From an uncultured Bifidobacterium sp. (GTDB taxonomy: Bacteria; Actinomycetota; Actinomycetes; Actinomycetales; Bifidobacteriaceae): 61,918 nucleotides of DNA. The stretch covers positions 1-61,918 of the forward strand of contig NZ_CALYOY010000007.1 of the NCBI RefSeq assembly GCF_945269915.1. Reading direction: 5' to 3'. Position numbers and translations under genes: made by a program. The notes beneath the pieces were generated by a model. It saw only the letters and a program-made list of their open reading frames with translations, had not been told where the DNA came from and made no database searches. Of the stretch, positions 1-61,918 are shown piece after piece (position 1 is the first letter of the stretch; each line of letters opens with the position of its first letter).

Positions 1-715
1 TATAAGTACCACTGGAGCAGGTCACCGCCACATCCAGATCGACCACTTCCGTATCACGTGCTTCAGTATCGACCACTTCCGTATCGACCCGGTCGGTCCC
101 GACCGTTTCTGCCCCGGTCACATCCGTCTTGCTCGCATCGGTACCGGTGAGGTCTCTGCCCTGATTCTGGGAGGTTTCGCCCGGTGGGCCGCCATGCAGG
201 GTCAAGGGTCGATAATCCAGGACCTGGAACCGATCGATATGAATCGGCCGGGACTGCAGCTCGACCTCCTTGCCCTGCCTGGCCAGGTCATAGGCGCGGC
301 GACCGTTGACCTTGATGGCGGAGAAGGAGTCGGGGACCTGGTTGATGTCGCCGGTAAGGTGATCGGCGATGGTGCTCTCCACCATGGCTCGGCCAAGGTT
401 CTTGACAGCCAGCCGCGAGTCCGCCTTGGCCGGCAGGATCTTACCGTCGGCATCGTCCGTGGTGGTGGCCTGGCCCAGCCGGATCGTGGCCAGATACGTC
501 TTGTCATGCCCGACGATCACCTTGAGCAGGCGGGTGGCCTGGCCGAAACCGATGATCAGAAGGCCTGTGGCCATGGGGTCCAGGGTTCCGGCGTGCCCCA
601 CACGGCGTATGCCCAGGGTGGACCGTATGGCCGCGACCAGGTCGTGGCTGGTCACCCCTTTGGGCTTATCGACCAGGACGATCCCCGACCGGTCAGCCTG
701 TTCGGGTCCTTTCAT
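1..715 (-). CDS. truB: tRNA pseudouridine-55 synthase TruB (partial, runs off the left edge)
   Basis: TruB makes pseudouridine-55 in the T-loop of tRNAs. The reading frame runs from an ATG at 713-715 to base 2 with no stop, so the C-terminus lies outside the window. The N-terminus has the VLVDKPKG motif, and the catalytic aspartate sits in HAGTLDPMATGLL. The conserved SSGTY motif is at the very edge. Between the strand ending RPLTLHGG and the VTCSSGTY motif lies a Thr/Asp/Val-rich stretch of about 45 residues with repeated D-T-E-V-V units, encoded roughly at 25-180. E. coli-type TruB does not have it. The gene follows rbfA on the same strand with an 85-bp gap, the usual infB-rbfA-truB order. 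Confidence 0.93.
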   Translation of the reverse strand, partial: MKGPEQADRSGIVLVDKPKGVTSHDLVAAIRSTLGIRRVGHAGTLDPMATGLLIIGFGQATRLLKVIVGHDKTYLATIRLGQATTTDDADGKILPAKADSRLAVKNLGRAMVESTIADHLTGDINQVPDSFSAIKVNGRRAYDLARQGKEVELQSRPIHIDRFQVLDYRPLTLHGGPPGETSQNQGRDLTGTDASKTDVTGAETVGTDRVDTEVVDTEARDTEVVDLDVAVTCSSGTY

Positions 716-800
716 GCTATTCGCCTTTCCCGTCTCTCCTTGGCCCGAAATGACCCTGCCTCCACACGCTTTACGGCGTCCATGAACCGACCGCGCGTCA

Positions 801-1436
801 TCATTCCTCGTCGGGCCAGGACAGCATGGAGGCCGTTTTCTCCGAAGCACCGCTTGGCTGATCGTCCTGTTCCTCTCGATCATCCAGATCGTTTCCTGAA
901 CGGCCGCCCCGGGCATCATCCCCGGGCCATTCACCGTCCCTGGTCGAGTCATCTTCGTCAAGGCTCGATTCGTCCTGATCGGCGCCATCAGGCTCTTGGT
1001 CCTCATCGTCGTCATGCCGGTAGGGGTCCGGGTCACCGGCGTACTGGGCGGTGGCCCTGGCCTTGGCGATCTCCTCGTCCCTGTGACGGGCGGCGGTGAG
1101 CACATCCTCGATCTCGTTGGCCTCGGCGGGCACCTCGTCGTAGATGAACCGCAGGGTCGGGGTCAGACGGAGCCCCGCCCTGGCGCCAACCAGGGAACGC
1201 AGGCGTCCACTGGCCTGACGAAGGGCCTGTTGGGCCCGCTTCCGATCACCCTGCTCACGACCTTCCCGTCCCAGCTGGGTCCAGTAGATCTTGGCTATCT
1301 GCAGGTCGTTGGTCACCCGTACCTCGGTGATGGTGACACCGTTCAGCCGCTTGTCATGCAGTTGTGATTCCAAGGATGACGCAATGACCCGCTGAATCAG
1401 CGCCGCGATTCGTACGGCGCGCGGATTGGATCCCAT
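801..1436 (-). CDS. rbfA: 30S ribosome-binding factor A
   Basis: RbfA binds the 30S subunit during late maturation of 16S rRNA. The 211-residue product begins MGSNPRAVRIAALIQRVIA, and the KH-like fold covers about the first 115 residues, ending near IEDVLTAARHRDEE. The remaining ~95 residues are strongly acidic and low in complexity (runs of D, E, G and S) and absent from short RbfA proteins, which are about 120-130 aa. The start at 1436 is preferred because AAAGGAACGGGG precedes it. An ATG 27 nt further upstream has no comparable ribosome-binding site. The gene lies between infB and truB, in the same direction as both. Confidence 0.93.
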   Translation of the reverse strand: MGSNPRAVRIAALIQRVIASSLESQLHDKRLNGVTITEVRVTNDLQIAKIYWTQLGREGREQGDRKRAQQALRQASGRLRSLVGARAGLRLTPTLRFIYDEVPAEANEIEDVLTAARHRDEEIAKARATAQYAGDPDPYRHDDDEDQEPDGADQDESSLDEDDSTRDGEWPGDDARGGRSGNDLDDREEQDDQPSGASEKTASMLSWPDEE

Positions 1437-1574
1437 CCCCGTTCCTTTCTCATGCCCTGTCATGGAAGTCCGCCCCGGTCGGGATGACCCGAACCGGGGC
1501 GGAGGACCAGACCCGGTGTCCGGTCAGGTCGACGACCGCTGCCGCCGACCTCCGGCCACCTTGTGTGTCTCTGG

Positions 1575-4388
1575 TTACTTGCGTTCGACCTCGCGCATCT
1601 CGAAGGTCTCGATGATGTCGCCGATTTCGATGTCGTTGAAGGAGCCCAGGTTGATGCCCGCCTCGTAGCCCTCGGAGACCTCGTTGACGTCGTCCTTGAA
1701 CCGACGCAGGGAGGAGATCTCCAGGTCGTTGACGGTGACGACACCGTTTCGGGCGATACGGGCCTTGGTGCCGCGCTTGACGGTACCGTCCTGGACCATG
1801 ACACCTGCGATGTTGCCGAACTTGGAGGAACGGAAGATCTCGCGGATCTCCGAGTGGGAGGTGGTGACCTCCTCGTACTCCGGCTTGAGCATCCCCTTGA
1901 GGGAGGCCTCGATGTCCTCGATGGCGTTGTAGATGACCGAGTAGTACTTGATCTCCACACCCTCGCGGTCCGCGAGCTCCTGGACCTGACGGTTGGGCCG
2001 TACGTTGAAGCCGATGATGACGGCCTTGTCGACGGTGGCCAGGTTGACGTCGTTCTGGGTGATGGCACCCACACCGCGATGGATCACCTGGATGCCGACC
2101 TCGTCGGAGACCTCGATCTTCATCAGGGAGTCTTCCAGCGCCTCGACGGAACCGGAGGAATCGCCCTTGATGACGATGTTGAGCATGTCGACCTCGGACT
2201 TGGCGAACTGCTCCTTGAGACTCTCCAGGGAGACCACCTTGCGGCGCTTGGCCAACTGGGCCGCACGGGCCGTGGCCTCACGCTTCTCTGCGATCTGACG
2301 GGCGGTGCGATCGTCCGGGGCCACCAGGAAGAGGTCGCCGGCGGTGGGCACGGAGGTGAGACCGAGCACCTGAACAGGGGTGGAGGGACCGGCGGCATCC
2401 ATCTGATTACCGTTCTCATCCAGCATGGCGCGGACACGGCCATAGGCCGAACCGGCGACGATGGCGTCTCCCACATGCAGGGTCCCCTGCTGGACCAGGA
2501 CCGTGGCCACGGCTCCGCGGCCCTTGTCCAGACGGGCCTCGACCGTGGCGCCACGAGCGTCCATGTCGGGGTTGGCCCTCAGGTCCAGGTCGGCATCGGC
2601 CGTCAGAAGGACGGCCTCGAGCAGTTTGTCCACGTTGGTACCCAGCTTGGCGGAGATGTCGACGAACATGGTGTCGCCGCCGTACTCCTCGGAGACCAGA
2701 CCGAACTCGGTGAGCTGGCCGCGCACCTTCTCGGGGTTGGCCCCGTCCACATCGATCTTGTTGACCGCCACGACAATCGGCACGTGGGCCGCCTGGGCGT
2801 GGTTGATGGCCTCGACGGTCTGGGGCATGACACCATCATCGGCCGCCACCACCAGGATGGCGACGTCGGTCAGCTCGGCACCGCGGGCACGCATGGCCGT
2901 GAAGGCCTCGTGACCAGGGGTGTCGAGGAAGGTGATCTTGCGGTCCTCGCCCTCCAGCTTGACTGTGGCCTGGTAGGCGCCGATGCGCTGGGTGATGCCA
3001 CCGGCCTCGTGGGTGGTGGTGTTGGTCTTGCGGATGGTGTCCAGGAGTCGCGTCTTGCCGTGATCCACGTGGCCCATGACCGTGACCACCGGCGGACGGG
3101 GCTTCAGGTTCTCGTCGTCCTGGTCCTGACGCTCCTCGTCCAGGTCGATGTCGAACTGCTGGAGGAGTTCCTTGTCCTCTTCCTCGGCGGAGACGATCCT
3201 GATCTTCCAGCCGATCTCCTCACCAAGGATCTGGAAGGTGGCCTCGTCCAGGGACTGGGTGGCCGTGGCCATCTCGCCCAGGTGGAAGAGGACCGTGACC
3301 AGGGCCGCGGGGTTGACGTTGATCTTGTCGGCCAGGTCGGCCAGGGTGGCGCCCTGACGCAGCTGGACGGTACGACCGTTACCGGCGGGGATGCGGACAC
3401 CGCCGATGACGGGTGCCTTCATCTCCTGGAATTCCTGCCTCTTGGCCATCCGGTTCTTGCGGGCCTTGGAGGACTTGCCTCCCTGACGACCGAAGGCACC
3501 TGCGGCACCACCACGACCACGGCCACGGGGGGCGCCGCCACCGGGATGGAATCCACCCGAGGCGGGGGCTGAGGAGGCTCCGAACTTGCCGCCACCGCCA
3601 CCCTGACGCTGCTGGCCGCCGGGACGGTTGTGGCCCCACTGGCCCGGACGTGCGCCCTGGCCACCATGGGGAGCGCCACCACGTCCATTGCGGAACCCGC
3701 CATGACCACCCCTGCGGGTGTCGTTGACGGTGGGCCTCGCCATGGGGTGCGGCCTGGGAATGTCAGAAGGAACCGGTGCCTTCATGCCCTGCTTGCGGCT
3801 GAAGGGATTGTTGCCCGGACGAGGCGAGGACGCACCCGGACGACCGGTGTGGTGTGCCCCCGGTGCGCCGCCTGCGCCCGGACGCCCGCCACGCTGCCCC
3901 TGCGGACCAGGGCGGCCCATGGGAGACGAGGGCCTGGCCTGACGGGACTCGTTGCCATCATGCCCCTTGGAGGGCCGGGCCGGGGACCCATGCTCGGATC
4001 TGTCCTCCTCGCTGGACGAGGAGGAACCGGGCTTGGGGAAATGAGTGTTCGAAGACTGCCGGGGCTGCGAGGTGGGAGCCTCGGTCTGTGCTGCTGGGCG
4101 GGACTGGCCCGGCTTGGGGCCCTTGGCGGTTGCCGTTGGGCCGGGCTTGGCGCTGGTGCGCTGTGGTGATGAGGAGGTATGTGCCGACTGCCCGGGCTTG
4201 GCACCCTTGGCGGTGGTCTGATCGGACCCGCTCTGCGGGAAAGCGCTCTTGAGACGGCGCACTACCGGTGCTTCTACAGTGGAGGAGGCCGACTTGACGA
4301 ACTCCCCCATGTCCTTCAACTTTTCAAGGACAGTCTTGCTGTCCACGCCAAATTCCTTGGCCAATTCATACACGCGTGCTTTGGGCAC
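1575..4388 (-). CDS. infB: Translation initiation factor IF-2
   Basis: IF-2 is the GTPase that delivers fMet-tRNA to the 30S subunit and promotes subunit joining. The 937-residue product has an N-terminal IF2N subdomain ([22 protein letters not shown]), then about 250 residues of Pro/Gly/Ser/Arg-rich linker. A second IF2N motif follows, and then the G domain: G1 GHVDHGKT near residue 440, G3 DTPGHEAF and G4 NKID. The C-terminal domains II-IV follow. The start is GTG with AGGAG eight bases upstream. The long glycine/arginine-rich linker is typical of actinobacterial IF-2. It is read after nusA with a 184-bp gap and no ylxR gene between them. Confidence 0.97.
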
Positions 4389-4502
4389 TTACTTTTCTCC
4401 TAACCGGACCGCGCATATGAATGGCGCGATCACTCTTCCATGACGGCGAACATATCCTGTATCATCGTGCGACCATGATTGTGTTACCTCGTCTCAGTGC
4501 CG

Positions 4503-4529
4503 GAGCCGGGAGCATGGGCCACCCGGCTC
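4503..4529 (-). promoter_or_regulatory. Inverted repeat in the nusA-infB gap
   Basis: Arms GAGCCGGG and CCCGGCTC (8 bp, perfect) flank an 11-nt loop midway between the nusA stop and the infB start. No T-run follows on either strand, so it is a weak terminator candidate at best. It may be an attenuating or RNA-stability hairpin. The rest of the gap shows no gene. Confidence 0.3.
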
Positions 4530-4572
4530 GGAATATCACATTCAGCATACTCGTCCGACTGGATGTTGCAGG

Positions 4573-5631
4573 TCACTTCTCTTCACTGGCGGAAGAAGGC
4601 TGGTTCCTCTCCTGTTCACGCAGTTTCTGCTGACGTGCCTCCTCGGACTCGATTCCGATCTTCCAACCGGTCAGCTTGGCGGCCAGCCGGGCGTTCTGCC
4701 CCTCCTTGCCGATGGCCAGGGAGAGCTGGGCGTCCTTGATGAAGGCGATGGCTGTGTGGTTGGTCTCACTGACGATCTCGACCTGGCGGACCACCGCAGG
4801 CGAGAGGGCCGCGGCCACGAACTTGGCCGGATCATCCGACCAATCGACGATGTCGATCTTCTCCGGCCCCAGATTCTCCATGACGGCACGCACCCTGGCT
4901 CCGGCAGGCCCGATCAGGGCCCCTTTGGGGTTGACCCCCTTCGTGTTGGCGCGGACGGCGATCTTGGTGCGGGCCCCGGCCTCACGGGCGATGGACATGA
5001 TGGAGACGGCCCCGGAGACCACCTCCGGGACCTCCCTCTCGAAGAGACGGCGGACCAGTTCGGGGTGGGAACGCGAAACCACGATCTCCGGCCCCTTGAG
5101 ACCACGGTTCACGTTGACCACATAGACCCTGATCCGCTCACCGTGCTTGTAGCGTTCGCCGGGAACCTGCTCACGTCTGGGAAGAATGGCCTCCACATCG
5201 CCAACTGCCACGTGGACATTGCTGGGGTCGTTGGCATCCTGCTGGACGACACCGGTGATCAGACGTCCCTTCTGGCCGGAGAAAGCCCCGAAGATGCGCT
5301 CATCTTCCGCCTGGCGGAAGAGCTGACGGATGATCTGCCTGGCCGTGGAGGCGGCCAGCCTACCGAAGTCCCTGGGCGTGTCGTCGTATTCCTCCCCAAG
5401 GTCGTAACCTGGGTGCGGGTCATCCTCAGTGGGTTCCCGGGGAATTTCATCCTGGGCCCAGACCGTGAAGGCGCCTGCCCGTGAGTCCAGTTCCACCCGG
5501 GCATGACGGGCTGCGTGCGGTGATTTTTGGTAGGCAAGCAAGAGGGCCTCGCCCAAGGCTTGGTCCAAGGTCTCGGCATCAATCCCTTGCTCATTTGCCA
5601 GCTGATGAATCTCAGCCAGGTCCAGTTCCAT
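4573..5631 (-). CDS. nusA: Transcription termination/antitermination factor NusA
   Basis: NusA binds RNA polymerase and modulates pausing, termination and rRNA antitermination. The 352-residue product has the N-terminal polymerase-binding domain (about residues 1-120), an S1 domain (about 135-200) and two KH domains. The second KH domain holds DAQLSLAIGKEGQNARLAAKLTGWKIGI near the C-terminus. It lacks the C-terminal acidic repeats of E. coli NusA, as is usual for actinobacteria. The ATG at 5631 has AGGAGG seven bases upstream. It is the first gene of the nusA-infB-rbfA-truB run and is divergent from the lipoprotein gene, with only 71 bp between their starts. Confidence 0.96.
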   Translation of the reverse strand: MELDLAEIHQLANEQGIDAETLDQALGEALLLAYQKSPHAARHARVELDSRAGAFTVWAQDEIPREPTEDDPHPGYDLGEEYDDTPRDFGRLAASTARQIIRQLFRQAEDERIFGAFSGQKGRLITGVVQQDANDPSNVHVAVGDVEAILPRREQVPGERYKHGERIRVYVVNVNRGLKGPEIVVSRSHPELVRRLFEREVPEVVSGAVSIMSIAREAGARTKIAVRANTKGVNPKGALIGPAGARVRAVMENLGPEKIDIVDWSDDPAKFVAAALSPAVVRQVEIVSETNHTAIAFIKDAQLSLAIGKEGQNARLAAKLTGWKIGIESEEARQQKLREQERNQPSSASEEK

Positions 5632-5685
5632 GTCAAGACCTCCTATGAAGTTATCAGACCGTGCTTCTTACTGGTCTGCAATCCC

Positions 5686-5691
5686 TACTAT
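5686..5691 (+). promoter_or_regulatory. Candidate -10 element for the lipoprotein gene
   Basis: TACTAT matches five of six bases of the -10 consensus and ends only 11 bases before the ATG at 5703. The transcript would then have a leader of about five bases or fewer. No Shine-Dalgarno sequence is visible. No good -35 hexamer is seen at the normal spacing. Confidence 0.35.
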
Positions 5692-5702
5692 CCTAACCAT
5701 TC

Positions 5703-6647
5703 ATGCAGACACTCCAGGATTCTTGCCTCACCAGCGCAACAGGGCGTGCAAGGAGGAGGATCCTTCGTCTTCTGTCGGCAGGGCTGGTGGGGGTCCTGTT
5801 GACCCCTGCCGTATCGGCCTGCTCCAATCGCACCCCCATCAGGGTAGCCAGCCAGGAGCCCGACGGGCTGAAGACCAGTGCCTGTGAGTCCGCCTATTCC
5901 AGGGCCTCCATCAGGGAGCATCGGGACAGGGGTCCACTCGGCATCCCCACCCCGGAATCCTTCGAAAAGACCGCCCAGGCCTGGGTGGATGCGGCCGTCA
6001 ATTGCCCGGCCAGGAGGGACGAGGCCACCGTCTACAGCGCCCGTGCCCACCTCCGGGCCTGGCATCAGAAGACCGGGGACGACCCCCGGGCCAGACCGTC
6101 CACGGACCTGACCGTCGCCTCATCGGCGGATCTGGATACCGCCGCCTCATCCATGGGGAAGGATGCGGCCACCCAGGCAGCCGAGGGCGAGGACCAGGCG
6201 GGGTTCGCCGTATCGGTCCTGGCCTCCCGTACCGCCGGAGCGGAGTGGATGTTGGCCCTCTCCGATGCCCATACCACGGCCGGGCAGACCCTGGTCTCCC
6301 ACCTGGATGCCGACCCACGCCCCGGCACCTACTCGGTTCAGGAACTCCTTGCCCATCCCGATACCATCATCGACAAGGCCAACGGGCTCCAGGCCCCGAC
6401 CATCGCCGTGGTGGAGATGAACGCCGCCCGGACCATCGTGGCCTCCATACATGCCATGACAAAGACCACAACCGGATTCAGGCAGAACGGCGAGCGCCAT
6501 GGCGGTTCGGCCAAGCAGGCCGCCGGCGACCACCAGGAGTCCCTGCGCGTGTTGACCAACCTGGCCATCTCGCACCTGTATCTGTCCCTGGCTTTCGGCT
6601 ACCCCGATGTCGAGGCCGCCATCTTCGAGCCAACCGTCAAATCCTGA
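5703..6647 (+). CDS. Predicted lipoprotein with ferritin-like/helical domain, function unknown
   Basis: The 314-residue product starts with a signal peptide. An arginine-rich n-region (GRARRRILRL) is followed by a hydrophobic core ending in the lipobox LTPAVSAC, so Cys40 is the likely lipidation site on the outer face of the membrane. The mature part is alanine-rich and predicted helical, with no catalytic motif I can name. Repeated short helices resemble a four-helix, DUF4439/ferritin-like fold, but this is weak. There is no Shine-Dalgarno sequence, and a -10-like TACTAT sits just upstream, so translation may be nearly leaderless. It is divergent from nusA and convergent with an MFS gene. 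Confidence 0.8.
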   Translation: MQTLQDSCLTSATGRARRRILRLLSAGLVGVLLTPAVSACSNRTPIRVASQEPDGLKTSACESAYSRASIREHRDRGPLGIPTPESFEKTAQAWVDAAVNCPARRDEATVYSARAHLRAWHQKTGDDPRARPSTDLTVASSADLDTAASSMGKDAATQAAEGEDQAGFAVSVLASRTAGAEWMLALSDAHTTAGQTLVSHLDADPRPGTYSVQELLAHPDTIIDKANGLQAPTIAVVEMNAARTIVASIHAMTKTTTGFRQNGERHGGSAKQAAGDHQESLRVLTNLAISHLYLSLAFGYPDVEAAIFEPTVKS

Positions 6648-6770
6648 ACTCAGTCCCAAATGACGGGATCAACCACCTTGAAGCTTGTACACCCCAGGAG
6701 CACAGTCTGCAGACCGGTGATATCATGGAACGTGTTCCATACGGTGATTCCGATGGGACAGGGGGGGGGG
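6648..6770. other. Gap with a palindrome and a run of ten G
   Basis: No gene is seen. A near-perfect palindrome ATGGAAC-GT-GTTCCAT lies at 6725-6740, and an uninterrupted run of ten G lies at 6761-6770, just before the long inverted repeat at 6774. The stretch separates two convergent genes. Confidence 0.6.
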
Positions 6771-6773
6771 TCA

Positions 6774-6836
6774 CCCTCGTCAGGGTAGGGGATGACATGG
6801 CGGAAGCCTATATGTCATCCCCTACCCTGACGAGGG
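6774..6836. repeat. Perfect 25-bp inverted repeat (hairpin)
   Basis: The arms at 6774-6798 and 6812-6836 are exact reverse complements over 25 bases, separated by 13 bases. The stop codon and last codons of the MFS gene lie inside the right arm. It sits between convergent genes and may act as a two-way terminator, but neither side has a T-run. Such a long perfect stem is unusual. Confidence 0.85.
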
Positions 6837-8176
6837 CCTGAACCGTGTTCGGCCATCGCCACCACAACCAGGATCAATTGGACCAGGGCCAGTGCGGCCA
6901 TGGCCATGAAGGCCATACCAACCCCCCGGTATCCCTCGGCCAGGGTCTGGACCTCCATGAAGCCGGCCGAACCGAAAGCACCGCCAAGGGTCCTCAGGGA
7001 GGTCAGGAGGGCACTGCCATCGGTCACCTGGGCTGGGGTCATGGTTCGCATGCCCCAGGTCACTATCGGGGTCATGATGCACCCCACTCCCAGGAGCCTG
7101 ATCAGGTAGCAGAGGGCCAGGAGCCAGAGCTGGTCTGGATCATTGACGGCGGCCGTGCCCAGGCAGGAGGCCAGAAGGAGAAGACTGCCGGGAATGGCCA
7201 GCCCCCTGATACCGTGACGGTCATATATGCGGCCTGCCAAAGGGCTCATCAGGGCCATGGCCAGGGAACCGGGCATCATGACCAGCCCGGAGACCATGGC
7301 GGTGTCTCCCATGGTCTCCTGAATCAGGAGGGGATAGATAGCGGAACCGCCCATCATGACCAGATAGAGAAGAATGCTGACGACAAGGGCCACCCTGAAC
7401 TCCCTGTTGCCCAGTGCGCGCAGGTCCAGGAAGGGATGGGAGGACTTCAGCTGCCTGCTGACGAAAACCGGGCCTGCCACAAGCCCGACGGCCAACGGGA
7501 CTACCATATTCGGCCAGGGGCCGACGGTCATCTGCCCCAGTCCCCACAGGAGACCAGTCATGGTCAGGGCGCACAAAACCATAGAGACCGGGTCAAAGTC
7601 CAAGGAGATGGTCTGCCCGATGTTTCCGACCAGGACCAGGGAGGGGACCAGGACCAGGAGGGAAAGGACCAGCGTGATCAGGAAGACGCTCCTCCATCCG
7701 TGGGCATCGACCAGTAGGCCGGTCAGGGTGGGGGCGATCACCGGGGCCGCACCCGCGGCCAGCCCGTAGATTCCCATGACCAGCCCCTGGCGGTCGGGAG
7801 GATACGCGGTCATGACCACGACCTGCAGGAGGGGAAGGATCATGGCGCTGCCCAGGGCCTGGAGGACCCGACCGCCCAGGAGGATCGGGAAATTCCAGGC
7901 CACCAGGTCGAGGAGGATGCCCAAGGCGAAGAGGCTCATGGCTGAGATGAAGACCACCCGGGTCGGGAAGCGCTTGATCAGGTAGGCCGTGGCCGGGACC
8001 ATGATGGCCATGGTCAGGCTGAAGGCGCTGGTCAACCATTGGGCCCTGTCGGCCGTAAGAGAGAAGTCGGCCATGATGGCCGGCAGGGCCGTGGTCAGGG
8101 CCGTCTGCAGGAGGGATGTGACAATGGCTCCGCTCAGCAGTGTGCCGAAGATGGCATTGAGACGACGTCCAGTCAT
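6815..8176 (-). CDS. MFS multidrug efflux transporter, DHA2 (EmrB/QacA-like) family
   Basis: This predicted proton-driven exporter spans the membrane about 14 times. The 453-residue product begins MTGRRLNAIFGTLLSGAIV. The family motif TALTTALPAIMADF follows, and later LGGRVLQALGSAMILPLLQVV, the motif C-like region of drug:H+ antiporters. The ATG at 8176 is chosen because GGAAAGG lies upstream and the first membrane segment follows at once. An upstream ATG at 8278 would add 34 unlike residues and overlap the candidate operator. It is divergent from a TetR regulator, which suggests local repression relieved by a ligand. The substrate cannot be inferred. The 3' end lies inside the 25-bp inverted repeat. 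Confidence 0.88.
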   Translation of the reverse strand: MTGRRLNAIFGTLLSGAIVTSLLQTALTTALPAIMADFSLTADRAQWLTSAFSLTMAIMVPATAYLIKRFPTRVVFISAMSLFALGILLDLVAWNFPILLGGRVLQALGSAMILPLLQVVVMTAYPPDRQGLVMGIYGLAAGAAPVIAPTLTGLLVDAHGWRSVFLITLVLSLLVLVPSLVLVGNIGQTISLDFDPVSMVLCALTMTGLLWGLGQMTVGPWPNMVVPLAVGLVAGPVFVSRQLKSSHPFLDLRALGNREFRVALVVSILLYLVMMGGSAIYPLLIQETMGDTAMVSGLVMMPGSLAMALMSPLAGRIYDRHGIRGLAIPGSLLLLASCLGTAAVNDPDQLWLLALCYLIRLLGVGCIMTPIVTWGMRTMTPAQVTDGSALLTSLRTLGGAFGSAGFMEVQTLAEGYRGVGMAFMAMAALALVQLILVVVAMAEHGSGPRQGRG

Positions 8177-8249
8177 GGAGGATGGACCTTTCCGCCAGAC
8201 CCCGATGCCCTCGTATGACATCTGTCGGGTTTTCGATAATTGCTCAGAC

Positions 8250-8279
8250 ATTGTGGAACAATACAAATCAGGCAACAAT
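8250..8279 (+). promoter_or_regulatory. Candidate operator and promoter between MFS and TetR genes
   Basis: ATTGT-GGA-ACAAT (8250-8262) is a short dyad. It overlaps a weak -35 TTGTGG (8251-8256), with -10 AACAAT (8274-8279) at 17-bp spacing, directed at the TetR gene. A dyad in the divergent gap fits autoregulation by TetR, but this is inference. Confidence 0.35.
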
Positions 8280-8332
8280 CATCAATCATTCGAAAAGTGT
8301 TGGATTAATACCCGCACGGAAGGGGACCGTCC

Positions 8333-8923
8333 ATGGCCAACACCAGATACAACCAGCGATACCGGGATGCCGAGACCCGGATGGAGGCCGCCATGCTCCA
8401 CCTGATGGAGCGCATGGACTTCGATGACATCACCATCACCACCCTCTGCCAGGAAGCGGGGGTCAACCGTTCGACCTTCTATGCCCATTTCAGCGACATG
8501 GCCGAGATGCTGGATGCCATGGAGACCACACTGAGCCAGGAACTCCTGGACCGCTACACCGGTTTCACCCCACCCGGTCAGGGAAGCAGACAGATCCTCT
8601 CCCCGGCCTCCCTCGGCCCCTTCCTGGAACACATACGCCGACATCGCTTCTTCTACAGTGTGATCCTGAGGACCAGGAAGACCTTCCCCATCGAGCAGGG
8701 ACAGGAACGCCTCCTGGAGGAGGTAATAAGACCGGCCTGCCTGCGTGTCGGCATCGACCGGCAGGAGGATATCGACTATTACCTGATCTACTTCGAGGCG
8801 GGCTTCTCGATGATCCTCAAACATTGGGTGGAGACGGACTGCGCCAAGGAGGTTGATCAACTGGCCAAAACCATCCACGCCTGCATCCCCGCCGTCCTCC
8901 AGGGCACCGACGACACAGGTTGA
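8333..8923 (+). CDS. TetR/AcrR-family transcriptional regulator
   Basis: The 196-residue product has a TetR N-terminal DNA-binding domain. The helix-turn-helix lies at about residues 33-54 (ITITTLCQEAGVNRSTFYAHF), followed by a helical ligand-binding/dimerisation region. The C-terminal part resembles TetR_C_33-like domains of AcrR-type proteins, but I see no ligand signature. The start ATG has GGAAGGGG upstream. It is transcribed away from the adjacent DHA2 efflux gene, so the likely target is that gene and itself. It ends 31 bases before the terminator of the tRNA-Ser gene. Confidence 0.9.
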   Translation: MANTRYNQRYRDAETRMEAAMLHLMERMDFDDITITTLCQEAGVNRSTFYAHFSDMAEMLDAMETTLSQELLDRYTGFTPPGQGSRQILSPASLGPFLEHIRRHRFFYSVILRTRKTFPIEQGQERLLEEVIRPACLRVGIDRQEDIDYYLIYFEAGFSMILKHWVETDCAKEVDQLAKTIHACIPAVLQGTDDTG

Positions 8924-8953
8924 CTTGAACAGAACCGGATCGACATCAGGCAA

Positions 8954-8982
8954 GAAAAAAGCCCCGCAGGTTACCCGGGGCT
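8954..8982 (-). terminator. Rho-independent terminator of tRNA-Ser(CGA)
   Basis: On the minus strand a stem AGCCCCG/CGGGGCT with a 9-nt loop is followed by TTTTTTC. It starts five bases after the tRNA 3' end. Confidence 0.85.
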
Positions 8983-8986
8983 TGGA

Positions 8987-9075
8987 TGGCGGTTGAGGAG
9001 AGATTCGAACTCTCGGAGGGGGTTACCCTCACACGCTTTCGAGGCGTGCTCCTTAGACCGCTCGGACACTCAACC
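8987..9075 (-). tRNA. serU: tRNA-Ser, anticodon CGA
   Basis: The 89-nt gene includes an encoded CCA. The acceptor stem GGTTGAG pairs with CTCAACC, and the discriminator is G. The anticodon stem CACGC/GCGTG encloses the loop CTCGAAA, giving anticodon CGA (reads UCG). A long variable arm (class II) and a T-arm with GTTCGAATC are present. The symbol is by analogy only. Confidence 0.93.
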
Positions 9076-9113
9076 GATGTCGTTGCACGACGCTGCCGAA
9101 CAACAACTTTTCC

Positions 9114-9141
9114 ATTATGCCACACCTTCCCCGTCCGGCAA
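9114..9141 (-). promoter_or_regulatory. Promoter of tRNA-Ser(CGA)
   Basis: On the minus strand TTGCCG (9136-9141), a 16-bp spacer and CATAAT (9114-9119) lie about 40 bp before the tRNA. The rest of the gap up to truA (to 9276) shows nothing recognisable. Confidence 0.55.
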
Positions 9142-9276
9142 ACCGCGTGGCGCACTGATGGGGACACCTATAAAGGCCATGGGCCCTCGTGCCCGGCAAG
9201 CCCCCTGTTGCAACCCTCCGGAAAGACCGCAATGGTTCGTGGTTCCCGATTGATTCAAGCCGGTTGGCACATGGAA

Positions 9277-10287
9277 TCAGGAAGTCTCAAGGGTCCGCTT
9301 GGCCCTGATGGATGCCGCCCTGGCGGCCAACCGGTCGTCCGAGGGATACCGCACATGCTCAAGGGTCAGTCCGCAGGCGGCGGCAGGACCCGTCGCGCCC
9401 TCCCTGACCGGGTGCTCCACCTTCCGGCAGAACCAGGAGACGGTCTGCTTGCCCAGCCCGACCCTCAGGGAGGCGTTGACCAGTGAGCGCACCATGTTGT
9501 GGGCGAAGGCGTCGGCCACAATCGTGAAACAGACCAGGCCCGACTCCAGCACGGGGGTGTCGTAGGCAGGGCCGGCCCAGTTGGAAGACTCCCCAACCCC
9601 GGAAGGCCTTTCAAGCAGGGAGCGTCTCGGCACCCTGTCCCAGTGGGCATAGAGGACCTTGCGAATCGTGGTTCCACCCTCATTGGCCGTGGCGAAGGAC
9701 CCGAAGTCGTGCAGCCCTGGACAGGAGGCCACCGCCTGGTTCATGGATTCGAGATTCAGTTGGCCATCCAGGGGCAGGACGAATCCTCGCATCCTCGGGT
9801 CCAGGTCGTCCGGTCGGTCACAGACCCGGTAGACATAGGTCCGTTCCAGGGCAGAGAAACGGGCATCGAATCCCTCAGGAGCCAGGCGCAGATCGTGGAG
9901 GGCCATGTCGGCCGGCAGGAGGTGCCGCAGGCGGCGTTTCAGCGCCTCCACCGGATCCACATCCATGTGCCCCTGGCAGGATTCCAACAGGGCCCTGGGA
10001 ATATCCAGATGGCAGACCTGGTGGGAGGCATGCACCCCGGTATCGGTACGTCCGGCCACCACCAGGTGAGGGTTCCAGACCGGACCTTGATTTCCCGCCC
10101 TCCTCCCCCGCTGGTGGGTGACCACTGCCAGGGCCTCCTCCAGACAGCCCTGGACGGTCCTCAGCGTGGGCTGCCGTGCCCATCCATAGAAGGCCCCACC
10201 CTGGTAGGCGAGTTCTAGGCGCAGCCGGACGGTGCCGGTCGAGCCTTCCACCTGGGGCGCCCCGCCTTCTTTCCGAACTTCTGCCAC
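9277..10287 (-). CDS. truA: tRNA pseudouridine(38-40) synthase TruA
   Basis: TruA modifies uridines 38-40 in the anticodon stem-loop of many tRNAs. The 336-residue product has the catalytic aspartate in VVAGRTDTGVHA, preceded by LAYQGGAFYGWARQP. Later motifs include FSALERTYVYRV, DFGSFAT and AFAHNMVRSLV. At 336 residues it is longer than E. coli TruA (270 aa). The extra residues are in loops, including a Gly/Arg-rich one near residue 60 and one near residues 225-245. The start is GTG with AAAGGA eight bases upstream. It lies downstream of rplQ in the same direction, the common order, with a terminator-like hairpin between them. Confidence 0.95.
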   Translation of the reverse strand: MAEVRKEGGAPQVEGSTGTVRLRLELAYQGGAFYGWARQPTLRTVQGCLEEALAVVTHQRGRRAGNQGPVWNPHLVVAGRTDTGVHASHQVCHLDIPRALLESCQGHMDVDPVEALKRRLRHLLPADMALHDLRLAPEGFDARFSALERTYVYRVCDRPDDLDPRMRGFVLPLDGQLNLESMNQAVASCPGLHDFGSFATANEGGTTIRKVLYAHWDRVPRRSLLERPSGVGESSNWAGPAYDTPVLESGLVCFTIVADAFAHNMVRSLVNASLRVGLGKQTVSWFCRKVEHPVREGATGPAAACGLTLEHVRYPSDDRLAARAASIRAKRTLETS

Positions 10288-10374
10288 CGGTTGTCCTTTG
10301 CTCTTCGTATCGCGCTGACGTTTAGCCCCGGCTTAGGGCCAGGCGGGACGGGATATAGGCCCACTGATAAGGAG

Positions 10375-10402
10375 AAGGGCCGGGAAGTGATTCCCGACCC
10401 TT
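10375..10402 (-). terminator. Terminator-like hairpin after rplQ
   Basis: A 12-bp stem with one mismatch (AAGGGTCGGGAA on the minus strand) and a 4-nt loop lies 43 bp past the rplQ stop. The T-run is poor, so some read-through into truA is possible. Confidence 0.55.
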
Positions 10403-10444
10403 TACACAGGTCCGAACCGGCACCTGCAGACTTCCCTGTGAGTC

Positions 10445-11092
10445 CTACTTCTTGGAGGCCTTCTTGGCGTCCTCGGCCACGTCGGCGTCCTCTTCGGCGG
10501 CTGCCTCGGCCTGGTCGGCCTCATCGGCCGTCTTCTCCAGGTCCTCGGCGGCCTCATCGGCCTGGGCCACGTCCGTGTCGGACTCGTTGGCCTCGACGGC
10601 CTGGTTCACGGCGTCGTCGGCGGCACCTTCGGCGACGGCTGCATCGGCTGCTGCGGCAACCTCGGCATCATCATCCTTGGCAGCGACCTTGGCTGCAGCC
10701 TCGGCCTCCTTGACGGTGGCCTTCTTGGCGGACAGAGGCTCGGTAACGAGCTCGATGACGGCCTGGGGGGCGTTGTCGCCACGGCGGGGGGCGATCTTGG
10801 TGATACGGGTGTAGCCACCCTCGCGCTGCTCCATCTGCTCGGCGATCCGGGTGAAGAGGATGTGGACCACGGACTTGTCGCGGATCACCCTCATGACCCT
10901 GCGGCGAGAAGCCAGGTCACCACGCTTGGCGAAGGTGATCAGGCGCTCGGCCAGGGGGCGAAGCCTCTTGGCCTTGGGCAGGGTGGTGGTGATACGACCA
11001 TGGGCGAACAGGCTGGTGGCCATGTTGGCCAGCATCAAACGCTCATGGGCCGGGCTGGAGGCCAGACGGGGGCCCTTGCTGGGTTTTGGCAT
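10445..11092 (-). CDS. rplQ: 50S ribosomal protein L17 with long acidic C-terminal tail
   Basis: L17 is a large-subunit protein near the tunnel exit. Its core, [29 protein letters not shown] through [13 protein letters not shown], fills about the first 125 residues, the usual length of the family. Roughly 90 more residues rich in Ala, Glu and Asp follow ([20 protein letters not shown] and similar), ending in KKASKK. Such tails are seen in bifidobacterial L17 and are probably disordered. AAGGAG precedes the ATG. It is the last ribosomal gene of the rpsM-rpsK-rpoA-rplQ run. Confidence 0.96.
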
Positions 11093-11223
11093 TGGATTAT
11101 CTCCTTACAGGCCCCGGTAATCAGGTGGGCATTCGCCCGAACATCCGATTCCGGGGATTTCTTACTTCAACGGGCACCATAACAGAACTCGGGCATCCGC
11201 TCCCACGAAGGTTGACGGCAACC

Positions 11224-12219
11224 TCACTCGTCGTCAGGCGAGAAGAAGGTGCCCCCCTCGAGATTGTTGGTGTCGAAGCCCAGAGGCGACGCCTTCAGGG
11301 AAAGACCCATGCCTTCGAGCTTCTCCTTGACCTCGTCGATGGACTTCATACCGAAGTTGCGGATGTCGAGCAGGTCCTGCTCGGTGTGCGAAACCAGCTC
11401 ACCGATGGTGTGGATACCCTCGCGCTTGAGGCAGTTATAGGAACGCTGCGTCAGGTTCAGGTCCTCGATCGGCACTGACATCTCCGGATCGGCCTCTTCG
11501 ACGACGGGCTCGGGCCCGACCTCGACACCCTCGGCCTGGGTGTTGAGCTCGCGGCAGAGACCGAAGAGCTCCACCAGGGTGGAACCTGCCGATGCCACGG
11601 CGTCGCGCGGCGAGATGGCGGGCTTGGTCTCCACATCCAGGACCAGCTTGTCGAAGTCCGTGCGCTGCTCGACACGGGTGGCCTCGACCTTATAGCTGAC
11701 CTTGAGAACCGGGGAGTAGATGGAATCGACCGGGATGCGGCCGATCTCATCGCTGTCCTGCTTGTTGAGCTGGGCCTGGACGTATCCACGACCCCTCTCG
11801 ACGGTGAACTCGATCTCCAGCTCTCCATCATCCGCCAGGGTGGCGATGTGGAGATCCGGGTTGGCGATGGTGACGCCTGCCGGCGGGGTGATGTCCCCGG
11901 CGGTGGCTTCGCCCTTGCCGCTCTTACGCAGATACATGACCACGGGCTCGTCGTACTCGCTGTTCAGCACGATGCCCTTGATGTTGAGGAGGATCTCGGT
12001 GACGTCCTCTTCCACACCCGGCAGGGTGGTGAACTCATGCAGGGCTCCGGAGATACGGACCGAGGTGACGGCCGCACCGGGAATGGAGCTCAGCAGGGTA
12101 CGACGCAGGGAATTACCCAGGGTATAGCCGAATCCGGGTTCCAGGGGCTCGATGGTGAAGCGGGAGCGCTGGGCATTGACGACTTCTTCGGTAAGTGTCG
12201 GACGCTGTGCAATAAGCAC
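11224..12219 (-). CDS. rpoA: DNA-directed RNA polymerase alpha subunit
   Basis: Alpha forms the dimer on which RNA polymerase assembles, and its C-terminal domain contacts activators and UP elements. The 331-residue product has the alpha N-terminal domain ([29 protein letters not shown]) to about residue 230. A linker leads to the C-terminal domain ([25 protein letters not shown]), which has helix-hairpin-helix motifs. The start is GTG at 12219, preceded by AAAGGA eight bases upstream. A longer in-frame start at 12258 lacks such a site and adds unlike residues. Confidence 0.96.
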
Positions 12220-12294
12220 TGTTGCTATCCTTTCAGCTCCGACCGGCGGTGCACACACCGGTCTTCGCGGGTGGATTCATGGTTTTTCTAGTGC

Positions 12295-12693
12295 TCAGAC
12301 GCGACGGCGCTTGGGAGGACGGACACCATTGTGTGCCTGGGGGGTCACATCGGAGATGGACCCGACCTCGAGACCTGCGGACTGCAGGGAACGGATGGCT
12401 GTCTCACGACCAGAGCCCGGGCCCTTGACGAAGACATCGACCTTCTTGACGCCGTGCTCCATGGCCTTGCGGGCTGCGGACTCGGCTGCCATACCCGCTG
12501 CATACGGGGTGGACTTACGGGAGCCCTTGAAGCCGACATCGCCACCTGATGCCCAGGCGACGACCGCGCCGGAGGGGTCCGTGATGGAGATGATGGTGTT
12601 GTTGAACGTTGACTTGATATGCGCCTGCCCGACGGGAACCGACTTGCGGTCCCTGCGACGAGGCTTGCGCGCGGCCTGCTTTGCTGCTGCCAT
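12295..12693 (-). CDS. rpsK: 30S ribosomal protein S11
   Basis: S11 sits on the 30S platform, near the Shine-Dalgarno helix. The 132-residue product has the basic N-terminus [17 protein letters not shown], the core [27 protein letters not shown] and the C-terminal [17 protein letters not shown], all typical. GAAGGAAACGAGG precedes the ATG. It lies between rpsM and rpoA, the universal order. Confidence 0.98.
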
Positions 12694-12772
12694 TGATCCT
12701 CGTTTCCTTCTAACGAATTACTGATTGCTTGCTCGGGATAAGCGGGGGCGAACCCCTGTCCCGAATCCGGCC

Positions 12773-13150
12773 TTACTTCGTCGCCTTCTTCTTTCCGGCG
12801 ACTGTGCGCTTCGGTCCCTTGCGGGTACGGGCGTTGGTCTTGGTACGCTGACCGCGCACGGGCAGACCCCTGCGGTGGCGCTGGCCCTGATAGCAATTGA
12901 TCTGGATCTTACGGCGAATATCGGCGTCGATCTCACGACGCAGATCACCCTCGATCTTGTAGTTGCCTTCGAGGTAATCACGCAGCGTAATGAGCTGCTC
13001 ATCCGTGAGATCCTTGACGCGGGTGTCCGGATTCACTCCGGTCGCGGCAAGTGTTTCCTTGGCACGAGTACGCCCGACACCGAAAATGTAGGTGAGGGCT
13101 ATCTCGATGCGCTTCTCGTTGGGGATGTCGACTCCGGCAAGACGTGCCAT
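12773..13150 (-). CDS. rpsM: 30S ribosomal protein S13
   Basis: S13 in the 30S head contacts the P-site tRNA and forms bridges to the 50S subunit. The 125-residue product begins [21 protein letters not shown] and contains the H2TH region [11 protein letters not shown]. The basic tail is [24 protein letters not shown]. The ATG at 13150 has AAAGGA nine bases upstream. The 23 extra codons above it are not S13-like and are rejected. Confidence 0.97.
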
Positions 13151-13282
13151 TGCGATTCCTTTTTGTTCTACGCAGGTCGTGCACCAAGTCTTCCGGTCTC
13201 CCGGCCCGGGCCTGCGCACCCGGGGTTCAGTCTGACGACTGTGACTCAGCGCCTTTGTGTTTCGTTGCCGCTGGAAATCCGC

Positions 13283-13396
13283 TCAGCCCTGGCGCTGCTT
13301 GTGGCGCGGGTTTTTGCAGATCACCATGACGCGGCCGTGTCGACGAATCACGCGGCAGTTCTCGCAGATTCTCTTCACACTAGGGCTGACCTTCAT
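13283..13396 (-). CDS. rpmJ: 50S ribosomal protein L36
   Basis: This 37-residue zinc-ribbon protein of the large subunit starts [21 protein letters not shown]. The Cys11, Cys14, Cys27 and His32 pattern is that of the zinc-binding (C+) type. It lies between infA and rpsM, its normal position. It is short and easy to miss. Confidence 0.96.
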
Positions 13397-13420
13397 GGTT
13401 TTCCTTTACTTGTGTACCTA

Positions 13421-13639
13421 TCACTTGTACCGGTACGTAATACGACCGCGGTTCAGATCGTAGGGACTCATTTCAAGCACCACCCTGTCCTGGGGCAGAA
13501 TGCGGATGTAGTTCTTGCGCATCTTGCCTGAAATGGTGGCCAGGACAATGTGCTTGTTCTCGAGCTCGACGCGAAACATTGCATTCGGCAACGCCTCGAC
13601 GACCCGCCCCTCAACTTCAATCACACCATCTTTTGCCAT
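13421..13639 (-). CDS. infA: Translation initiation factor IF-1
   Basis: IF-1 is a single OB-fold protein that binds the 30S A site during initiation. The 72-residue product, [19 protein letters not shown] to [11 protein letters not shown], matches the family length and sequence. The ATG at 13639 has AGAAGG upstream. An 18-codon upstream extension is rejected. It is the first gene of the infA-rpmJ-rpsM-rpsK-rpoA-rplQ unit, with a candidate promoter just upstream. Confidence 0.97.
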
Positions 13640-13938
13640 AAGCCTTCTATCCGATCCTCGGCTGATTACACAACGCGTCAGAAGACACGCCAAATTGCAA
13701 GTATAGCATCAATGGATACAACTCGGTTAAGTGGCGTGTTGATATAGCAAAGGGGCCGCACCAATGTGGCCTGCCATGCACAACCATCATAGCAGGACAC
13801 CGGCGCGGTCCCTCCCGAATCGAAGAACAAACCGGAAAACCGCGGACCGACAGGGGGTGGAGAAATCCCGAATCGACCCGCGGAGCTCTTATACGGCTTT
13901 ACCCCGGACCGTCGCCGGACCGGAGCAGAAAGCGGCCC
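13640..13938. other. infA upstream region with extended -10 promoter
   Basis: No gene is seen. On the minus strand TGC-TATACT (hexamer at 13700-13705) forms an extended -10 element 61 bp upstream of infA. The -35 is weak (TTAACC at 19-bp spacing). This would let infA be transcribed separately from the adk end of the ribosomal cluster. The remainder towards the hsp20 stop has no clear signal. Confidence 0.5.
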
Positions 13939-14400
13939 TCAGTCCTCGATGGCGATGGACTGCTTGTTGTCGACCTGCTTGACGCTGGCCTTGGGCAGGC
14001 TGATCTCCAGGGTGCCGTTGGTGTACTTGGCGTGGATGTCCTCCTGGCGGACATTATCGCCGACGTAGAAGCTGCGTGAGCAGGAACCGGTGTACCGCTC
14101 GCGACGGATCCACTGACCCTTGTCATCCTTGTCGCCCTGATCGGCGTTCTTCTGGGCCGAGACCACCAGGTAGCCGTCCTCCAACCGCAGGGAGATGTCC
14201 TTCTTGTCGAAGCCGGGCATATCCACGTCGATCTGATACTGGTCATCCTTCTCACGAACATCCGTGTTCATCAGCGGGCCGGCCATGGCGACACCCTTGC
14301 CGTCATCCTGACGACGGGCGTCACGCCAGTTGTTGAAGAAGGGATCGTCAAAGAAATCACTGAAAATCGAGTTGTTCATCAATGCAGGGAACATTGCCAT
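13939..14400 (-). CDS. hsp20: Small heat shock protein (Hsp20/alpha-crystallin family)
   Basis: This is an ATP-independent holdase that keeps unfolding proteins soluble under heat stress. The 153-residue product has a short N-terminal arm (MAMFPALMNNSIFSDFFDD). The alpha-crystallin domain runs from about residue 40 to 145 (DVREKDDQYQIDVDMPGFDKKDISLRLEDGYL), with the family motif GTLEISLPKA near the end. The ATG at 14400 has AAGGAG seven bases upstream. It has a long leader (about 170 nt) beginning at a HAIR-type operator. It is divergent from gdhA, and its stop lies 299 bp above infA. Confidence 0.95.
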   Translation of the reverse strand: MAMFPALMNNSIFSDFFDDPFFNNWRDARRQDDGKGVAMAGPLMNTDVREKDDQYQIDVDMPGFDKKDISLRLEDGYLVVSAQKNADQGDKDDKGQWIRRERYTGSCSRSFYVGDNVRQEDIHAKYTNGTLEISLPKASVKQVDNKQSIAIED

Positions 14401-14572
14401 AATTGCACTCCTTAATGCTGTCAAGTCGTTACCGCGGCAAGCGCCCCGCCGATGCCGCCCCCAGAAACCTGCGACCGACGGGACATCCGAGGCCTGTGAC
14501 CTCTTCCTTGCCTGTCACTATCTTCAATTCCCCGGGTGCCCTCTTCATGCCCGGTTTTCACCCAGGGAATAA

Positions 14573-14599
14573 AAAGTTGAGTCAGACAGACTCAACTTT
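14573..14599 (-). promoter_or_regulatory. HAIR-like HspR operator upstream of hsp20
   Basis: The dyad AAAGTTGAGTC-AGACA-GACTCAACTTT has perfect 11-bp arms. Its core TTGAGT-N7-ACTCAA matches the HAIR consensus (CTTGAGT-N7-ACTCAAG) bound by the HspR repressor in all but the outer base of each side. On the minus strand it contains a -35-like TTGAGT (14590-14595) for hsp20, with a weak TATTCC 18 bp downstream. HspR itself is not in this window. Confidence 0.8.
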
Positions 14600-14666
14600 G
14601 AATCTTGGTCTTTCCGGCTTTCGAGAGGCAAGTGCCCACATCCTAAGACACATTGCGGTCCGGCTC

Positions 14667-16139
<1,473 letters not shown>

Positions 16140-16200
16140 ACCCACGGGCGGTGAGTCCGGAAAGGGCGCAGACCCGCCCCGGAACCCGCTGAGATACGAA

Positions 16201-16236
16201 TGGAGGGGGTCGACCCATCGGGGTCGGCCCCCTCCA
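16201..16236. terminator. Bidirectional terminator between gdhA and the ABC exporter operon
   Basis: A 15-bp stem (TGGAGGGGGTCGACC with GGTCGGCCCCCTCCA, one T-G pair) with a 6-nt loop lies between two convergent genes. T-runs are absent. Confidence 0.7.
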
Positions 16237-16280
16237 CTGACATTCATGGCCCTCGCCCGTCCCCGGACCGGCAGGGAGAC

Positions 16281-18293
16281 CTACTCCAGTTCCAAGGCTC
16301 CGGTATAGAGCTGGTAGTACTCACCGTGCTTGGCGATGAGCTCATCATGGTTGCCGCGTTCGATGATCCGCCCATGGTCCAGGACCATGATCACATCGGA
16401 GTTGCGGACCGTGGAGAGCCTGTGGGCGATGACGAAGACCGTCCTCCCCCGCATCAGGGCGTCCATACCCTGCTGGACCACCTCCTCGGTCCTGGTGTCG
16501 ATCGAAGAAGTGGCCTCGTCCAGGATCATGGCCGGGGGGTCCGCGACGGCGGCCCTGGCAATGGAGATCAGCTGGCGCTGCCCCTGGGAGAGGCCGCTCC
16601 CATCCCCCTCCAGGACGGTCTGGTACCCCTGGGGAAGCATGCGGATGAAACCATCGGCGTTGGTCATCCTGGCCGCTTCCATACACTCCTGGTCGGTGGC
16701 GTCCAGGCGACCATAGCGGATGTTGTCCAGGACTGTACCGGTGAAGAGGTTGACGTCCTGGAGGACGATGCCCAGGGAACGACGGAGGTCCGGCTTACGG
16801 ATGTTCCTCACGTCGATCCCGTCGTAGAGGATCTGGCCCTGCTGGATGTCGTAGAAGCGATTGATCAGGTTGGTGATCGTGGTCTTGCCGGCACCGGTGG
16901 CGCCGACCAGGGCCACCTTCTGCCCCGGCTTGGCGAACCAGGTGATGTCATGCAGGACGGGCTTCTTGGGGTCATAGCCGAAGCTGACATCGGTGAACCG
17001 CACATCCCCCTGGAGGAGGGTGTAGCGCCCGTCAGGCGAGGTAATGGCCTGGTCCTTGGCTTTCAGGGCCACATCACGGGCTTCCCCGGGTAGCTTCATG
17101 GCGGCCTCCAGCGAGCGCCTGCCGTCATCGTTCACGTCACGCTTCCAGGCCCAGTGCCCGGTCTCGTGGTCGACCGGGGTCATGGTGCGGCCGTCCGAGG
17201 CCAGCTCGACGCTGACCAGGCTGACCGTACCATGGTCGGACTCGGCGGGTTGGTCCATCAGGTCGAAGATCCGGGAGGCACCGGCCAGGGCCATCATGAC
17301 CATGTTGAACTGCATGGAGACCTGACCGATGGGGTTGATGAAGGAGCGGGACAGGGTCAGGAGCGAGACGATGGTCCCCAGGGTGAGCGGCCCCGCCCCG
17401 GTCAGACCCGCATTCCTCATCCCCGCGATGCCGGCCAGACCACCGACGATGGCCAGGATGACATAGAGGAGGTAACCCATGTTGCCCACGACCGGCATGG
17501 TCACGTTCCCGTAGGTGTTGGCCTGGGCCGAGGCATGGAAGAGCTCCTCGTTCCGGGCCTCGAAGACCTTGGCCGTGGCATCCTCATGGTTGAAGACCTT
17601 GATCACCTTCTGCCCGTTGACGGCCTCCTCGACAAAGGCGTTGACCTGGCCCAGATAGCGCTGCTGGTGGACGAAGTACCGTCCGCTTCGGGTGACCAGC
17701 ACCCGGACGACCACGATCAGGACGGCCGAGAAGACCAGGGTCAGGACGGTGAAGGGGATGGAGAGCCAGAGCATGGAGATCAGGGCCGCCAGGGCGGAGA
17801 GGACCGAGGAGACCATCTGCGGGAAGGACTGGGAGATGGCCTGACGGAGGGTGTCCGTGTCGTTGGTGTAGCGGCTCATGGTGTCGCCGTGCTCATGGGT
17901 GTCGAAGAAGCCGATGGGCAACTCCTGCTGGTGGGCGAACATCTGGTCGCGGATGGTCTTCAGGGTGCCCTGTTCCACCTTGACGATCAACCAGTTCCAG
18001 AACCAGGAGCAGAAGGTCCCCACAGCATAGAGGCAGCCCATCAGGATCAGGGTACGCATCAGGGGGCCCCAGTCCGGGTCGGTGGCTCCCACCAGGGGGA
18101 GGATGTAGTGGTCGATCAGAGGCTGGAGGAAGAAGGCCGAGGCCGCCTGGGCCCCCGCGCTGATGATGATGCACACCACGATCACGACCAGCTGCCAGCG
18201 ATAGGCCATCAGGTAGCCCAGGAGACGACGCGTGGTTCCCGGGGCGGCCCGGTCCAGGCGGGGCTTGCGGTCCTTGAATGATTCGTCACTCAT
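16281..18293 (-). CDS. ABC exporter subunit with canonical ATPase site (heterodimer partner 2)
   Basis: This is a half-transporter with a six-helix transmembrane domain fused to a nucleotide-binding domain (670 residues). The ATPase part has Walker A GATGAGKTT and signature LSQGQRQ. Walker B is MILDEATSSID with the catalytic Glu, and the H-loop is VIAHRLSTV, all canonical. About 65 extra residues of mixed character lie between the last membrane helix and the ATPase domain (about residues 350-415). The start overlaps the end of the upstream ABC gene by 8 bp, so the two are translationally coupled. With its degenerate partner it should form a TM287/288- or BmrCD-like heterodimeric exporter. The substrate (drug, lipid or peptide) is unknown. 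Confidence 0.93.
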   Translation of the reverse strand: MSDESFKDRKPRLDRAAPGTTRRLLGYLMAYRWQLVVIVVCIIISAGAQAASAFFLQPLIDHYILPLVGATDPDWGPLMRTLILMGCLYAVGTFCSWFWNWLIVKVEQGTLKTIRDQMFAHQQELPIGFFDTHEHGDTMSRYTNDTDTLRQAISQSFPQMVSSVLSALAALISMLWLSIPFTVLTLVFSAVLIVVVRVLVTRSGRYFVHQQRYLGQVNAFVEEAVNGQKVIKVFNHEDATAKVFEARNEELFHASAQANTYGNVTMPVVGNMGYLLYVILAIVGGLAGIAGMRNAGLTGAGPLTLGTIVSLLTLSRSFINPIGQVSMQFNMVMMALAGASRIFDLMDQPAESDHGTVSLVSVELASDGRTMTPVDHETGHWAWKRDVNDDGRRSLEAAMKLPGEARDVALKAKDQAITSPDGRYTLLQGDVRFTDVSFGYDPKKPVLHDITWFAKPGQKVALVGATGAGKTTITNLINRFYDIQQGQILYDGIDVRNIRKPDLRRSLGIVLQDVNLFTGTVLDNIRYGRLDATDQECMEAARMTNADGFIRMLPQGYQTVLEGDGSGLSQGQRQLISIARAAVADPPAMILDEATSSIDTRTEEVVQQGMDALMRGRTVFVIAHRLSTVRNSDVIMVLDHGRIIERGNHDELIAKHGEYYQLYTGALELE

Positions 18294-20139
18294 GGTCCTC
18301 GTCCTCCTTGCCCCGGTTCCTGGTCTGCGATTCGTATATGGACCGGTATTCCCGACAGGTTCGCAGAAGGTCCTGGTGGGCGCCCCTGTCGAGGATCCGA
18401 CCCTCCTCCAGGACCACGATCATGTCGGCGTCCTCGACCGAGGCCACGCGCTGGGAGATGATGATCTTGGTGGTGTCCGGAATCTCCTGGCTGAAGGCCT
18501 GGCGGATCAGCCGGTCGGTCTTGGTGTCGACGGCGCTGGTGGAGTCGTCCAGGATCAGGATGTTCGGCTTCTTCAGGAGGGCCCGGGCTATGCAGAGGCG
18601 CTGACGCTGCCCGCCGGAAAGGTTGGTGCCACCCTGGTCCAGGTGGGTCTGGTAACCGTCGGGAAACTCATTCACGAAACCATCGGCCTGGGCCAGGGTG
18701 CAGGCATGCACCAATTCCTCGTCGCTGGCCTGGGGATTGCCCCAACGCAGGTTCTCGGCGATGGTCCCGCTGAAGAGGACGTTCTTCTGGAGGACCATGG
18801 CCACCTGGTCGCGCAGGACGGCCAGGTCATACTGGCGCACGTCGACCCCGCCCACCTGGAGGGATCCCTCGGTCACGTCATAGAGGCGGGGAATGAGCTG
18901 GACCAGACTGGACTTGGAGGACCCGGTCCCGCCCACGATGCCCAGGGTGGAGCCCGAGGGGATGTCCAGGTCGATGTGGTTCAGGACCGGGCGCTCGGAC
19001 CGGTCGGAATAGCGGAAGGTCACGTCCCTGAAGCTGATTGAACCGTCAGCCACCTCCATGACCGGGTTCGCGGGATCGTGCACGGTGCTGGCCTCGTCCA
19101 GGACCTGGCAGATGCGTTCGGCGGACGCCTGGGAGATGACGACCATCACGACGATCATGGAGACCATGTTCATGGCCATCATGATCTGGATGGCATAGGT
19201 GACCAGGGCGGTCAGGTCACCCGTGGTCAGCCCAAGGGAGGCGTTGTTCCCGGAGGCCACGATCTGGGAGGCGCCCATCCAGGAGATGACCAGAAGCGAA
19301 GCGTAGATGCAGAAGTTGAGCAGGGCAGGGTTCAGGCTCATGATCCGTTCGGCCTTGCAGAAGGCCCGGTATATGGCCAGGGAGATCCCGTCGAACTTGC
19401 GCTCCTCGTGGTCCTCCCGGTTGTAGGACTTGACCACCCGGATACCCTGGAGGTTCTCGTCGACCACGTTGTTGAGGTGGTCGTAGGTGTGGAAGACCCG
19501 CTCGAAGATCGGATGGACCAGGAGGGAGAGGCCGATGAGGCCGAACCCGAGGATGGGGATGGCAATCAGGAAGACCATGGATATGGGCCTGGAGATCCTG
19601 AAGGAGAAGATCCAGGCCACGATGACCATGATCGGGGCCCTGACCCCCACCCTGATGACCATCTGGTAGGCGTTCTGCAGGTTGGTCACATCGGTGGTCA
19701 GCCTGGTGATGATGGATCCGGTGGAGAAACGGTCGATGTTGGTGAAGCTGAAGGACTGGACCTTGGCGAAGAGGTCGCTGCGAAGATTCTTGGCCAGGCC
19801 CGATGAGGCGATGGCCGCGTACCTTCCGGACATGAATCCGGAGACCAGGGAAACGGCCGAGCAGGCCAACAGGATCAGGCCGAACTTGAAGATGGCCGGC
19901 ATGGATCTCCCGGAGACACCCTGATCGATCAGGGAGGCCATGATGGTCGGGATGACGATCTCCAGGACGCTTTCCAGAAAGACGAAGGCCGGGGTCAGGA
20001 GGCTGGCCTTCCGGTATTCCCGCAAGGAGTGCAAAATGGTGCGGATGGTGTGCTGCGGATGGGTCGGTTCCTGCTTGTCCGATCTGAGCTCGGATGCCGT
20101 AGAACCCTTCAAGTCGCCCTCCCTCATTAGTTTCAACAC
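18286..20139 (-). CDS. ABC exporter subunit with degenerate ATPase site (heterodimer partner 1)
   Basis: The 617-residue half-transporter has an N-terminal six-helix domain and a C-terminal ATPase domain. Walker A reads GGTGSSKSS, with Ser replacing the usual last Gly. The Walker B end is LILDDSTSAVD, with Asp in place of the catalytic Glu. The H-loop reads ISQRVAS, with Gln in place of His. These changes mark the non-hydrolysing site of heterodimeric exporters, while the signature LSGGQRQR is intact. The GTG at 20139 is one possible start. The ATG four codons on is another, and neither has a strong ribosome-binding site. A 12-base C tract lies 98 bp upstream. Confidence 0.92.
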   Translation of the reverse strand: MLKLMREGDLKGSTASELRSDKQEPTHPQHTIRTILHSLREYRKASLLTPAFVFLESVLEIVIPTIMASLIDQGVSGRSMPAIFKFGLILLACSAVSLVSGFMSGRYAAIASSGLAKNLRSDLFAKVQSFSFTNIDRFSTGSIITRLTTDVTNLQNAYQMVIRVGVRAPIMVIVAWIFSFRISRPISMVFLIAIPILGFGLIGLSLLVHPIFERVFHTYDHLNNVVDENLQGIRVVKSYNREDHEERKFDGISLAIYRAFCKAERIMSLNPALLNFCIYASLLVISWMGASQIVASGNNASLGLTTGDLTALVTYAIQIMMAMNMVSMIVVMVVISQASAERICQVLDEASTVHDPANPVMEVADGSISFRDVTFRYSDRSERPVLNHIDLDIPSGSTLGIVGGTGSSKSSLVQLIPRLYDVTEGSLQVGGVDVRQYDLAVLRDQVAMVLQKNVLFSGTIAENLRWGNPQASDEELVHACTLAQADGFVNEFPDGYQTHLDQGGTNLSGGQRQRLCIARALLKKPNILILDDSTSAVDTKTDRLIRQAFSQEIPDTTKIIISQRVASVEDADMIVVLEEGRILDRGAHQDLLRTCREYRSIYESQTRNRGKEDEDHE

Positions 20140-20229
20140 AGTTTCCGGGCATTTCCGGCCCGAATCCGGTCGACCATCAGGCTATCACCAGGCCCGACCC
20201 GGGCCGCTCATTTCAGCCAACCGGTACAG

Positions 20230-20248
20230 ATGATATGGGGGGGGGGGG
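20230..20248 (-). promoter_or_regulatory. C12 homopolymer next to a -10 element upstream of the ABC exporter operon
   Basis: Read on the minus strand, twelve C (20237-20248) are followed by A and TATCAT (20230-20235), a 5/6 match to the -10 consensus. The tract would fill most of the -10/-35 spacer. No consensus -35 is seen; the region above is pyrimidine-rich. Length change by slipped-strand mispairing could alter expression. This is inference. Confidence 0.5.
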
Positions 20249-20274
20249 AAGAAGAGAGAAGGAAGAGAAAAAGC

Positions 20275-21645
20275 TCAATCTGAGCGTTCATTCGCTCGCG
20301 TCTGGAAATAAGAGGGCTCCGCGACGATTCGCCGCATCTTGCCATCCAAATCGTATCGTACCAAAAGGATGGCAATAAGGAGAACCATGACCAGAGGAAC
20401 CCATACGAAGGTTCCCACCATGGCCGAAAGGGCCCTTTCTGTCTGGTGGCTGGTTTCGGCCTTGTAACCGGAAGCGGACAGGACCCAGGCTATGGCCGCC
20501 GACGATACCCCCATGGCCACCTTCATGGAGAAGCTGGAGGAGCTGAAGACCATTCCGTCCGAGCGGACACCGTAACGCCACTGGCCATAGTCCACAACAT
20601 CGGCACTCATGGAATTCAACGATGCATTCAGAGGAACCATACCTGTCATCCTGAGTAGGATGGATAGAAAGAAAATGCCAAGGCTGGAGGAATCGATACG
20701 GATTAGCAGACTCCCCGCCACTACGAGAACCAGACCCGCCAGGGAAGTGGTACGCTTCCCGAACCGCGCAATGATGGGTCCTGACAGGGGCAGGCCGAGA
20801 ATCATCGGCAAGACCGTGGCAAACCCCAATGCCGAGGTAAGGCTCGGATTACCAAGGACATACTTGGCCAAATAGGCCGCCATTCCATTTGCTATGCCGT
20901 TGTAGACCCATAGGAGGAAATTGAGTCCGAGGGTGATCCACCAGTACCGGTTCTTCGACAGGGCGGCAAACTGGCTGCCTAGGGTAACCCTGTCCTCCCG
21001 GCCACCACCAAGGTCCTGTTCGCGTGTCATCCGGAAGGTATACCAGTACCCGAAGGGAATCATGAACGCTATGCACCCGAAGAAGACGCCCCAACCGGTC
21101 GCACCCCCGCCGAGTCGAGCAATGAGTGGCATGGCCAGCAGGTAGACGAGCATGGCTCCGATGTTGGCCGTGGTCATCCGGAAGATGTTGAGCCGGGTTT
21201 TTTCGTCGACATCACTGGTTATCAGTGAGGTAAGGGAAGCGTATGCCACGTTCACCGTCGAGTAAGCCAGATTCACCAGGATGAAGGATATCCAGGCGTA
21301 TCCGAGCCTGCCAGCGGACGTTCTGCACGGATCAAGGAAGAGCAGGAAAAAGCAGGGACCATAAAGGACACCCCCGGCCAGCATCCATGGCCGGGCCCTC
21401 CCCCACCTGGTCCTTGTTCGGTCAATCAACACGCCGACCACCACATCCCAGATCGCCGCCGCCAATCGCACCAGCAGGAGCATGAAGGCGACATTGGCAG
21501 GATTCAGATGAATCACATCCGTATAGAACATGGTCAGATAGGTAGCCATCGCGATGTTGCCGATGGATGTCCAGAAATCACCCATACCGAAGGCGAATTC
21601 CTCCGATAGGCCGACCCCTCCTCTACCGCTTCCCCGACACACCAT
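20275..21645 (-). CDS. GPH-family (glycoside-pentoside-hexuronide) MFS symporter
   Basis: The 456-residue, roughly 12-helix transporter begins near LSEEFAFGMGDFWTSIGNIAMATYLTMFYTD, the signature of GPH cation symporters (MelB, XynP and UidB relatives). The DRTRTRWGRARPWML loop follows between helices 2 and 3. GPH proteins import sugars and glycosides with H+ or Na+. The start lies one base after the stop of the glycoside hydrolase gene, so the pair is an operon. It probably imports the compound, or its cleavage product, that the hydrolase acts on. Base composition looks less GC-rich than the ribosomal genes. Confidence 0.9.
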   Translation of the reverse strand: MVCRGSGRGGVGLSEEFAFGMGDFWTSIGNIAMATYLTMFYTDVIHLNPANVAFMLLLVRLAAAIWDVVVGVLIDRTRTRWGRARPWMLAGGVLYGPCFFLLFLDPCRTSAGRLGYAWISFILVNLAYSTVNVAYASLTSLITSDVDEKTRLNIFRMTTANIGAMLVYLLAMPLIARLGGGATGWGVFFGCIAFMIPFGYWYTFRMTREQDLGGGREDRVTLGSQFAALSKNRYWWITLGLNFLLWVYNGIANGMAAYLAKYVLGNPSLTSALGFATVLPMILGLPLSGPIIARFGKRTTSLAGLVLVVAGSLLIRIDSSSLGIFFLSILLRMTGMVPLNASLNSMSADVVDYGQWRYGVRSDGMVFSSSSFSMKVAMGVSSAAIAWVLSASGYKAETSHQTERALSAMVGTFVWVPLVMVLLIAILLVRYDLDGKMRRIVAEPSYFQTRANERSD

Positions 21646-21646
21646 C

Positions 21647-23239
21647 CTAGGCGACTCTGCTGAGTCGGACTGCCATGTACTGGCGCTGTCCCAGATTGAC
21701 CCGGATCCGATCCCGACATTCTTCAGGCAGTGTCGTCACGGTCATGTTCCAGGTGTCAATCACATCAACCTTGTAGCGATGCCCCTCGGGAAGGGCGAAC
21801 TCACGGTAGAGCGGCTGATACCAGCCGAAATAGACCAGGCTGTAATCAACGCCGCTACGAATCACAGGAACATCCCAGTACTGGCCGGCCTTCTCCCAGG
21901 CTGCATCACTGACGGCATTCGGGGCCTTGGGTGAGGACAGGGGCCAGACGGCATCCTGGGGCGTTCCCGCATCCAGGGGAGTTGCATCCCGTGGCATCTG
22001 CTCAAAGATGTCACGCATGAAGGCGATACGGGCAGGTGACTCCCCATGCAGACGACCTCCATGCGCCCACCAGATCTGAGGGCCCTTGTCGATGAAGGTC
22101 TCACCATGTGTTACATACCCGCACCTCATGCAACCCTGCCAGAACCGGCGCACCATCTCCTGGGCGGAGAGATTTCCCCAGCCCCAGTAAATGTTGCCCT
22201 CGTATCCTGCTTCATCACAGATTACGGGCTTGTGAAAGCGCTGCCTCCAATCCTCGATGTCCTCGGTGGTCCTGGTCACGTCCGTGCGCTGGATGGAACA
22301 ATGGGTGCACCAAGGCTCGTTGTAATCGTATATCGTGAGGCAGTTGTGGATGGAGCGCAGATGGCCGAATGCATCGTCTGCCATAACGACCCTTGCATAG
22401 CTGCGCCAATCCTCGAGGGACTTGTAGGGCATGAGGTCATATTCATTGGCGAGTGACCACCAGACGTTCTTGTAGGCACCATATCTGCGGGCCATATAAC
22501 TCAGATAGAACCTGTCCTCGTCGGTGGTCATCCTGGAGAACCCCCACTCCGGCTTGTCATAGGGATGCAAAAGGATGACGTCCGCCTGAATGCCAAGCTG
22601 GTCGAGCTGGGTTATGCGCCTGTCGAGATTCTCGAAGAAGTCCTCGTTGAACCTGCTGTGGTCAAACCCCTGGGCCATGGAACCCTGATAAGCGAACATG
22701 GGTGGATCGGCCGTGTTGAAGTCATAAAACTTGGGAAAGACACACATACGCACCTTATTGAAAGGCGATGTGGCCAGGGTCTGCAGGGTCTGGTCCTGAA
22801 CGGCAGTGTCCTGGCTAATCCAGGCATAGCATGTGGTGCCGAAGGGGACGTAATCAGTGCCGTCCTCGTAAGCGAAGCGAAAGGGCAGCTCCCTGCCGTA
22901 TACCTGGGCCCGCTCCCCTGAAACCACGTCCTTGGCCGGGAGGACACGACCGTGGTTTTCGCCTCGGGCCGGTGCGGCCTCAAGAGTACCCTGACAGTCA
23001 TCCAGATTCGGATCATTGCTGTGGGTTTCGTAGGTCCACAAGCCGGTTGTCAATGGCATGAACCTGATGGAAAAATGCCCCTTGCCGCGATAAAATCCCT
23101 TGACGCTGATCAGCTCACCGGTTTCCCGCGAACGGAAATCCGCCCTAAGCTGCGTCTCGACGTACGGGTTTCCCCGCTCGCTCCCCTGAAGGTTGATTTC
23201 ATATAAGCCATATTGCTCTGTTGCCTCTGACTCTGTCAT
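21647..23239 (-). CDS. Apiosidase-like glycoside hydrolase (DUF5060/DUF4038/DUF5605 architecture)
   Basis: The 530-residue protein has no signal peptide, so it is predicted intracellular. The N-terminal beta-sandwich (about residues 10-95, with KGFYRGKGHFSIRFMPLTTGLWTYET) matches the DUF5060 type. A (beta/alpha)8 domain follows. WWSLANEYD holds the probable acid/base Glu266, and ICDEAGYEG the probable nucleophile Glu343, as in clan GH-A. A C-terminal sandwich (about 430-530) resembles DUF5605. Proteins of this type include apiosidases and related plant-glycan enzymes, so the exact substrate is not fixed. The ATG at 23239 has AGGAG ten bases upstream. It is the first gene of an operon with a GPH symporter, under a promoter with a TTACT-N4-AGTAA operator. 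Confidence 0.8.
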   Translation of the reverse strand: MTESEATEQYGLYEINLQGSERGNPYVETQLRADFRSRETGELISVKGFYRGKGHFSIRFMPLTTGLWTYETHSNDPNLDDCQGTLEAAPARGENHGRVLPAKDVVSGERAQVYGRELPFRFAYEDGTDYVPFGTTCYAWISQDTAVQDQTLQTLATSPFNKVRMCVFPKFYDFNTADPPMFAYQGSMAQGFDHSRFNEDFFENLDRRITQLDQLGIQADVILLHPYDKPEWGFSRMTTDEDRFYLSYMARRYGAYKNVWWSLANEYDLMPYKSLEDWRSYARVVMADDAFGHLRSIHNCLTIYDYNEPWCTHCSIQRTDVTRTTEDIEDWRQRFHKPVICDEAGYEGNIYWGWGNLSAQEMVRRFWQGCMRCGYVTHGETFIDKGPQIWWAHGGRLHGESPARIAFMRDIFEQMPRDATPLDAGTPQDAVWPLSSPKAPNAVSDAAWEKAGQYWDVPVIRSGVDYSLVYFGWYQPLYREFALPEGHRYKVDVIDTWNMTVTTLPEECRDRIRVNLGQRQYMAVRLSRVA

Positions 23240-23340
23240 GATTCTGCCTCTCCTGAACCGGCGCACACCAACGTGCGCCTTATATACGGTTGTGGTAACC
23301 GATAAGCCCTGGATACCGGAACTGATCTAGTTATTATTAG

Positions 23341-23354
23341 TTACTGACGAGTAA
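23341..23354 (-). promoter_or_regulatory. Operator TTACT-N4-AGTAA at the glycoside hydrolase promoter
   Basis: TTACT-GACG-AGTAA overlaps the downstream end of the -10 and the predicted transcription start of the hydrolase operon. The wider match AGTTACT-N4-AGTAAT recurs at the divergent MFS gene, in the same position relative to its promoter. It is the likely binding site of the TetR regulator encoded between the two. Confidence 0.75.
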
Positions 23355-23381
23355 TTTAATTGAAGAGACAAGGACTGTCAA
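23353..23381 (-). promoter_or_regulatory. Promoter of the glycoside hydrolase-symporter operon
   Basis: TTGACA (23376-23381), a 17-bp spacer and TAAATT (23353-23358) on the minus strand form a near-consensus promoter about 115 bp before the start codon. Confidence 0.75.
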
Positions 23382-23395
23382 CTAGAGGACGTGTC

Positions 23396-24118
23396 TCAGC
23401 GATACCCGGCCCAGATCGGCAGAGGGAAAAGGTAATCAGCGTAGCGATCCCACTCGGCCAGGAAATCGATGGTTTCAGGATTGGCCAGCCAGCGTCCCTC
23501 CAGGCCATACATGGCGGCATTGGCCAGCATATAGACGAACTCTCCATCCACCCCGTCGGGAAGGGCCCACTCATGCCTGTTGTATAAATCCGCCATGCGG
23601 GCAGGGCGGCTCGCAAAGTAATCATGAGCGGGATGATCGGGGGCCATGGCCTCGGAATTGAGCATCTCGAAGACCCTGACCAATTCAGGTTGACGCACAT
23701 TCTGCTCAACCACGCACCTCAGCGCTTGGGGAATCCTGGGGAGCCGGCCAGCCATGGGGCCATTGTCTTCAAACTGTCCAAGGTAGGAATCAATGGCATC
23801 ATCGCGATCGTAGTGTCGCTCAACGACCGCAATAAGGAGGCCCCGCTTACTCTTGACCCTATGGATCACCGCCGTCTGGGATATCCCTATCTCCTTGGCG
23901 ACATCCTGCAGGGACATCCCGTAGTAGCCTTTTTCGCCGATCAGCCGTACGGCTACATCAACTATCTGCTCGAAGCGGTCCTCCGCACTCATACGCCTGG
24001 GATGGACAGGATGAGCCTGTTCACCACCGATCAGACGACTGATACTGGCTCGCTCTTCATCTTCCACAACCACACGACCAGACCCGCCTCTACCTGATTC
24101 GTCGGTGCTCTCCGGCAT
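23396..24118 (-). CDS. TetR-family regulator of the sugar locus
   Basis: The 240-residue product has an N-terminal low-complexity arm of about 40 residues. The TetR DNA-binding domain follows, with the helix-turn-helix at about 68-90 (MSLQDVAKEIGISQTAVIHRVKSKRGLL), then a helical effector domain rich in aromatic residues at the C-terminus. The ATG at 24118 is preferred because GGGGA precedes it. It lies between the hydrolase-symporter operon and the divergent MFS gene, and identical dyads sit at both promoters, so it probably represses both until the sugar ligand appears. TetR control of a glycan locus is less usual in bifidobacteria than LacI control. Confidence 0.88.
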   Translation of the reverse strand: MPESTDESGRGGSGRVVVEDEERASISRLIGGEQAHPVHPRRMSAEDRFEQIVDVAVRLIGEKGYYGMSLQDVAKEIGISQTAVIHRVKSKRGLLIAVVERHYDRDDAIDSYLGQFEDNGPMAGRLPRIPQALRCVVEQNVRQPELVRVFEMLNSEAMAPDHPAHDYFASRPARMADLYNRHEWALPDGVDGEFVYMLANAAMYGLEGRWLANPETIDFLAEWDRYADYLFPLPIWAGYR

Positions 24119-24160
24119 CCCAGTCTCCCCTCTCAACCCGAACAGACAAGACACAGACTG

Positions 24161-24188
24161 ATTGTATTGGACCAGTATGAGAATCCAA
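24161..24188 (-). promoter_or_regulatory. Candidate promoter of the TetR gene
   Basis: On the minus strand TTGGAT (24183-24188), a 16-bp spacer and TACAAT (24161-24166) lie about 43 bp before the start codon. No TTACT dyad overlaps it. Confidence 0.5.
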
Positions 24189-24216
24189 ATGAATTGAAGC
24201 CTTTATACCCAGTTTT

Positions 24217-24245
24217 TTGACAAGAGGTAAGGCACCGCCTATATT
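24217..24245 (+). promoter_or_regulatory. Promoter of the MFS transporter
   Basis: TTGACA (24217-24222), a 17-bp spacer and TATATT (24240-24245) form a near-perfect promoter about 80 bp upstream of the ATG. Confidence 0.8.
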
Positions 24246-24250
24246 CTAAG

Positions 24251-24278
24251 TTACTTAGTAGTAATGGCTAACTACTAA
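24251..24278 (+). promoter_or_regulatory. Operator pair at the MFS promoter
   Basis: TTACT-TAGT-AGTAA (24251-24264) lies at the predicted transcription start. It overlaps a second dyad, TTAGTAGT-N8-ACTACTAA (24255-24278). The first matches the dyad at 23341-23354 in all ten arm bases. Confidence 0.75.
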
Positions 24279-24324
24279 CCGGAACAGTGTTGTACCGATT
24301 CTTCAATGCCAAGGAAGGTGCGGG

Positions 24325-25599
24325 ATGGAAACAGCAATTACAAACAAGGACGAACTGGCACCAGATACAGGCAAGCCAGTCAGCACATTGAATCTTGGAC
24401 GTTTCGGCGCTGGATTCATATTCTTCTGCATCGTATTCATGATGTCCGGCACCATCGGCTCCACAGTTCTCCTCCCTGCCCGGTTCAACACCTTGGGCAT
24501 TGGTCAGGGGGAAACGATCCTGGGCACGATGAATTCCATCGGTATCATCTTCGCCTTGATATCGAACGTGATCTTCGGCGCCTTGTCGGACGCCTCCAAC
24601 AGCAGATTCGGCAAGCGCACCCCTTGGATCATCATTGGTGGCCCCATAGCCGGTATCGGGTTCTACCTGACCTCGATCTCACCTACGCTGGTCACCATCG
24701 TTGCCTCCTGGTCGCTGCTCCAAATCGGACTGAACTGCATGCTGGCACCTTGCGTGGCCATCCTGTCGGACCGAATCCCACAGAAGTACCGAGGCACCAT
24801 GAGCGCCTTCTATGGAGCCGGCCAGATCGTCGGACAATCGCTTGGCACAATCATAGGTTCCGCTTTCATCAAGACCCCGACTGTCGGATTCCTTATAGGC
24901 ACCATCTGCTGGTTCCTTTGCGGTGTGGGGACCGTCTTGCTGATTCCTCGCGAACTGCCCGGCAAGACCGCCGAGAACGAGCGCTTCAGCCTCAAACAGG
25001 TCATCGTCCAGTTCAGGCCCCCCACTCAAGGGGCCAGTGATTTCTACAAGGCCCTGATCGGCCGGTTGATGATGATCTTCGGCTACAACATGATTGTGGG
25101 CTATCAGCTCTACATCTGCATGAAGTACATCAAACAGAGCGACACGGTGGCGGCATCCACCGTGTCGACCATGGCCGTTATCACCATGTTCGTCTCCCTG
25201 GCTGTCTCCCTTCTGTCCGGCCCCCTTTCGGACAGAATCGGCAAGCGCAAGATCCCGGTCTTCATCTCCTCGGTCATCATCGCCGTTGGCATCGCCGTCC
25301 CCTGGCTCTGGCCCACCAAGATTTCGATGATGATCTATGCAGCGGTCATGGGACTCGGATACGGCATCTACATGGCCGTCGACCAGGCCCTGAACGTTGA
25401 TGTCCTTCCCAATCCTGATGAGGCCGGCAAGGATCTGGGCATCCTCAACCTGGCCAACACCCTGGGCCAAGTCATCGCCCCCATCGTCACCTCATCCATC
25501 GTGGTTGCCACGGGTGGCTACTTCCTGGTCTTCCCGGTCGCCATGGCTGCCGTCTTGGTTGGTGCAGTGGTCATCATGTTCATCAAGAAGGTCCAGTAA
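24325..25599 (+). CDS. MFS sugar transporter, SLC45/GPH-like
   Basis: The 424-residue, 12-helix transporter has the short loop SDASNSRFGKRTPWIIIGG between helices 2 and 3 and SDRIGKRKIPV between helices 8 and 9. This pattern is shared with sucrose- and glycoside-importing MFS proteins. It is controlled by a strong promoter with an operator at its start site. GGAAGG precedes the ATG. It is divergent from the TetR gene and the hydrolase operon and shares their operator, so it likely imports the same or a related glycoside. A strong terminator follows. Confidence 0.85.
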   Translation: METAITNKDELAPDTGKPVSTLNLGRFGAGFIFFCIVFMMSGTIGSTVLLPARFNTLGIGQGETILGTMNSIGIIFALISNVIFGALSDASNSRFGKRTPWIIIGGPIAGIGFYLTSISPTLVTIVASWSLLQIGLNCMLAPCVAILSDRIPQKYRGTMSAFYGAGQIVGQSLGTIIGSAFIKTPTVGFLIGTICWFLCGVGTVLLIPRELPGKTAENERFSLKQVIVQFRPPTQGASDFYKALIGRLMMIFGYNMIVGYQLYICMKYIKQSDTVAASTVSTMAVITMFVSLAVSLLSGPLSDRIGKRKIPVFISSVIIAVGIAVPWLWPTKISMMIYAAVMGLGYGIYMAVDQALNVDVLPNPDEAGKDLGILNLANTLGQVIAPIVTSSIVVATGGYFLVFPVAMAAVLVGAVVIMFIKKVQ

Positions 25600-25617
25600 T
25601 CCATATTCCGCTAAACG

Positions 25618-25656
25618 AAAGGGTACGAACCATCCTATCTGCGGTTCGTACCCTTT
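25618..25656 (+). terminator. Terminator of the MFS gene
   Basis: A perfect 14-bp stem (AAAGGGTACGAACC with its complement) and an 11-nt loop end in TTT, 18 bp after the stop. On the other strand the stem also ends in TTT, so it may serve adk (stop at 25706) too. Confidence 0.8.
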
Positions 25657-25705
25657 GCTATCGACGCTCTGGAGGTGCCAGAAAGGATAAATACCCTCCG
25701 CGCCT

Positions 25706-26278
25706 TCAGCGCCTGTCCAGCTCGTCGACGATTGCCTTGGAGATCTGGTCGACCTCCCCCTGACCGTCCACGGCCACCAGGAGACCCCGTGACCTGTAGG
25801 TGTCCAGGAGGGGTGCGGTCTCCTTGGCATAGATGTCCAGACGCTTGGCGATGGCCTCAGGGGTGTCGTCGGCACGACCCTCCTCCTCGGCCCTCTTGGC
25901 GATGCGTTGCATAAGGATGTCGTGGTCCGCGTCCAGGGCCACCACGGCCGTCAGTGGGGTGCCCAACTCCTGGAGCATCTGGTCCAGGGCCTCGACCTGG
26001 GTGGCGGAACGAGGGTACCCGTCCAGGATCCATCCATGGGAGGCGTCATCCATGCCCAGGCGGTCCTTGACGATCTTGTTGGTCAGCTCGTCGGGCACCA
26101 GTTCACCCTTGTCGGTATAGGCCTTGGCCTGTTTGCCCAGATCGGTCCCGTTCTTCAGGTTGTACCGGAAGATGTCACCGGTGGAGATGGCCGGAATCCC
26201 GTAATGCTTGCTGAGCAGGGCCGCCTGCGTGCCCTTTCCGACTCCCTGAGGTCCCATGATCAACAGTCGCTGTGCCAT
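25706..26278 (-). CDS. adk: Adenylate kinase
   Basis: Adk interconverts ATP + AMP and 2 ADP. The 190-residue product is the short type, lacking the zinc LID. It begins MAQRLLIMGPQGVGKGTQAALLSKHYG (P-loop GPQGVGKGT), then DIFRYNLKNGTDLG in the NMP-binding region and WILDGYPRSATQVEALD. The final arginine-containing helix is also present. The GPQG form replaces the common GPPG. The ATG at 26278 has AAAGGACAAGGA upstream, and longer in-frame starts are rejected. It follows secY, the standard order, but infA does not follow it. About 12 kb of other genes intervene. Confidence 0.96.
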   Translation of the reverse strand: MAQRLLIMGPQGVGKGTQAALLSKHYGIPAISTGDIFRYNLKNGTDLGKQAKAYTDKGELVPDELTNKIVKDRLGMDDASHGWILDGYPRSATQVEALDQMLQELGTPLTAVVALDADHDILMQRIAKRAEEEGRADDTPEAIAKRLDIYAKETAPLLDTYRSRGLLVAVDGQGEVDQISKAIVDELDRR

Positions 26279-26489
26279 TCCTTGTCCTTTGCTTGATTCC
26301 TTGCTTTTCCGGTCCTCAGCGAATCGTCCGCCGGAACCCTCACCTACGTATGCTAGTGATTGCCCGGTCCAAGAGGGCGGACCGGTTCCCGAATTCAAGA
26401 AGGTCTGGTCAACGGACCGTACGAAACCGCTGGCCAGACCTTTCAGAGTCTGTGGTCGAATCCTCCCGAGGGGGACCCGGTCGGAGGGT
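26279..26489. other. secY-adk gap
   Basis: No gene is seen in these 211 bp. A 9-bp inverted repeat AAGGTCTGG/CCAGACCTT (around 26398-26442) has a long loop. A weak promoter for adk (TTGGAC, 16 bp, TACGTA on the minus strand, near 26350) may be present. Confidence 0.35.
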
Positions 26490-27818
26490 TCAGCCCTCCT
26501 TGTGGTCACCTTCCAGGAGGAAACCGGTGTACTGGAATTGTTCGGTCTGTGCCTTGGCCTGGCGCAGGGTGTCCAGACCGACGCCCGCGATGATCAGGAT
26601 GGTGGTGCCTCCGAAGGGCAGCTTGGAATTGATCTTGAGCAGCATGATCAGGACGGTGGGAATCAGGGCCACGAAGAGCAGGTAGATGGCACCCACGGTA
26701 TTCAGCCTGTTCATGACATAGTTCAGATACTGGCTGGTGGCACGTCCGGCCCTGACACCGGGGATGAAGCCACCGTATTCCTTCATGTTGTCTGCTGTCT
26801 CGTCCGGGTTGAAGGTGATCGAGGTGTAGAAGAAGCAGAAGAAGACGATCATGACCGAGTACAGGACGATGTACCAGACCGAGGTGGTGTCGGCCAGATT
26901 CGCGTCGATCCACTTGACCCAGTTCTGATCGGACTTGCCGAACTGGGCGATCAGGGTGGGGATGGCCAGAATGGACGAGGCGAAGATGGGTGGGATGACG
27001 CCGGACATGTTGATCTTCAGGGGAAGGTAGGTGGATGATCCGCCATACATCTTCCTGCCGATCATGCGCCTGGTGTACTGGACCGGGATACGGCGCTGGG
27101 CCAGCTCCACGAAGTCCACGAAGATCAGGATGAAGACCAGGACAGCCACTACGATGCCGAACTTGGTCCAGTCGCCGTTCTTGCCGTTGGTGCCCCAGCC
27201 GATGTTCCAAAGCTGCGGCAGGAATCCGGAGCAGATGGAGGTGAAGATCAGGACCGACATACCATTGCCGATACCCTTGTCGGTGATGAGCTCGGCCATC
27301 CACATGATCAGGCCGGTGCCGCCGGTCATGATCAGGACCATGACGATCAGGTTCCAGACCGAGCTGTCGGGGATGACCTGGCTCTGGCATGCCCCATTGA
27401 AGAGGGCGCCGGACCTGGCGGTGACCAGGATGGTGGTGGACTGGAGGATGGCCAGGCCGATGGTCAGATACCTGGTGTACTCGGTGAGCTTGGCCTCACC
27501 CGACTGGCCCTCCTTGTGCAGGGCCTCGAACCGAGGGATGACCACACGCAGCAGCTGAACGACGATGGATGCCGTGATGTAGGGCATGATGCCCAGTGCG
27601 AAAATGGAGAGCTGGAGGAGTGCGCCACCGGAGAACAGGTTGACCAGGCCTATGAAGTCCTCATTGCCGGCTGTGGTGATGCACTTCTGCACAGCGGGGT
27701 AATCCACTCCGGGGGTCGGTATGAATGAACCGATCCGGTAGATGATGATGATACCAAAGACGAAGAGGATCTTGTTCCTCAGCTCCTTGGTTCTGAAGGC
27801 CTGGATTAACGTCCTCAC
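26490..27818 (-). CDS. secY: Preprotein translocase subunit SecY
   Basis: SecY is the channel of the Sec translocon. The 442-residue protein has ten membrane helices, beginning MRTLIQAFRTKELRNKILFVFGIIIIYRIGSFIPTPGVD. The plug and gating regions (FSGGALLQLSIFALGIMPYITASIVVQLL) and the cytoplasmic loops YTRRMIGRKMYGG and FNPDETADNMKEYGGFIPGVRAG are also present. It lies downstream of rplO in the same direction, but a 175-bp gap with a strong hairpin separates them. adk follows. Confidence 0.98.
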   Translation of the reverse strand: MRTLIQAFRTKELRNKILFVFGIIIIYRIGSFIPTPGVDYPAVQKCITTAGNEDFIGLVNLFSGGALLQLSIFALGIMPYITASIVVQLLRVVIPRFEALHKEGQSGEAKLTEYTRYLTIGLAILQSTTILVTARSGALFNGACQSQVIPDSSVWNLIVMVLIMTGGTGLIMWMAELITDKGIGNGMSVLIFTSICSGFLPQLWNIGWGTNGKNGDWTKFGIVVAVLVFILIFVDFVELAQRRIPVQYTRRMIGRKMYGGSSTYLPLKINMSGVIPPIFASSILAIPTLIAQFGKSDQNWVKWIDANLADTTSVWYIVLYSVMIVFFCFFYTSITFNPDETADNMKEYGGFIPGVRAGRATSQYLNYVMNRLNTVGAIYLLFVALIPTVLIMLLKINSKLPFGGTTILIIAGVGLDTLRQAKAQTEQFQYTGFLLEGDHKEG

Positions 27819-27921
27819 CTAAGTTCCTTCCCTACCGCGCCTGAGTTCTCCATAAGCCGCGCTCATCCTTGTGCTCCGACCAGCATAACCGATGGGTCTG
27901 TCAACCTTGGTCGAATCTGGA

Positions 27922-27955
27922 ATCGGCCCTCGCCCGTGAGACGGGGAGGGCCGAT
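27922..27955 (-). promoter_or_regulatory. Strong hairpin in the rplO-secY gap
   Basis: Arms ATCGGCCCTC/GAGGGCCGAT extend inward with CCCGT/ACGGG around a 3-nt loop. This gives 15 paired bases with one bulged G. No T-run follows on the minus strand. It may attenuate transcription into secY or act as an RNA processing or stability site. A TTGACA lies just beyond, at 27898-27903. Confidence 0.5.
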
Positions 27956-27993
27956 GAACCATGTCCTGCCGTGCAGGTCAGTCCCTCCGATAC

Positions 27994-28458
27994 TCAGTCT
28001 TCGGAGATGGACCCGCCTGCAGCCTCGATCTTGCTCCTGGCAGAGGCCGAGGCCTTCATGCCCTTGAGGGTGAAGGCCGTCTTGGCCTCACCTTCCCCGA
28101 GGACCTTGACCGGGTAACCCTTGCGGACCGCTCCGCCCTTGACCAGGTCGTCGACGGTGATCTCGCCGCCCTTGGGGAAGAGCTCGCTCAGTGCCCCAAG
28201 GTTGACGACCTGATACTGCTTCTTGAACGGGCTGCGGAATCCGCGCAACTTGGGCAGCCTCATGTACAGAGGCAGCTGGCCGCCTTCGAATCCTGGACGC
28301 ACCTGGTAACGCGCCTTGGTACCCTTCATGCCACGGCCCGAGGTCTTGCCCTTGGACCCTTCGCCTCGGCCCACACGGATGCGGTCGCGCTTGGCTCCGG
28401 GAGCCGGACGCAGATCGTGCATCTGCAGGATCGTAGGCTCTTGCTTCTCGCTAGCCAT
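27994..28458 (-). CDS. rplO: 50S ribosomal protein L15
   Basis: L15 is an early 50S assembly protein. The 154-residue product has the family core [41 protein letters not shown] and the C-terminal domain with [22 protein letters not shown]. It is the last gene of the spc-type run before the secY gap and follows rpmD by 2 bp. Confidence 0.98.
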
Positions 28459-28460
28459 TG

Positions 28461-28649
28461 TCAGTCAGCCTCCTCTACGGTGACCAGGTGGCGGACCTTA
28501 TTGGCCATGCCCCTGTAGACGGGCGTATCCTCACGGATGACGGACTGCCCGATCTTGTGCAAACCAAGGGACTTGACGTTTTCCTTCTGGCGTGCAGTCG
28601 AATGCACCAGGCCCTTGGTCAGTGTGATCTTGATCTGCTTGGCCATCAC
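28461..28649 (-). CDS. rpmD: 50S ribosomal protein L30
   Basis: The 62-residue L30 ([31 protein letters not shown]) is a small large-subunit protein binding 23S rRNA. Its ATG overlaps the rpsE stop by four bases, showing tight translational coupling. Confidence 0.97.
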
Positions 28650-29404
28650 TCACCTGCCTTAGCGTCATCGTTGGCCTTTTCCTTGGCCTCTTCACGCTCC
28701 TTACGGGCCTCGGCGATGCCGGCTGCGCGGGCACGGAGCAGGGAGTCGGGAGCGACCTCTTCCAGGGGCAGACCACGGCGGGCCGCGATCTCCTCGGGTT
28801 CCTCCAGCTGCTTGAGTGCATCCACAGTGGCGCGGACCATGTTGACGGCCGTTGCGGATCCCATGGACTTGCTGAGGATGTCGGTGATGCCGGCGCACTC
28901 CAGGACGGCGCGGACCGGGCCACCGGCGATAACGCCGGTACCGGGGGCCGCAGGCCTCAGGAGGACGGTGCCTGCCGCATCATGGCCGATCACCGGGTGG
29001 GTGACGGTGCCGCGGATGCGGGGAACCGTGAACATGTGCTTCTTGGCGTCCAGCTGGCCCTTGGAGATGGCAGCAGGAACCTCACGGGACTTGCCGTAGC
29101 CGACCCCGACGGTGCCCTTGCCATCGCCCACGACCACCAAAGCCGCAAAGCTGAAAGTACGTCCACCCTTGTGGACCTTGGACACACGGTTGATGGTCAC
29201 GACCTTGTCCAGGAGCTCGTCACCACGGCGGTCGTCGCGATCGCGACGACCACGGCGACCGTCACGACGGCCATCGTGGGAGCCGCCGCGACGACCGCCA
29301 CGGCGATCATCGTTCCGGTCGTTCCTGCCACCCCGGCCGGACTGAGTGTTCTTGGAATCTACAGTCACCTGGGTTGCTTCCTTCGTGTTCTCATTGTCGC
29401 TCAC
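28646..29404 (-). CDS. rpsE: 30S ribosomal protein S5 with Arg/Gly/Asp-rich N-terminal extension
   Basis: S5 takes part in decoding accuracy and the helicase action of the 30S entry site. The conserved core begins near residue 67 ([46 protein letters not shown]) and runs to about 230. Before it lie about 65 residues, including a stretch with many RGG, RRD and DRR units, likely disordered and nucleic-acid binding. E. coli S5 is 167 aa, against 252 here. A short Glu/Lys/Ala tail ends the protein. It overlaps rplR and rpmD by four bases each. Confidence 0.97.
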
Positions 29405-29772
29405 AGTGCCAAACCTCCCTCTCGGGCGCCTTCCGCAACCGCTGCGACCCTGCCATGGTACTTGTTGCCGCCACGGTCGAAGACGACGGCGGTGATGCCG
29501 GCATCCTTGGCCTTGGCTGCAATCTGTTCGCCCACCTTGCGGGCGGCTTCGGTCTTGGTCCCCTTGAAGGAGGAGTAGTCCGAGGCCATCGTCGATTCGC
29601 TGACCAGGGTGACCCCCTTGGAGTCATCGACTATCTGGGCGATCATGTTGCGGTTGGTACGGGTGACCACCAGGCGAGGGCGCTCGGCGGTTCCCACCAC
29701 GTGCTTGCGCAGACGGGCGTGACGACGCAGGCGGGCGACCTTCTTGCCTTTACCTAGAATCGTGACTGTCAT
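29401..29772 (-). CDS. rplR: 50S ribosomal protein L18
   Basis: L18 binds 5S rRNA in the central protuberance. The 123-residue product starts [40 protein letters not shown] and ends with [25 protein letters not shown], both family hallmarks. The ATG at 29772 lies one base after the rplF stop. Fourteen codons above it are not conserved. Confidence 0.97.
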
Positions 29773-29773
29773 A

Positions 29774-30313
29774 TCACTTACCAGCCTTTCCGGCCTTGCG
29801 CATGATGTGCTCATCGGCGTACTTGATGCCCTTGCCCTTGTAGGGTTCGGGGGCGCGCAGGCGGCGGATGTTGGCCGCTGCCTGGCCGACGGCCTGCTTG
29901 TCGATACCGGAAACGATGACCTCGTTGGCGTTCGGGGTCTCGAACGTGATGCCCTCCGGGGGGTTCACGGTGATGGTGTGCGAGTAACCCAGAGAGAACT
30001 CCAGGCCCTTGCCCTTGGCCACCACGCGGTAACCGGTACCCACGATCAGCAGGTGCTTGTTGTATCCTTTGGAGACACCCTCGACCATGGAAGCCACGAT
30101 CGAGCGGCTCAGGCCATGCTTGGCCCGGGTGGGACGCTCATCATCGACGGGGGTCATGATGATCTGGTTGTCCTCGACCTTGCCGACCACCCCGTCGGGG
30201 ATGGTGTAGCTGTCTGAACCCTTTGGACCCTTGGCCGTGAATTCCTGGCCCCTGATGGACACCTCCACACCCGCCGGTACGGCGATGGGGAGCTTACCAA
30301 TATGCGATGCCAT
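29774..30313 (-). CDS. rplF: 50S ribosomal protein L6
   Basis: L6 lies near the factor-binding centre of the 50S subunit. The 179-residue product is of family length, from [20 protein letters not shown] to the C-terminal motif [19 protein letters not shown]. The ATG at 30313 has GAAAGGAG upstream, which sets the start. Confidence 0.98.
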
Positions 30314-30329
30314 GTTCAGCTCTCCTTTC

Positions 30330-30728
30330 TCACCACACGTAGGCGACGATCTCGCCACCAATGCCCCGGTCGAGGCATTCCTTCTGGGTCATCAGTCCCG
30401 AGCTGGTCGAGATGATGGCGATTCCCAGCCCGCCCAAGGGCATGGGCAGGGAATCCGACTTGGTGTACCGACGCAGACCGGGCTTGGAGACACGCTTGAT
30501 TCCCTGAATGGACTGGCGGCCATCGGGACCGTACTTGAGCGTGATCTCCAGATCCTGCCCGACGCGCGCCTCCTTGGCGCGGTAATCGGCGATGAAGCCT
30601 TCGCGCTTGAGAATCTGCGCGATGTTCGCCTTGAATTTGGAGTACGGCATGTCGACTGTTTCATGCTTGGCCGCACTCGCATTGCGCAGACGTGTGAGCA
30701 TGTCTGCGATGGGATCTGTCATTGTCAT
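30330..30728 (-). CDS. rpsH: 30S ribosomal protein S8
   Basis: S8 nucleates the central domain of 16S rRNA. The 132-residue product begins [31 protein letters not shown] and ends [26 protein letters not shown], the standard C-terminus. A second ATG two codons in is an equally possible start. It follows rpsN with an 80-bp gap. Confidence 0.98.
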
Positions 30729-30808
30729 GTGGGCTTATGCCCTTCCTCGCCGTGGTTTCCGCCGCCGTGCAGATTCCTGCTGCGACCGCGGACCTTCAGC
30801 GTCGATCT

Positions 30809-30994
30809 TTACCAACTGGACTTCGTAACTCCGGGCAGCTCGCCGCGGTGGGCCTTCTCTCGAAGGCAGATGCGGCACAGGCCGAACTTGCGATAGACGG
30901 AATGAGGACGACCGCAGACCTGGCAGCGCGTGTAGCCACGCACCTTGAACTTCGGCTTGCGTGCCGCCTTGTTTCTCAGAGCGGTTTTTGCCAT
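30809..30994 (-). CDS. rpsZ: 30S ribosomal protein S14, zinc-binding short type
   Basis: The 61-residue S14 has two CxxC pairs (CQVCGR at Cys24/Cys27 and CRICLRE at Cys39/Cys42). They hold one zinc, as in the short S14 type (rpsN type Z). No long zinc-free copy is in this window. It follows rplE by one base. Confidence 0.97.
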
Positions 30995-30995
30995 A

Positions 30996-31568
30996 TCAGT
31001 TCTCCTTGAAGGGGAAGCCGAGCTGCTTGAGCAGTGCCCTGGCCTCCTGATCGTTCTTGGTGGAGGTCACCACGGTGATATCCATACCACGCTGGTGATC
31101 GATCTGATCGGGATCGATCTCGTGGAACATGGACTGCTCCGTGAGACCGAAGTTGTAGTTGCCCTGACCGTCGAACTGACGGTCGCTGATGCCGCGGAAA
31201 TCGCGGATACGGGGCAGGGCCAGGGTCAGCAGACGGTCCAGGAACTCCCACATGCGCACGCCGCGCAGGGTGACGTAGGCGCCGATGGCCTGGCCTTCAC
31301 GCAGGTGGAACTGAGCCACCGACTTCTTGGCCTTGGTGATCTTGGGCTTCTGGCCGGTGATGGCCGTCAGGTCCTTGACCGCACCCTCGATCAGCTTGGA
31401 GTCCCGAGCCGCGGCACCCACACCCATGGAGACCACGATCTTCTCGATCTTGGGGACCTGCATGGGGTTGGAGAAGCTGAACTCCTTCTCCAGCTCGGGC
31501 ACGATCTGCTCGCTGTACTGCTGCTTCAAACGAGGGACTGCCGGTGCTTCAACGGTTGTATCGCTCAT
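30996..31568 (-). CDS. rplE: 50S ribosomal protein L5
   Basis: L5 binds 5S rRNA and contacts the P-site tRNA. The 190-residue product has the motifs [42 protein letters not shown] and [35 protein letters not shown]. The N-terminus carries about ten extra residues ([10 protein letters not shown]). Its start overlaps rplX by four bases. Confidence 0.98.
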
Positions 31569-31900
31569 GACAGCTCCTTGCCTGACTTCTTCGCGAAGCG
31601 GGTGCGCACGGTCTTGACCTTGCCGTCACGCGCCTCCTCCTTGATGTTGACGCCGATACGGGTCGGCTTCTTGGTCTCGGGGTCGATCACCATCACGTTG
31701 GAGCGATGAATCGGGGCCTCGGTGGGGACGATGCCCGACTCCTGGCCCTGCTGGGTCGCCTTGACGTGCTTCTTGACGATCTGGACACCCTCGACGATCA
31801 GACGGTCGTTGGGGAGGATCCTGAGGACCTTGCCCTCCTTGCCGCGATCCTTGCCGCGGATGACCTTGACCTGGTCGCCTGTCTTGATCTTGGCCACCAT
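31565..31900 (-). CDS. rplX: 50S ribosomal protein L24
   Basis: L24 is an early 50S assembly protein near the exit tunnel. The 111-residue product holds the KOW motif [25 protein letters not shown] near its N-terminus and [20 protein letters not shown] later. It follows rplN by one base. Confidence 0.98.
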
Positions 31901-31901
31901 C

Positions 31902-32270
31902 TCAGATCACCTCCGGTGCGAGGGACACGATCTTCATGAAGCGCTTGTCGCGCAGTTCACGACCGACCGGCCCGAAGATACGAGTGCCGCGGGGTTCACG
32001 GCCATTACCCAGAATGACCGCCGCGTTCTCGTCGAACTTGATGTAGGAGCCGTCGGGACGACGGTGCTCCTTGACTGTGCGGACGACGACCGCCTTGACG
32101 ACCTCGCCCTTCTTGACCGACCCGCCGGGAATGGCATCCTTGACGGTGGCGACGATGACGTCGCCAATGCCGGCATAGCGACGCTTCGACCCGCCGAGCA
32201 CGCGGATGGCCAGAATCTCCTTGGCACCCGTGTTGTCGGCGATATGAAGCCGCGATTCCTGCTGAATCAT
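31902..32270 (-). CDS. rplN: 50S ribosomal protein L14
   Basis: L14 forms part of the intersubunit bridges. The 122-residue product begins [46 protein letters not shown], an almost invariant stretch, and is of family length. It is preceded by a 77-bp gap after rpsQ. Confidence 0.98.
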
Positions 32271-32347
32271 TGATTCTCCTTAGCCGCGCTGGTTCTCCGC
32301 AGACACCCTGCCCGAGGACGGATGGATGCGGAGCCTGGCCGAACTTG

Positions 32348-32614
32348 TTACTTGGCGCGCTCGACGATGGAGTCGAGACGCCAGCGCTTGGTCTTGCTCA
32401 GAGGCCGAGTCTCCATGATACTCACGAAGTCGCCAACATGCGCCTCGTTCTTTTCATCATGCGCCTTGACCTTGCGGTTGCTGCGGACGACCTTGCCGTA
32501 CAGGGGGTGGGTCGAACGCTGCTCCAGCTCGACGGTGATGGTCTTGTCCATACCGTCGGAGACGACATATCCGGTGCGTACCTTGCGGAAGTTGCGCTCC
32601 TGCTTGTCAGCCAT
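32348..32614 (-). CDS. rpsQ: 30S ribosomal protein S17
   Basis: S17 is an OB-fold protein of the 30S body. The 88-residue product shows [45 protein letters not shown] and [15 protein letters not shown], both typical. It follows rpmC by two bases. Confidence 0.98.
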
Positions 32615-32616
32615 GC

Positions 32617-32880
32617 TTACTTCTCCTCAGCTTTGCTATCGGCCTCTGCTTCGGAGGGCGCCTGGCTGATGCCCAGTTCGCGCTCGCGCAGCACCGTGTA
32701 CATCCTGGCGATGTCGTGCTTGACGGCCTTGAGGCGGGAGGTGTTCTCCAGCTGGCCCGTGGCGGACTGGAAGCGCAGGTTGAAGAGTTCTTCCTTCGAC
32801 TTCTTCAGGAAGTCCTCGATCTCCGCATCGGTCTTCTCGTTCAGATTCTTGATGGAATATTCGGCTGTTCCGACTGACAT
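32617..32880 (-). CDS. rpmC: 50S ribosomal protein L29
   Basis: L29 lies at the tunnel exit and helps dock the signal recognition particle and trigger factor. The 87-residue product has the helix-pair core [48 protein letters not shown]. An acidic tail of about 18 residues follows. Its ATG overlaps the end of rplP by one base. Confidence 0.97.
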
Positions 32881-33299
32881 CAGATGTCACCGCCTTCACG
32901 TGCAATAATCCGGCACTTCATGGGGAGCTTGTCGACTGCACGACGGAGGGCCTCACGGGCCACATCCTCCGAGACGCCGCCGATTTCGAAGAGCACCCTG
33001 CCGGGACGGACATTGGCCACCCAGAACTCGGGCGCCCCCTTGCCGGAACCCATTCGGGAACCGAGGGCGTGCTTGGTCAGGGGCCGATCGGGGAAGACCG
33101 TGATCCAGACACGACCGCCACGCTTGATGTAGCGGGTCATGGCGATACGGGCAGCCTCTATCTGACGGTTGGTCAGGTAAGCCGGAGCCAGGGCCTGAAT
33201 GCCAAAATCGCCGAAGGCGATCTCGTTGCCGCCCTTGGACATGCCCGAACGACCGGGACGATGCTGCTTGCGGTATTTAGTCCTCTTTGGGATAAGCAC
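32880..33299 (-). CDS. rplP: 50S ribosomal protein L16
   Basis: L16 lies near the A site and is required for late 50S assembly. The 139-residue product starts [19 protein letters not shown] and contains [34 protein letters not shown], the conserved A-site loop region. It lies three bases after rpsC. Confidence 0.98.
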
Positions 33300-33302
33300 A
33301 GC

Positions 33303-34148
33303 TCACTCCTTTGCTTCCGTTGCGACGGGGGCCGCTGCGGTCTGTTCCTCAGCTGCCGCCGGCGGAGTCGCCACACCGCTGTTCTCCTGGGCTGCGTCCT
33401 GCTCGCGACGGGTGCGACCCTCGGCGGGGCGGGCACCACGGCGGGGACGACGGTCCCCCCGACGACCGGGACGGTTGTTCTGCTGAGCCTGCTGCTCCTC
33501 GAACTCACGCTCGGTCATGTCGCCCTTGTAGATCCAGACCTTGACGCCGATGCGACCGTAGGTGGTCCTTGCCTCGAAGAAGCCGTAATCGATCAGGGCG
33601 CGGAGGGTCTGCAGGGGTACACGGCCCTCGCGGTAGAACTCCGAACGGCTCATTTCGGCTCCACCCAGGCGGCCGGAGAGCTTGATCCTGATGCCCTTGG
33701 CCCCGGCGCGCATGGCGTCCTGCTGGGCCTTGCGCATGGCACGACGGAAGGTGACGCGGTTGGTCAGCTGCTCGGCGATGCCCTGGGCGACCAGCTGGGC
33801 ATCGATCGAGGCGTTCTTGACCTCGAAGATGTTCAGCTGAACCTGCTTGCCGGTGATCTTCTCCAGCTTGGCGCGGACGCGCTCGGCCTCGGCACCGCGA
33901 CGGCCGATGACGATGCCCGGCCTGGCGGTGTGGATGTCGACGCGCACCCGGTCACGGGTCCGCTCGATGACGATCTTGGAAACGCCGGCGCGCTCCAGAT
34001 CCTTGTTCATCTCCTTGCGGATCCTGTCGTCCTCAAGCACGAAGTCGCTGTAGCGCTCCCCCGGCTTGTGGGAGTCGGAGTACCACTTGCTGCGGTGCTC
34101 TTCGGTGATGCCGAGTCGGTACCCAAACGGGTTGATTTTCTGCCCCAT
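33303..34148 (-). CDS. rpsC: 30S ribosomal protein S3
   Basis: S3 lines the mRNA entry tunnel. The 281-residue product has the N-terminal domain [26 protein letters not shown] and the KH domain ([27 protein letters not shown]). The C-terminal domain holds [32 protein letters not shown]. About 65 low-complexity residues rich in Gln, Arg and Ala follow, an extension common in actinobacteria. It overlaps rplV by one base. Confidence 0.98.
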
Positions 34149-34507
34149 TACCGGGCTCCTTCCTTGTCGGCCACCACGACGGTGATGTGGCTGGTCCGCT
34201 TGTTGATGCGGGCCGCACGACCCTGGGCGCGGGCACGGAACCTCTTCAGGGTGGTGCCTTCGTCCACATAGGTCTCACGAACCACGAGCTCGTTCTCACG
34301 GAAAGGCTCATTGGCCTTGTCCGCCTTGACACGGGCGTTGGCGATGGCGCTCTCCAGGCACTTGCGGACCGGAATGGCCGCATCCTGGGGGGCGAACTTC
34401 AGAATGGTCACGGCCTCGGTCGCCTGCTTGCCTCGGATGAGGTCGACGACGCGGCGAGCCTTGCGCGGCGTCACGCGGACGTGACGTGCAATTGCCTTAG
34501 CTTCCAT
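34148..34507 (-). CDS. rplV: 50S ribosomal protein L22
   Basis: L22 forms part of the exit-tunnel constriction. The 119-residue product, [29 protein letters not shown] to [22 protein letters not shown], includes the tunnel loop. It follows rpsS by 21 bp. Confidence 0.98.
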
Positions 34508-34528
34508 GTGTCTCTACTCTCCCTCGCC

Positions 34529-34807
34529 TCAGCGGCGTGCTTTCTTGTCGTCCTTCACGTGACCCCTGAAGGTCCGGGTGGGGGCGAACTCGCCGAGCTT
34601 GTGGCCGACCATGGCCTCGGTGACGAAGACCGGGACATGCTTGCGGCCATCGTGCACAGCGAAAGTGTGCCCGATGAAGTCCGGGGTGATCATGGAACGA
34701 CGGGACCAGGTCTTGATGACGTTCTTGGTGCCCTTTTCGTTCTGCTCGTCGACTTTCTTCTGCAAGTGGGCGTCGACGAATGGGCCCTTCTTGATGCTAC
34801 GAGTCAT
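34529..34807 (-). CDS. rpsS: 30S ribosomal protein S19
   Basis: S19 in the 30S head works with S13 near the A site. The 92-residue product, [19 protein letters not shown] to [24 protein letters not shown], is of family length and highly conserved. It follows rplB by 15 bp. Confidence 0.98.
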
Positions 34808-34822
34808 CTGTTCGGCACTCCC

Positions 34823-35653
34823 TTACTTGCGGTTCTTACCATTTGGACGGCGGCGCACGATCATCTTGTTGGATGCCTTCTTGGGCCTGCGCGTACGGAC
34901 CTCGCCCTTGCCCCAAGGAGACACTGGCGGCTTGCCACCACGAGTGCGTCCACCATGCGGGTGGTCGACGGGGTTCATGGACTCACCACGGGTGATCGGT
35001 CGGCGACCGAGCCAACGTGCACGACCGGCCTTGCCGAGCTGGATGTTGGCGTGGTCGGAGTTGCCGACCTCACCGACGGTAGCGCGGCAGCGGGCGTCGA
35101 CGTTGCGAATCTCACCCGAGGGCATACGCAGCTGGGCGTATGCACCGTCCTTGGCGACCAGCTGAACGGCCGCACCGGCGGAGCGGGCGATCTTGGCACC
35201 GCCAAGTGGCCTCAGCTCGATGGCGTGGACGATGGTGCCGGTCGGGATGTTGCGCAGGGGCAGGTTGTTGCCCGGTTTGATATCGGCCTTGGGACCGGTC
35301 TCGATGGCGTCACCCTGCTTGATGCCCTGAGGAGCAATGATGTAGCGCTTCTCACCGTCTGCGAAGTGCAGGAGGGCGATGCGTGCCGAGCGGTTGGGAT
35401 CGTACTCGATCTCGGCAACCTTGGCGGGCACGCCGTCCTTGTCCCAGCGACGGAAGTCGATGAGACGGTACTGGCGCTTGTGGCCACCACCGCGATGACG
35501 GCTGGTGACCCGACCGTAGGAGTTGCGTCCACCGGTCTTGCTGAGCTTGCGAACCAGCGACTTCTCGGGCTTGGAGCGCGTGATTTCGGCGAAGTCCGAA
35601 ACCGATGCGTTGCGACGGCCCGCGGTCGTCGGCTTATATGTACGGATAGCCAT
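34823..35653 (-). CDS. rplB: 50S ribosomal protein L2
   Basis: L2 is needed for subunit association and peptidyl transfer. The 276-residue product contains [19 protein letters not shown] and, near the C-terminus, [35 protein letters not shown]. The conserved histidine is in [10 protein letters not shown]. It follows rplW by 35 bp. Confidence 0.98.
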
Positions 35654-35688
35654 AATGTAGTTCTTCCTTAACTTTTCTCGGCTAGCCT

Positions 35689-35991
35689 TCAGTTACCACT
35701 ACCGAAGACATCGATCGACTGCCCCTCGGCCACCTTGACGATGGCCCGCTTCTCGCTGGCACGCTGGCCGTATCCGGTACGGGTACGGGTGCGCTTGCCC
35801 TTGCGGTTCAGGGTGTTGACCGACGTGACCTTCACATTGAAGATCTGCTCGATGGCCTGCTTGATGGCCACCTTGTTGGCGGAAGGATCCACCACGAAGG
35901 TGTACTGGCCGCGGTCCGAGTTGGCATAGCTCTTCTCGGAGACGACCGGGCGCAGGATGATGTCGTGCGCGGGCTTGTGGATTGCTGCCAT
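35689..35991 (-). CDS. rplW: 50S ribosomal protein L23
   Basis: L23 lies at the tunnel exit and docks trigger factor and SRP. The 100-residue product begins [55 protein letters not shown]. The ATG at 35991 is five bases after the rplD stop and is preceded by AAGGAGG. A much longer upstream frame is only the shadow of rplD. Confidence 0.97.
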
Positions 35992-35996
35992 GTGAA

Positions 35997-36671
35997 TCAG
36001 GCCTCCTTGACGGTCTCGGACTTGGTGTCGCCCCTGGAAGCCAGGAAGGCGTCGAAGCCGTCCTTGCTGAAGACGACATCCTCGGCGGTGACCACGTCGT
36101 AGGTGTTGAGCTGATCGGCGAAGAGGACATGCACGGTGGGCAGGTTCCTCACGGAGAGCCACTCGTTGATGTTCTCACGGGAGAGCACGATGGTCGTGAA
36201 GCGGTTCTCGACCAGGGGCAGGAGTGCCGCCTTGGCGGCCTTGGTGGACGGGGTCTCACCGATGCCGAAATCAACCACGTGGATGCGCCCTGCATTGGCC
36301 CTGTCGGAGAGGATGTAGCGCAGTGCCGCAGCCTTCATCTTCTTGGGGGTGCGCTGGGAGTAGTCGCGGGGCTGGGGTCCATGGACCACGGCACCACCGG
36401 CCCACTGGGGGGCGCGGATGGAGCCCTGACGAGCACGGCCCGTGCCCTTCTGCTTCCAAGGCTTGCGACCGCCACCGGAGATGGTGGAACGGGTCTTGAC
36501 CGAGTGGGTGCCCTGGCGGGCCGCGGCCAGCTGGGCCACGACGACCTGGTGGATCAGGGGCACATGGGCCTGGACCTCATCCTCGGCGATGCCGAAGATG
36601 TTCTCGGGGGCCTCAACCTTGCCGGCTGCCTTGCCCGTGGCGTCCGTGATGTTCAGAGTCAGCTTAGCCAT
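35997..36671 (-). CDS. rplD: 50S ribosomal protein L4
   Basis: L4 shapes the upper exit tunnel and in some bacteria represses its own operon. The 224-residue product has the tunnel loop region [48 protein letters not shown]. The C-terminal [21 protein letters not shown] is also present. It lies four bases after rplC. Confidence 0.98.
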
Positions 36672-36675
36672 GATT

Positions 36676-37329
36676 TCAGGCTCCCTTCACTGCCGAACGG
36701 ACCAGGACGATGGCGCCGCGGGGGCCGGGGACGGCACCCTTGATGGCGATGACGCCCTTCTCGGCATCCGCGGAGACGATGGTCAGGTTCTGGACCGTCG
36801 AGGTGTCGTGACCCATGCGGCCGGCCATCCGCTTTCCCTTGAGGATGCGGCTGGGGGTTGCGCATGCGCCCACGGAACCGGGACGACGTTCGTTCTTGTG
36901 CGAACCGTGGGTACGGCGGTAGGACTTGAAGCCCCAGCGCTTGATGGTGCCCGCGAAGCCCTTGCCCTTGGTGGTGCCGGTCACATCGACCTCGCTGCCC
37001 TCGGGCAGCAGGTCCAGACCGAGCTCCTGGCCGGGCTGGTAGCTCTCGGCGTCACCGGTGCGCACCTCTACCAGGTGGCGGCGCGGGGTCACACCGGCCT
37101 TGGCGAAATGACCTGCCAGGGGCCTGGTCACCTTGGTGGGGTCGATCTGGCCGTAGCCGATCTGGATGGCCTGGTAGCCGTCCTTTTCCTCGTTCTTGAC
37201 CGCGGTCACCACGTTGGTGGAGACATCCACCAGGGTCACCGGGACGAAGAAGCCGTTCTCATCCCAGACCTGGGACATGCCCAGCTTGCGGCCCAGGAGA
37301 GCCTTTCGGTTCCTCTGCTCTTCAGCCAT
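36676..37329 (-). CDS. rplC: 50S ribosomal protein L3
   Basis: L3 reaches into the peptidyl transferase centre and nucleates 50S assembly. The 217-residue product has [28 protein letters not shown] and the loop [56 protein letters not shown]. It follows rpsJ by 16 bp. Confidence 0.98.
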
Positions 37330-37345
37330 ACGGTTTCCTCCTCCC

Positions 37346-37654
37346 TTACAGCTTGATTTCGATGTTGACGTCCGCCGGCAGATCGATGTGCATCAGCGAA
37401 TCCACCGCCTTGGGCGTGGGATCCACGATGTCGATCAGGCGCTTGTGGGTGCGCATCTCGAAGTGCTCGCGGGAGTCCTTGTACTTGTGAGGAGAACGGA
37501 TGACGACATACACGTTCTTCTCAGTCGGCAGCGGAACGGGGCCAACAACCGTTGCGCCCGCGTTCGTCACCGTCTCGACGATTTTCTTCGCCGATTGGTC
37601 GATGACCTCATGGTCATAGGACTTTAGCCTGATGCGGATTTTCTGTCCCGCCAT
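37346..37654 (-). CDS. rpsJ: 30S ribosomal protein S10
   Basis: S10 is a 30S head protein that also joins the NusB antitermination complex. The 102-residue product, [29 protein letters not shown] to [15 protein letters not shown], is of standard length. It is the first gene of the long ribosomal operon running to rplO. Confidence 0.98.
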
Positions 37655-37950
37655 TGCCGTCCGCCCTTTCTAGCGATCTATATAACTGGTTATCCAACCT
37701 GTTGCAAGGGCATCGAGGGCCGGGACTCAGCGGGTTTTCCACCCGGCAAGCCAAAACCGCATCCATGCACAGCCAACAGGAACCCAGTGGGGTAGGTTCC
37801 CGTGCTGCACCCGCTATTGTGAATTACAAATGTGCGAGCCCAAAACAGGCAACTTCCTTATTTAACCACGAGGGTACCCCTAGCATAATCCGGGCGTGTC
37901 GCACGGGCTTTGACCCCGGAGCCCGTCCGTACCATGGCTTTGGGCATGGC
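37655..37950 (-). promoter_or_regulatory. S10 operon upstream region with candidate promoter
   Basis: No gene is seen. On the minus strand TTGCCT (37847-37852), an 18-bp spacer and TGTAAT (37823-37828) could start a leader of about 160 nt before rpsJ. A -10-like TATGCT further up lacks a good -35. I see no obvious L4-type autoregulatory hairpin. Confidence 0.4.
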
Positions 37951-37952
37951 AA

Positions 37953-37998
37953 GGCCGGTCTCTCCACCGGGAGTTCACTCTCGGTGGAGAGACCGGCC
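37953..37998 (-). terminator. Hairpin terminator of adhE
   Basis: A perfect 17-bp stem (GGCCGGTCTCTCCACCG with its complement) and a 12-nt loop lie 22 bp after the adhE stop. Only two T follow. Confidence 0.75.
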
Positions 37999-38020
37999 GG
38001 TCGATCATGCACTGGGCAGG

Positions 38021-40771
38021 TCAGATGCGCTGTGAGGCCTCTTCGGTGGCCGCCTCGCCCTCCCTGCTGACACGCAGACGGTGTCCCTCCTCCTGGGGGA
38101 CGCCGTAGTAGGCGGCGATGGCGATGTCCTTCATGTCCTCGATCAGGGGGATCCGGGGGTTGGCCGGGGTGCACTGGTCTTCGTAGGCACGCATGCCGAT
38201 CTGGTCCAGGACGCTCCAGAAGTAGTCCTCGTTCACACCGGCGGCCTGGAAGGACCTGTCCATGCCCAGCTTCTGGTCACGGTAGTCCTCGACGGCCTGG
38301 GCCAGGAGTTCCACACCCTCCTCGGGCGAGGAGGACTCGATGCCCAGGACGTGGGCCAGCTCCTGGTAGCGCTCGGCGGCGATGTACTCGCTGTATTTGG
38401 GCCAGGAGGTGGGCTCCTGAGGAATCTGCCCGTTGTAGCGGATCACGTAGGGCAGGAGGATGGAGTTGGTCCGGCCATGGGCGATGTGGCAGAGGGCGCC
38501 GATGGTATGGGCCATGCCGTGGCACATGCCCAGGAAGGCCGACCCGAAGGCCATGCCGGCCATGGTGGCCGCGTTGTGCATCTTCTCCTGGGCCCGGATC
38601 TTGGTCCTGCCGCCCTCGGTGCCGACCGAAACCGCCAGGTTGTCCCAAATCAGCTTGGCGGCCCTCAGGGCCATGGCGTCCGTGTAGTCGTTGGCGTAGA
38701 CCGAGACGAAGGCCTCCATGCAGTGGGTCAGGGCGTCGAAACCGGAATCCGAGGCCAGGCGCTTGGGCTGGGTCCGGGCCAGGACCGGGTCCACGATGGC
38801 CACACTGGGGGTCAGGGCGTAATCGGTGATCGGGTACTTGTAGCCGGTCTTGTGGTCGGTGATGACCGCGAAGGGGGTCACCTCGGAGCCGGTGCCCGAG
38901 GAGGTGGGGATGCAGACCAACTTGGCCTTGGTTCCCAGCGGCGGGATCTTGAAGGCCCTCTTGCGGATGTCGAAGAACTTCTCGCGCACGTCGGCGAAGG
39001 AGATCTCCGGGTGCTCATAGAGGAGCCACATGATCTTGGCCGCGTCCATGGGGCTGCCGCCGCCCACGGCGATGATGGTGTCGGGACCGAACTCGTCACG
39101 CATCATCTCGGCTCCACGCTCCACGGTCTCGACGCTGGGCTCGGGCTCCACGTAGTCGATGATCCTGAAGGTGACGGACTCGGGGCGCGCCCGCAGCTGA
39201 TCGATGATCTTGTCGATGATGCCCAGCTGCTCCATGACCTTGTCGCAGACGATGACGGCGCGGTGGATGCCGAACATGTCACGCAGGTACCGCACGGAAT
39301 TCGGCTCGAAGTAGGTCTTGGGCGGCACCTTGAACCACTGCATGTTGTTGTTCCTCCGAGCTATGCGCTTGACGTTGATCAGATTGACCGCCTGGACGTT
39401 ACCAGCCACGGAGTTTCCGCCATAGGAGCCGCAGCCCAGGGTCAGGGAGGGGGCGATGGAATTGTAGATGTCACCGATCCCACCCAGGGAGCTGGGCTGG
39501 TTCCAGACGATCCTGCAGGCGTGCATGCGCAGGCCGAACTCACGCACCAGTTTCTCGTTGTCGGTGTGGATGGCGGCTGTATGACCGGCACCGAAGTGGA
39601 GCATCTGCTCACACATGGTGAAGGCTTCCTCCTTGTTGCCGGCCCTGAGGACGGCCTGTACCGGGGCAAGCTTCTCCAGGGTCAGGGGTTCCATCTCGCC
39701 GACCTCCTGGCATTCGGCCGCCAGGATGGTCACATCCTCGGGGACCTCGAAGCCGGCCTCATGGGCGATGAACTGGGGCGATTTACCGGGAACCACCGAG
39801 TTCAGCTTGGGAGCGGGGGCGTCCTTGCCGGCGTAGGCGGTGACTCCGAACATGTACTGCTCCAGCTTGGCCTTCTCCTCCTTGTTGACGAAGTAGGCAC
39901 GGCGGCGCTTCATCTCGTCCACCACCCGGTCGTAAACGTCCTGGTGGGCGATGATGGCCTGCTCGGTGGCGCAGATCATGCCGTAATCGAAGTGCTTGGA
40001 GAGAATCAGGTCGTTGACCGCCCTGGGCACGCACACGTCCTTGTCGACGTAGGCGGGGGCATTGCCGGCGCCGACGCCCAGGGCGGGCTTGCCGGAGGAG
40101 TAGGCGGCCTTGACCATGCCGGGGCCGCCGGTGGCCAGGATGGTGGCCACACCCGGGTGCTTCATCAGGGCCCCGGTGGCCTCGACGGAGGGGTGCTCGA
40201 TCCACTGGATGCAATCCTCGGGGGCACCGGCCTCAATGGCCGCGTCACGGACGATCCTGGCGGCCTCCACGGAGCATTTCTGAGCGAAGGGATGGAAGCC
40301 GAAGACGATCGGGCAGCGGGTCTTCAGGGCGATCAGGGACTTGAAGATGGCCGTGGAGGTCGGGTTGGTCACCGGGGTGACACCGGCCACCACACCAACC
40401 GGCTCGGCCACCTCGATGATGCCGTCCACGTCGTTCTCGTTGATGACGCCGACCGTACGCTGCTTGGCGAGGTGGTTGGTCACATGCTCGCAGGCGAAGA
40501 TGTTCTTGGTGGCCTTGTCTTCGACCAGGCCTCGCCCGGTCTCCTCGACGGCCAGCTTGGCCAGGACCAGATGCTTGTTGAGGGCGGCGATGGAGGCCTT
40601 GGCGACGATCCGGTCGACCTGGGTTTGATTGAGCTCCTCAAATTTCTCCAGGGCAGCCTGTGCCCTGGTCACCAGGGCATCAACCTCCTTATCGGGGCTG
40701 ACCGTCGCAGCTTTCTCCCGCTTGGCGGAAGCCCCCGTATTGGTGTGCATATTCTTCTTGTCCGAGACCAC
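38021..40771 (-). CDS. adhE: Bifunctional acetaldehyde-CoA/alcohol dehydrogenase
   Basis: AdhE reduces acetyl-CoA to acetaldehyde and then ethanol, re-oxidising two NADH, and forms spirosomes in the cytosol. The 916-residue product has an N-terminal aldehyde dehydrogenase domain with catalytic Cys267 in GMICATEQ and GVGAGNAP at about 232-239. The C-terminal iron-dependent alcohol dehydrogenase domain has GGGSPMDAAKIMW and iron-ligand histidines in FDALTHCMEAF and MCHGMAHTIGA. The start is GTG after AAGGGGGG. AdhE next to the S10 operon is a known bifidobacterial arrangement, and the enzyme is the main ethanol route of the bifid shunt. A Rex-like operator lies upstream. Confidence 0.97.
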   Translation of the reverse strand: MVSDKKNMHTNTGASAKREKAATVSPDKEVDALVTRAQAALEKFEELNQTQVDRIVAKASIAALNKHLVLAKLAVEETGRGLVEDKATKNIFACEHVTNHLAKQRTVGVINENDVDGIIEVAEPVGVVAGVTPVTNPTSTAIFKSLIALKTRCPIVFGFHPFAQKCSVEAARIVRDAAIEAGAPEDCIQWIEHPSVEATGALMKHPGVATILATGGPGMVKAAYSSGKPALGVGAGNAPAYVDKDVCVPRAVNDLILSKHFDYGMICATEQAIIAHQDVYDRVVDEMKRRRAYFVNKEEKAKLEQYMFGVTAYAGKDAPAPKLNSVVPGKSPQFIAHEAGFEVPEDVTILAAECQEVGEMEPLTLEKLAPVQAVLRAGNKEEAFTMCEQMLHFGAGHTAAIHTDNEKLVREFGLRMHACRIVWNQPSSLGGIGDIYNSIAPSLTLGCGSYGGNSVAGNVQAVNLINVKRIARRNNNMQWFKVPPKTYFEPNSVRYLRDMFGIHRAVIVCDKVMEQLGIIDKIIDQLRARPESVTFRIIDYVEPEPSVETVERGAEMMRDEFGPDTIIAVGGGSPMDAAKIMWLLYEHPEISFADVREKFFDIRKRAFKIPPLGTKAKLVCIPTSSGTGSEVTPFAVITDHKTGYKYPITDYALTPSVAIVDPVLARTQPKRLASDSGFDALTHCMEAFVSVYANDYTDAMALRAAKLIWDNLAVSVGTEGGRTKIRAQEKMHNAATMAGMAFGSAFLGMCHGMAHTIGALCHIAHGRTNSILLPYVIRYNGQIPQEPTSWPKYSEYIAAERYQELAHVLGIESSSPEEGVELLAQAVEDYRDQKLGMDRSFQAAGVNEDYFWSVLDQIGMRAYEDQCTPANPRIPLIEDMKDIAIAAYYGVPQEEGHRLRVSREGEAATEEASQRI

Positions 40772-41056
40772 ATGCCCCCCTTAATGAGCAGTTGTCAGGT
40801 ATCCGGAAAACCGGACGACCCTATGTCTACCAGCCATACAGCAACGCCGGTATGGTGATCAAGGTCACAATATAGCGAAGAGGGGCTACCAAATCGGCCC
40901 TGAGAGTGGCGACGTTCGTTTGTAGCGTGTCGTGTGGGGAATCGTTCCGTTTCTGGTTAATACGTAACAGTTTCCGTTCAGTTTCACGTTCGGTTCCAAC
41001 CACTGCTCGTATTGGGACACCCGGGATCTGAGACGCACCGAGACGGGTCCGAACAT
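40772..41056. other. adhE upstream region
   Basis: No gene is seen. It carries the Rex-like operator at 40853-40870, with a -35-like TTGATC inside it on the minus strand. A weak -10 (TATGGC or GTATGG) follows 17-18 bp on. Nothing else stands out up to the rpsI terminator. Confidence 0.5.
40853..40870 (-). promoter_or_regulatory. Rex-like redox operator upstream of adhE
   Basis: On the minus strand TTGTGA-CCTTGA-TCACCA matches the Rex consensus TTGTGA-N6-TCACAA in all but one base. It overlaps a -35-like TTGATC for adhE, about 85 bp before the GTG. Rex releases DNA when NADH is high, which would switch on adhE. Confidence 0.65.
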
Positions 41057-41086
41057 ACAAAACCCGCGGCCCGAAGGCCGCGGGTT
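41057..41086 (-). terminator. Terminator of rplM-rpsI
   Basis: A perfect 11-bp GC-rich stem (AACCCGCGGCC/GGCCGCGGGTT) with a TTCG tetraloop is followed by TTTTG on the minus strand, 21 bp after rpsI. Confidence 0.9.
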
Positions 41087-41106
41087 CGTAAGGGGTGACC
41101 TGCCGG

Positions 41107-41598
41107 TCAGCGCTTGGAGAACTGAGGAGCGCGACGTGCCTTGTGCAGACCGGCCTTCTTGCGCTCCACGACGCGGGCGTCGCGGGTCAGGAATCCGGCC
41201 TTCTTCAGGGCGGGACGGTTGGCGTCACGGTCGATGGCGTTCAGGGCGCGGGCCACACCCAGGCGGATTGCGCCTGCCTGGCCGGTCACGCCGCCGCCGT
41301 CGACGCGGACGATGATGTCGAACCTGTTCTCGAGCTTGAGCAGGACGATCGGCGAGTTGACCTCGCGCTGGTGCAGACGGCTGGGGAAATACTCCTCCAG
41401 GGTGTGCCCGTTGATGGTCCACTTGCCGGATCCGGGGACCAGTCGCACACGGGCGACGGCCTCCTTGCGGCGGCCGGTGCCGTAGCCCGGCTCGATGGCG
41501 GAGGTTCCGGTGCCGGCACCGGCGTTGGTCTCCGAAGTGTAGGAAGCTGCGGTCTCCTCGGACTCGAGAACCGCGGAGCTGTTGTTGTTTTCAGCCAT
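41107..41598 (-). CDS. rpsI: 30S ribosomal protein S9
   Basis: S9 contacts the P-site tRNA with its C-terminal tail. The 163-residue product has about 35 extra N-terminal residues (acidic, Ser/Thr/Ala-rich). The core follows ([35 protein letters not shown]), with the tail [19 protein letters not shown]. It follows rplM by 21 bp and is followed by a strong terminator. Confidence 0.97.
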
Positions 41599-41619
41599 GA
41601 TGATCTATCTCCTCTGGTT

Positions 41620-42069
41620 CTACTTGGCCTGCTGAGAGACCTGGTGGATCTCGTAGGGAACGGGCTTCTGGGAGGTGTGGGGATACTCCTCACCCGCGAA
41701 GACACGCAGGCGGGTCAGCTGGACCTTGGCCAGCTTGTTCTTGGGAAGCATGCCCTTGACTGCGGTGGTGATGATCCGCTCGGGATTGTGCTGGAGCAGC
41801 TCGCCATAGGAGTCACGACGCAGACCGCCAGGACGACCGGAGTGGGTGTAGAGCACCTTGTCGTTCTTGTCGCCGGTCAGGGCGATCCTGGCCGCGTTGA
41901 TGACGATGACGTTATTGCCCGAATCGGCATGGGGCGCGAAAGTGGGCTTGTTCTTGCCACGCAGAAGGTCCGCCACCTGGGTGGCCAGACGGCCCAGCAC
42001 CACATCGGTGGCGTCGACTACATACCAGTCATGAGTCAGATCGGCTGGTTTCGGGGTGAAAGTCTTCAC
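41620..42069 (-). CDS. rplM: 50S ribosomal protein L13
   Basis: L13 is an early 50S assembly protein. The 149-residue product, [47 protein letters not shown] to [17 protein letters not shown], is typical. The start is GTG. The upstream 198 bp (42070-42267) hold no gene; a -10-like TAATAT lies near 42136, but no good -35 is seen. Confidence 0.97.
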
Positions 42070-42267
42070 GATTCAACCTTTTCCTTGCATTGTGTTTCGG
42101 GCTCCCCGCTCTGCATGCTGCCATGCCGGCGAGAGGCCATATTATCCGTGGGCTCCCTGAAAGTCCTAGACGGCGAGTGGGAAAAGCGCTTTGAGGACCC
42201 CTTAGGGAAACACAACAATCCATAATTGTAACGCCTTAGCCCCGTTCGTCAAAACGCGAGTCGAACA

Positions 42268-42933
42268 TTACCGGCCCAATCGCTCCTGGGCCGCATGGGC
42301 GACCTCGACACGGTCATCCCGGGCCAGGGTTCTGATGGTCTCTTCAGGGGTGGTGGGGTTCAGGGCCACGGCCCTGCGAACCATGGAGGCCAGAATCATC
42401 GGTCCGTCCTTCTCCTCTGAGACCCCCAACCCAGCCAGGTAATCCAGGGTGTCCGGATCGGTCGCCGGGTCCTGGGCACCCTCCAGGCGCATCTTCCATG
42501 AGGTCATGGGGTTGAGGAGGGCCGCTGCCCTGACCTGTGGGTCCTCGTCCTTGGTGAGGAGGCCCACCAGCCAGTTCTTGTCATCCCGGTTGGCAGCCAC
42601 CGCCCGACGCACCTTCGGATCGGCATCCTGGGAAAGCTTGACCAGGATGTTGGGGAAGGGCATGGTCTCGGCCAGGAAGATCCTATCCTCGACCGGGGTG
42701 TGGCCGTTGCCTGCCACGGCCTCCAGGAGTGCCGTGAACCGGGAGAAGGCCGCCTGGTCCGCCCTGTCGGGCAGGGGTCGTCGGGCGAATTCATGCAGCT
42801 CATCCGCATCAATGGAGTGCCTCAGCCGCTCATAGAAGACGGTCAGTGCCTCGTGGGGCTTGTGGTCCTCCCCCCGGTCATCATTCGTCTGGTCCTGGGA
42901 TTCTGGTTCCGGCTGGTCCTGGGGATTGGTCAT
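42268..42933 (-). CDS. HEAT/LRV-like repeat protein, function unknown
   Basis: The 221-residue product has a charged N-terminus of about 30 residues (Gln/Asp/Glu-rich), then helical repeats. Units such as LVKLSQDADPKVRRAVAANRDD, LTKDEDPQVRAAALLNPMT and SMVRRAVALNPTTPEETIRTLARDDRVEVAHAAQERL fit the DPxVRxAVAxN pattern of HEAT or leucine-rich-variant repeats, which bind proteins. No signal peptide or catalytic motif is visible. Upstream lies rplM-rpsI on the same strand, and it is divergent from a YigZ gene. The role is not known. Confidence 0.75.
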   Translation of the reverse strand: MTNPQDQPEPESQDQTNDDRGEDHKPHEALTVFYERLRHSIDADELHEFARRPLPDRADQAAFSRFTALLEAVAGNGHTPVEDRIFLAETMPFPNILVKLSQDADPKVRRAVAANRDDKNWLVGLLTKDEDPQVRAAALLNPMTSWKMRLEGAQDPATDPDTLDYLAGLGVSEEKDGPMILASMVRRAVALNPTTPEETIRTLARDDRVEVAHAAQERLGR

Positions 42934-43041
42934 GGTGCAAGCTTATGTCCACTCCATGATTTCCCTGACACTCCATGACGTATGGCCCTACCATGGAGGA
43001 AGACCATAGACCGAACGATCCTGAAGCCGGAGGGGACCGCC

Positions 43042-43680
43042 ATGCAGACCATCCTGGACCCTTGCGACCACCCTTCCACCGGATCCCTGACCGACAGGAA
43101 GTCCGAGTTCATCGGGAACGCCTGCCACATTACGGACCAGGATACGGCCATGGACTTCGTTGAACAGATCCGTCTGGCCAACCCCAAGGCCCGGCATGTC
43201 TGCCACAGCGCCATCTGGGGTCCCCATGGGCACACCAGCGAGCGCATGAGCGATGACGGGGAACCCTCGGGCACTGCCGGCAAACCCATCCTCGAGGTGA
43301 TGAGACGCCAGGACCTGACCGACTGCGTAGTCACCGTGACCAGGTACTTCGGTGGCATACTCCTCGGTTCGGGTGGGCTGATCCGCGCGTATTCCTCGGC
43401 CGCCTCCCTGGCCCTGGAGGCCGCCAGACCGGCCAGGATAGTGACCTCACGCCGGTACCGGATCTCGGTCGCCTACCCCGACCACGACCACCTGCGCCGA
43501 CTCATTGAATCCGTCCAGGGCGGCATCGTCAAGGAGACCTTCACGGACAGGGTGACCATGACCTATGACATCCCCCTCGACCAGGTCGAGGGGTTCGGCA
43601 GGGCGCTGACCAATCTTCTCCAAGGCAGGGTGTCCCCCACCGAACTCGAGACCGTGCAGAGCCCGGTCCCCGCGCACTGA
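43042..43680 (+). CDS. yigZ: YigZ/IMPACT-family protein
   Basis: The 212-residue product has the UPF0029 N-terminal domain (DRKSEFIGNACHI, then MSDDGEPSGTAGKPILEV and VVTVTRYFGGILLGSGGLIRAYSSAASLAL, the family signature). A C-terminal ferredoxin-like DUF1949 domain follows. Relatives of IMPACT may act in translation control or stress, but bacterial function is not settled. The ATG at 43042 has GGAGGGG upstream, and an earlier in-frame ATG is rejected. It is followed by the terminator of the opposing tRNA-Ser gene. Confidence 0.9.
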   Translation: MQTILDPCDHPSTGSLTDRKSEFIGNACHITDQDTAMDFVEQIRLANPKARHVCHSAIWGPHGHTSERMSDDGEPSGTAGKPILEVMRRQDLTDCVVTVTRYFGGILLGSGGLIRAYSSAASLALEAARPARIVTSRRYRISVAYPDHDHLRRLIESVQGGIVKETFTDRVTMTYDIPLDQVEGFGRALTNLLQGRVSPTELETVQSPVPAH

Positions 43681-43742
43681 TGGAACACCCGGCCCCATTT
43701 CACGTCCAAGGAAGGCAACCCCGGCTGACTGACACAACAATG

Positions 43743-43779
43743 AAAAACCGGGAACCGTTGGATATCAACGGTTCCCGGT
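43743..43779 (-). terminator. Terminator of tRNA-Ser(GCU)
   Basis: A perfect 14-bp stem (ACCGGGAACCGTTG with its complement) and a 5-nt loop are followed on the minus strand by TTTTTC, seven bases after the tRNA. It may also stop transcription from yigZ. Confidence 0.9.
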
Positions 43780-43785
43780 CACTTG

Positions 43786-43872
43786 CGGAGACGAGGAGAT
43801 TCGAACTCCTGGACCGCTTGCGCAGTCAACACCTTAGCAGGGTGCCCCTTTCGGCCACTCAGGCACGTCTCC
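43786..43872 (-). tRNA. serV: tRNA-Ser, anticodon GCU
   Basis: This is an 87-nt class II tRNA. The acceptor GGAGACG pairs with CGTCTCC, and the discriminator is G. Anticodon stem GCACC/GGTGT and loop CTGCTAA give anticodon GCU (reads AGC/AGU). A long variable arm and a T-arm with GTTCGAATC are present. CCA is not encoded (CAA follows), unlike the CGA tRNA in this window. The symbol is by analogy only. Confidence 0.92.
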
Positions 43873-44179
43873 CGGATCCAACCCTATCATCGGCATCAGG
43901 AGGACACCCGGATAAGGCCAGAACAAATCACCAGAATACCATCCCACCACGATGGGACTCGCCGAGCGGATTCCGGACAGCCACGCAGATCAATGCATGG
44001 CCCCGCAGAGAAGATCACCGCTGAATCCGGAGACGGCTCTTACCGGTTCCGAAGGCACCCGACTTGTATTCGTCATACGTATCTTGGATACTCACCTTTT
44101 TCCCTCAAGCCTTTCGACCAGCCGGCACTCGTTGGTTTTGTCCGGTGTTGTCATTGGGACCCCTGCCTATCATGGAACC
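43873..44179. other. Region between tRNA-Ser(GCU) and dinB
   Basis: No gene is seen. A -10-like TATCAT at 44168-44173 lies six bases before the dinB ATG, with a TTGTCA only 14 bp above it. I see no clear SOS box. Confidence 0.4.
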
Positions 44180-45451
44180 ATGAGCACCGCACCGAGGCTG
44201 GCATCCGCCAAGAGAGACTGGGGACATGACGAGACCGGATGCACCGTACTCCACATAGACATGGATGCCTTCTATGCCTCCTGTGAGATCGCCCGGCACC
44301 CGGAACTCAAAGGGAAGCCCGTCATCATCGGTACCGGCACCCGCTCCGTCGTCTCCGCGGCAAGCTATGAGGCCCGCCCCTACGGTGTCAACTCGGCCAT
44401 GCCCGTCAGCAGGGCCCGTCGGCTCTGCCCTCAGGGGATCTTCCTGCCAGTCGACATGCCCTACTACCGATCCGTATCGCATCGGATCTTCGAGACGGTT
44501 TTCTCGCACATCACCGACCAGATCGAACAGGTCTCGGTGGATGAGTGCTTCATGGACGTGTCGGGCGCCCTGATGCAATGGGGGATGCCGACGGCCATCG
44601 CCCGGTGGATCCGCGCCACCGTGGCCAGGAACTTCAATGTGACCTGCTCGGTGGGCATCGCCACCAACAAGCTGGTGGCCAAGATGGCCTCGACCAACGC
44701 CAAGCCCAACGGGATGCTGCTCATTCCCAAGGCCCGACAGGCCGATTTCGTCCGGCTCATGCCCCTGAGGGGGATTCCGGGCATCGGGCCGGCCCTGGAA
44801 AAGCGCCTCAACGCCTGGGCCATCAGGAACGTGGCCGACCTGGCCAAGCTGAGCGAGCATGACCTGGTCAGGGCGACCGGTTCGGAAATCACGGCCAGGA
44901 TGCTCTACCTTTCCGCCCGCGGCCAGGACCAGGGAAGGGTGCATCCCCGCCCCCCGGAGAAGTCCATCGGGGCCGAGCGCACCTTCCTGCACGACACGAC
45001 CAGCATGGAGCAGGTCTGCCACCTCCTGCGCACCTGCAGCGACGAGGTGGCCACCAGCCTCAGGGCCCATGACCTGATCGCCCGGACCATCACTGTCAAA
45101 CTGCGCTTCGATGACCTGCGGTATATGACCAAGGCCAAGACCCTCGAGATGCCCGTCAATTCGGCCAACCGCATCTACCCCCAGGCGGTCGTTCTACTCA
45201 AACGCATGCTGGGACTACCGGACCTGGCGCCGATGACCACCCCACTCCCCCGCCTGATTCGTCTGGCAGGTGTCAGCGCCTCCGGGCTGGGCCGGGTGGA
45301 GGAGACCCCCATTCAGCCATCCCTGGAGGATGTCATCGAGGAGAGCAGCCACAAGACCGGTTCAGGCACCCAGAGGATGGACCACGCAGAGGCCGCCATG
45401 GACACCATCAGGAACAGGTACGGCAAGGGGTCGGTGAAACTGGGGGTGTGA
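44180..45451 (+). CDS. dinB: DNA polymerase IV (Y-family translesion polymerase)
   Basis: Pol IV extends past DNA lesions with low fidelity. The 423-residue product has the catalytic motifs VLHIDMDAFYASCE (first acidic residues) and SVDECFMDVSG (second acidic pair). The helix-hairpin-helix is RGIPGIGPALEKRL, and a little-finger domain starts near SIGAERTFL. The likely start is the ATG at 44180. A longer frame above it is not conserved. No Shine-Dalgarno sequence precedes it, but a -10-like TATCAT lies just upstream, so the mRNA may be leaderless. The C-terminal 45 residues contain no clear clamp-binding motif. It is convergent with dapC. Confidence 0.94.
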   Translation: MSTAPRLASAKRDWGHDETGCTVLHIDMDAFYASCEIARHPELKGKPVIIGTGTRSVVSAASYEARPYGVNSAMPVSRARRLCPQGIFLPVDMPYYRSVSHRIFETVFSHITDQIEQVSVDECFMDVSGALMQWGMPTAIARWIRATVARNFNVTCSVGIATNKLVAKMASTNAKPNGMLLIPKARQADFVRLMPLRGIPGIGPALEKRLNAWAIRNVADLAKLSEHDLVRATGSEITARMLYLSARGQDQGRVHPRPPEKSIGAERTFLHDTTSMEQVCHLLRTCSDEVATSLRAHDLIARTITVKLRFDDLRYMTKAKTLEMPVNSANRIYPQAVVLLKRMLGLPDLAPMTTPLPRLIRLAGVSASGLGRVEETPIQPSLEDVIEESSHKTGSGTQRMDHAEAAMDTIRNRYGKGSVKLGV

Positions 45452-45555
45452 ACCCCGCTGACCGGCAGGACCAGGCAGGGGCCGCACCAGGCGGAAAAGA
45501 CCCGATCGAGGGCCATCCACAGTCAGTGATTCCCCTGGCAGACCGCCTGGAGGTG

Positions 45556-46689
45556 TCACTTGCCGAGCCGGTTCAGGACCAGGTCCAGGACGGCATCGCT
45601 GATTGTTGCCGAAAAACGCAGGTGGGTGGCATCCCCGTAGAATTCTCCCGGGCTGGGCAGGATACCCAGCCCGGCCAGGGTCTCCATGTCCTCCCAGCAG
45701 TCCCCACCCCGGGTCCCGACCCAGATATAGAGACCTCCCTGGGGCATGGTCGCCTGGTATCCGAATGATCGCAGTGCCGCAACCAGGTCATGGAGGCGAC
45801 GGTAATAGCGGTCACGCTGGGTCTGGACGGCCTGCTGGTCGCCCAGGGCCGCCACCATGGCCGCCTGGACCGGTCCGCTGATGATCATTCCCATCTGCTT
45901 GCGGTAGGTGGCCATGGGCCCGAGGATGTCCGGGTCCCCGGCCATGAAAGCCGAACGGTAACCAGCCATGTTGGACTGTTTGGACAAGGAATACAGGCAG
46001 ATCAGGCCTGCCGGGGACCCCTGGCAGACATCGGGGTCGAGAATGCAGGGAGCCGGTTCCCGGGCGGGGCCGCTCGGGGTCCAGGTCAGGAGGGCATAGC
46101 ACTCGTCGCTCAAGACGACCGCGCCTATGGAGCGGGCGGCCCTGACGATGGCGGCAAGACCCTCGACATCGACCACATCGCCGGTCGGATTGGAGGGGGA
46201 ATTGACCCAGATGGCTCTGACTCGGGGAATGGACACCCAGGAATCCACGTCGGCGGGATCGGTCACCGTAACAACCCGAGCCCCGGCCAGCTGGGTCCCG
46301 ATGGCATAGGTAGGATAGGAAACGGCCGGCTGGACCACCACGTCACCCTCCCCCAGGTGAAGGAGGGAGGCCATCAGCGAAACGGCTTCTTTGGAACCGA
46401 CCGTGGGCAGGAGCGCCGCCCCGCAGGAGGCCAGGTCGACACCGCGTTCATCCCTGAACCACCCGGTCAGGGCCTGACGGAGTTCGGGACTCCCGACGGT
46501 TGCGGGGTATCCATGGGCATCCTTTCCGTCGGCTGCGCGGGTCAGTCCCTCCCGGACGGAGTGGGGTACAGGGTCCACCGGGGACCCGACCGAAAGGTCG
46601 GCCAGGCCTCCGGGCCGGGTCGAGGCAATCTGACGGTAGCGGTCTATGCGCGACCAGTCATAGGGAGACGAGAAGGTCTGAAAGCCCAT
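45556..46689 (-). CDS. dapC: Succinyldiaminopimelate aminotransferase
   Basis: This PLP enzyme makes N-succinyl-LL-diaminopimelate in lysine and cell-wall precursor synthesis. The 377-residue fold-type I aminotransferase shows VGSKEAVSLMASLLHLGEGDVVVQP, the NSPSNPTGD motif and LSDECYALL. The PLP lysine lies in SLSKQSNMAGYRSAF, and the substrate-binding arginine near the end in HLRFSAT. Placement straight after fdxA is the standard actinobacterial arrangement and supports DapC over other class I aminotransferases. TTAGGGGG precedes the ATG. Confidence 0.9.
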   Translation of the reverse strand: MGFQTFSSPYDWSRIDRYRQIASTRPGGLADLSVGSPVDPVPHSVREGLTRAADGKDAHGYPATVGSPELRQALTGWFRDERGVDLASCGAALLPTVGSKEAVSLMASLLHLGEGDVVVQPAVSYPTYAIGTQLAGARVVTVTDPADVDSWVSIPRVRAIWVNSPSNPTGDVVDVEGLAAIVRAARSIGAVVLSDECYALLTWTPSGPAREPAPCILDPDVCQGSPAGLICLYSLSKQSNMAGYRSAFMAGDPDILGPMATYRKQMGMIISGPVQAAMVAALGDQQAVQTQRDRYYRRLHDLVAALRSFGYQATMPQGGLYIWVGTRGGDCWEDMETLAGLGILPSPGEFYGDATHLRFSATISDAVLDLVLNRLGK

Positions 46690-46740
46690 GGAACCCCCTA
46701 ACGACGTGCTTGACGGAATCGGTCTCGAGGCCAGGCGGCC

Positions 46741-47058
46741 TTACTTCTGGGGAGGGAGGGCCGTGACCCCTTCGGGGTCGTGATCGTAGGAACCCACAGC
46801 GGCAGCCCCACCCGCATCGCCGACCTCGGCGAAGAAGTCGCTGGCGGCATCCTTGTACCAGGCCCACTCATCGGGAAGGTCATCCTCGTAGAAGATGGCC
46901 TCGACCGGGCAGACCGGCTCGCAGGCACCGCAGTCAACACATTCGTTGGGGTTGATGTAGAGCGAACGCACACCCTCGTAGATGCAGTCGACCGGGCATT
47001 CGTCCACGCATGCCTTGTCCCTGACATCGACGCAGGGTTGGGCGATGACGTAGGTCAT
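46741..47058 (-). CDS. fdxA: Ferredoxin (7Fe-8S type)
   Basis: The 105-residue FdxA transfers electrons through iron-sulphur clusters. Two cluster motifs lie in the first 55 residues: CVDVRDKACVDECPVDC (3Fe-4S type) and CVDCGACEPVCPVEA (4Fe-4S). The tail after residue 65 is FAEVGDAGGAAAVGSYDHDPEGV, as in actinobacterial FdxA. Its ATG overlaps the end of the permease gene by four bases, and dapC follows. Confidence 0.96.
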   Translation of the reverse strand: MTYVIAQPCVDVRDKACVDECPVDCIYEGVRSLYINPNECVDCGACEPVCPVEAIFYEDDLPDEWAWYKDAASDFFAEVGDAGGAAAVGSYDHDPEGVTALPPQK

Positions 47059-48635
47059 AGGTGAACCTCCTGAATAACTTGGTCCAGTCTACCCCCGGAT
47101 TGGGACCCCTGGTCCTCGATCCCCTCCCGGGTGGACTCGGAAACGTCACTGGTCAGCTGGTGACGGCCCAGGAGGGAATGATGGTAGGAGTAGCAGAAGT
47201 AGATGACGAAGCCGCAGGCCAGCCAGACCACGAACCGGATCCAGGTCAGGACGGTCAGGTTGAGCATGAGCCAGAGGCAGGCCAGGGCGATCAGGATGGG
47301 GACCCAGGGGTTGCCTGGCATCTTGAAGGACCTGGGCAGGTCGGGACGACGCTTGCGCATGATGGGCAGGGAGATGGCCACCAGGAGAAAGGCCGAAAGG
47401 GTGCCGATGTTGACCATGTCGGAGAGGACGTCGATCCGGAAGCAGGAGGCCACTATGGCCACCAGGATGCCTCCGGCGATCTGGATCCGGGCGGGTGTGC
47501 CATGCCTGCCGGTCTTGGAGAACGACCGGGGCAGAAGACCGTCGCGGCTCATGGCGAAGACGATACGGGTAAGACCCAGCAGGAGGACCATCACCACGGT
47601 GGTCAGGCCGACGACGATGCCGAAGGAGATGATCTTGGCGGCCCAGGAGGCTCCCACCATCTCGAAACCGGTGGCCAGGGACGGGCTCTTGGACTTGGCC
47701 AGATCCTTGTAGGAGACCATGCCGGTGGTGACGATGGCCACCAGGATGTAGAGGACGATGACGATCAGCATGCCCAGTCCGATCCCCCTGGGGATGGTCT
47801 TGTGGGGTTCCTTGGCCTCCTCGGAGGTGGTGGCCACGATATCAAAGCCGACGAAGGCGAAGAAGACCAGTGCGGCGCCCGAAAGGATGCCGGGAATGCC
47901 ATAGATGGTGGGCTGCATACCGGAGACCCACTGCCAGAGAGGCTGCCCCATGATACCGGAAACGGATGCGCCGGGGACATCGGAGGCGGGCTCGGTCGGC
48001 GGGATGAAGGGATGGTAGTTCTCGGCCTTGATGTAGAAGAAGCCGACCACGATGACGAAGACCACGATGCCGATCTTCAGGACGGTCAGGGCGCCGTCGA
48101 AACGGGCCGAGAGCTTGGTGCCCAGAACCAGAAGGACCGTGAAGAGGGCAACGACGACCAGGGGTGCCAGGTCTACGGTGAGCGGCCCCAGCCGGAAGCT
48201 GCTGGAGAAGGACTTCCCACCCATCAGATGGATGAGGTCATTCAGGTAGACGCCCCAGTACTTGGAAATGACCGATGCGGCCATCAGCATCTCCAGGATC
48301 AGATCCCAGCCGATGATCCAGGCCACCAGCTCACCTATCGTGGTGTAGGTGAACGTGTAGGCGGATCCCGACACGGGGATGATCGAAGCGAACTCGGCGT
48401 AGCACATGACGGCCGCTCCGCAGACGACACCGGCGATGACGAAGGAGATGATGACGGCGGGTCCGGCGTGGAAGGCCGCCGCCTGGGCGCCCACGGAGAA
48501 GATGCCCGCTCCGACGGCTACCGCGACGGCCATGATGGCCAGATCCCACGTGGACAGGGTCCGCTTCAGCGAACGCCCCTCCTCACCGGTCTCGGCAAGG
48601 GTCTGCTCCACCGACTTCTTTCTGAAAAGTTCCAT
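47055..48635 (-). CDS. APC-family amino acid permease (cationic amino acid transporter type)
   Basis: The 526-residue permease has about 12-14 membrane helices. The first begins LSTWDLAIMAVAVAVGAGIFSVGAQAA, with the unwound GAGIF motif of APC transporters. Later come YAEFASIIPVSGSAYTFTYTTIGELVAWIIGWDLILE and FFAFVGFDIVATTSEEAKEPHKTIPRGI, typical of the CAT/YfnA group that imports basic or branched amino acids. The ATG at 48635 has GGGAGAG upstream and is preferred to one ten codons earlier. It overlaps fdxA by four bases, forming a permease-fdxA-dapC operon. Confidence 0.9.
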   Translation of the reverse strand: MELFRKKSVEQTLAETGEEGRSLKRTLSTWDLAIMAVAVAVGAGIFSVGAQAAAFHAGPAVIISFVIAGVVCGAAVMCYAEFASIIPVSGSAYTFTYTTIGELVAWIIGWDLILEMLMAASVISKYWGVYLNDLIHLMGGKSFSSSFRLGPLTVDLAPLVVVALFTVLLVLGTKLSARFDGALTVLKIGIVVFVIVVGFFYIKAENYHPFIPPTEPASDVPGASVSGIMGQPLWQWVSGMQPTIYGIPGILSGAALVFFAFVGFDIVATTSEEAKEPHKTIPRGIGLGMLIVIVLYILVAIVTTGMVSYKDLAKSKSPSLATGFEMVGASWAAKIISFGIVVGLTTVVMVLLLGLTRIVFAMSRDGLLPRSFSKTGRHGTPARIQIAGGILVAIVASCFRIDVLSDMVNIGTLSAFLLVAISLPIMRKRRPDLPRSFKMPGNPWVPILIALACLWLMLNLTVLTWIRFVVWLACGFVIYFCYSYHHSLLGRHQLTSDVSESTREGIEDQGSQSGGRLDQVIQEVHL

Positions 48636-48802
48636 CGCTCTCCCGATTCTTGGATCATGGTGCACGCAAGTATCTCCAGCCCATCACTATAGGAGAGGGG
48701 GACCCCGATTGGGACCCTGCCTTTTATGGCATGGCACCCCCCGGAACCCCGGCGGGCTTCGGCGGACTGGTCAAGCGCGGAAACCGGCGGGACACAGCAA
48801 AT

Positions 48803-48823
48803 GCCCGGACCATCATGGCCCGG
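48803..48823 (-). terminator. Candidate terminator of uxaA
   Basis: An 8-bp stem with one mismatch (CCCGGACC/GGCCCGGG) and a 5-nt loop is followed by CATTTG on the minus strand, 24 bp after the uxaA stop. The remainder of 48636-48846 shows no gene. Confidence 0.45.
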
Positions 48824-48846
48824 GTATCCGATGCCCCATATACGAC

Positions 48847-50463
48847 CTACTCGGTCGGGCCGTCCTTGAAGATGGCTATATCCTGCATGCCGTTACGCTC
48901 GTTGCAGGTCTCCTCCCCGTTGACAACGGCGAGGACCTTCCTGCGGAAGTCTTCGAAGACACGGTCACCCGGCTCATCCAGGAGACGGCCGGCGTTGAAG
49001 TCGATCCACCGGTGTTTCTTGGTGGCCAGGGGGGTATTGGTGGCCACCTTCAGAGTAGGGACAAAGGTTCCGAAGGGCGTCCCCCGCCCGGTTGTGAAGA
49101 GGACCACCTGGGCTCCGGCCGCGGCCATCCCGGTGCTGGAGACCAGGTCGTTGCCCGGCGTCTGGAGGAGGGAGAGACCAGGCCTGCGAATGTGGTCTCC
49201 ATAGTGGAGAACATCCTCCACCTCGCAACGACCGCCCTTGCGGATACACCCCAGGGACTTGTCTTCCAGGGTGGTGATTCCGCCCTTCTTGTTCCCCGGA
49301 GAAGGGTTGTCGGATATGACCTCGTCGTATTTGCGGAAGAATCCCTTGAAATCGTTGATCAGATCAATGATGTCATGGAAGACCTGCTCGTCGCGAGCCT
49401 GACTCATCAGGACCTGCTCCGCCCCGAACATCTCGGGTACCTCGGCCAGGACCACCGAACCACCCTGGGAGACCACCCATTCCGCAAACCGACCCACCAG
49501 GGGGTTGGCCGTGATGCCTGACATGCCATCGGACCCACCGCACTTGACACTGACATTGAGCTCGGAGAGGGGAACCTCTTCACGGTGGTCACCGGCCGCG
49601 GCCTCGTTGATCTGGTCCAGGAGGGCATCGGCCTCGTCCAGCTCGTCCTCCACCTCCTGGCAGATGATCCAACGGACACGGTCCTTGTCGTAATCACCCA
49701 GTGTTGCCAGCATGTCCTCCATCTGGTTGTTCTCACAACCCAGGCCGACCAGGAGGACCCCGCCAGCATTGGGATGGGTGGCGATGTCCTGGAGACAACG
49801 CCTGGTGTAGACAAGGTCGCCTCCCAACTGGGAGCACCCATAAGGATGACGGGCCACAACCACTGAGTCGAAGGACCCGTTGCCATGGTGGCGGGCCGAG
49901 AAGGACCGGGCCATGGCATTGCAGAGACTGTTGATGCAACCGACCGTGGGGACTATATAGAGGTCATTACGGATGCCGACCTTGCCCGTCGAACGCTTGT
50001 ACCCCCGGAAGGTTCCGGACGGACTGCCCGGCTTGACCGTGTCGGTGACCGGCCGGTACCGGTAATCCAGGTTGGCCCCCAGGTTGGTGGCCAGGTTGTG
50101 GGTGTGGACCCACTGCCCCTTATGGATGTCCTCCTTGGCATGGCCGATGGCATAGCCGTACTTGACGACGTCCTCCCCCCTGGGGATGTCCCGGAGGGCC
50201 ACTTTGTGTCCACGGGGGACCTTGTCGAGCACGACCACCTCGCCATGGCCCTCCACCTGAACCTTCTCGCCCGGTTCCAGGCTTCTGGCGGCCACGGCCA
50301 CCATATCCTTCGGATTCAGGAGGATCGTATCCCGCCCGGTCCGTTCCGGTATCTCCTTGACATAGTCATGTTTCAGGCCGGTGTCATCTCCCGTATCACA
50401 GGTGGGAACGAATCCCGTGGAGCCACCCTCTGGAACCATGCACTGTCGCGTTGTCTCACTCAT
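48847..50463 (-). CDS. uxaA: Altronate dehydratase
   Basis: UxaA dehydrates D-altronate to 2-keto-3-deoxygluconate in the galacturonate branch. The 538-residue product has an N-terminal SAF-like domain (about residues 45-115, with RDIPRGEDVVKYGYAIGHAKEDIHKGQWVHTHNL). A long catalytic region follows, with conserved cysteines in VPTVGCINSLC, RHPYGCSQLG, GLGCENNQ and SVKCGGSDGMSGITANP, which may hold iron. The family length is about 490-540. AAGG lies only two bases before the ATG, an unusually short spacing. A later ATG (codon 9) is possible. It is separated from uxaC by 700 bp, with a shared box 40 bp upstream of its start. Confidence 0.94.
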   Translation of the reverse strand: MSETTRQCMVPEGGSTGFVPTCDTGDDTGLKHDYVKEIPERTGRDTILLNPKDMVAVAARSLEPGEKVQVEGHGEVVVLDKVPRGHKVALRDIPRGEDVVKYGYAIGHAKEDIHKGQWVHTHNLATNLGANLDYRYRPVTDTVKPGSPSGTFRGYKRSTGKVGIRNDLYIVPTVGCINSLCNAMARSFSARHHGNGSFDSVVVARHPYGCSQLGGDLVYTRRCLQDIATHPNAGGVLLVGLGCENNQMEDMLATLGDYDKDRVRWIICQEVEDELDEADALLDQINEAAAGDHREEVPLSELNVSVKCGGSDGMSGITANPLVGRFAEWVVSQGGSVVLAEVPEMFGAEQVLMSQARDEQVFHDIIDLINDFKGFFRKYDEVISDNPSPGNKKGGITTLEDKSLGCIRKGGRCEVEDVLHYGDHIRRPGLSLLQTPGNDLVSSTGMAAAGAQVVLFTTGRGTPFGTFVPTLKVATNTPLATKKHRWIDFNAGRLLDEPGDRVFEDFRRKVLAVVNGEETCNERNGMQDIAIFKDGPTE

Positions 50464-51164
50464 ACCTTCAAGCTAATGGGCGGCTTCAGACACGAATCAC
50501 TTTGTTGCCAGCCTTTGCGAAGGTTGCGACCGCCGGTCCGGACCAGTTCTCCACGTGGCAACATCGTGGCTGTCATATCCGCGATTCCGACAAGTACACA
50601 TGCATCATCGCGCACACGGCCGGTTACGTCTCAGCATGAAGAAAGACACCGCTGCGTAAGCCGCATTGCTTATGTTCGGCCTAGATAGGAATTCAATGCG
50701 CAAGGGTACCGGCAGAGAACCGCAACCCGCAATGAATACCATCTTTCCATGCACACCGGAAAGAGGAACCGGACCAATCCAGGGCAGATGGAAACATTTC
50801 CTTGAGTGGATACCTCATAGTCGGGGAACGATTGGCGAGGAACCTAAACAGCAATATCAACCAGAGGTTGTTCCATGGAAATCAGGATCGTGCCGTCTTG
50901 CGCGATTGTCGCCGATCCTTTGAATACCAAGCAGGACAGGCGGGGAAATGAGCACTCGGATGTGCCGGATACCCTAACAGGATATTCATGAAGGACCCTG
51001 CCGAACTGGTGGACCAACGCCTGCTCACGGCCTTAGGGGACGGCAATCCGTCAGCCGCCGACGGTCGACAGACAACCAGCCCAATATTCCAGGACAGAAC
51101 GTGCCTGCTTATACGGATTATCAATTCATATAGGCAAACACGTTATTCACAACCTACTGATATA
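50464..51164. other. Long uxaA-uxaC gap without a recognised gene
   Basis: About 700 bp without a convincing gene. The reading frames present are short and unlike known proteins. The uxaA-proximal end holds the shared uronate box. A perfect 14-bp palindrome ACTGATATATCAGT (51156-51169) overlaps the uxaC stop. The middle part is lower in GC than the flanking genes and may hold a decayed gene. Confidence 0.5.
50503..50518 (-). promoter_or_regulatory. Shared uronate box upstream of uxaA
   Basis: Read in the gene direction it is GCAAAGGCTGGCAACA. GCAA repeats 10 bp apart. It ends 40 bp before the uxaA ATG. Three similar boxes precede uxaC, uxuB and kdgK. Confidence 0.55.
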
Positions 51165-52571
51165 TCAGTCCTCGAAGAGGGCCAGGGCGTTCTCATAGGA
51201 GACCGCACGGACCAGAGGAGCCAGATACTCCTTGTCATCGGGGATGGTACCCTGTGCCGCCCAGTCGCCCAGGAGACCGCAGAGCACCCTGCGGAAGAGC
51301 TCATGCCTGGGGAAGGAGAGGAAGCTGCGGGAGTCCGTGGTCATCCCCACCGCGTTGCCCAGGAGGGATGTCTCGGCCACAACCTCAAGCTGGCGGCGCA
51401 TCCCGGTGACCGTATCGTTGAACCACCAGGCGTTGCCCAGCTGGAGCTGGCCGCGATTATCGCCTCCGAAGCAGCCCAGGTCAGTGGCTATGGCCATGTA
51501 ATCATTGGGGTTGAGGGAGTAGACGATGGTCTTGGGCAGGGTGCCCGAGCTCTGTGCCTGGTCCAGGAGGGCCACCAGCGGGGCTGCCACCAGGCCATCG
51601 GCAATGGCATCGTAGCCCGTGTCGGCCCCCAGCTCCCGGAAGGCGGTCGAATTGTTGTTGCGGCTGGCATGAAGGTGGAGCTGCATGGTCCAACCCTTGT
51701 CCTTGTAAATCCTCATCAGCTCCAGAAGAAGGGCCGCTCGATACTGGGACTGCTCGTGGTCGTCGAGAACCTGGCCCGCCCTGGCCTTGCCGAAGATGGC
51801 GTCCAGTTCCCCGGTCGTGGCCGGTGCGAACTCCACCACATCGACGGCGTGGTCGGAAAGCCTGGAACCGTGCCGATGGAAGTAGTCCACACGTTCCCTC
51901 AGCGCATCGACCAGGTCGCCGAAACCGTTGATTGACCTGCCACAGACCGACTCCATGACACCGATCCACTCCCCATAGTCGTCGGCAGTCGGATTCAGGG
52001 CCACATCCGGACGGAAGGCGGGAACCATCCTGAAGGACTCCCCCTCCTTGGCAAAGAGCTCATGGTATTCCAGACTGTCCTCGGGAGAATCGGTGGTGCA
52101 GACTACCTTGGCCTTCATCCGGCGTAGGAGGGCCCTGCGCGAAAACTCCGGGGTGGCCAGCTGCTCGTTGGTCTGCTCGAAGATGGACTTGGCGGACCTG
52201 CCGGTCAGGGGCTCGGTAATGCCGAAGTAACGACGGAGCTCCATATGGGTCCAGAGGTAGACGGGGCTGCCCACGGCCTCTTCCATGGTCTGTGCGTAGG
52301 CCAGGAACTTGTCCCATGGGTCACCGTCACCGGTTATCAGCCGTTCAGGCACCCCGTTGGCCCTCTCCAACCTCCACTTGTAGTGATCGCCGTAGTTATG
52401 CCCATCAGTAAGCCAGGCATCGACAATATTGCCGAAGTTGGGATCCTCGTAGATCTCCTTGGCGTGGAGGTGGCAATGATAATCCACCAGGGGCAGATCC
52501 TCAGCCACATCATGGAAGAGTTCCCGGGAAAGCTGCGTCCCGAGCAGATAGTCATCATCCAGGAAAGCCAC
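51165..52571 (-). CDS. uxaC: Glucuronate/galacturonate isomerase
   Basis: UxaC isomerises D-glucuronate to D-fructuronate and D-galacturonate to D-tagaturonate, the entry step of both branches. The 468-residue amidohydrolase-fold protein has the metal-binding DYHCHLHAKEI near residue 31. Also present are GDHYKWRLERANG, TDSPEDSLEYHE and HLHASRNNNS, and the C-terminal TDSRSFLSFPRHELFRRVLC is a family hallmark. The start is GTG at 52571 with AAGGAG six bases upstream. An upstream ATG would add 26 unlike residues. It lies downstream of the two LacI genes in the same direction but has its own box. Confidence 0.95.
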   Translation of the reverse strand: MAFLDDDYLLGTQLSRELFHDVAEDLPLVDYHCHLHAKEIYEDPNFGNIVDAWLTDGHNYGDHYKWRLERANGVPERLITGDGDPWDKFLAYAQTMEEAVGSPVYLWTHMELRRYFGITEPLTGRSAKSIFEQTNEQLATPEFSRRALLRRMKAKVVCTTDSPEDSLEYHELFAKEGESFRMVPAFRPDVALNPTADDYGEWIGVMESVCGRSINGFGDLVDALRERVDYFHRHGSRLSDHAVDVVEFAPATTGELDAIFGKARAGQVLDDHEQSQYRAALLLELMRIYKDKGWTMQLHLHASRNNNSTAFRELGADTGYDAIADGLVAAPLVALLDQAQSSGTLPKTIVYSLNPNDYMAIATDLGCFGGDNRGQLQLGNAWWFNDTVTGMRRQLEVVAETSLLGNAVGMTTDSRSFLSFPRHELFRRVLCGLLGDWAAQGTIPDDKEYLAPLVRAVSYENALALFED

Positions 52572-52763
52572 TGCAAACTCCTTAGTCGAAAATGGCGAGT
52601 CCGGGATTCCTGCCCCCATGAATTCAGGAGCCGCCTGTGCACAGGGCAAGGAGGCAGTCGGGACCGCATGGAATCGGAACTCGTATATACCATGGGTCAG
52701 CCTATCCGCGCCGGGAAAGGTATGGGGATGGTGTTGCCATGATTTGCCGGGACACCGTCCTCC
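52572..52763 (-). promoter_or_regulatory. uxaC upstream region with shared uronate box
   Basis: The box GCAAATCATGGCAACA lies at 52732-52747 (minus strand). It is followed about 45 bp later by a -10-like TATATA near 52684-52689. No good -35 is seen, which would fit a factor-dependent promoter. Confidence 0.5.
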
Positions 52764-53777
52764 TCAGGATGACCGGGTTCCGGTCTTCCCTACGCTCTCC
52801 CGTACGATCAGGTAGGAGGGGACCATGATGCTCTGCCCCAGGTCGGTCCGACCATTCAGCCGTTCCAAGAGGAGGGTGGCCGCGGTCTTGCCCAGCTTTG
52901 GCGGTGAATTACCCACACTCGAAAGAGGCGGTTCACTGACCTGGGCCATGGTGTCATTGTCGAACCCGATGATCACATAATCCTCCGGGCAGCGGCGACC
53001 ATGACGACGCATGGCCGCCATGAAACCCAGAGCCATGAGGTCGTTGTGCGCGATGACCGCCCCGGTGGGGTCCTTCAGGTACCGCCCGACCATGGCATAC
53101 CCTCCGACGAAGGTGGGAGAACCGGGCCAGATGCGCCGAACCGTCACCCCACGCTTACGGAACTCCTCGGAGGTATGGTTCCACCTGACCCCGACGGACC
53201 ATGACGAGGAGGGACCATCCAGGTAGGTCACCCGCTCGAATCCCATGGACACCAGAAGATCAACCGCCTGTCGGATTCCTATCGTGATATTGATTGCCAC
53301 GCTGGGTACCCCCCGCACGGTCCGGTTGACCACGACGATGGGCCTGGTCTGGGCACACTTGCGGATCATGGCCTCAGGCATCCGGGAGGATGTCAGAATC
53401 ACCCCGTCAACATAGGCCGCAATCTTGTTGAAAGCCGCCCTCTCCCTGGTTGCGCTCTCTTCGGATTCGGCAACGATAAGAGCGAAACCGGCCTCGTTGC
53501 ACTCGTGCTGTACTGAACGGATGATGTCGGAGAAGAACTGGTTGGCGATATCGGGAACGATTATGGCCACCATTCCGCGCAGGGTCCGGGAGGGGACCGT
53601 GTCGACCAGCTCCGTATAGTACCCCAGGGCATCAGCCGCTACGAATATCCGCCTGGTTGTGGCAGCGCTGACCCGGTCCGGCCGGGCGAAAGCCCTGGAT
53701 ACCGTCGAGGGGGAGACACCAGCCTTCTCGGCTACTTCCCTAATGGTTACGCGATGAGGCCGGGAGTGGGAACTCAT
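52764..53777 (-). CDS. LacI-family transcriptional regulator 1
   Basis: The 337-residue product has the LacI helix-turn-helix VTIREVAEKAGVSPSTVSRAFARPDRVS at about residues 9-36. A periplasmic-binding-like effector domain follows, with IIVPDIANQFFSDIIRSV, DGVILTSSRM, YLDGPSSSWS, VIAHNDLMALG and IGFDNDTMAQVSEPPLSSV. The segment after the recognition helix reads ALGYYTELVDTVPSRTLRG, without the usual hinge-helix pattern (PNxxAR). It closely resembles the next gene upstream, and their ends overlap by four bases (ATGA). Because both lie among the uronate genes they probably sense a pathway sugar acid. Confidence 0.92.
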   Translation of the reverse strand: MSSHSRPHRVTIREVAEKAGVSPSTVSRAFARPDRVSAATTRRIFVAADALGYYTELVDTVPSRTLRGMVAIIVPDIANQFFSDIIRSVQHECNEAGFALIVAESEESATRERAAFNKIAAYVDGVILTSSRMPEAMIRKCAQTRPIVVVNRTVRGVPSVAINITIGIRQAVDLLVSMGFERVTYLDGPSSSWSVGVRWNHTSEEFRKRGVTVRRIWPGSPTFVGGYAMVGRYLKDPTGAVIAHNDLMALGFMAAMRRHGRRCPEDYVIIGFDNDTMAQVSEPPLSSVGNSPPKLGKTAATLLLERLNGRTDLGQSIMVPSYLIVRESVGKTGTRSS

Positions 53778-54844
53778 GATAGGGATTCACTCTCCGCCAC
53801 GTTCCGCCCTGAGGGCTTATCCAGTCTGGCACCGGTGCTCTGCCTGATGATCAAGTGAGCCGGGACGATCGGAGTGGCTGCAGTCGAAGTCGTACCGGCC
53901 AAACGCTGCATGAGAAGGTCGGCCGCCCCCCTGCCCAAGGCCGACAGGGACATATGAATGGTGGTCAAGGGTGGACTACTGACCATGGACATGGTGTCGT
54001 TGTCGAATCCGATAACCGAAACGTCTCGCGGGCACTCACAACCCAGCCGCCTCAGGGCCACAATCAGTCCAATGGCCATCAGGTCGTTATGGGCGATGAC
54101 CGCCCCGGTGGGGTCATCCAGATACTTCTCGGCGTATGAGTAGCCGCCATAGAAGGTAGGGGCGCAGGGTAGCGAACGCTTGACGGTTATCCCCTTGGCA
54201 TCGCACTCGTTGAAGATGTGCCGCCACCGGATGCCCCCCGACCAGGAGGCCGCCGGCCCGTCCAGGTATGTCAAACTCCGGTAGCCCAGGGTGTGGAGGT
54301 GATCAACCGCCTGGCGTGCCCCCTTGGAAACGTCGATACAGATGCTGGAGACACCCCGAACGTCGCGGTTGACGCTGATCAGAGGGCGCAATTGGGCACA
54401 CTTGCGAATCATGGCATCAGGCATCCTGGGGGAAACCAGGATGATACCCGAAACAACAGGGGCCACTGTATCGACGATGCGGCGCTCCTTGGTGATGGAC
54501 TCCCTGGTCTCCAGAATCAGGGTCTCGAATCGAAAGCGCTCGCATTGGTCCTGTATGTTGCGGATGACCCCGGTGAAGAACTGGTTGCCCAGATCGGGCA
54601 CGATGACAGCCACAAGGCCCCTCCCCTGGGTGCCCGGCCGGCTGTCGACCATGTCGCTGTGGTAGCCCAGGGCATCTGCAACCTGCTGGACCTTCCGAGA
54701 CGTCGAGATGCTGACGCGGTCCGGACGTGAGAAGGTGCGTGAAACCGTGGAGGGGGAAACACCGGCCTGACGGGCCACATCATAAATGGTGACGCGGTGG
54801 TTGCCGTTGGAGGAATCACCCTCCGAGTCCGCTTCGGTCTTCAT
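53774..54844 (-). CDS. LacI-family transcriptional regulator 2
   Basis: The 356-residue product has an acidic N-terminal arm of about 15 residues. The helix-turn-helix VTIYDVARQAGVSPSTVSRTFSRPDRVS follows at about 18-45. The effector domain is very like that of regulator 1 (LDGPAASWSGGIRWRHIF, DDPTGAVIAHNDLMAIG, IGFDNDTMSMVSSPPLTTIH). The shared SPSTVSR recognition helix suggests the same or similar operators. The hinge region ALGYHSDMVDSRPGTQGRG is also atypical. It is the first gene of a lacI2-lacI1 unit and is divergent from uxuB-uxuA across a 244-bp region. Confidence 0.92.
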   Translation of the reverse strand: MKTEADSEGDSSNGNHRVTIYDVARQAGVSPSTVSRTFSRPDRVSISTSRKVQQVADALGYHSDMVDSRPGTQGRGLVAVIVPDLGNQFFTGVIRNIQDQCERFRFETLILETRESITKERRIVDTVAPVVSGIILVSPRMPDAMIRKCAQLRPLISVNRDVRGVSSICIDVSKGARQAVDHLHTLGYRSLTYLDGPAASWSGGIRWRHIFNECDAKGITVKRSLPCAPTFYGGYSYAEKYLDDPTGAVIAHNDLMAIGLIVALRRLGCECPRDVSVIGFDNDTMSMVSSPPLTTIHMSLSALGRGAADLLMQRLAGTTSTAATPIVPAHLIIRQSTGARLDKPSGRNVAESESLS

Positions 54845-55088
54845 CTATCCGTATCAGCCTTCCCCTCACCGGCCCCCGGCGTCCGAAATGGACGCCTGCG
54901 TCGCAAGTACTACTTATGGCCAAGTATAGGTGAACCCAGCCTTCCCATGGCAACCTCATGAGTCATGAGAAACAAACGGCAACTCAGGAGGCCGATGTGG
55001 ACCGGCTTGATAGGTTCGATATACAGAGAGGACAGGACGGAGACGCCCCCGCCTCCGCATACGGTTCTTTTTGCAAAGGAAGACGCTG
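54845..55088. promoter_or_regulatory. Divergent regulatory region between lacI2 and uxuB
   Basis: For lacI2 (minus), -35 TTGCCA (54948-54953) and -10 TATACT (54923-54928) have a 19-bp spacer, and the -35 lies in a TGGCAAC motif. For uxuB (plus), TGGACC (54998-55003), a 16-bp spacer and TATACA (55020-55025) form a promoter. A uronate-like box GAAACAAACGGCAACT lies at 54969-54984. An inverted repeat GGCGTCC-N5-GGACGCC is near 54880. Confidence 0.5.
54969..54984 (+). promoter_or_regulatory. Weaker copy of the uronate box upstream of uxuB
   Basis: GAAACAAACGGCAACT shares GGCAAC and the A-rich left half with the other three boxes, in the same orientation relative to the gene. It ends 104 bp before the ATG. 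Confidence 0.4.
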
Positions 55089-56741
55089 ATGCTACACCTG
55101 AGTGACAATATCAATACCGAAAACAAGGTCTGGCAGGAGACAGGTGTGGCCCTGCCATCGTTCGACATCGATGCGATGCGCCAGGCCACCAACCGTTCGC
55201 CCGCCTGGGTCCACTTCGGGGCCGGCAACCTCTTCAGGGCCGTTCACGCCCCCATCGCCCAGAAACTCCTGGATCTGGGATCCACCGACAGGGGCATCCT
55301 GGTGGCCGAGTCCTTCGACCCGGCCATCATCGACCAGGCCTACACCCCCTTTGACGACCGTTTCCTCCAGGTCATCCTGAAGGCTGACGGATCCATGGAA
55401 ACCTCGCTGATCGCCTCGGTGGCCGGCACCTACCCCCTGGGGGAGGATCCGAAACCCCTGCAGGACCTGAAACGGGTCTTCCGCGATCCCGGACTGCAGA
55501 TGATCACCACCACCATCACAGAAAAGGGATACGCCCTGGTCGACGCCAAGGGTGAGCCCCTGCCCTGGATCGCCCCGGAATTCGAGGGAGGACCCTCCCA
55601 GGCCAAGAGCGCCATCGGCGTCATCACGGCCCTTCTCCTGGAGCGATTCCAGGCGGGCTCCTTCCCTCTGGCCCTGGTCAGCACCGACAACTTCTCCCGA
55701 AACGGGGAACGGTTCGGACAAGCCGTCAGACAGATGGCTGACGAGTGGATCAAGAGGGACCTGGCCGGGCAGGACTTCGGCGACTACCTCAGGGACGGGA
55801 AGAAAATCACCTTCCCCCTGACCATGATCGACAGAATCACCCCCAACCCCGACAGGGAGGTTGGCCGACGGCTCGAGGCCCTGGGCATCGCCGACACCGC
55901 ACCCTTCCGCACCAAGGGCGGAACCGCCATGGCCTCATACACCAATACCGAGGAGACCTGGTACTGGGTGGTCGAGGACGACTTCCCCGCAGGCCGTCCG
56001 CCACTGGAGAAGACCGGGGTCTACATGACCGACAAGGACACCGTCAACGCCGCCGACCAGATGAAGGTCACCACCTGTCTGAACCCGCTCCACACGGCCT
56101 TGGCGGTCTTCGGGATGCTCCTGGGGTATCCGACCATGTCCAGGACCATCGCCGACCCGGACCTGAAGGCCCTGGTCACCCGCCTTGGTTATGTGGAGGG
56201 GTTGCCCGTGGTCGAGGACCCGGGCATCTTCTCCCCCAAGGAATTCCTCCGTCAGGTCATCGAAATCAGGGTCCCCAACCCCGGACTGCCCGACACCCCG
56301 GCGCGTATCTCCACCGACACCTCCCAGAAGATTCCTGTCAGGTACGGCAATACCATCAGCAAGTACATCCGAACCGAGGGGCTGGACGCGGCCGACCTGG
56401 AGGCCATTCCCCTGATCATCGCCGCCTGGCTGCGGCTCCTGATCGGTTCGGATGGACAGGGAACCGACGACGCCGGGCGGTCCATCAAACTCAGCCCCGA
56501 CCCCCGCATGGAGGAACTCCAGAAGATCCTGGGCGGCATTCCTCTGGACGGCTCCGTCAAGGAGGAGACCCTGGCCGCGACCATCAAACCCATCCTGGCC
56601 GACGCCACGATCTTCGGGACCGACCTGAACACCACACCGCTGGCGGGCAAGGTCGCGACCGACATGGCCTCCATGTGCCTGGGCCAGGGAACTGTGGCGG
56701 ACACTCTTCACAAGGCCACGGCCGCCTGGCAGAACCAATAG
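55089..56741 (+). CDS. uxuB: D-fructuronate reductase (mannonate oxidoreductase), mannitol dehydrogenase family
   Basis: UxuB reduces D-fructuronate to D-mannonate with NADH. The 550-residue polyol-specific long-chain dehydrogenase has the nucleotide-binding WVHFGAGNLFRAVHAP near its N-terminus, then LVSTDNFSRNGERF and MIDRITPNPD. The catalytic region is QMKVTTCLNPLHTALAVFG, with Lys, Asn and His, in the spacing seen in Firmicutes-type enzymes rather than the E. coli form. The ATG at 55089 has AAAGGA eight bases upstream, so an earlier in-frame ATG is rejected. uxuA follows after 83 bp. Mannitol or another polyol could be the substrate, but the neighbours support fructuronate. Confidence 0.88.
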   Translation: MLHLSDNINTENKVWQETGVALPSFDIDAMRQATNRSPAWVHFGAGNLFRAVHAPIAQKLLDLGSTDRGILVAESFDPAIIDQAYTPFDDRFLQVILKADGSMETSLIASVAGTYPLGEDPKPLQDLKRVFRDPGLQMITTTITEKGYALVDAKGEPLPWIAPEFEGGPSQAKSAIGVITALLLERFQAGSFPLALVSTDNFSRNGERFGQAVRQMADEWIKRDLAGQDFGDYLRDGKKITFPLTMIDRITPNPDREVGRRLEALGIADTAPFRTKGGTAMASYTNTEETWYWVVEDDFPAGRPPLEKTGVYMTDKDTVNAADQMKVTTCLNPLHTALAVFGMLLGYPTMSRTIADPDLKALVTRLGYVEGLPVVEDPGIFSPKEFLRQVIEIRVPNPGLPDTPARISTDTSQKIPVRYGNTISKYIRTEGLDAADLEAIPLIIAAWLRLLIGSDGQGTDDAGRSIKLSPDPRMEELQKILGGIPLDGSVKEETLAATIKPILADATIFGTDLNTTPLAGKVATDMASMCLGQGTVADTLHKATAAWQNQ

Positions 56742-56824
56742 TCATTCCGGCGTCCTGCCCCGGACCGGGGGACGGAAAACACAAGGGCCGTGTCCGATGG
56801 ATTCGACCGTAAGGAGAGAACATC

Positions 56825-57952
56825 ATGCATATGGGATTCCGCTGGTACGGTGAAGGCAACGACACCATCAGCCTGGATGACATCCGCCAGATTCCCGGGG
56901 TGGAGACCATCGTCTGGTCCCTCCACCACAAGCAGGCCGGTGAGGTATGGCAACCCGACGAAATCGAAAAGGCCATGGCCACGATAACCGGGCTTTCGGC
57001 CAAGGACCGGGCTGCGGGCATCACCAAGACCTTCAATGCCGATGTGGTCGAATCAGTCAACGTCCACGAATCAATCAAGACGGGGTCGACGGTCCTGGGA
57101 ATGAGCCGGGACCAGGCCATAGAGGCCTACATCGAGACCGTGGCGAACCTGGGGAAGGCCGGGGTCAAGGTCGTCACCTACAACTTCATGCCGGTCTTCG
57201 ACTGGCTACGGACAGAGATGTTCCATCCCTGCCCCGACGGGTCGACCGCCCTCTACTACAACCAGCACCAGGTGGACCAACTCAGCCCCCAGGGCATCAT
57301 CGACGAGACCCTGAAGGGGGCAGGCGCCCTGACCGTGCCGGGTTGGGAGCCCGAACGACTGGCCCACCTCCCCGAGCTGATGGAGGCCTATCAGGGGATG
57401 GACCACGAGAAGATGTACGCCAACTACAAGTACTTCCTGGATGCCGTGATCCCCACCTGCGAGCGCTACGACGTCAAGCTTGCCGTCCATCCGGACGATC
57501 CCGCCTTCGACCTGTTCGGATGGCCGCGTGTGGTCTCCAGCAAGGAGGGGATCCAGCGGGTGCTGGACCTGAATCCGAGCCCCCGCAACGGCCTCTGCCT
57601 CTGCCTGGGCTCTTTCTCCTCCAGGAGGGGGAACGACGCGGTGGACGCGGTCAAGACCTTTATGGACAGGATTCACTTCAGCCACGTGCGCAACATCCGC
57701 TTCACCGACCAGGACGGGTCCTTCTTCGAGGTGGGGCATCGGGCCAGCGAGGGCGACGTGGACACCGTAGGCATCATGAAGGCATATGCCGAAGCCGATT
57801 ATCAGGGCTATATCCGCCCCGACCACGGGCGGCATCTATGGAGTGAGAACACCGAGGCCGGCCGTCCGCGCCCTGGTTACGGCCTGTACGACCGTGCCAT
57901 GGGCATCCAATATCTGTTGGGAGCATGGGACGCATTCCGGTATAACCGCTGA
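56825..57952 (+). CDS. uxuA: Mannonate dehydratase
   Basis: UxuA dehydrates D-mannonate to 2-keto-3-deoxygluconate. The 375-residue TIM-barrel protein begins MHMGFRWYGEGNDTISLDDIRQIPGVETIVWSLH. Metal-site and active-site motifs are KLAVHPDDPAFDLFGWPRVV, LCLCLGSFSSR, RIHFSHVRNI and YIRPDHGRHLW, as in the family. AAGGAG is nine bases before the ATG. It is co-transcribed with uxuB and followed by a terminator. The length fits the usual 350-400 residues. Confidence 0.95.
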   Translation: MHMGFRWYGEGNDTISLDDIRQIPGVETIVWSLHHKQAGEVWQPDEIEKAMATITGLSAKDRAAGITKTFNADVVESVNVHESIKTGSTVLGMSRDQAIEAYIETVANLGKAGVKVVTYNFMPVFDWLRTEMFHPCPDGSTALYYNQHQVDQLSPQGIIDETLKGAGALTVPGWEPERLAHLPELMEAYQGMDHEKMYANYKYFLDAVIPTCERYDVKLAVHPDDPAFDLFGWPRVVSSKEGIQRVLDLNPSPRNGLCLCLGSFSSRRGNDAVDAVKTFMDRIHFSHVRNIRFTDQDGSFFEVGHRASEGDVDTVGIMKAYAEADYQGYIRPDHGRHLWSENTEAGRPRPGYGLYDRAMGIQYLLGAWDAFRYNR

Positions 57953-58307
57953 GGCAGCCCGGTAGCAACACCACCAGGGGTCCACTCGTCCCGTCCGACG
58001 GGGGACCCTGTCCTTTGACTATGGAAGAGACCACGCCGGGCCAGGTCTGGTCTCTGGGCGATCTCAGGAAAGGCACCGGATTCCAGACTGGAACCGGCCT
58101 CGGGAAGAAACCGGTGACTGGACCCCATAATAGGGAAGTGCCCGATGAAAGGTTCGGGTCAATCGCGAAACCCGATCTGACATCAGGCACCTGTTCAGTG
58201 TTCTCCATCAGGGCTGATACCCCGATGAAAGCTTCATATGACCGCCTGAGACGGCGGACAGGTTGTGGCCGTTCGGCCCTCCACGGGAAGCCCAGCCTTC
58301 CGATCAA
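57953..58307. other. uxuA-uxaB convergent gap
   Basis: This 355-bp stretch holds a terminator at its left end and no convincing gene. Several short inverted repeats occur (for example TCGGGT-N10-ACCCGA near 58155-58180). Frames crossing it are short and unlike known proteins. Confidence 0.5.
57975..58010 (+). terminator. Candidate terminator of uxuB-uxuA
   Basis: An outer stem CAGGGGTCC/GGACCCTG with one bulge and an inner stem CCCGT/ACGGG are followed by TCCTTT, 23 bp after the uxuA stop. Confidence 0.5.
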
Positions 58308-59753
58308 TCAGGCCAAACGGTCGATCAGGGGCTGAACGCCCTCATCGGCAATCCGGTTCAGGTCCGACCGAACGGCATCGACCAGTCCCTCGATCCGTGT
58401 CAGGTCATGGCCCCAAAGGGAGGTGGCGGAGAGGACCCTGCGGGCATAGTCATCCCGGTCAGCCGCACGACGGAAGGTGTCGATGACCTCCGGATCATCC
58501 TGGATCCGCACCGCATCACCTGTCCTGCCTCCATAAATCCACAGGAGGCAGGACAGGGCCAGGACGATACGCTTCGGGAGACCACGCCCCTGCTCCGCAT
58601 TGGCATTGATCAGGGGGAGGAGACGGGCGACGAACTTGGAGACCGAGTTGAGTCCGATGGAATCAAGAGAGTGCCGGATGAAGGGATTGTCGAACCGCTC
58701 CCGTACGGCCGCCGCGAAGTTCTCCAACTCCTCCCTGGGCAGACTCTGGACGGGGATGATCTCCTCCTCCATTTCACGGGTGATGAAGGAACGCATGGTC
58801 TTATCGGCCATGACCTCTCCGACGGTCCGGAATCCGGCCAGGCGGGCCACCTGGGCCATGGTCGTGTGGGGTCCGTTGAGCAGGTATACCTTGCGCTCCC
58901 TGTAGGGCTGAACGGCATCGCAGGTCACCAGGTCGATGCCGGCCTTCCGGGCGGGAATCAGCTCCTCAACCTTGCGTTGGGCGGCCTGGTCACCGGCCAC
59001 CACCCAGAGAAGGAAGGGCTCGGCCTTGACCATGTTCCGGTCCTCATAGCCCAGCTTCCCCCATAGCTCCTCCGCATCGTCGCGCGGGTAACCGGGGACA
59101 ATCCTGTCCACCAAGGTGCAGACGAAGGTATTCTCCCGGTCAAGCCAGTCGATGAAGTCCTGTCCCCATCCGAACCGGGTGGCGACCTCGATCAGGGCCC
59201 GATGCAGGGCCAGACCGTTTTCGGCGATCAGTTCGCAGGGCACAATCAGGAAGCCCGGCAGTGACTTGTCAAACCTGCGCTTGAGGAGGTGGGCCAACTT
59301 GGCCGGATAGCCGACGGGGGGCTGGGTTGCGACCGTATCCGCATCATCGACCGCAATGCCGGCCTCGGTGGTGTTGGAGATGATGATCTGCGTCTCCGGG
59401 TCATCAGCCAGGGCCAGATAACCCTCCCAATCCCGGTAAGGGTTGACGGTCCTGCCGATGGAGTCCACCAACTCATGACTGCGGACGGGCCGGCCATCCT
59501 TGAGCCCCTCCAGGATTACGGTATAAAGCCGATCCTGGTCCTCCAGGGCCTGGACCCTACCGTATTCAAGGGGTTGCACCACTGCGACGTTCCCCCCGAA
59601 CAGGCCCTTATCGTTCAGCTGCTGGACTATCCAGTCCACAAAGGCCCTGAGGAAGTTCCCCTCGCCGAACTGAATGACCCTGATGGGCCGTCGGGCCGCC
59701 TTCGAATCGGTTAGCCCCAGGCGGATGGCCTCCGCTTCTTGCAATCTCTGCAC
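58308..59753 (-). CDS. uxaB: Tagaturonate reductase (altronate oxidoreductase)
   Basis: UxaB reduces D-tagaturonate to D-altronate with NADH. The 481-residue mannitol-dehydrogenase-superfamily protein has IRVIQFGEGNFLRAFVDWIVQQLN, almost as in E. coli UxaB, then IISNTTEAGIA and LIVPCELIAENG. The catalytic region is RKVYLLNGPHTTMA, with Lys-x4-Asn-x2-His. The start is GTG at 59753 with GAGAGGAG six bases upstream. Another GTG ten codons earlier has poor spacing. It is the last gene of the kdgK-eda-uxaB unit, 93 bp after eda. UxaB is distinct from UxuB in sequence, so both branches are present. Confidence 0.92.
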   Translation of the reverse strand: MQRLQEAEAIRLGLTDSKAARRPIRVIQFGEGNFLRAFVDWIVQQLNDKGLFGGNVAVVQPLEYGRVQALEDQDRLYTVILEGLKDGRPVRSHELVDSIGRTVNPYRDWEGYLALADDPETQIIISNTTEAGIAVDDADTVATQPPVGYPAKLAHLLKRRFDKSLPGFLIVPCELIAENGLALHRALIEVATRFGWGQDFIDWLDRENTFVCTLVDRIVPGYPRDDAEELWGKLGYEDRNMVKAEPFLLWVVAGDQAAQRKVEELIPARKAGIDLVTCDAVQPYRERKVYLLNGPHTTMAQVARLAGFRTVGEVMADKTMRSFITREMEEEIIPVQSLPREELENFAAAVRERFDNPFIRHSLDSIGLNSVSKFVARLLPLINANAEQGRGLPKRIVLALSCLLWIYGGRTGDAVRIQDDPEVIDTFRRAADRDDYARRVLSATSLWGHDLTRIEGLVDAVRSDLNRIADEGVQPLIDRLA

Positions 59754-59846
59754 AATCGCTCCTCTCCGCTCTCCTGTCTCCACCTCTCCCGGAAGGCCTG
59801 CCAGGCCGGTTTTCCCTATAGCCGAAGACGGGTCCGGACCAGCCGA

Positions 59847-60512
59847 TCAGCCTTGTACCAGCTTCCTGGCCTGCCCGCAAGCATCGGTGACGGCCTTCCA
59901 GTCGCCTTGGCGCTGGGCCGCGGACGGCACCGGGAAACTTCCACCCACAGCGAAGACGTTGGGAAGGTCGATGTACTCGCGGACGTTCTTCAGTCCCACC
60001 CCCCCGGTGGGCAGGAAGCTCATCTCGGCAAAGGGGCCGGACAGGGCCTTGAGGGTCTTGACCCCGCCATAGGCCTCGGCAGGGAAGAACTTGGTGAAGC
60101 GCAGACCGCGGTCGTAGGCCTTCTCGATGTCGCTCGGGGTTGCCGTTCCCGGCAGGACCGGAATCCGGGAGTCGATGCACCAGTCGACCACGGCATCACT
60201 GAAAGCCGGGGAGACTATTCCCCTGCAACCCGCCTGGATGGCCTGGCGGGCCTGATCCACCGTATGCACGGTCCCAGCCACCAGTGTCACCTCGGGCACC
60301 TGTTCGTGAATGGCCTCCATCCCATCCAAGGCGGCCGAGGACCGGAAGGTCACCTCGGCGATCGGTACCCCGCCTGCAGCCAAGGCCCTGGCCAGCGGGA
60401 CCGCTTCTTCGGCGGAATGCAGGGTGACCAGGGGAACCACCTTGATCTTACGGATCAGGTCGATCAGTCCGGTCTCATCCTCCAGAACACCCGACTTGTC
60501 AAACTCGCTCAT
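59847..60512 (-). CDS. eda: KDPG/KHG aldolase
   Basis: Eda cleaves 2-keto-3-deoxy-6-phosphogluconate to pyruvate and glyceraldehyde-3-phosphate. The 221-residue TIM-barrel protein has the catalytic Glu in PIAEVTFRS, the Schiff-base lysine in RFTKFFPAEAYGGVKTLKAL and FLPTGGVGLKNVREYI. The family length is about 210. The ATG at 60512 has AAGGAAG seven bases upstream, and an earlier in-frame ATG is rejected. It lies between kdgK and uxaB in one unit. The enzyme is not part of the classical bifid shunt. Confidence 0.95.
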   Translation of the reverse strand: MSEFDKSGVLEDETGLIDLIRKIKVVPLVTLHSAEEAVPLARALAAGGVPIAEVTFRSSAALDGMEAIHEQVPEVTLVAGTVHTVDQARQAIQAGCRGIVSPAFSDAVVDWCIDSRIPVLPGTATPSDIEKAYDRGLRFTKFFPAEAYGGVKTLKALSGPFAEMSFLPTGGVGLKNVREYIDLPNVFAVGGSFPVPSAAQRQGDWKAVTDACGQARKLVQG

Positions 60513-60587
60513 ACTTGCTTCCTTCTCTTGTGGAATCCGTCGTTCATCTTCAAGCAACACGCCCGGTCGGGGCATCCCCGCACCAGT

Positions 60588-61592
60588 TCAGACGACCTGC
60601 CGTACAGCTGCACGCTGGTGACTGGCCATGAAGTCCTCCAGCTCGGCCTTGGTGGGCAGGCCCTCGTTATCGGAGACCACCTGGGTCTGCATGGCCCCGA
60701 TGGCACACCCACGTTCCAGAGCCTCCGACATGGGTCGTCCCTCCAGGAGGGCGGACAGGACCCCGGCCGCGAAACCATCTCCGGCACCGACCGTATCCAC
60801 GACCGCATCAACCTTGAAACCAGGAACGTAAACACACTCGTGGCCGTCCGTTGCATAGGCCCCGTCGGGGCCATCCTTGACGACCGCGTAATGGGCGCCG
60901 TTGTCGATGAAAGCCTGACCGATGTCGCGCACCTTTTCCAGGCCGAACAGGTGCTTGCCCTCGGAGATGCCCGGCAGGACAAGGTCGGCCTTGGAGCTCA
61001 GGGCCAGAAGGGTCTGCTTCATCTGCCCATCGCTCTTCCAGAGGGCGGGGCGCTCGTTGGGATCGAAGGAGACAAAGACATGGTTGGCCCGGGACTGTTC
61101 CATGAGGGTCTTGCTGGCTTCCAAGGTACTGGCTGAAAGGGGCGGGAGGATGCCGGTCATATGCGTCAGGGATATGCCCGTGTAGTCGATGCTCTTAATC
61201 TCGGCGGGACCGATGGCCGAGGCTGCCGAATCTTTACGGAAGTAATAGGTCTTGGGATCGCCCTGCTCGACCTTGGTCTTCATCATGAAGCCTGTGGAGC
61301 GGGTGGTATCCACCCCGACCAGAGAGGTATCCAGACCGTTCTGCCGCATAAAGTAACGTATCCGATCGCCAATCGGATCCTGTCCGACGCGGGTCATATA
61401 GACCGGACACTGGCCCAGGCGTTTCAGACCGATGGCCACGTTAAGCTCAGCACCGGCCACCGATGCACTGAAGGATCCGACCTCACTGCAAGGCCCCTCC
61501 TCACCGGCGGCGAAAAGCCCCATGCCCTCACCTACCAGAAGAACCTTGCCGGGGTGGACGCCATTGACCGATATGTCGTGTGAGACCGCCAT
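60588..61592 (-). CDS. kdgK: 2-keto-3-deoxygluconate kinase (PfkB family)
   Basis: KdgK phosphorylates 2-keto-3-deoxygluconate to KDPG. The 334-residue ribokinase-fold protein starts MAVSHDISVNGVHPGKVLLVGEGMGLFA. It shows the PfkB substrate region FSASVAGAELNVAIGLKRLG, GLDTSLVGVDTTRSTGFMM and the catalytic DTVGAGDGFAAGVLSALLEG, where the Asp is the base. The ATG at 61592 has GGAAGGAA upstream. Other PfkB sugar kinases are possible by sequence alone, but position directly before eda supports KdgK. Confidence 0.9.
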   Translation of the reverse strand: MAVSHDISVNGVHPGKVLLVGEGMGLFAAGEEGPCSEVGSFSASVAGAELNVAIGLKRLGQCPVYMTRVGQDPIGDRIRYFMRQNGLDTSLVGVDTTRSTGFMMKTKVEQGDPKTYYFRKDSAASAIGPAEIKSIDYTGISLTHMTGILPPLSASTLEASKTLMEQSRANHVFVSFDPNERPALWKSDGQMKQTLLALSSKADLVLPGISEGKHLFGLEKVRDIGQAFIDNGAHYAVVKDGPDGAYATDGHECVYVPGFKVDAVVDTVGAGDGFAAGVLSALLEGRPMSEALERGCAIGAMQTQVVSDNEGLPTKAELEDFMASHQRAAVRQVV

Positions 61593-61721
61593 AACATTCC
61601 TTCCATGACCAGGACACCGATGGACCCGACAGGCCCGCTTCACCCCGCACCACCGCGGGAGGCAGCCTGATACAGTCACTGCAGTCTCAAAGCTATGTGC
61701 CTGAAGGAAGGCACAGGAAAA

Positions 61722-61737
61722 TGTTGCCAGCTGTTGC
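61722..61737 (-). promoter_or_regulatory. Shared uronate box upstream of kdgK
   Basis: In the gene direction it is GCAACAGCTGGCAACA, 129 bp before the ATG. It directly follows the hairpin at 61736-61767, and a small 7-bp hairpin (TGTGCCT/AGGCACA) lies just after it. Confidence 0.55.
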
Positions 61738-61767
61738 TTGTTCCCGACAACGGCATCGGGAACAAGC
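61736..61767 (-). terminator. Hairpin downstream of the right-edge gene
   Basis: A perfect 12-bp stem (GCTTGTTCCCGA with its complement) and an 8-nt loop lie about 90 bp after the stop of the partial right-edge gene. There is no T-run. Confidence 0.5.
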
Positions 61768-61858
61768 AGGCATTCAGATTCGCGATATAAGCGATACGGT
61801 CACCGAATCACTCCAGCACCGACCGATGCCGGGGCGACCACACCGGATGCGACTCCTG

Positions 61859-61918
61859 TCAGACCAGGTTGATGCCGGGTGTGACCGGCTCGGGGACCAG
61901 ATGGATGCCGAAGGTCCG
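61859..61918 (-). CDS. C-terminal end of an unidentified gene (runs off the right edge)
   Basis: A minus-strand frame open from the window edge encodes RTFGIHLVPEPVTPGINLV and then stops with TGA at 61859-61861. The 19 residues look like the C-terminal strand of a globular protein. A hairpin follows downstream and kdgK comes next in the same direction. The tail is too short to name the family. It could be a coincidental open frame. Confidence 0.4.
   Translation of the reverse strand, partial: RTFGIHLVPEPVTPGINLV

Follow-up and report, generated by a model that had tools for sequence, protein, structure and literature searches.

A predicted two-arm hexuronate degradation island in Bifidobacterium (B. 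asteroides group)

Gene content of the locus

The stretch of DNA analysed here, referred to as the window, is an entire contig (C7) of 61,918 bases from a honeybee-type gut bacterium, a Bifidobacterium belonging to the B. asteroides group. Between positions 48847 and 61592 it carries uxaA, uxaC, two LacI-family genes, uxuB, uxuA, uxaB, eda and kdgK, and all nine are intact open reading frames (Table 1). A sequence-only reading had placed seven uronate enzymes and two LacI regulators within 13 kb of a bifidobacterial chromosome, and both parts of this description are borne out: the frames are intact, and the sequence supports the genus. The uxaC frame opens at a TTG at 52649, and its true start may lie further in. 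For uxuB, the start is most likely the ATG at 55089, in a frame open from 55071. The kdgK frame could begin upstream of the ATG at 61592, which is preceded by GGAAGGAATGTT and formed the cluster end in the earlier reading; in relatives, murB follows kdgK. No transporter gene was found in the island of the window. A candidate for uptake lies outside it, namely an MFS_2 symporter (20275-21645) with 27% identity to a symporter adjoining uxaC in B. primatium.

Table 1. Genes and shared upstream elements of the island in the window.
Feature	Positions	Strand	Basis or spacing
UxaA, altronate dehydratase (SAF + GD_AH_second + GD_AH_C)	48847..50463	-	Pfam; nearest solved relative 6u7l, a galactarate dehydratase
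UxaC, uronate isomerase	51165..52649	-	NCBIfam, Pfam, 3iac, tree
LacI1, LacI-family regulator tracking UxaA; proposed galacturonate-arm regulator	52764..53777	-	NCBIfam, Pfam
LacI2, LacI-family regulator tracking UxuBA; proposed glucuronate-arm regulator	53774..54844	-	NCBIfam, Pfam
UxuB-like fructuronate reductase, long-chain mannitol dehydrogenase family	55089..56741	+	Pfam; solved family members aligned
UxuA, mannonate dehydratase	56825..57952	+	NCBIfam, Pfam, 1tz9
UxaB, tagaturonate reductase	58308..59783	-	NCBIfam PRK03643
Eda, KDPG/KHG aldolase	59847..60575	-	NCBIfam, Pfam; 1vhc, 1eua
KdgK, PfkB-family 2-keto-3-deoxygluconate kinase	60588..61592	-	Pfam; 4du5, 1v19
16-base element before uxaA, CGCAAAGGCTGGCAAC	50504..50519	-	28 bases to TAGCTT
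16-base element before uxaC, GGCAAATCATGGCAAC	52733..52748	-	28 bases to TAGGCT
16-base element before uxuBA, AGAAACAAACGGCAAC	54968..54983	+	27 bases to TAGGTT
16-base element before kdgK-eda-uxaB, AGCAACAGCTGGCAAC	61723..61738	-	27 bases to TAGCTT

Family evidence and predicted pathway

All steps of the isomerase-type pathway are matched by family and position: UxaC, the single match in the genome; UxaB with UxaA; UxuB with UxuA; and KdgK with Eda. Pfam scores far over cut-off were obtained for UxaC (585 bits), UxuA (423), GD_AH/UxaA (315), KDPG aldolase (205) and PfkB (176). In addition, curated NCBIfam cut-offs are passed by the models for glucuronate isomerase, mannonate dehydratase, tagaturonate reductase (524.6 bits, cut-off 359) and Eda (TIGR01182), the last of these falling just under the PRK05718 cut-off (232.5 of 241). 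UxaC aligns with the glucuronate isomerase 3iac at E 2.4e-130, and in the alignment of Eda with 1vhc the lysine of KFFPAE and the E of EVTFR are conserved. UxaA, UxuB and KdgK (155.7 of 400) stay below their NCBIfam cut-offs, and the grounds for naming them are the Pfam family, alignments and gene context. Solved relatives of KdgK are the PfkB protein 4du5 and the KDG kinase 1v19. Each arm thus combines one enzyme that passes NCBIfam (UxaB for galacturonate, UxuA for glucuronate) with one placed on other grounds, UxaA only from its Pfam domains and position and UxuB from its Pfam family and adjacency.

The names could also be transferred labels, the main substrates of the enzymes being different sugar acids (galactarate is one example) or a sugar alcohol. 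The sole NCBIfam match of UxaA is galactarate dehydratase, far below cut-off (278.6 of 730.85). The D-arabinitol dehydrogenase model gives UxuB a slightly higher score (119.2) than the fructuronate reductase model does (101.9), and neither score reaches its cut-off of about 600. This explanation is nevertheless very improbable, as UxaC, UxuA and UxaB pass curated models, none of the seven steps is missing, and the genes co-occur as would be expected for a uronate pathway.

Very probably, then, the island encodes a functional canonical isomerase (Ashwell) hexuronate pathway, with two arms feeding KDPG aldolase. Specifically, UxaC would act on both uronates, yielding tagaturonate from galacturonate and fructuronate from glucuronate; UxaB and UxuB would reduce these to altronate and mannonate, respectively, and UxaA and UxuA would dehydrate both products to 2-keto-3-deoxygluconate. 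Following phosphorylation by KdgK, Eda is predicted to cleave KDPG, and the products, pyruvate and glyceraldehyde-3-phosphate, would enter below phosphoketolase; the Xfp gene for that enzyme is present in the same genome (624.5 bits). The proposal that a KDPG aldolase route bypasses phosphoketolase is supported by the sequence, and bifidobacteria would gain a path leading to pyruvate from the acids of pectin and hemicellulose without that enzyme. The earlier claim on redox balance holds in part: the reductase uses one NADH, but glyceraldehyde-3-phosphate dehydrogenase gives one back. The conversion of hexuronate to two pyruvate would be redox-neutral, and on such a route, avoiding phosphoketolase, end products should move towards acetate and formate.

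As to the source of the uronates, a GH28 polygalacturonase is encoded in 4 of 6 uxaA-positive and 1 of 21 uxaA-negative genomes (p 0.004, uncorrected for shared ancestry), and in one strain (G132) pectinesterase and GH28 domains lie on one protein within the island. Acids of pectin and hemicellulose are the presumed substrates.

A shared upstream element and two putative modules

Each of the four transcription units is preceded by a 16-base element that reads as a direct repeat, lies upstream of a -10-like hexamer and shows no obvious LacI palindrome; inspection of the upstream regions by eye likewise revealed no LacI palindrome common to all four units. The combination of element and hexamer occurs four times in the window, once per unit, against a mean of 0.04 and a maximum of 1 in 100 Markov-simulated windows, a test confined to the window. 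When each unit was left out in turn, its site ranked 4 (kdgK), 6 (uxaC), 4 (uxaA) and 7 (uxuB) among 123,806 positions, with 0, 2, 0 and 3 other positions, respectively, placed higher beyond the three training units. In the 32 loci of relatives scanned, 29 of 29 matches precede cluster units or a remnant, a figure that is not independent, the element having first been spotted by eye, so that the leave-one-out ranks are the fairer test. Outside the bee strains, a matrix scan of the regions upstream of pathway genes placed 11 of 89 at or above the 99th percentile of random pieces and 78 below; the 11 reduce to about 7 distinct sites at 6 loci after merging duplicates, all in Bifidobacteriaceae. 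The matrix was used family-wide, a pattern in the uxuB register alone missing the kdgK, uxaA and uxaC elements of the bee strains. One element common to all four units probably makes them one regulon. In front of uxaA, just 6 bases separate the end of the hexamer from the ATG, and the transcript may consequently be leaderless.

The presence of LacI1 matches that of UxaA exactly in all 12 genomes of the genus with UxaC, which suggests a galacturonate module and a glucuronate module. The layout resembles a galacturonate operon (kdgK-eda-uxaB ... lacI1-uxaC-uxaA) that encloses a glucuronate module (lacI2 / uxuB-uxuA). L029 and L039, two further members of the family, show the order kdgK-eda-uxaB-uxaA-lacI1-uxaC, and there is no uxuBA within the 21 kb examined.

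Distribution and stepwise loss

Among 189 genomes of the family, a UxaC-family gene occurs in 59, UxaA in 30, UxuA in 35 and an Eda-family gene in 48, the last in 29 of 30 uxaA-positive genomes versus 19 of 159 others. All four are found together in 22 genomes. The set is not unique to this genome; given this count and prior reports (see below), the rarity then ascribed to the Entner-Doudoroff route in bifidobacteria was overstated. Within the genus, UxaA orthologues are present in 6 of 27 genomes, including that of the window, and the four-gene set likewise in 6 of 27. Five of these six genomes (G000, G132, G135, G136 and G147) hold kdgK, eda and both arms in one unbroken island, the exception being G146, described below. 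KdgK matches above 380 bits are confined to the eight genomes with a strong Eda match and G127. Horizontal gain from outside the family was considered and set aside, since UxaC groups with Bifidobacteriaceae. In the same tree the eight bee sequences form a starred clade, the sister of which is not settled, and the outgroup includes several long branches. Of the 257 plasmid records matching UxaC, none reaches 60% identity, and the first listed stands at 51%.

In the bee strains, the site of the island lies between murB and an amino-acid permease gene, and its states range from complete via fragments to empty. The site is empty in G143, G129, G150, G145 and G138, a uxaA fragment is left in G134 and a uxuA fragment in G127, and uxuB in G133 and uxuA in G146 are split over two frames, which could be sequencing errors; in G146, kdgK-eda are located elsewhere. 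The island of honeybee bifidobacteria is an optional trait, probably lost stepwise at one fixed site. Such a range of stages in relatives, the doubtful frame-splits included, might indicate that the island of the window is also a decaying relic, complete on paper and no longer used. We consider this highly unlikely: in this strain the nine genes are all open, their dN/dS against the complete strains is 0.03-0.14, and the four upstream elements are all kept.

Four honeybee lineages (G128, G133, G137 and G144) share a deletion of kdgK and eda that leaves uxaB behind the kdgK promoter. Their uxaC, uxuB, uxuA, uxaB and lacI2 are open, except for the split uxuB of G133, and show low dN/dS; codon bootstrap gives 0.107 (0.073-0.145) for UxaC and 0.142 (0.084-0.217) for LacI2, the corresponding values for four complete strains being 0.087 and 0.089. 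In the gene-by-gene dN/dS comparison, the LacI1 row for shortened strains (cross-match to LacI2) and the APC row (stops at its end from over-extension) were left out. The shortened alleles form clades for UxaC (support 0.925) and LacI2 (0.991). Those of UxuA, UxuB and UxaB do not, so that recombination with complete strains would account equally well for their being intact. On the whole, the shortened island appears to be still kept without its last two enzymes.

It is conceivable but unlikely that these strains use a shortened pathway with an endpoint other than KDPG, either with uronates as electron acceptors or with unphosphorylated KDG split by one of their DapA-type proteins (PF00701). 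In the former version, NAD+ may be regenerated at UxuB and UxaB, and excreted altronate, mannonate or KDG could be taken up by neighbours. As for the latter, at least two full-size DapA-type matches occur in each of the four shortened genomes, and likewise in 3 of 8 strong-Eda genomes (G135, G136 and G147) and in strains with an empty site, among them G129, G143 and G145, with no clear pattern. HpcH (PF03328) was discarded as an alternative aldolase: the four shortened genomes have just 19-bit matches, and the strong match in the genome of the window adjoins CitF and is read as citrate lyase. The series from complete through glucuronate-only and shortened to empty at one site constitutes a natural experiment on the keeping of a truncated pathway, and the same strains could serve to test whether the work of degrading pectin is divided among members of the bee gut community.

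Comparison with known systems

The seven reactions are those of the E. coli uxaCBA/uxuAB/kdgK/eda system, and the families are homologous. From what is commonly known of regulators and layout in E. coli, the present case differs in being one 13 kb island with two LacI-family regulators; in addition, no ExuT adjoins it and the host is of phosphoketolase type. In Bacteroides, which belongs to another phylum, galacturonate and glucuronate likewise each have a LacI-family regulator of their own (UxaR and UxuR; passages of PMC4052901), whereas here the assignment is proposed by co-occurrence only.

Closer to the window, Entner-Doudoroff enzymes were reported in 2013 for the honeybee Bifidobacterium strain A11, of the same host group, and strain 7101 was reported to lack the pathway (passages of PMC3878406). 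The latter is one of the shortened strains above (G128, also L022), and its absence of kdgK and eda fits that report. The passages on A11 name neither uronates nor a gene island; the A11 enzymes would presumably correspond to the present island. In the same family, the KDPG hexuronate pathway is described for Bifidobacteriaceae of termite flagellates, there acquired by small-genome endosymbionts together with ExuT (passages of PMC11707648), whereas UxaC groups here with other Bifidobacterium. The pathway itself is ordinary, a textbook route. To this the present analysis adds the series of island states at a fixed site, the common deletion of kdgK and eda, the upstream element, the tracking of UxaA by LacI1, and the link between GH28 and uxaA.

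Gene content and host of the hexuronate cluster

The nine genes which the sequence-only reading assigned to a hexuronate degradation cluster are real, intact open reading frames by ORF, Pfam and NCBIfam evidence. Profile searches returned strong family matches for UxaC, UxuA, UxaB and Eda; since UxaA, UxuB and KdgK fell below the NCBIfam curated cut-offs, their names rest on Pfam domain, alignment with solved relatives and neighbourhood. In the alignment, Eda conserves the KFFPAE lysine and the glutamate preceding VTFR, which we take to be the catalytic residues. As predicted from its genes, the cluster is a real, canonical hexuronate pathway.

Coordinates of the features discussed
Feature	Location	Strand	Observation
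Hexuronate cluster	window 48847-61592		uxaA, uxaC, lacI1, lacI2, uxuB, uxuA, uxaB, eda, kdgK
Symporter and glycosidase	window 20275-23266	-	MFS_2 (GPH-type) sugar symporter adjoining an apiosidase-like/DUF5605/DUF5060 glycosidase; GC lower, ~0.56-0.58
Citrate lyase genes	source genome contig C42 (locus L096), 5529-7936		HpcH-type chain and CitF

The source genome (G000; G numbers denote family genomes, L numbers fetched loci) comprises 1.97 Mb in 71 contigs, the window spanning all of contig C7, and contains a phosphoketolase gene. The nearest named records of its UxaC belong to the B. asteroides group (sp. 7101, B. indicum, choladohabitans, mellis, polysaccharolyticum and asteroides), with B. 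indicum UxaC as its sister in the tree (support 97/88). From these relatives we infer a bee habitat.

A putative upstream element

A putative 16-base element, roughly GMAAM-N4-GGCAAC, lies ahead of all four transcription units (kdgK-eda-uxaB, uxaC, uxaA and uxuBA), 27-28 bases upstream of a -10-like TAG[CG][CT]T. Its two GCAAC-like halves are spaced ten bases apart. The combined pattern occurs four times in the window, in each case ahead of a cluster unit; 100 Markov-simulated windows averaged 0.04 occurrences. With a leave-one-out matrix built from the other three units, each element ranks 4-7 of 123,806 positions, outscored by 0-3 unrelated positions. Outside the bee strains, 89 regions upstream of pathway genes were scored, and 11 reach at least the 99th percentile of random pieces (about 1 expected). 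Counting each locus once leaves 7 sites, spread over 6 Bifidobacteriaceae that include Galliscardovia, B. canis, B. biavatii and B. vespertilionis. The fixed place of the element upstream of the would-be -35 suggests activation rather than simple repression, a mode that would be unusual among LacI-family proteins. The -10-like hexamer of uxaA stops 6 bases short of the ATG, as a leaderless message would.

Distribution and states of the island

A UxaC-family gene is found in 59 of 189 family genomes (39 of canonical type, at least 338 bits), UxaA in 30, UxuA in 35 and an Eda-family gene in 48, some of the Eda matches being weak. Since UxaC, UxaA, UxuA and Eda occur together in 22 genomes, 16 of them outside the window's genus, the set is a minority trait, yet it is not peculiar to the source strain. 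Four genomes of genus g5 (G022, G044, G055, G125) carry a second, divergent UxaC-family gene (~240-265 bits versus ~620), which may encode a glucuronate-specific isomerase and lies no more than ~8 kb from uxuA and an Eda-family gene. A UxaC ~51% identical to that of the window is encoded on plasmids of Melissococcus plutonius, a bee bacterium.

In island-bearing bee strains the site is flanked by murB and a branched-chain amino-acid-permease-like gene; the source contig stops past kdgK, with the murB side outside view. Among 27 genus genomes, the island is complete and unbroken in five (G000, G132, G135, G136, G147). G146 has the complete gene content, but kdgK-eda lies elsewhere and uxuA is split over two frames. 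Two genomes (G139, G140) keep a glucuronate-only island, without uxaA, uxaB and lacI1, and four (G128, strain 7101; G133, ESL0199; G137, B. choladohabitans; G144, B. mellis) a shortened one, without kdgK and eda. Remnants persist in G134 (the end of uxaA) and G127 (part of uxuA), and in G143, G129, G150, G145 and G138 the site is empty, murB lying ~150 bases from the permease. The series of losses across strains is clear. Profile search gave no UxaC match in the remaining eight; the permease region, fetched for three of them, lacks island genes, with murB unmatched in G126, ~3.4 kb off in G151 and 1.2 kb off in G131. In Galliscardovia (L041) and B. primatium (L028), uxaC occupies the same neighbourhood but flanks the permease on its opposite side (murB-permease-dapC-uxaC-dinB), other pathway genes being unmatched within these loci.

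In all 12 genus genomes with UxaC, LacI1 is present exactly when UxaA is; all 12 have LacI2 together with uxuBA, whether that pair is intact or split. Loci L029 and L039 order their galacturonate genes kdgK-eda-uxaB-uxaA-lacI1-uxaC. The simplest reading, whose direction we infer, would be that a galacturonate operon received a divergent lacI2-uxuBA module.

The shortened form

The four shortened strains share one scar: the promoter and ribosome site of kdgK, with roughly ten of its initial codons, are joined to the uxaB leader at a short matching GCGG. Elsewhere in these genomes (99-100% complete) no Eda-family gene and no KdgK orthologue was found, the best other kinase match being 50 bits (G133). 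Their UxaC and LacI2 alleles form clades with low dN/dS, and both therefore appear to have remained under selection since the loss. A shortened pathway not ending in KDPG is nonetheless unlikely: uxuB of G133 is split over two frames, and the DapA-type proteins, at least two per genome, might split KDG. Moreover, uxuA, uxuB and uxaB alleles are intermixed with the complete-strain alleles, and these genes could therefore be renewed by recombination.

A candidate substrate

GH28 occurs in five of the 27 genus genomes (G000, G132, G136, G146 and, as a weak match, G128), four of which have uxaA (p 0.004, a statistic that ignores shared ancestry). Between uxaC and uxaA, G132 carries a 1549-residue protein with pectinesterase and GH28 domains, together with ABC-transporter parts and GH43; G136 has a GH28 match there, and L045 ABC-transporter parts and GH43. 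In the source genome the GH28 gene lies on a different contig from the island, with no adjoining sugar-transport genes within the annotated stretch. This gene content points to pectin as a candidate substrate. The symporter and glycosidase of the table are a possible uptake pair for pectin side chains or uronides.

Comparison with known systems

The literature search, covering few subscription journals and main texts rather than supplements, found no description of the island in bee bifidobacteria. Uronate terms are absent from a Bifidobacterium regulon paper (PMC4746261), and the word uronate from the searched text of a report on pectin-degradation islands in marmoset Bifidobacterium (PMC8406136) and a review of plant-glycan use by bifidobacteria (PMC7889515). 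According to other papers, honeybee strain A11 has Entner-Doudoroff enzymes and strain 7101 is without them (PMC3878406), termite Bifidobacteriaceae have a KDPG hexuronate route (PMC11707648), glucuronate and galacturonate modules are more prominent in Gilliamella (PMC9751035), and two B. asteroides-related clusters have pectin methylesterase (PMC10092428). The pathway itself is already known; what stands out is the loss series and the shortened form in bee strains.
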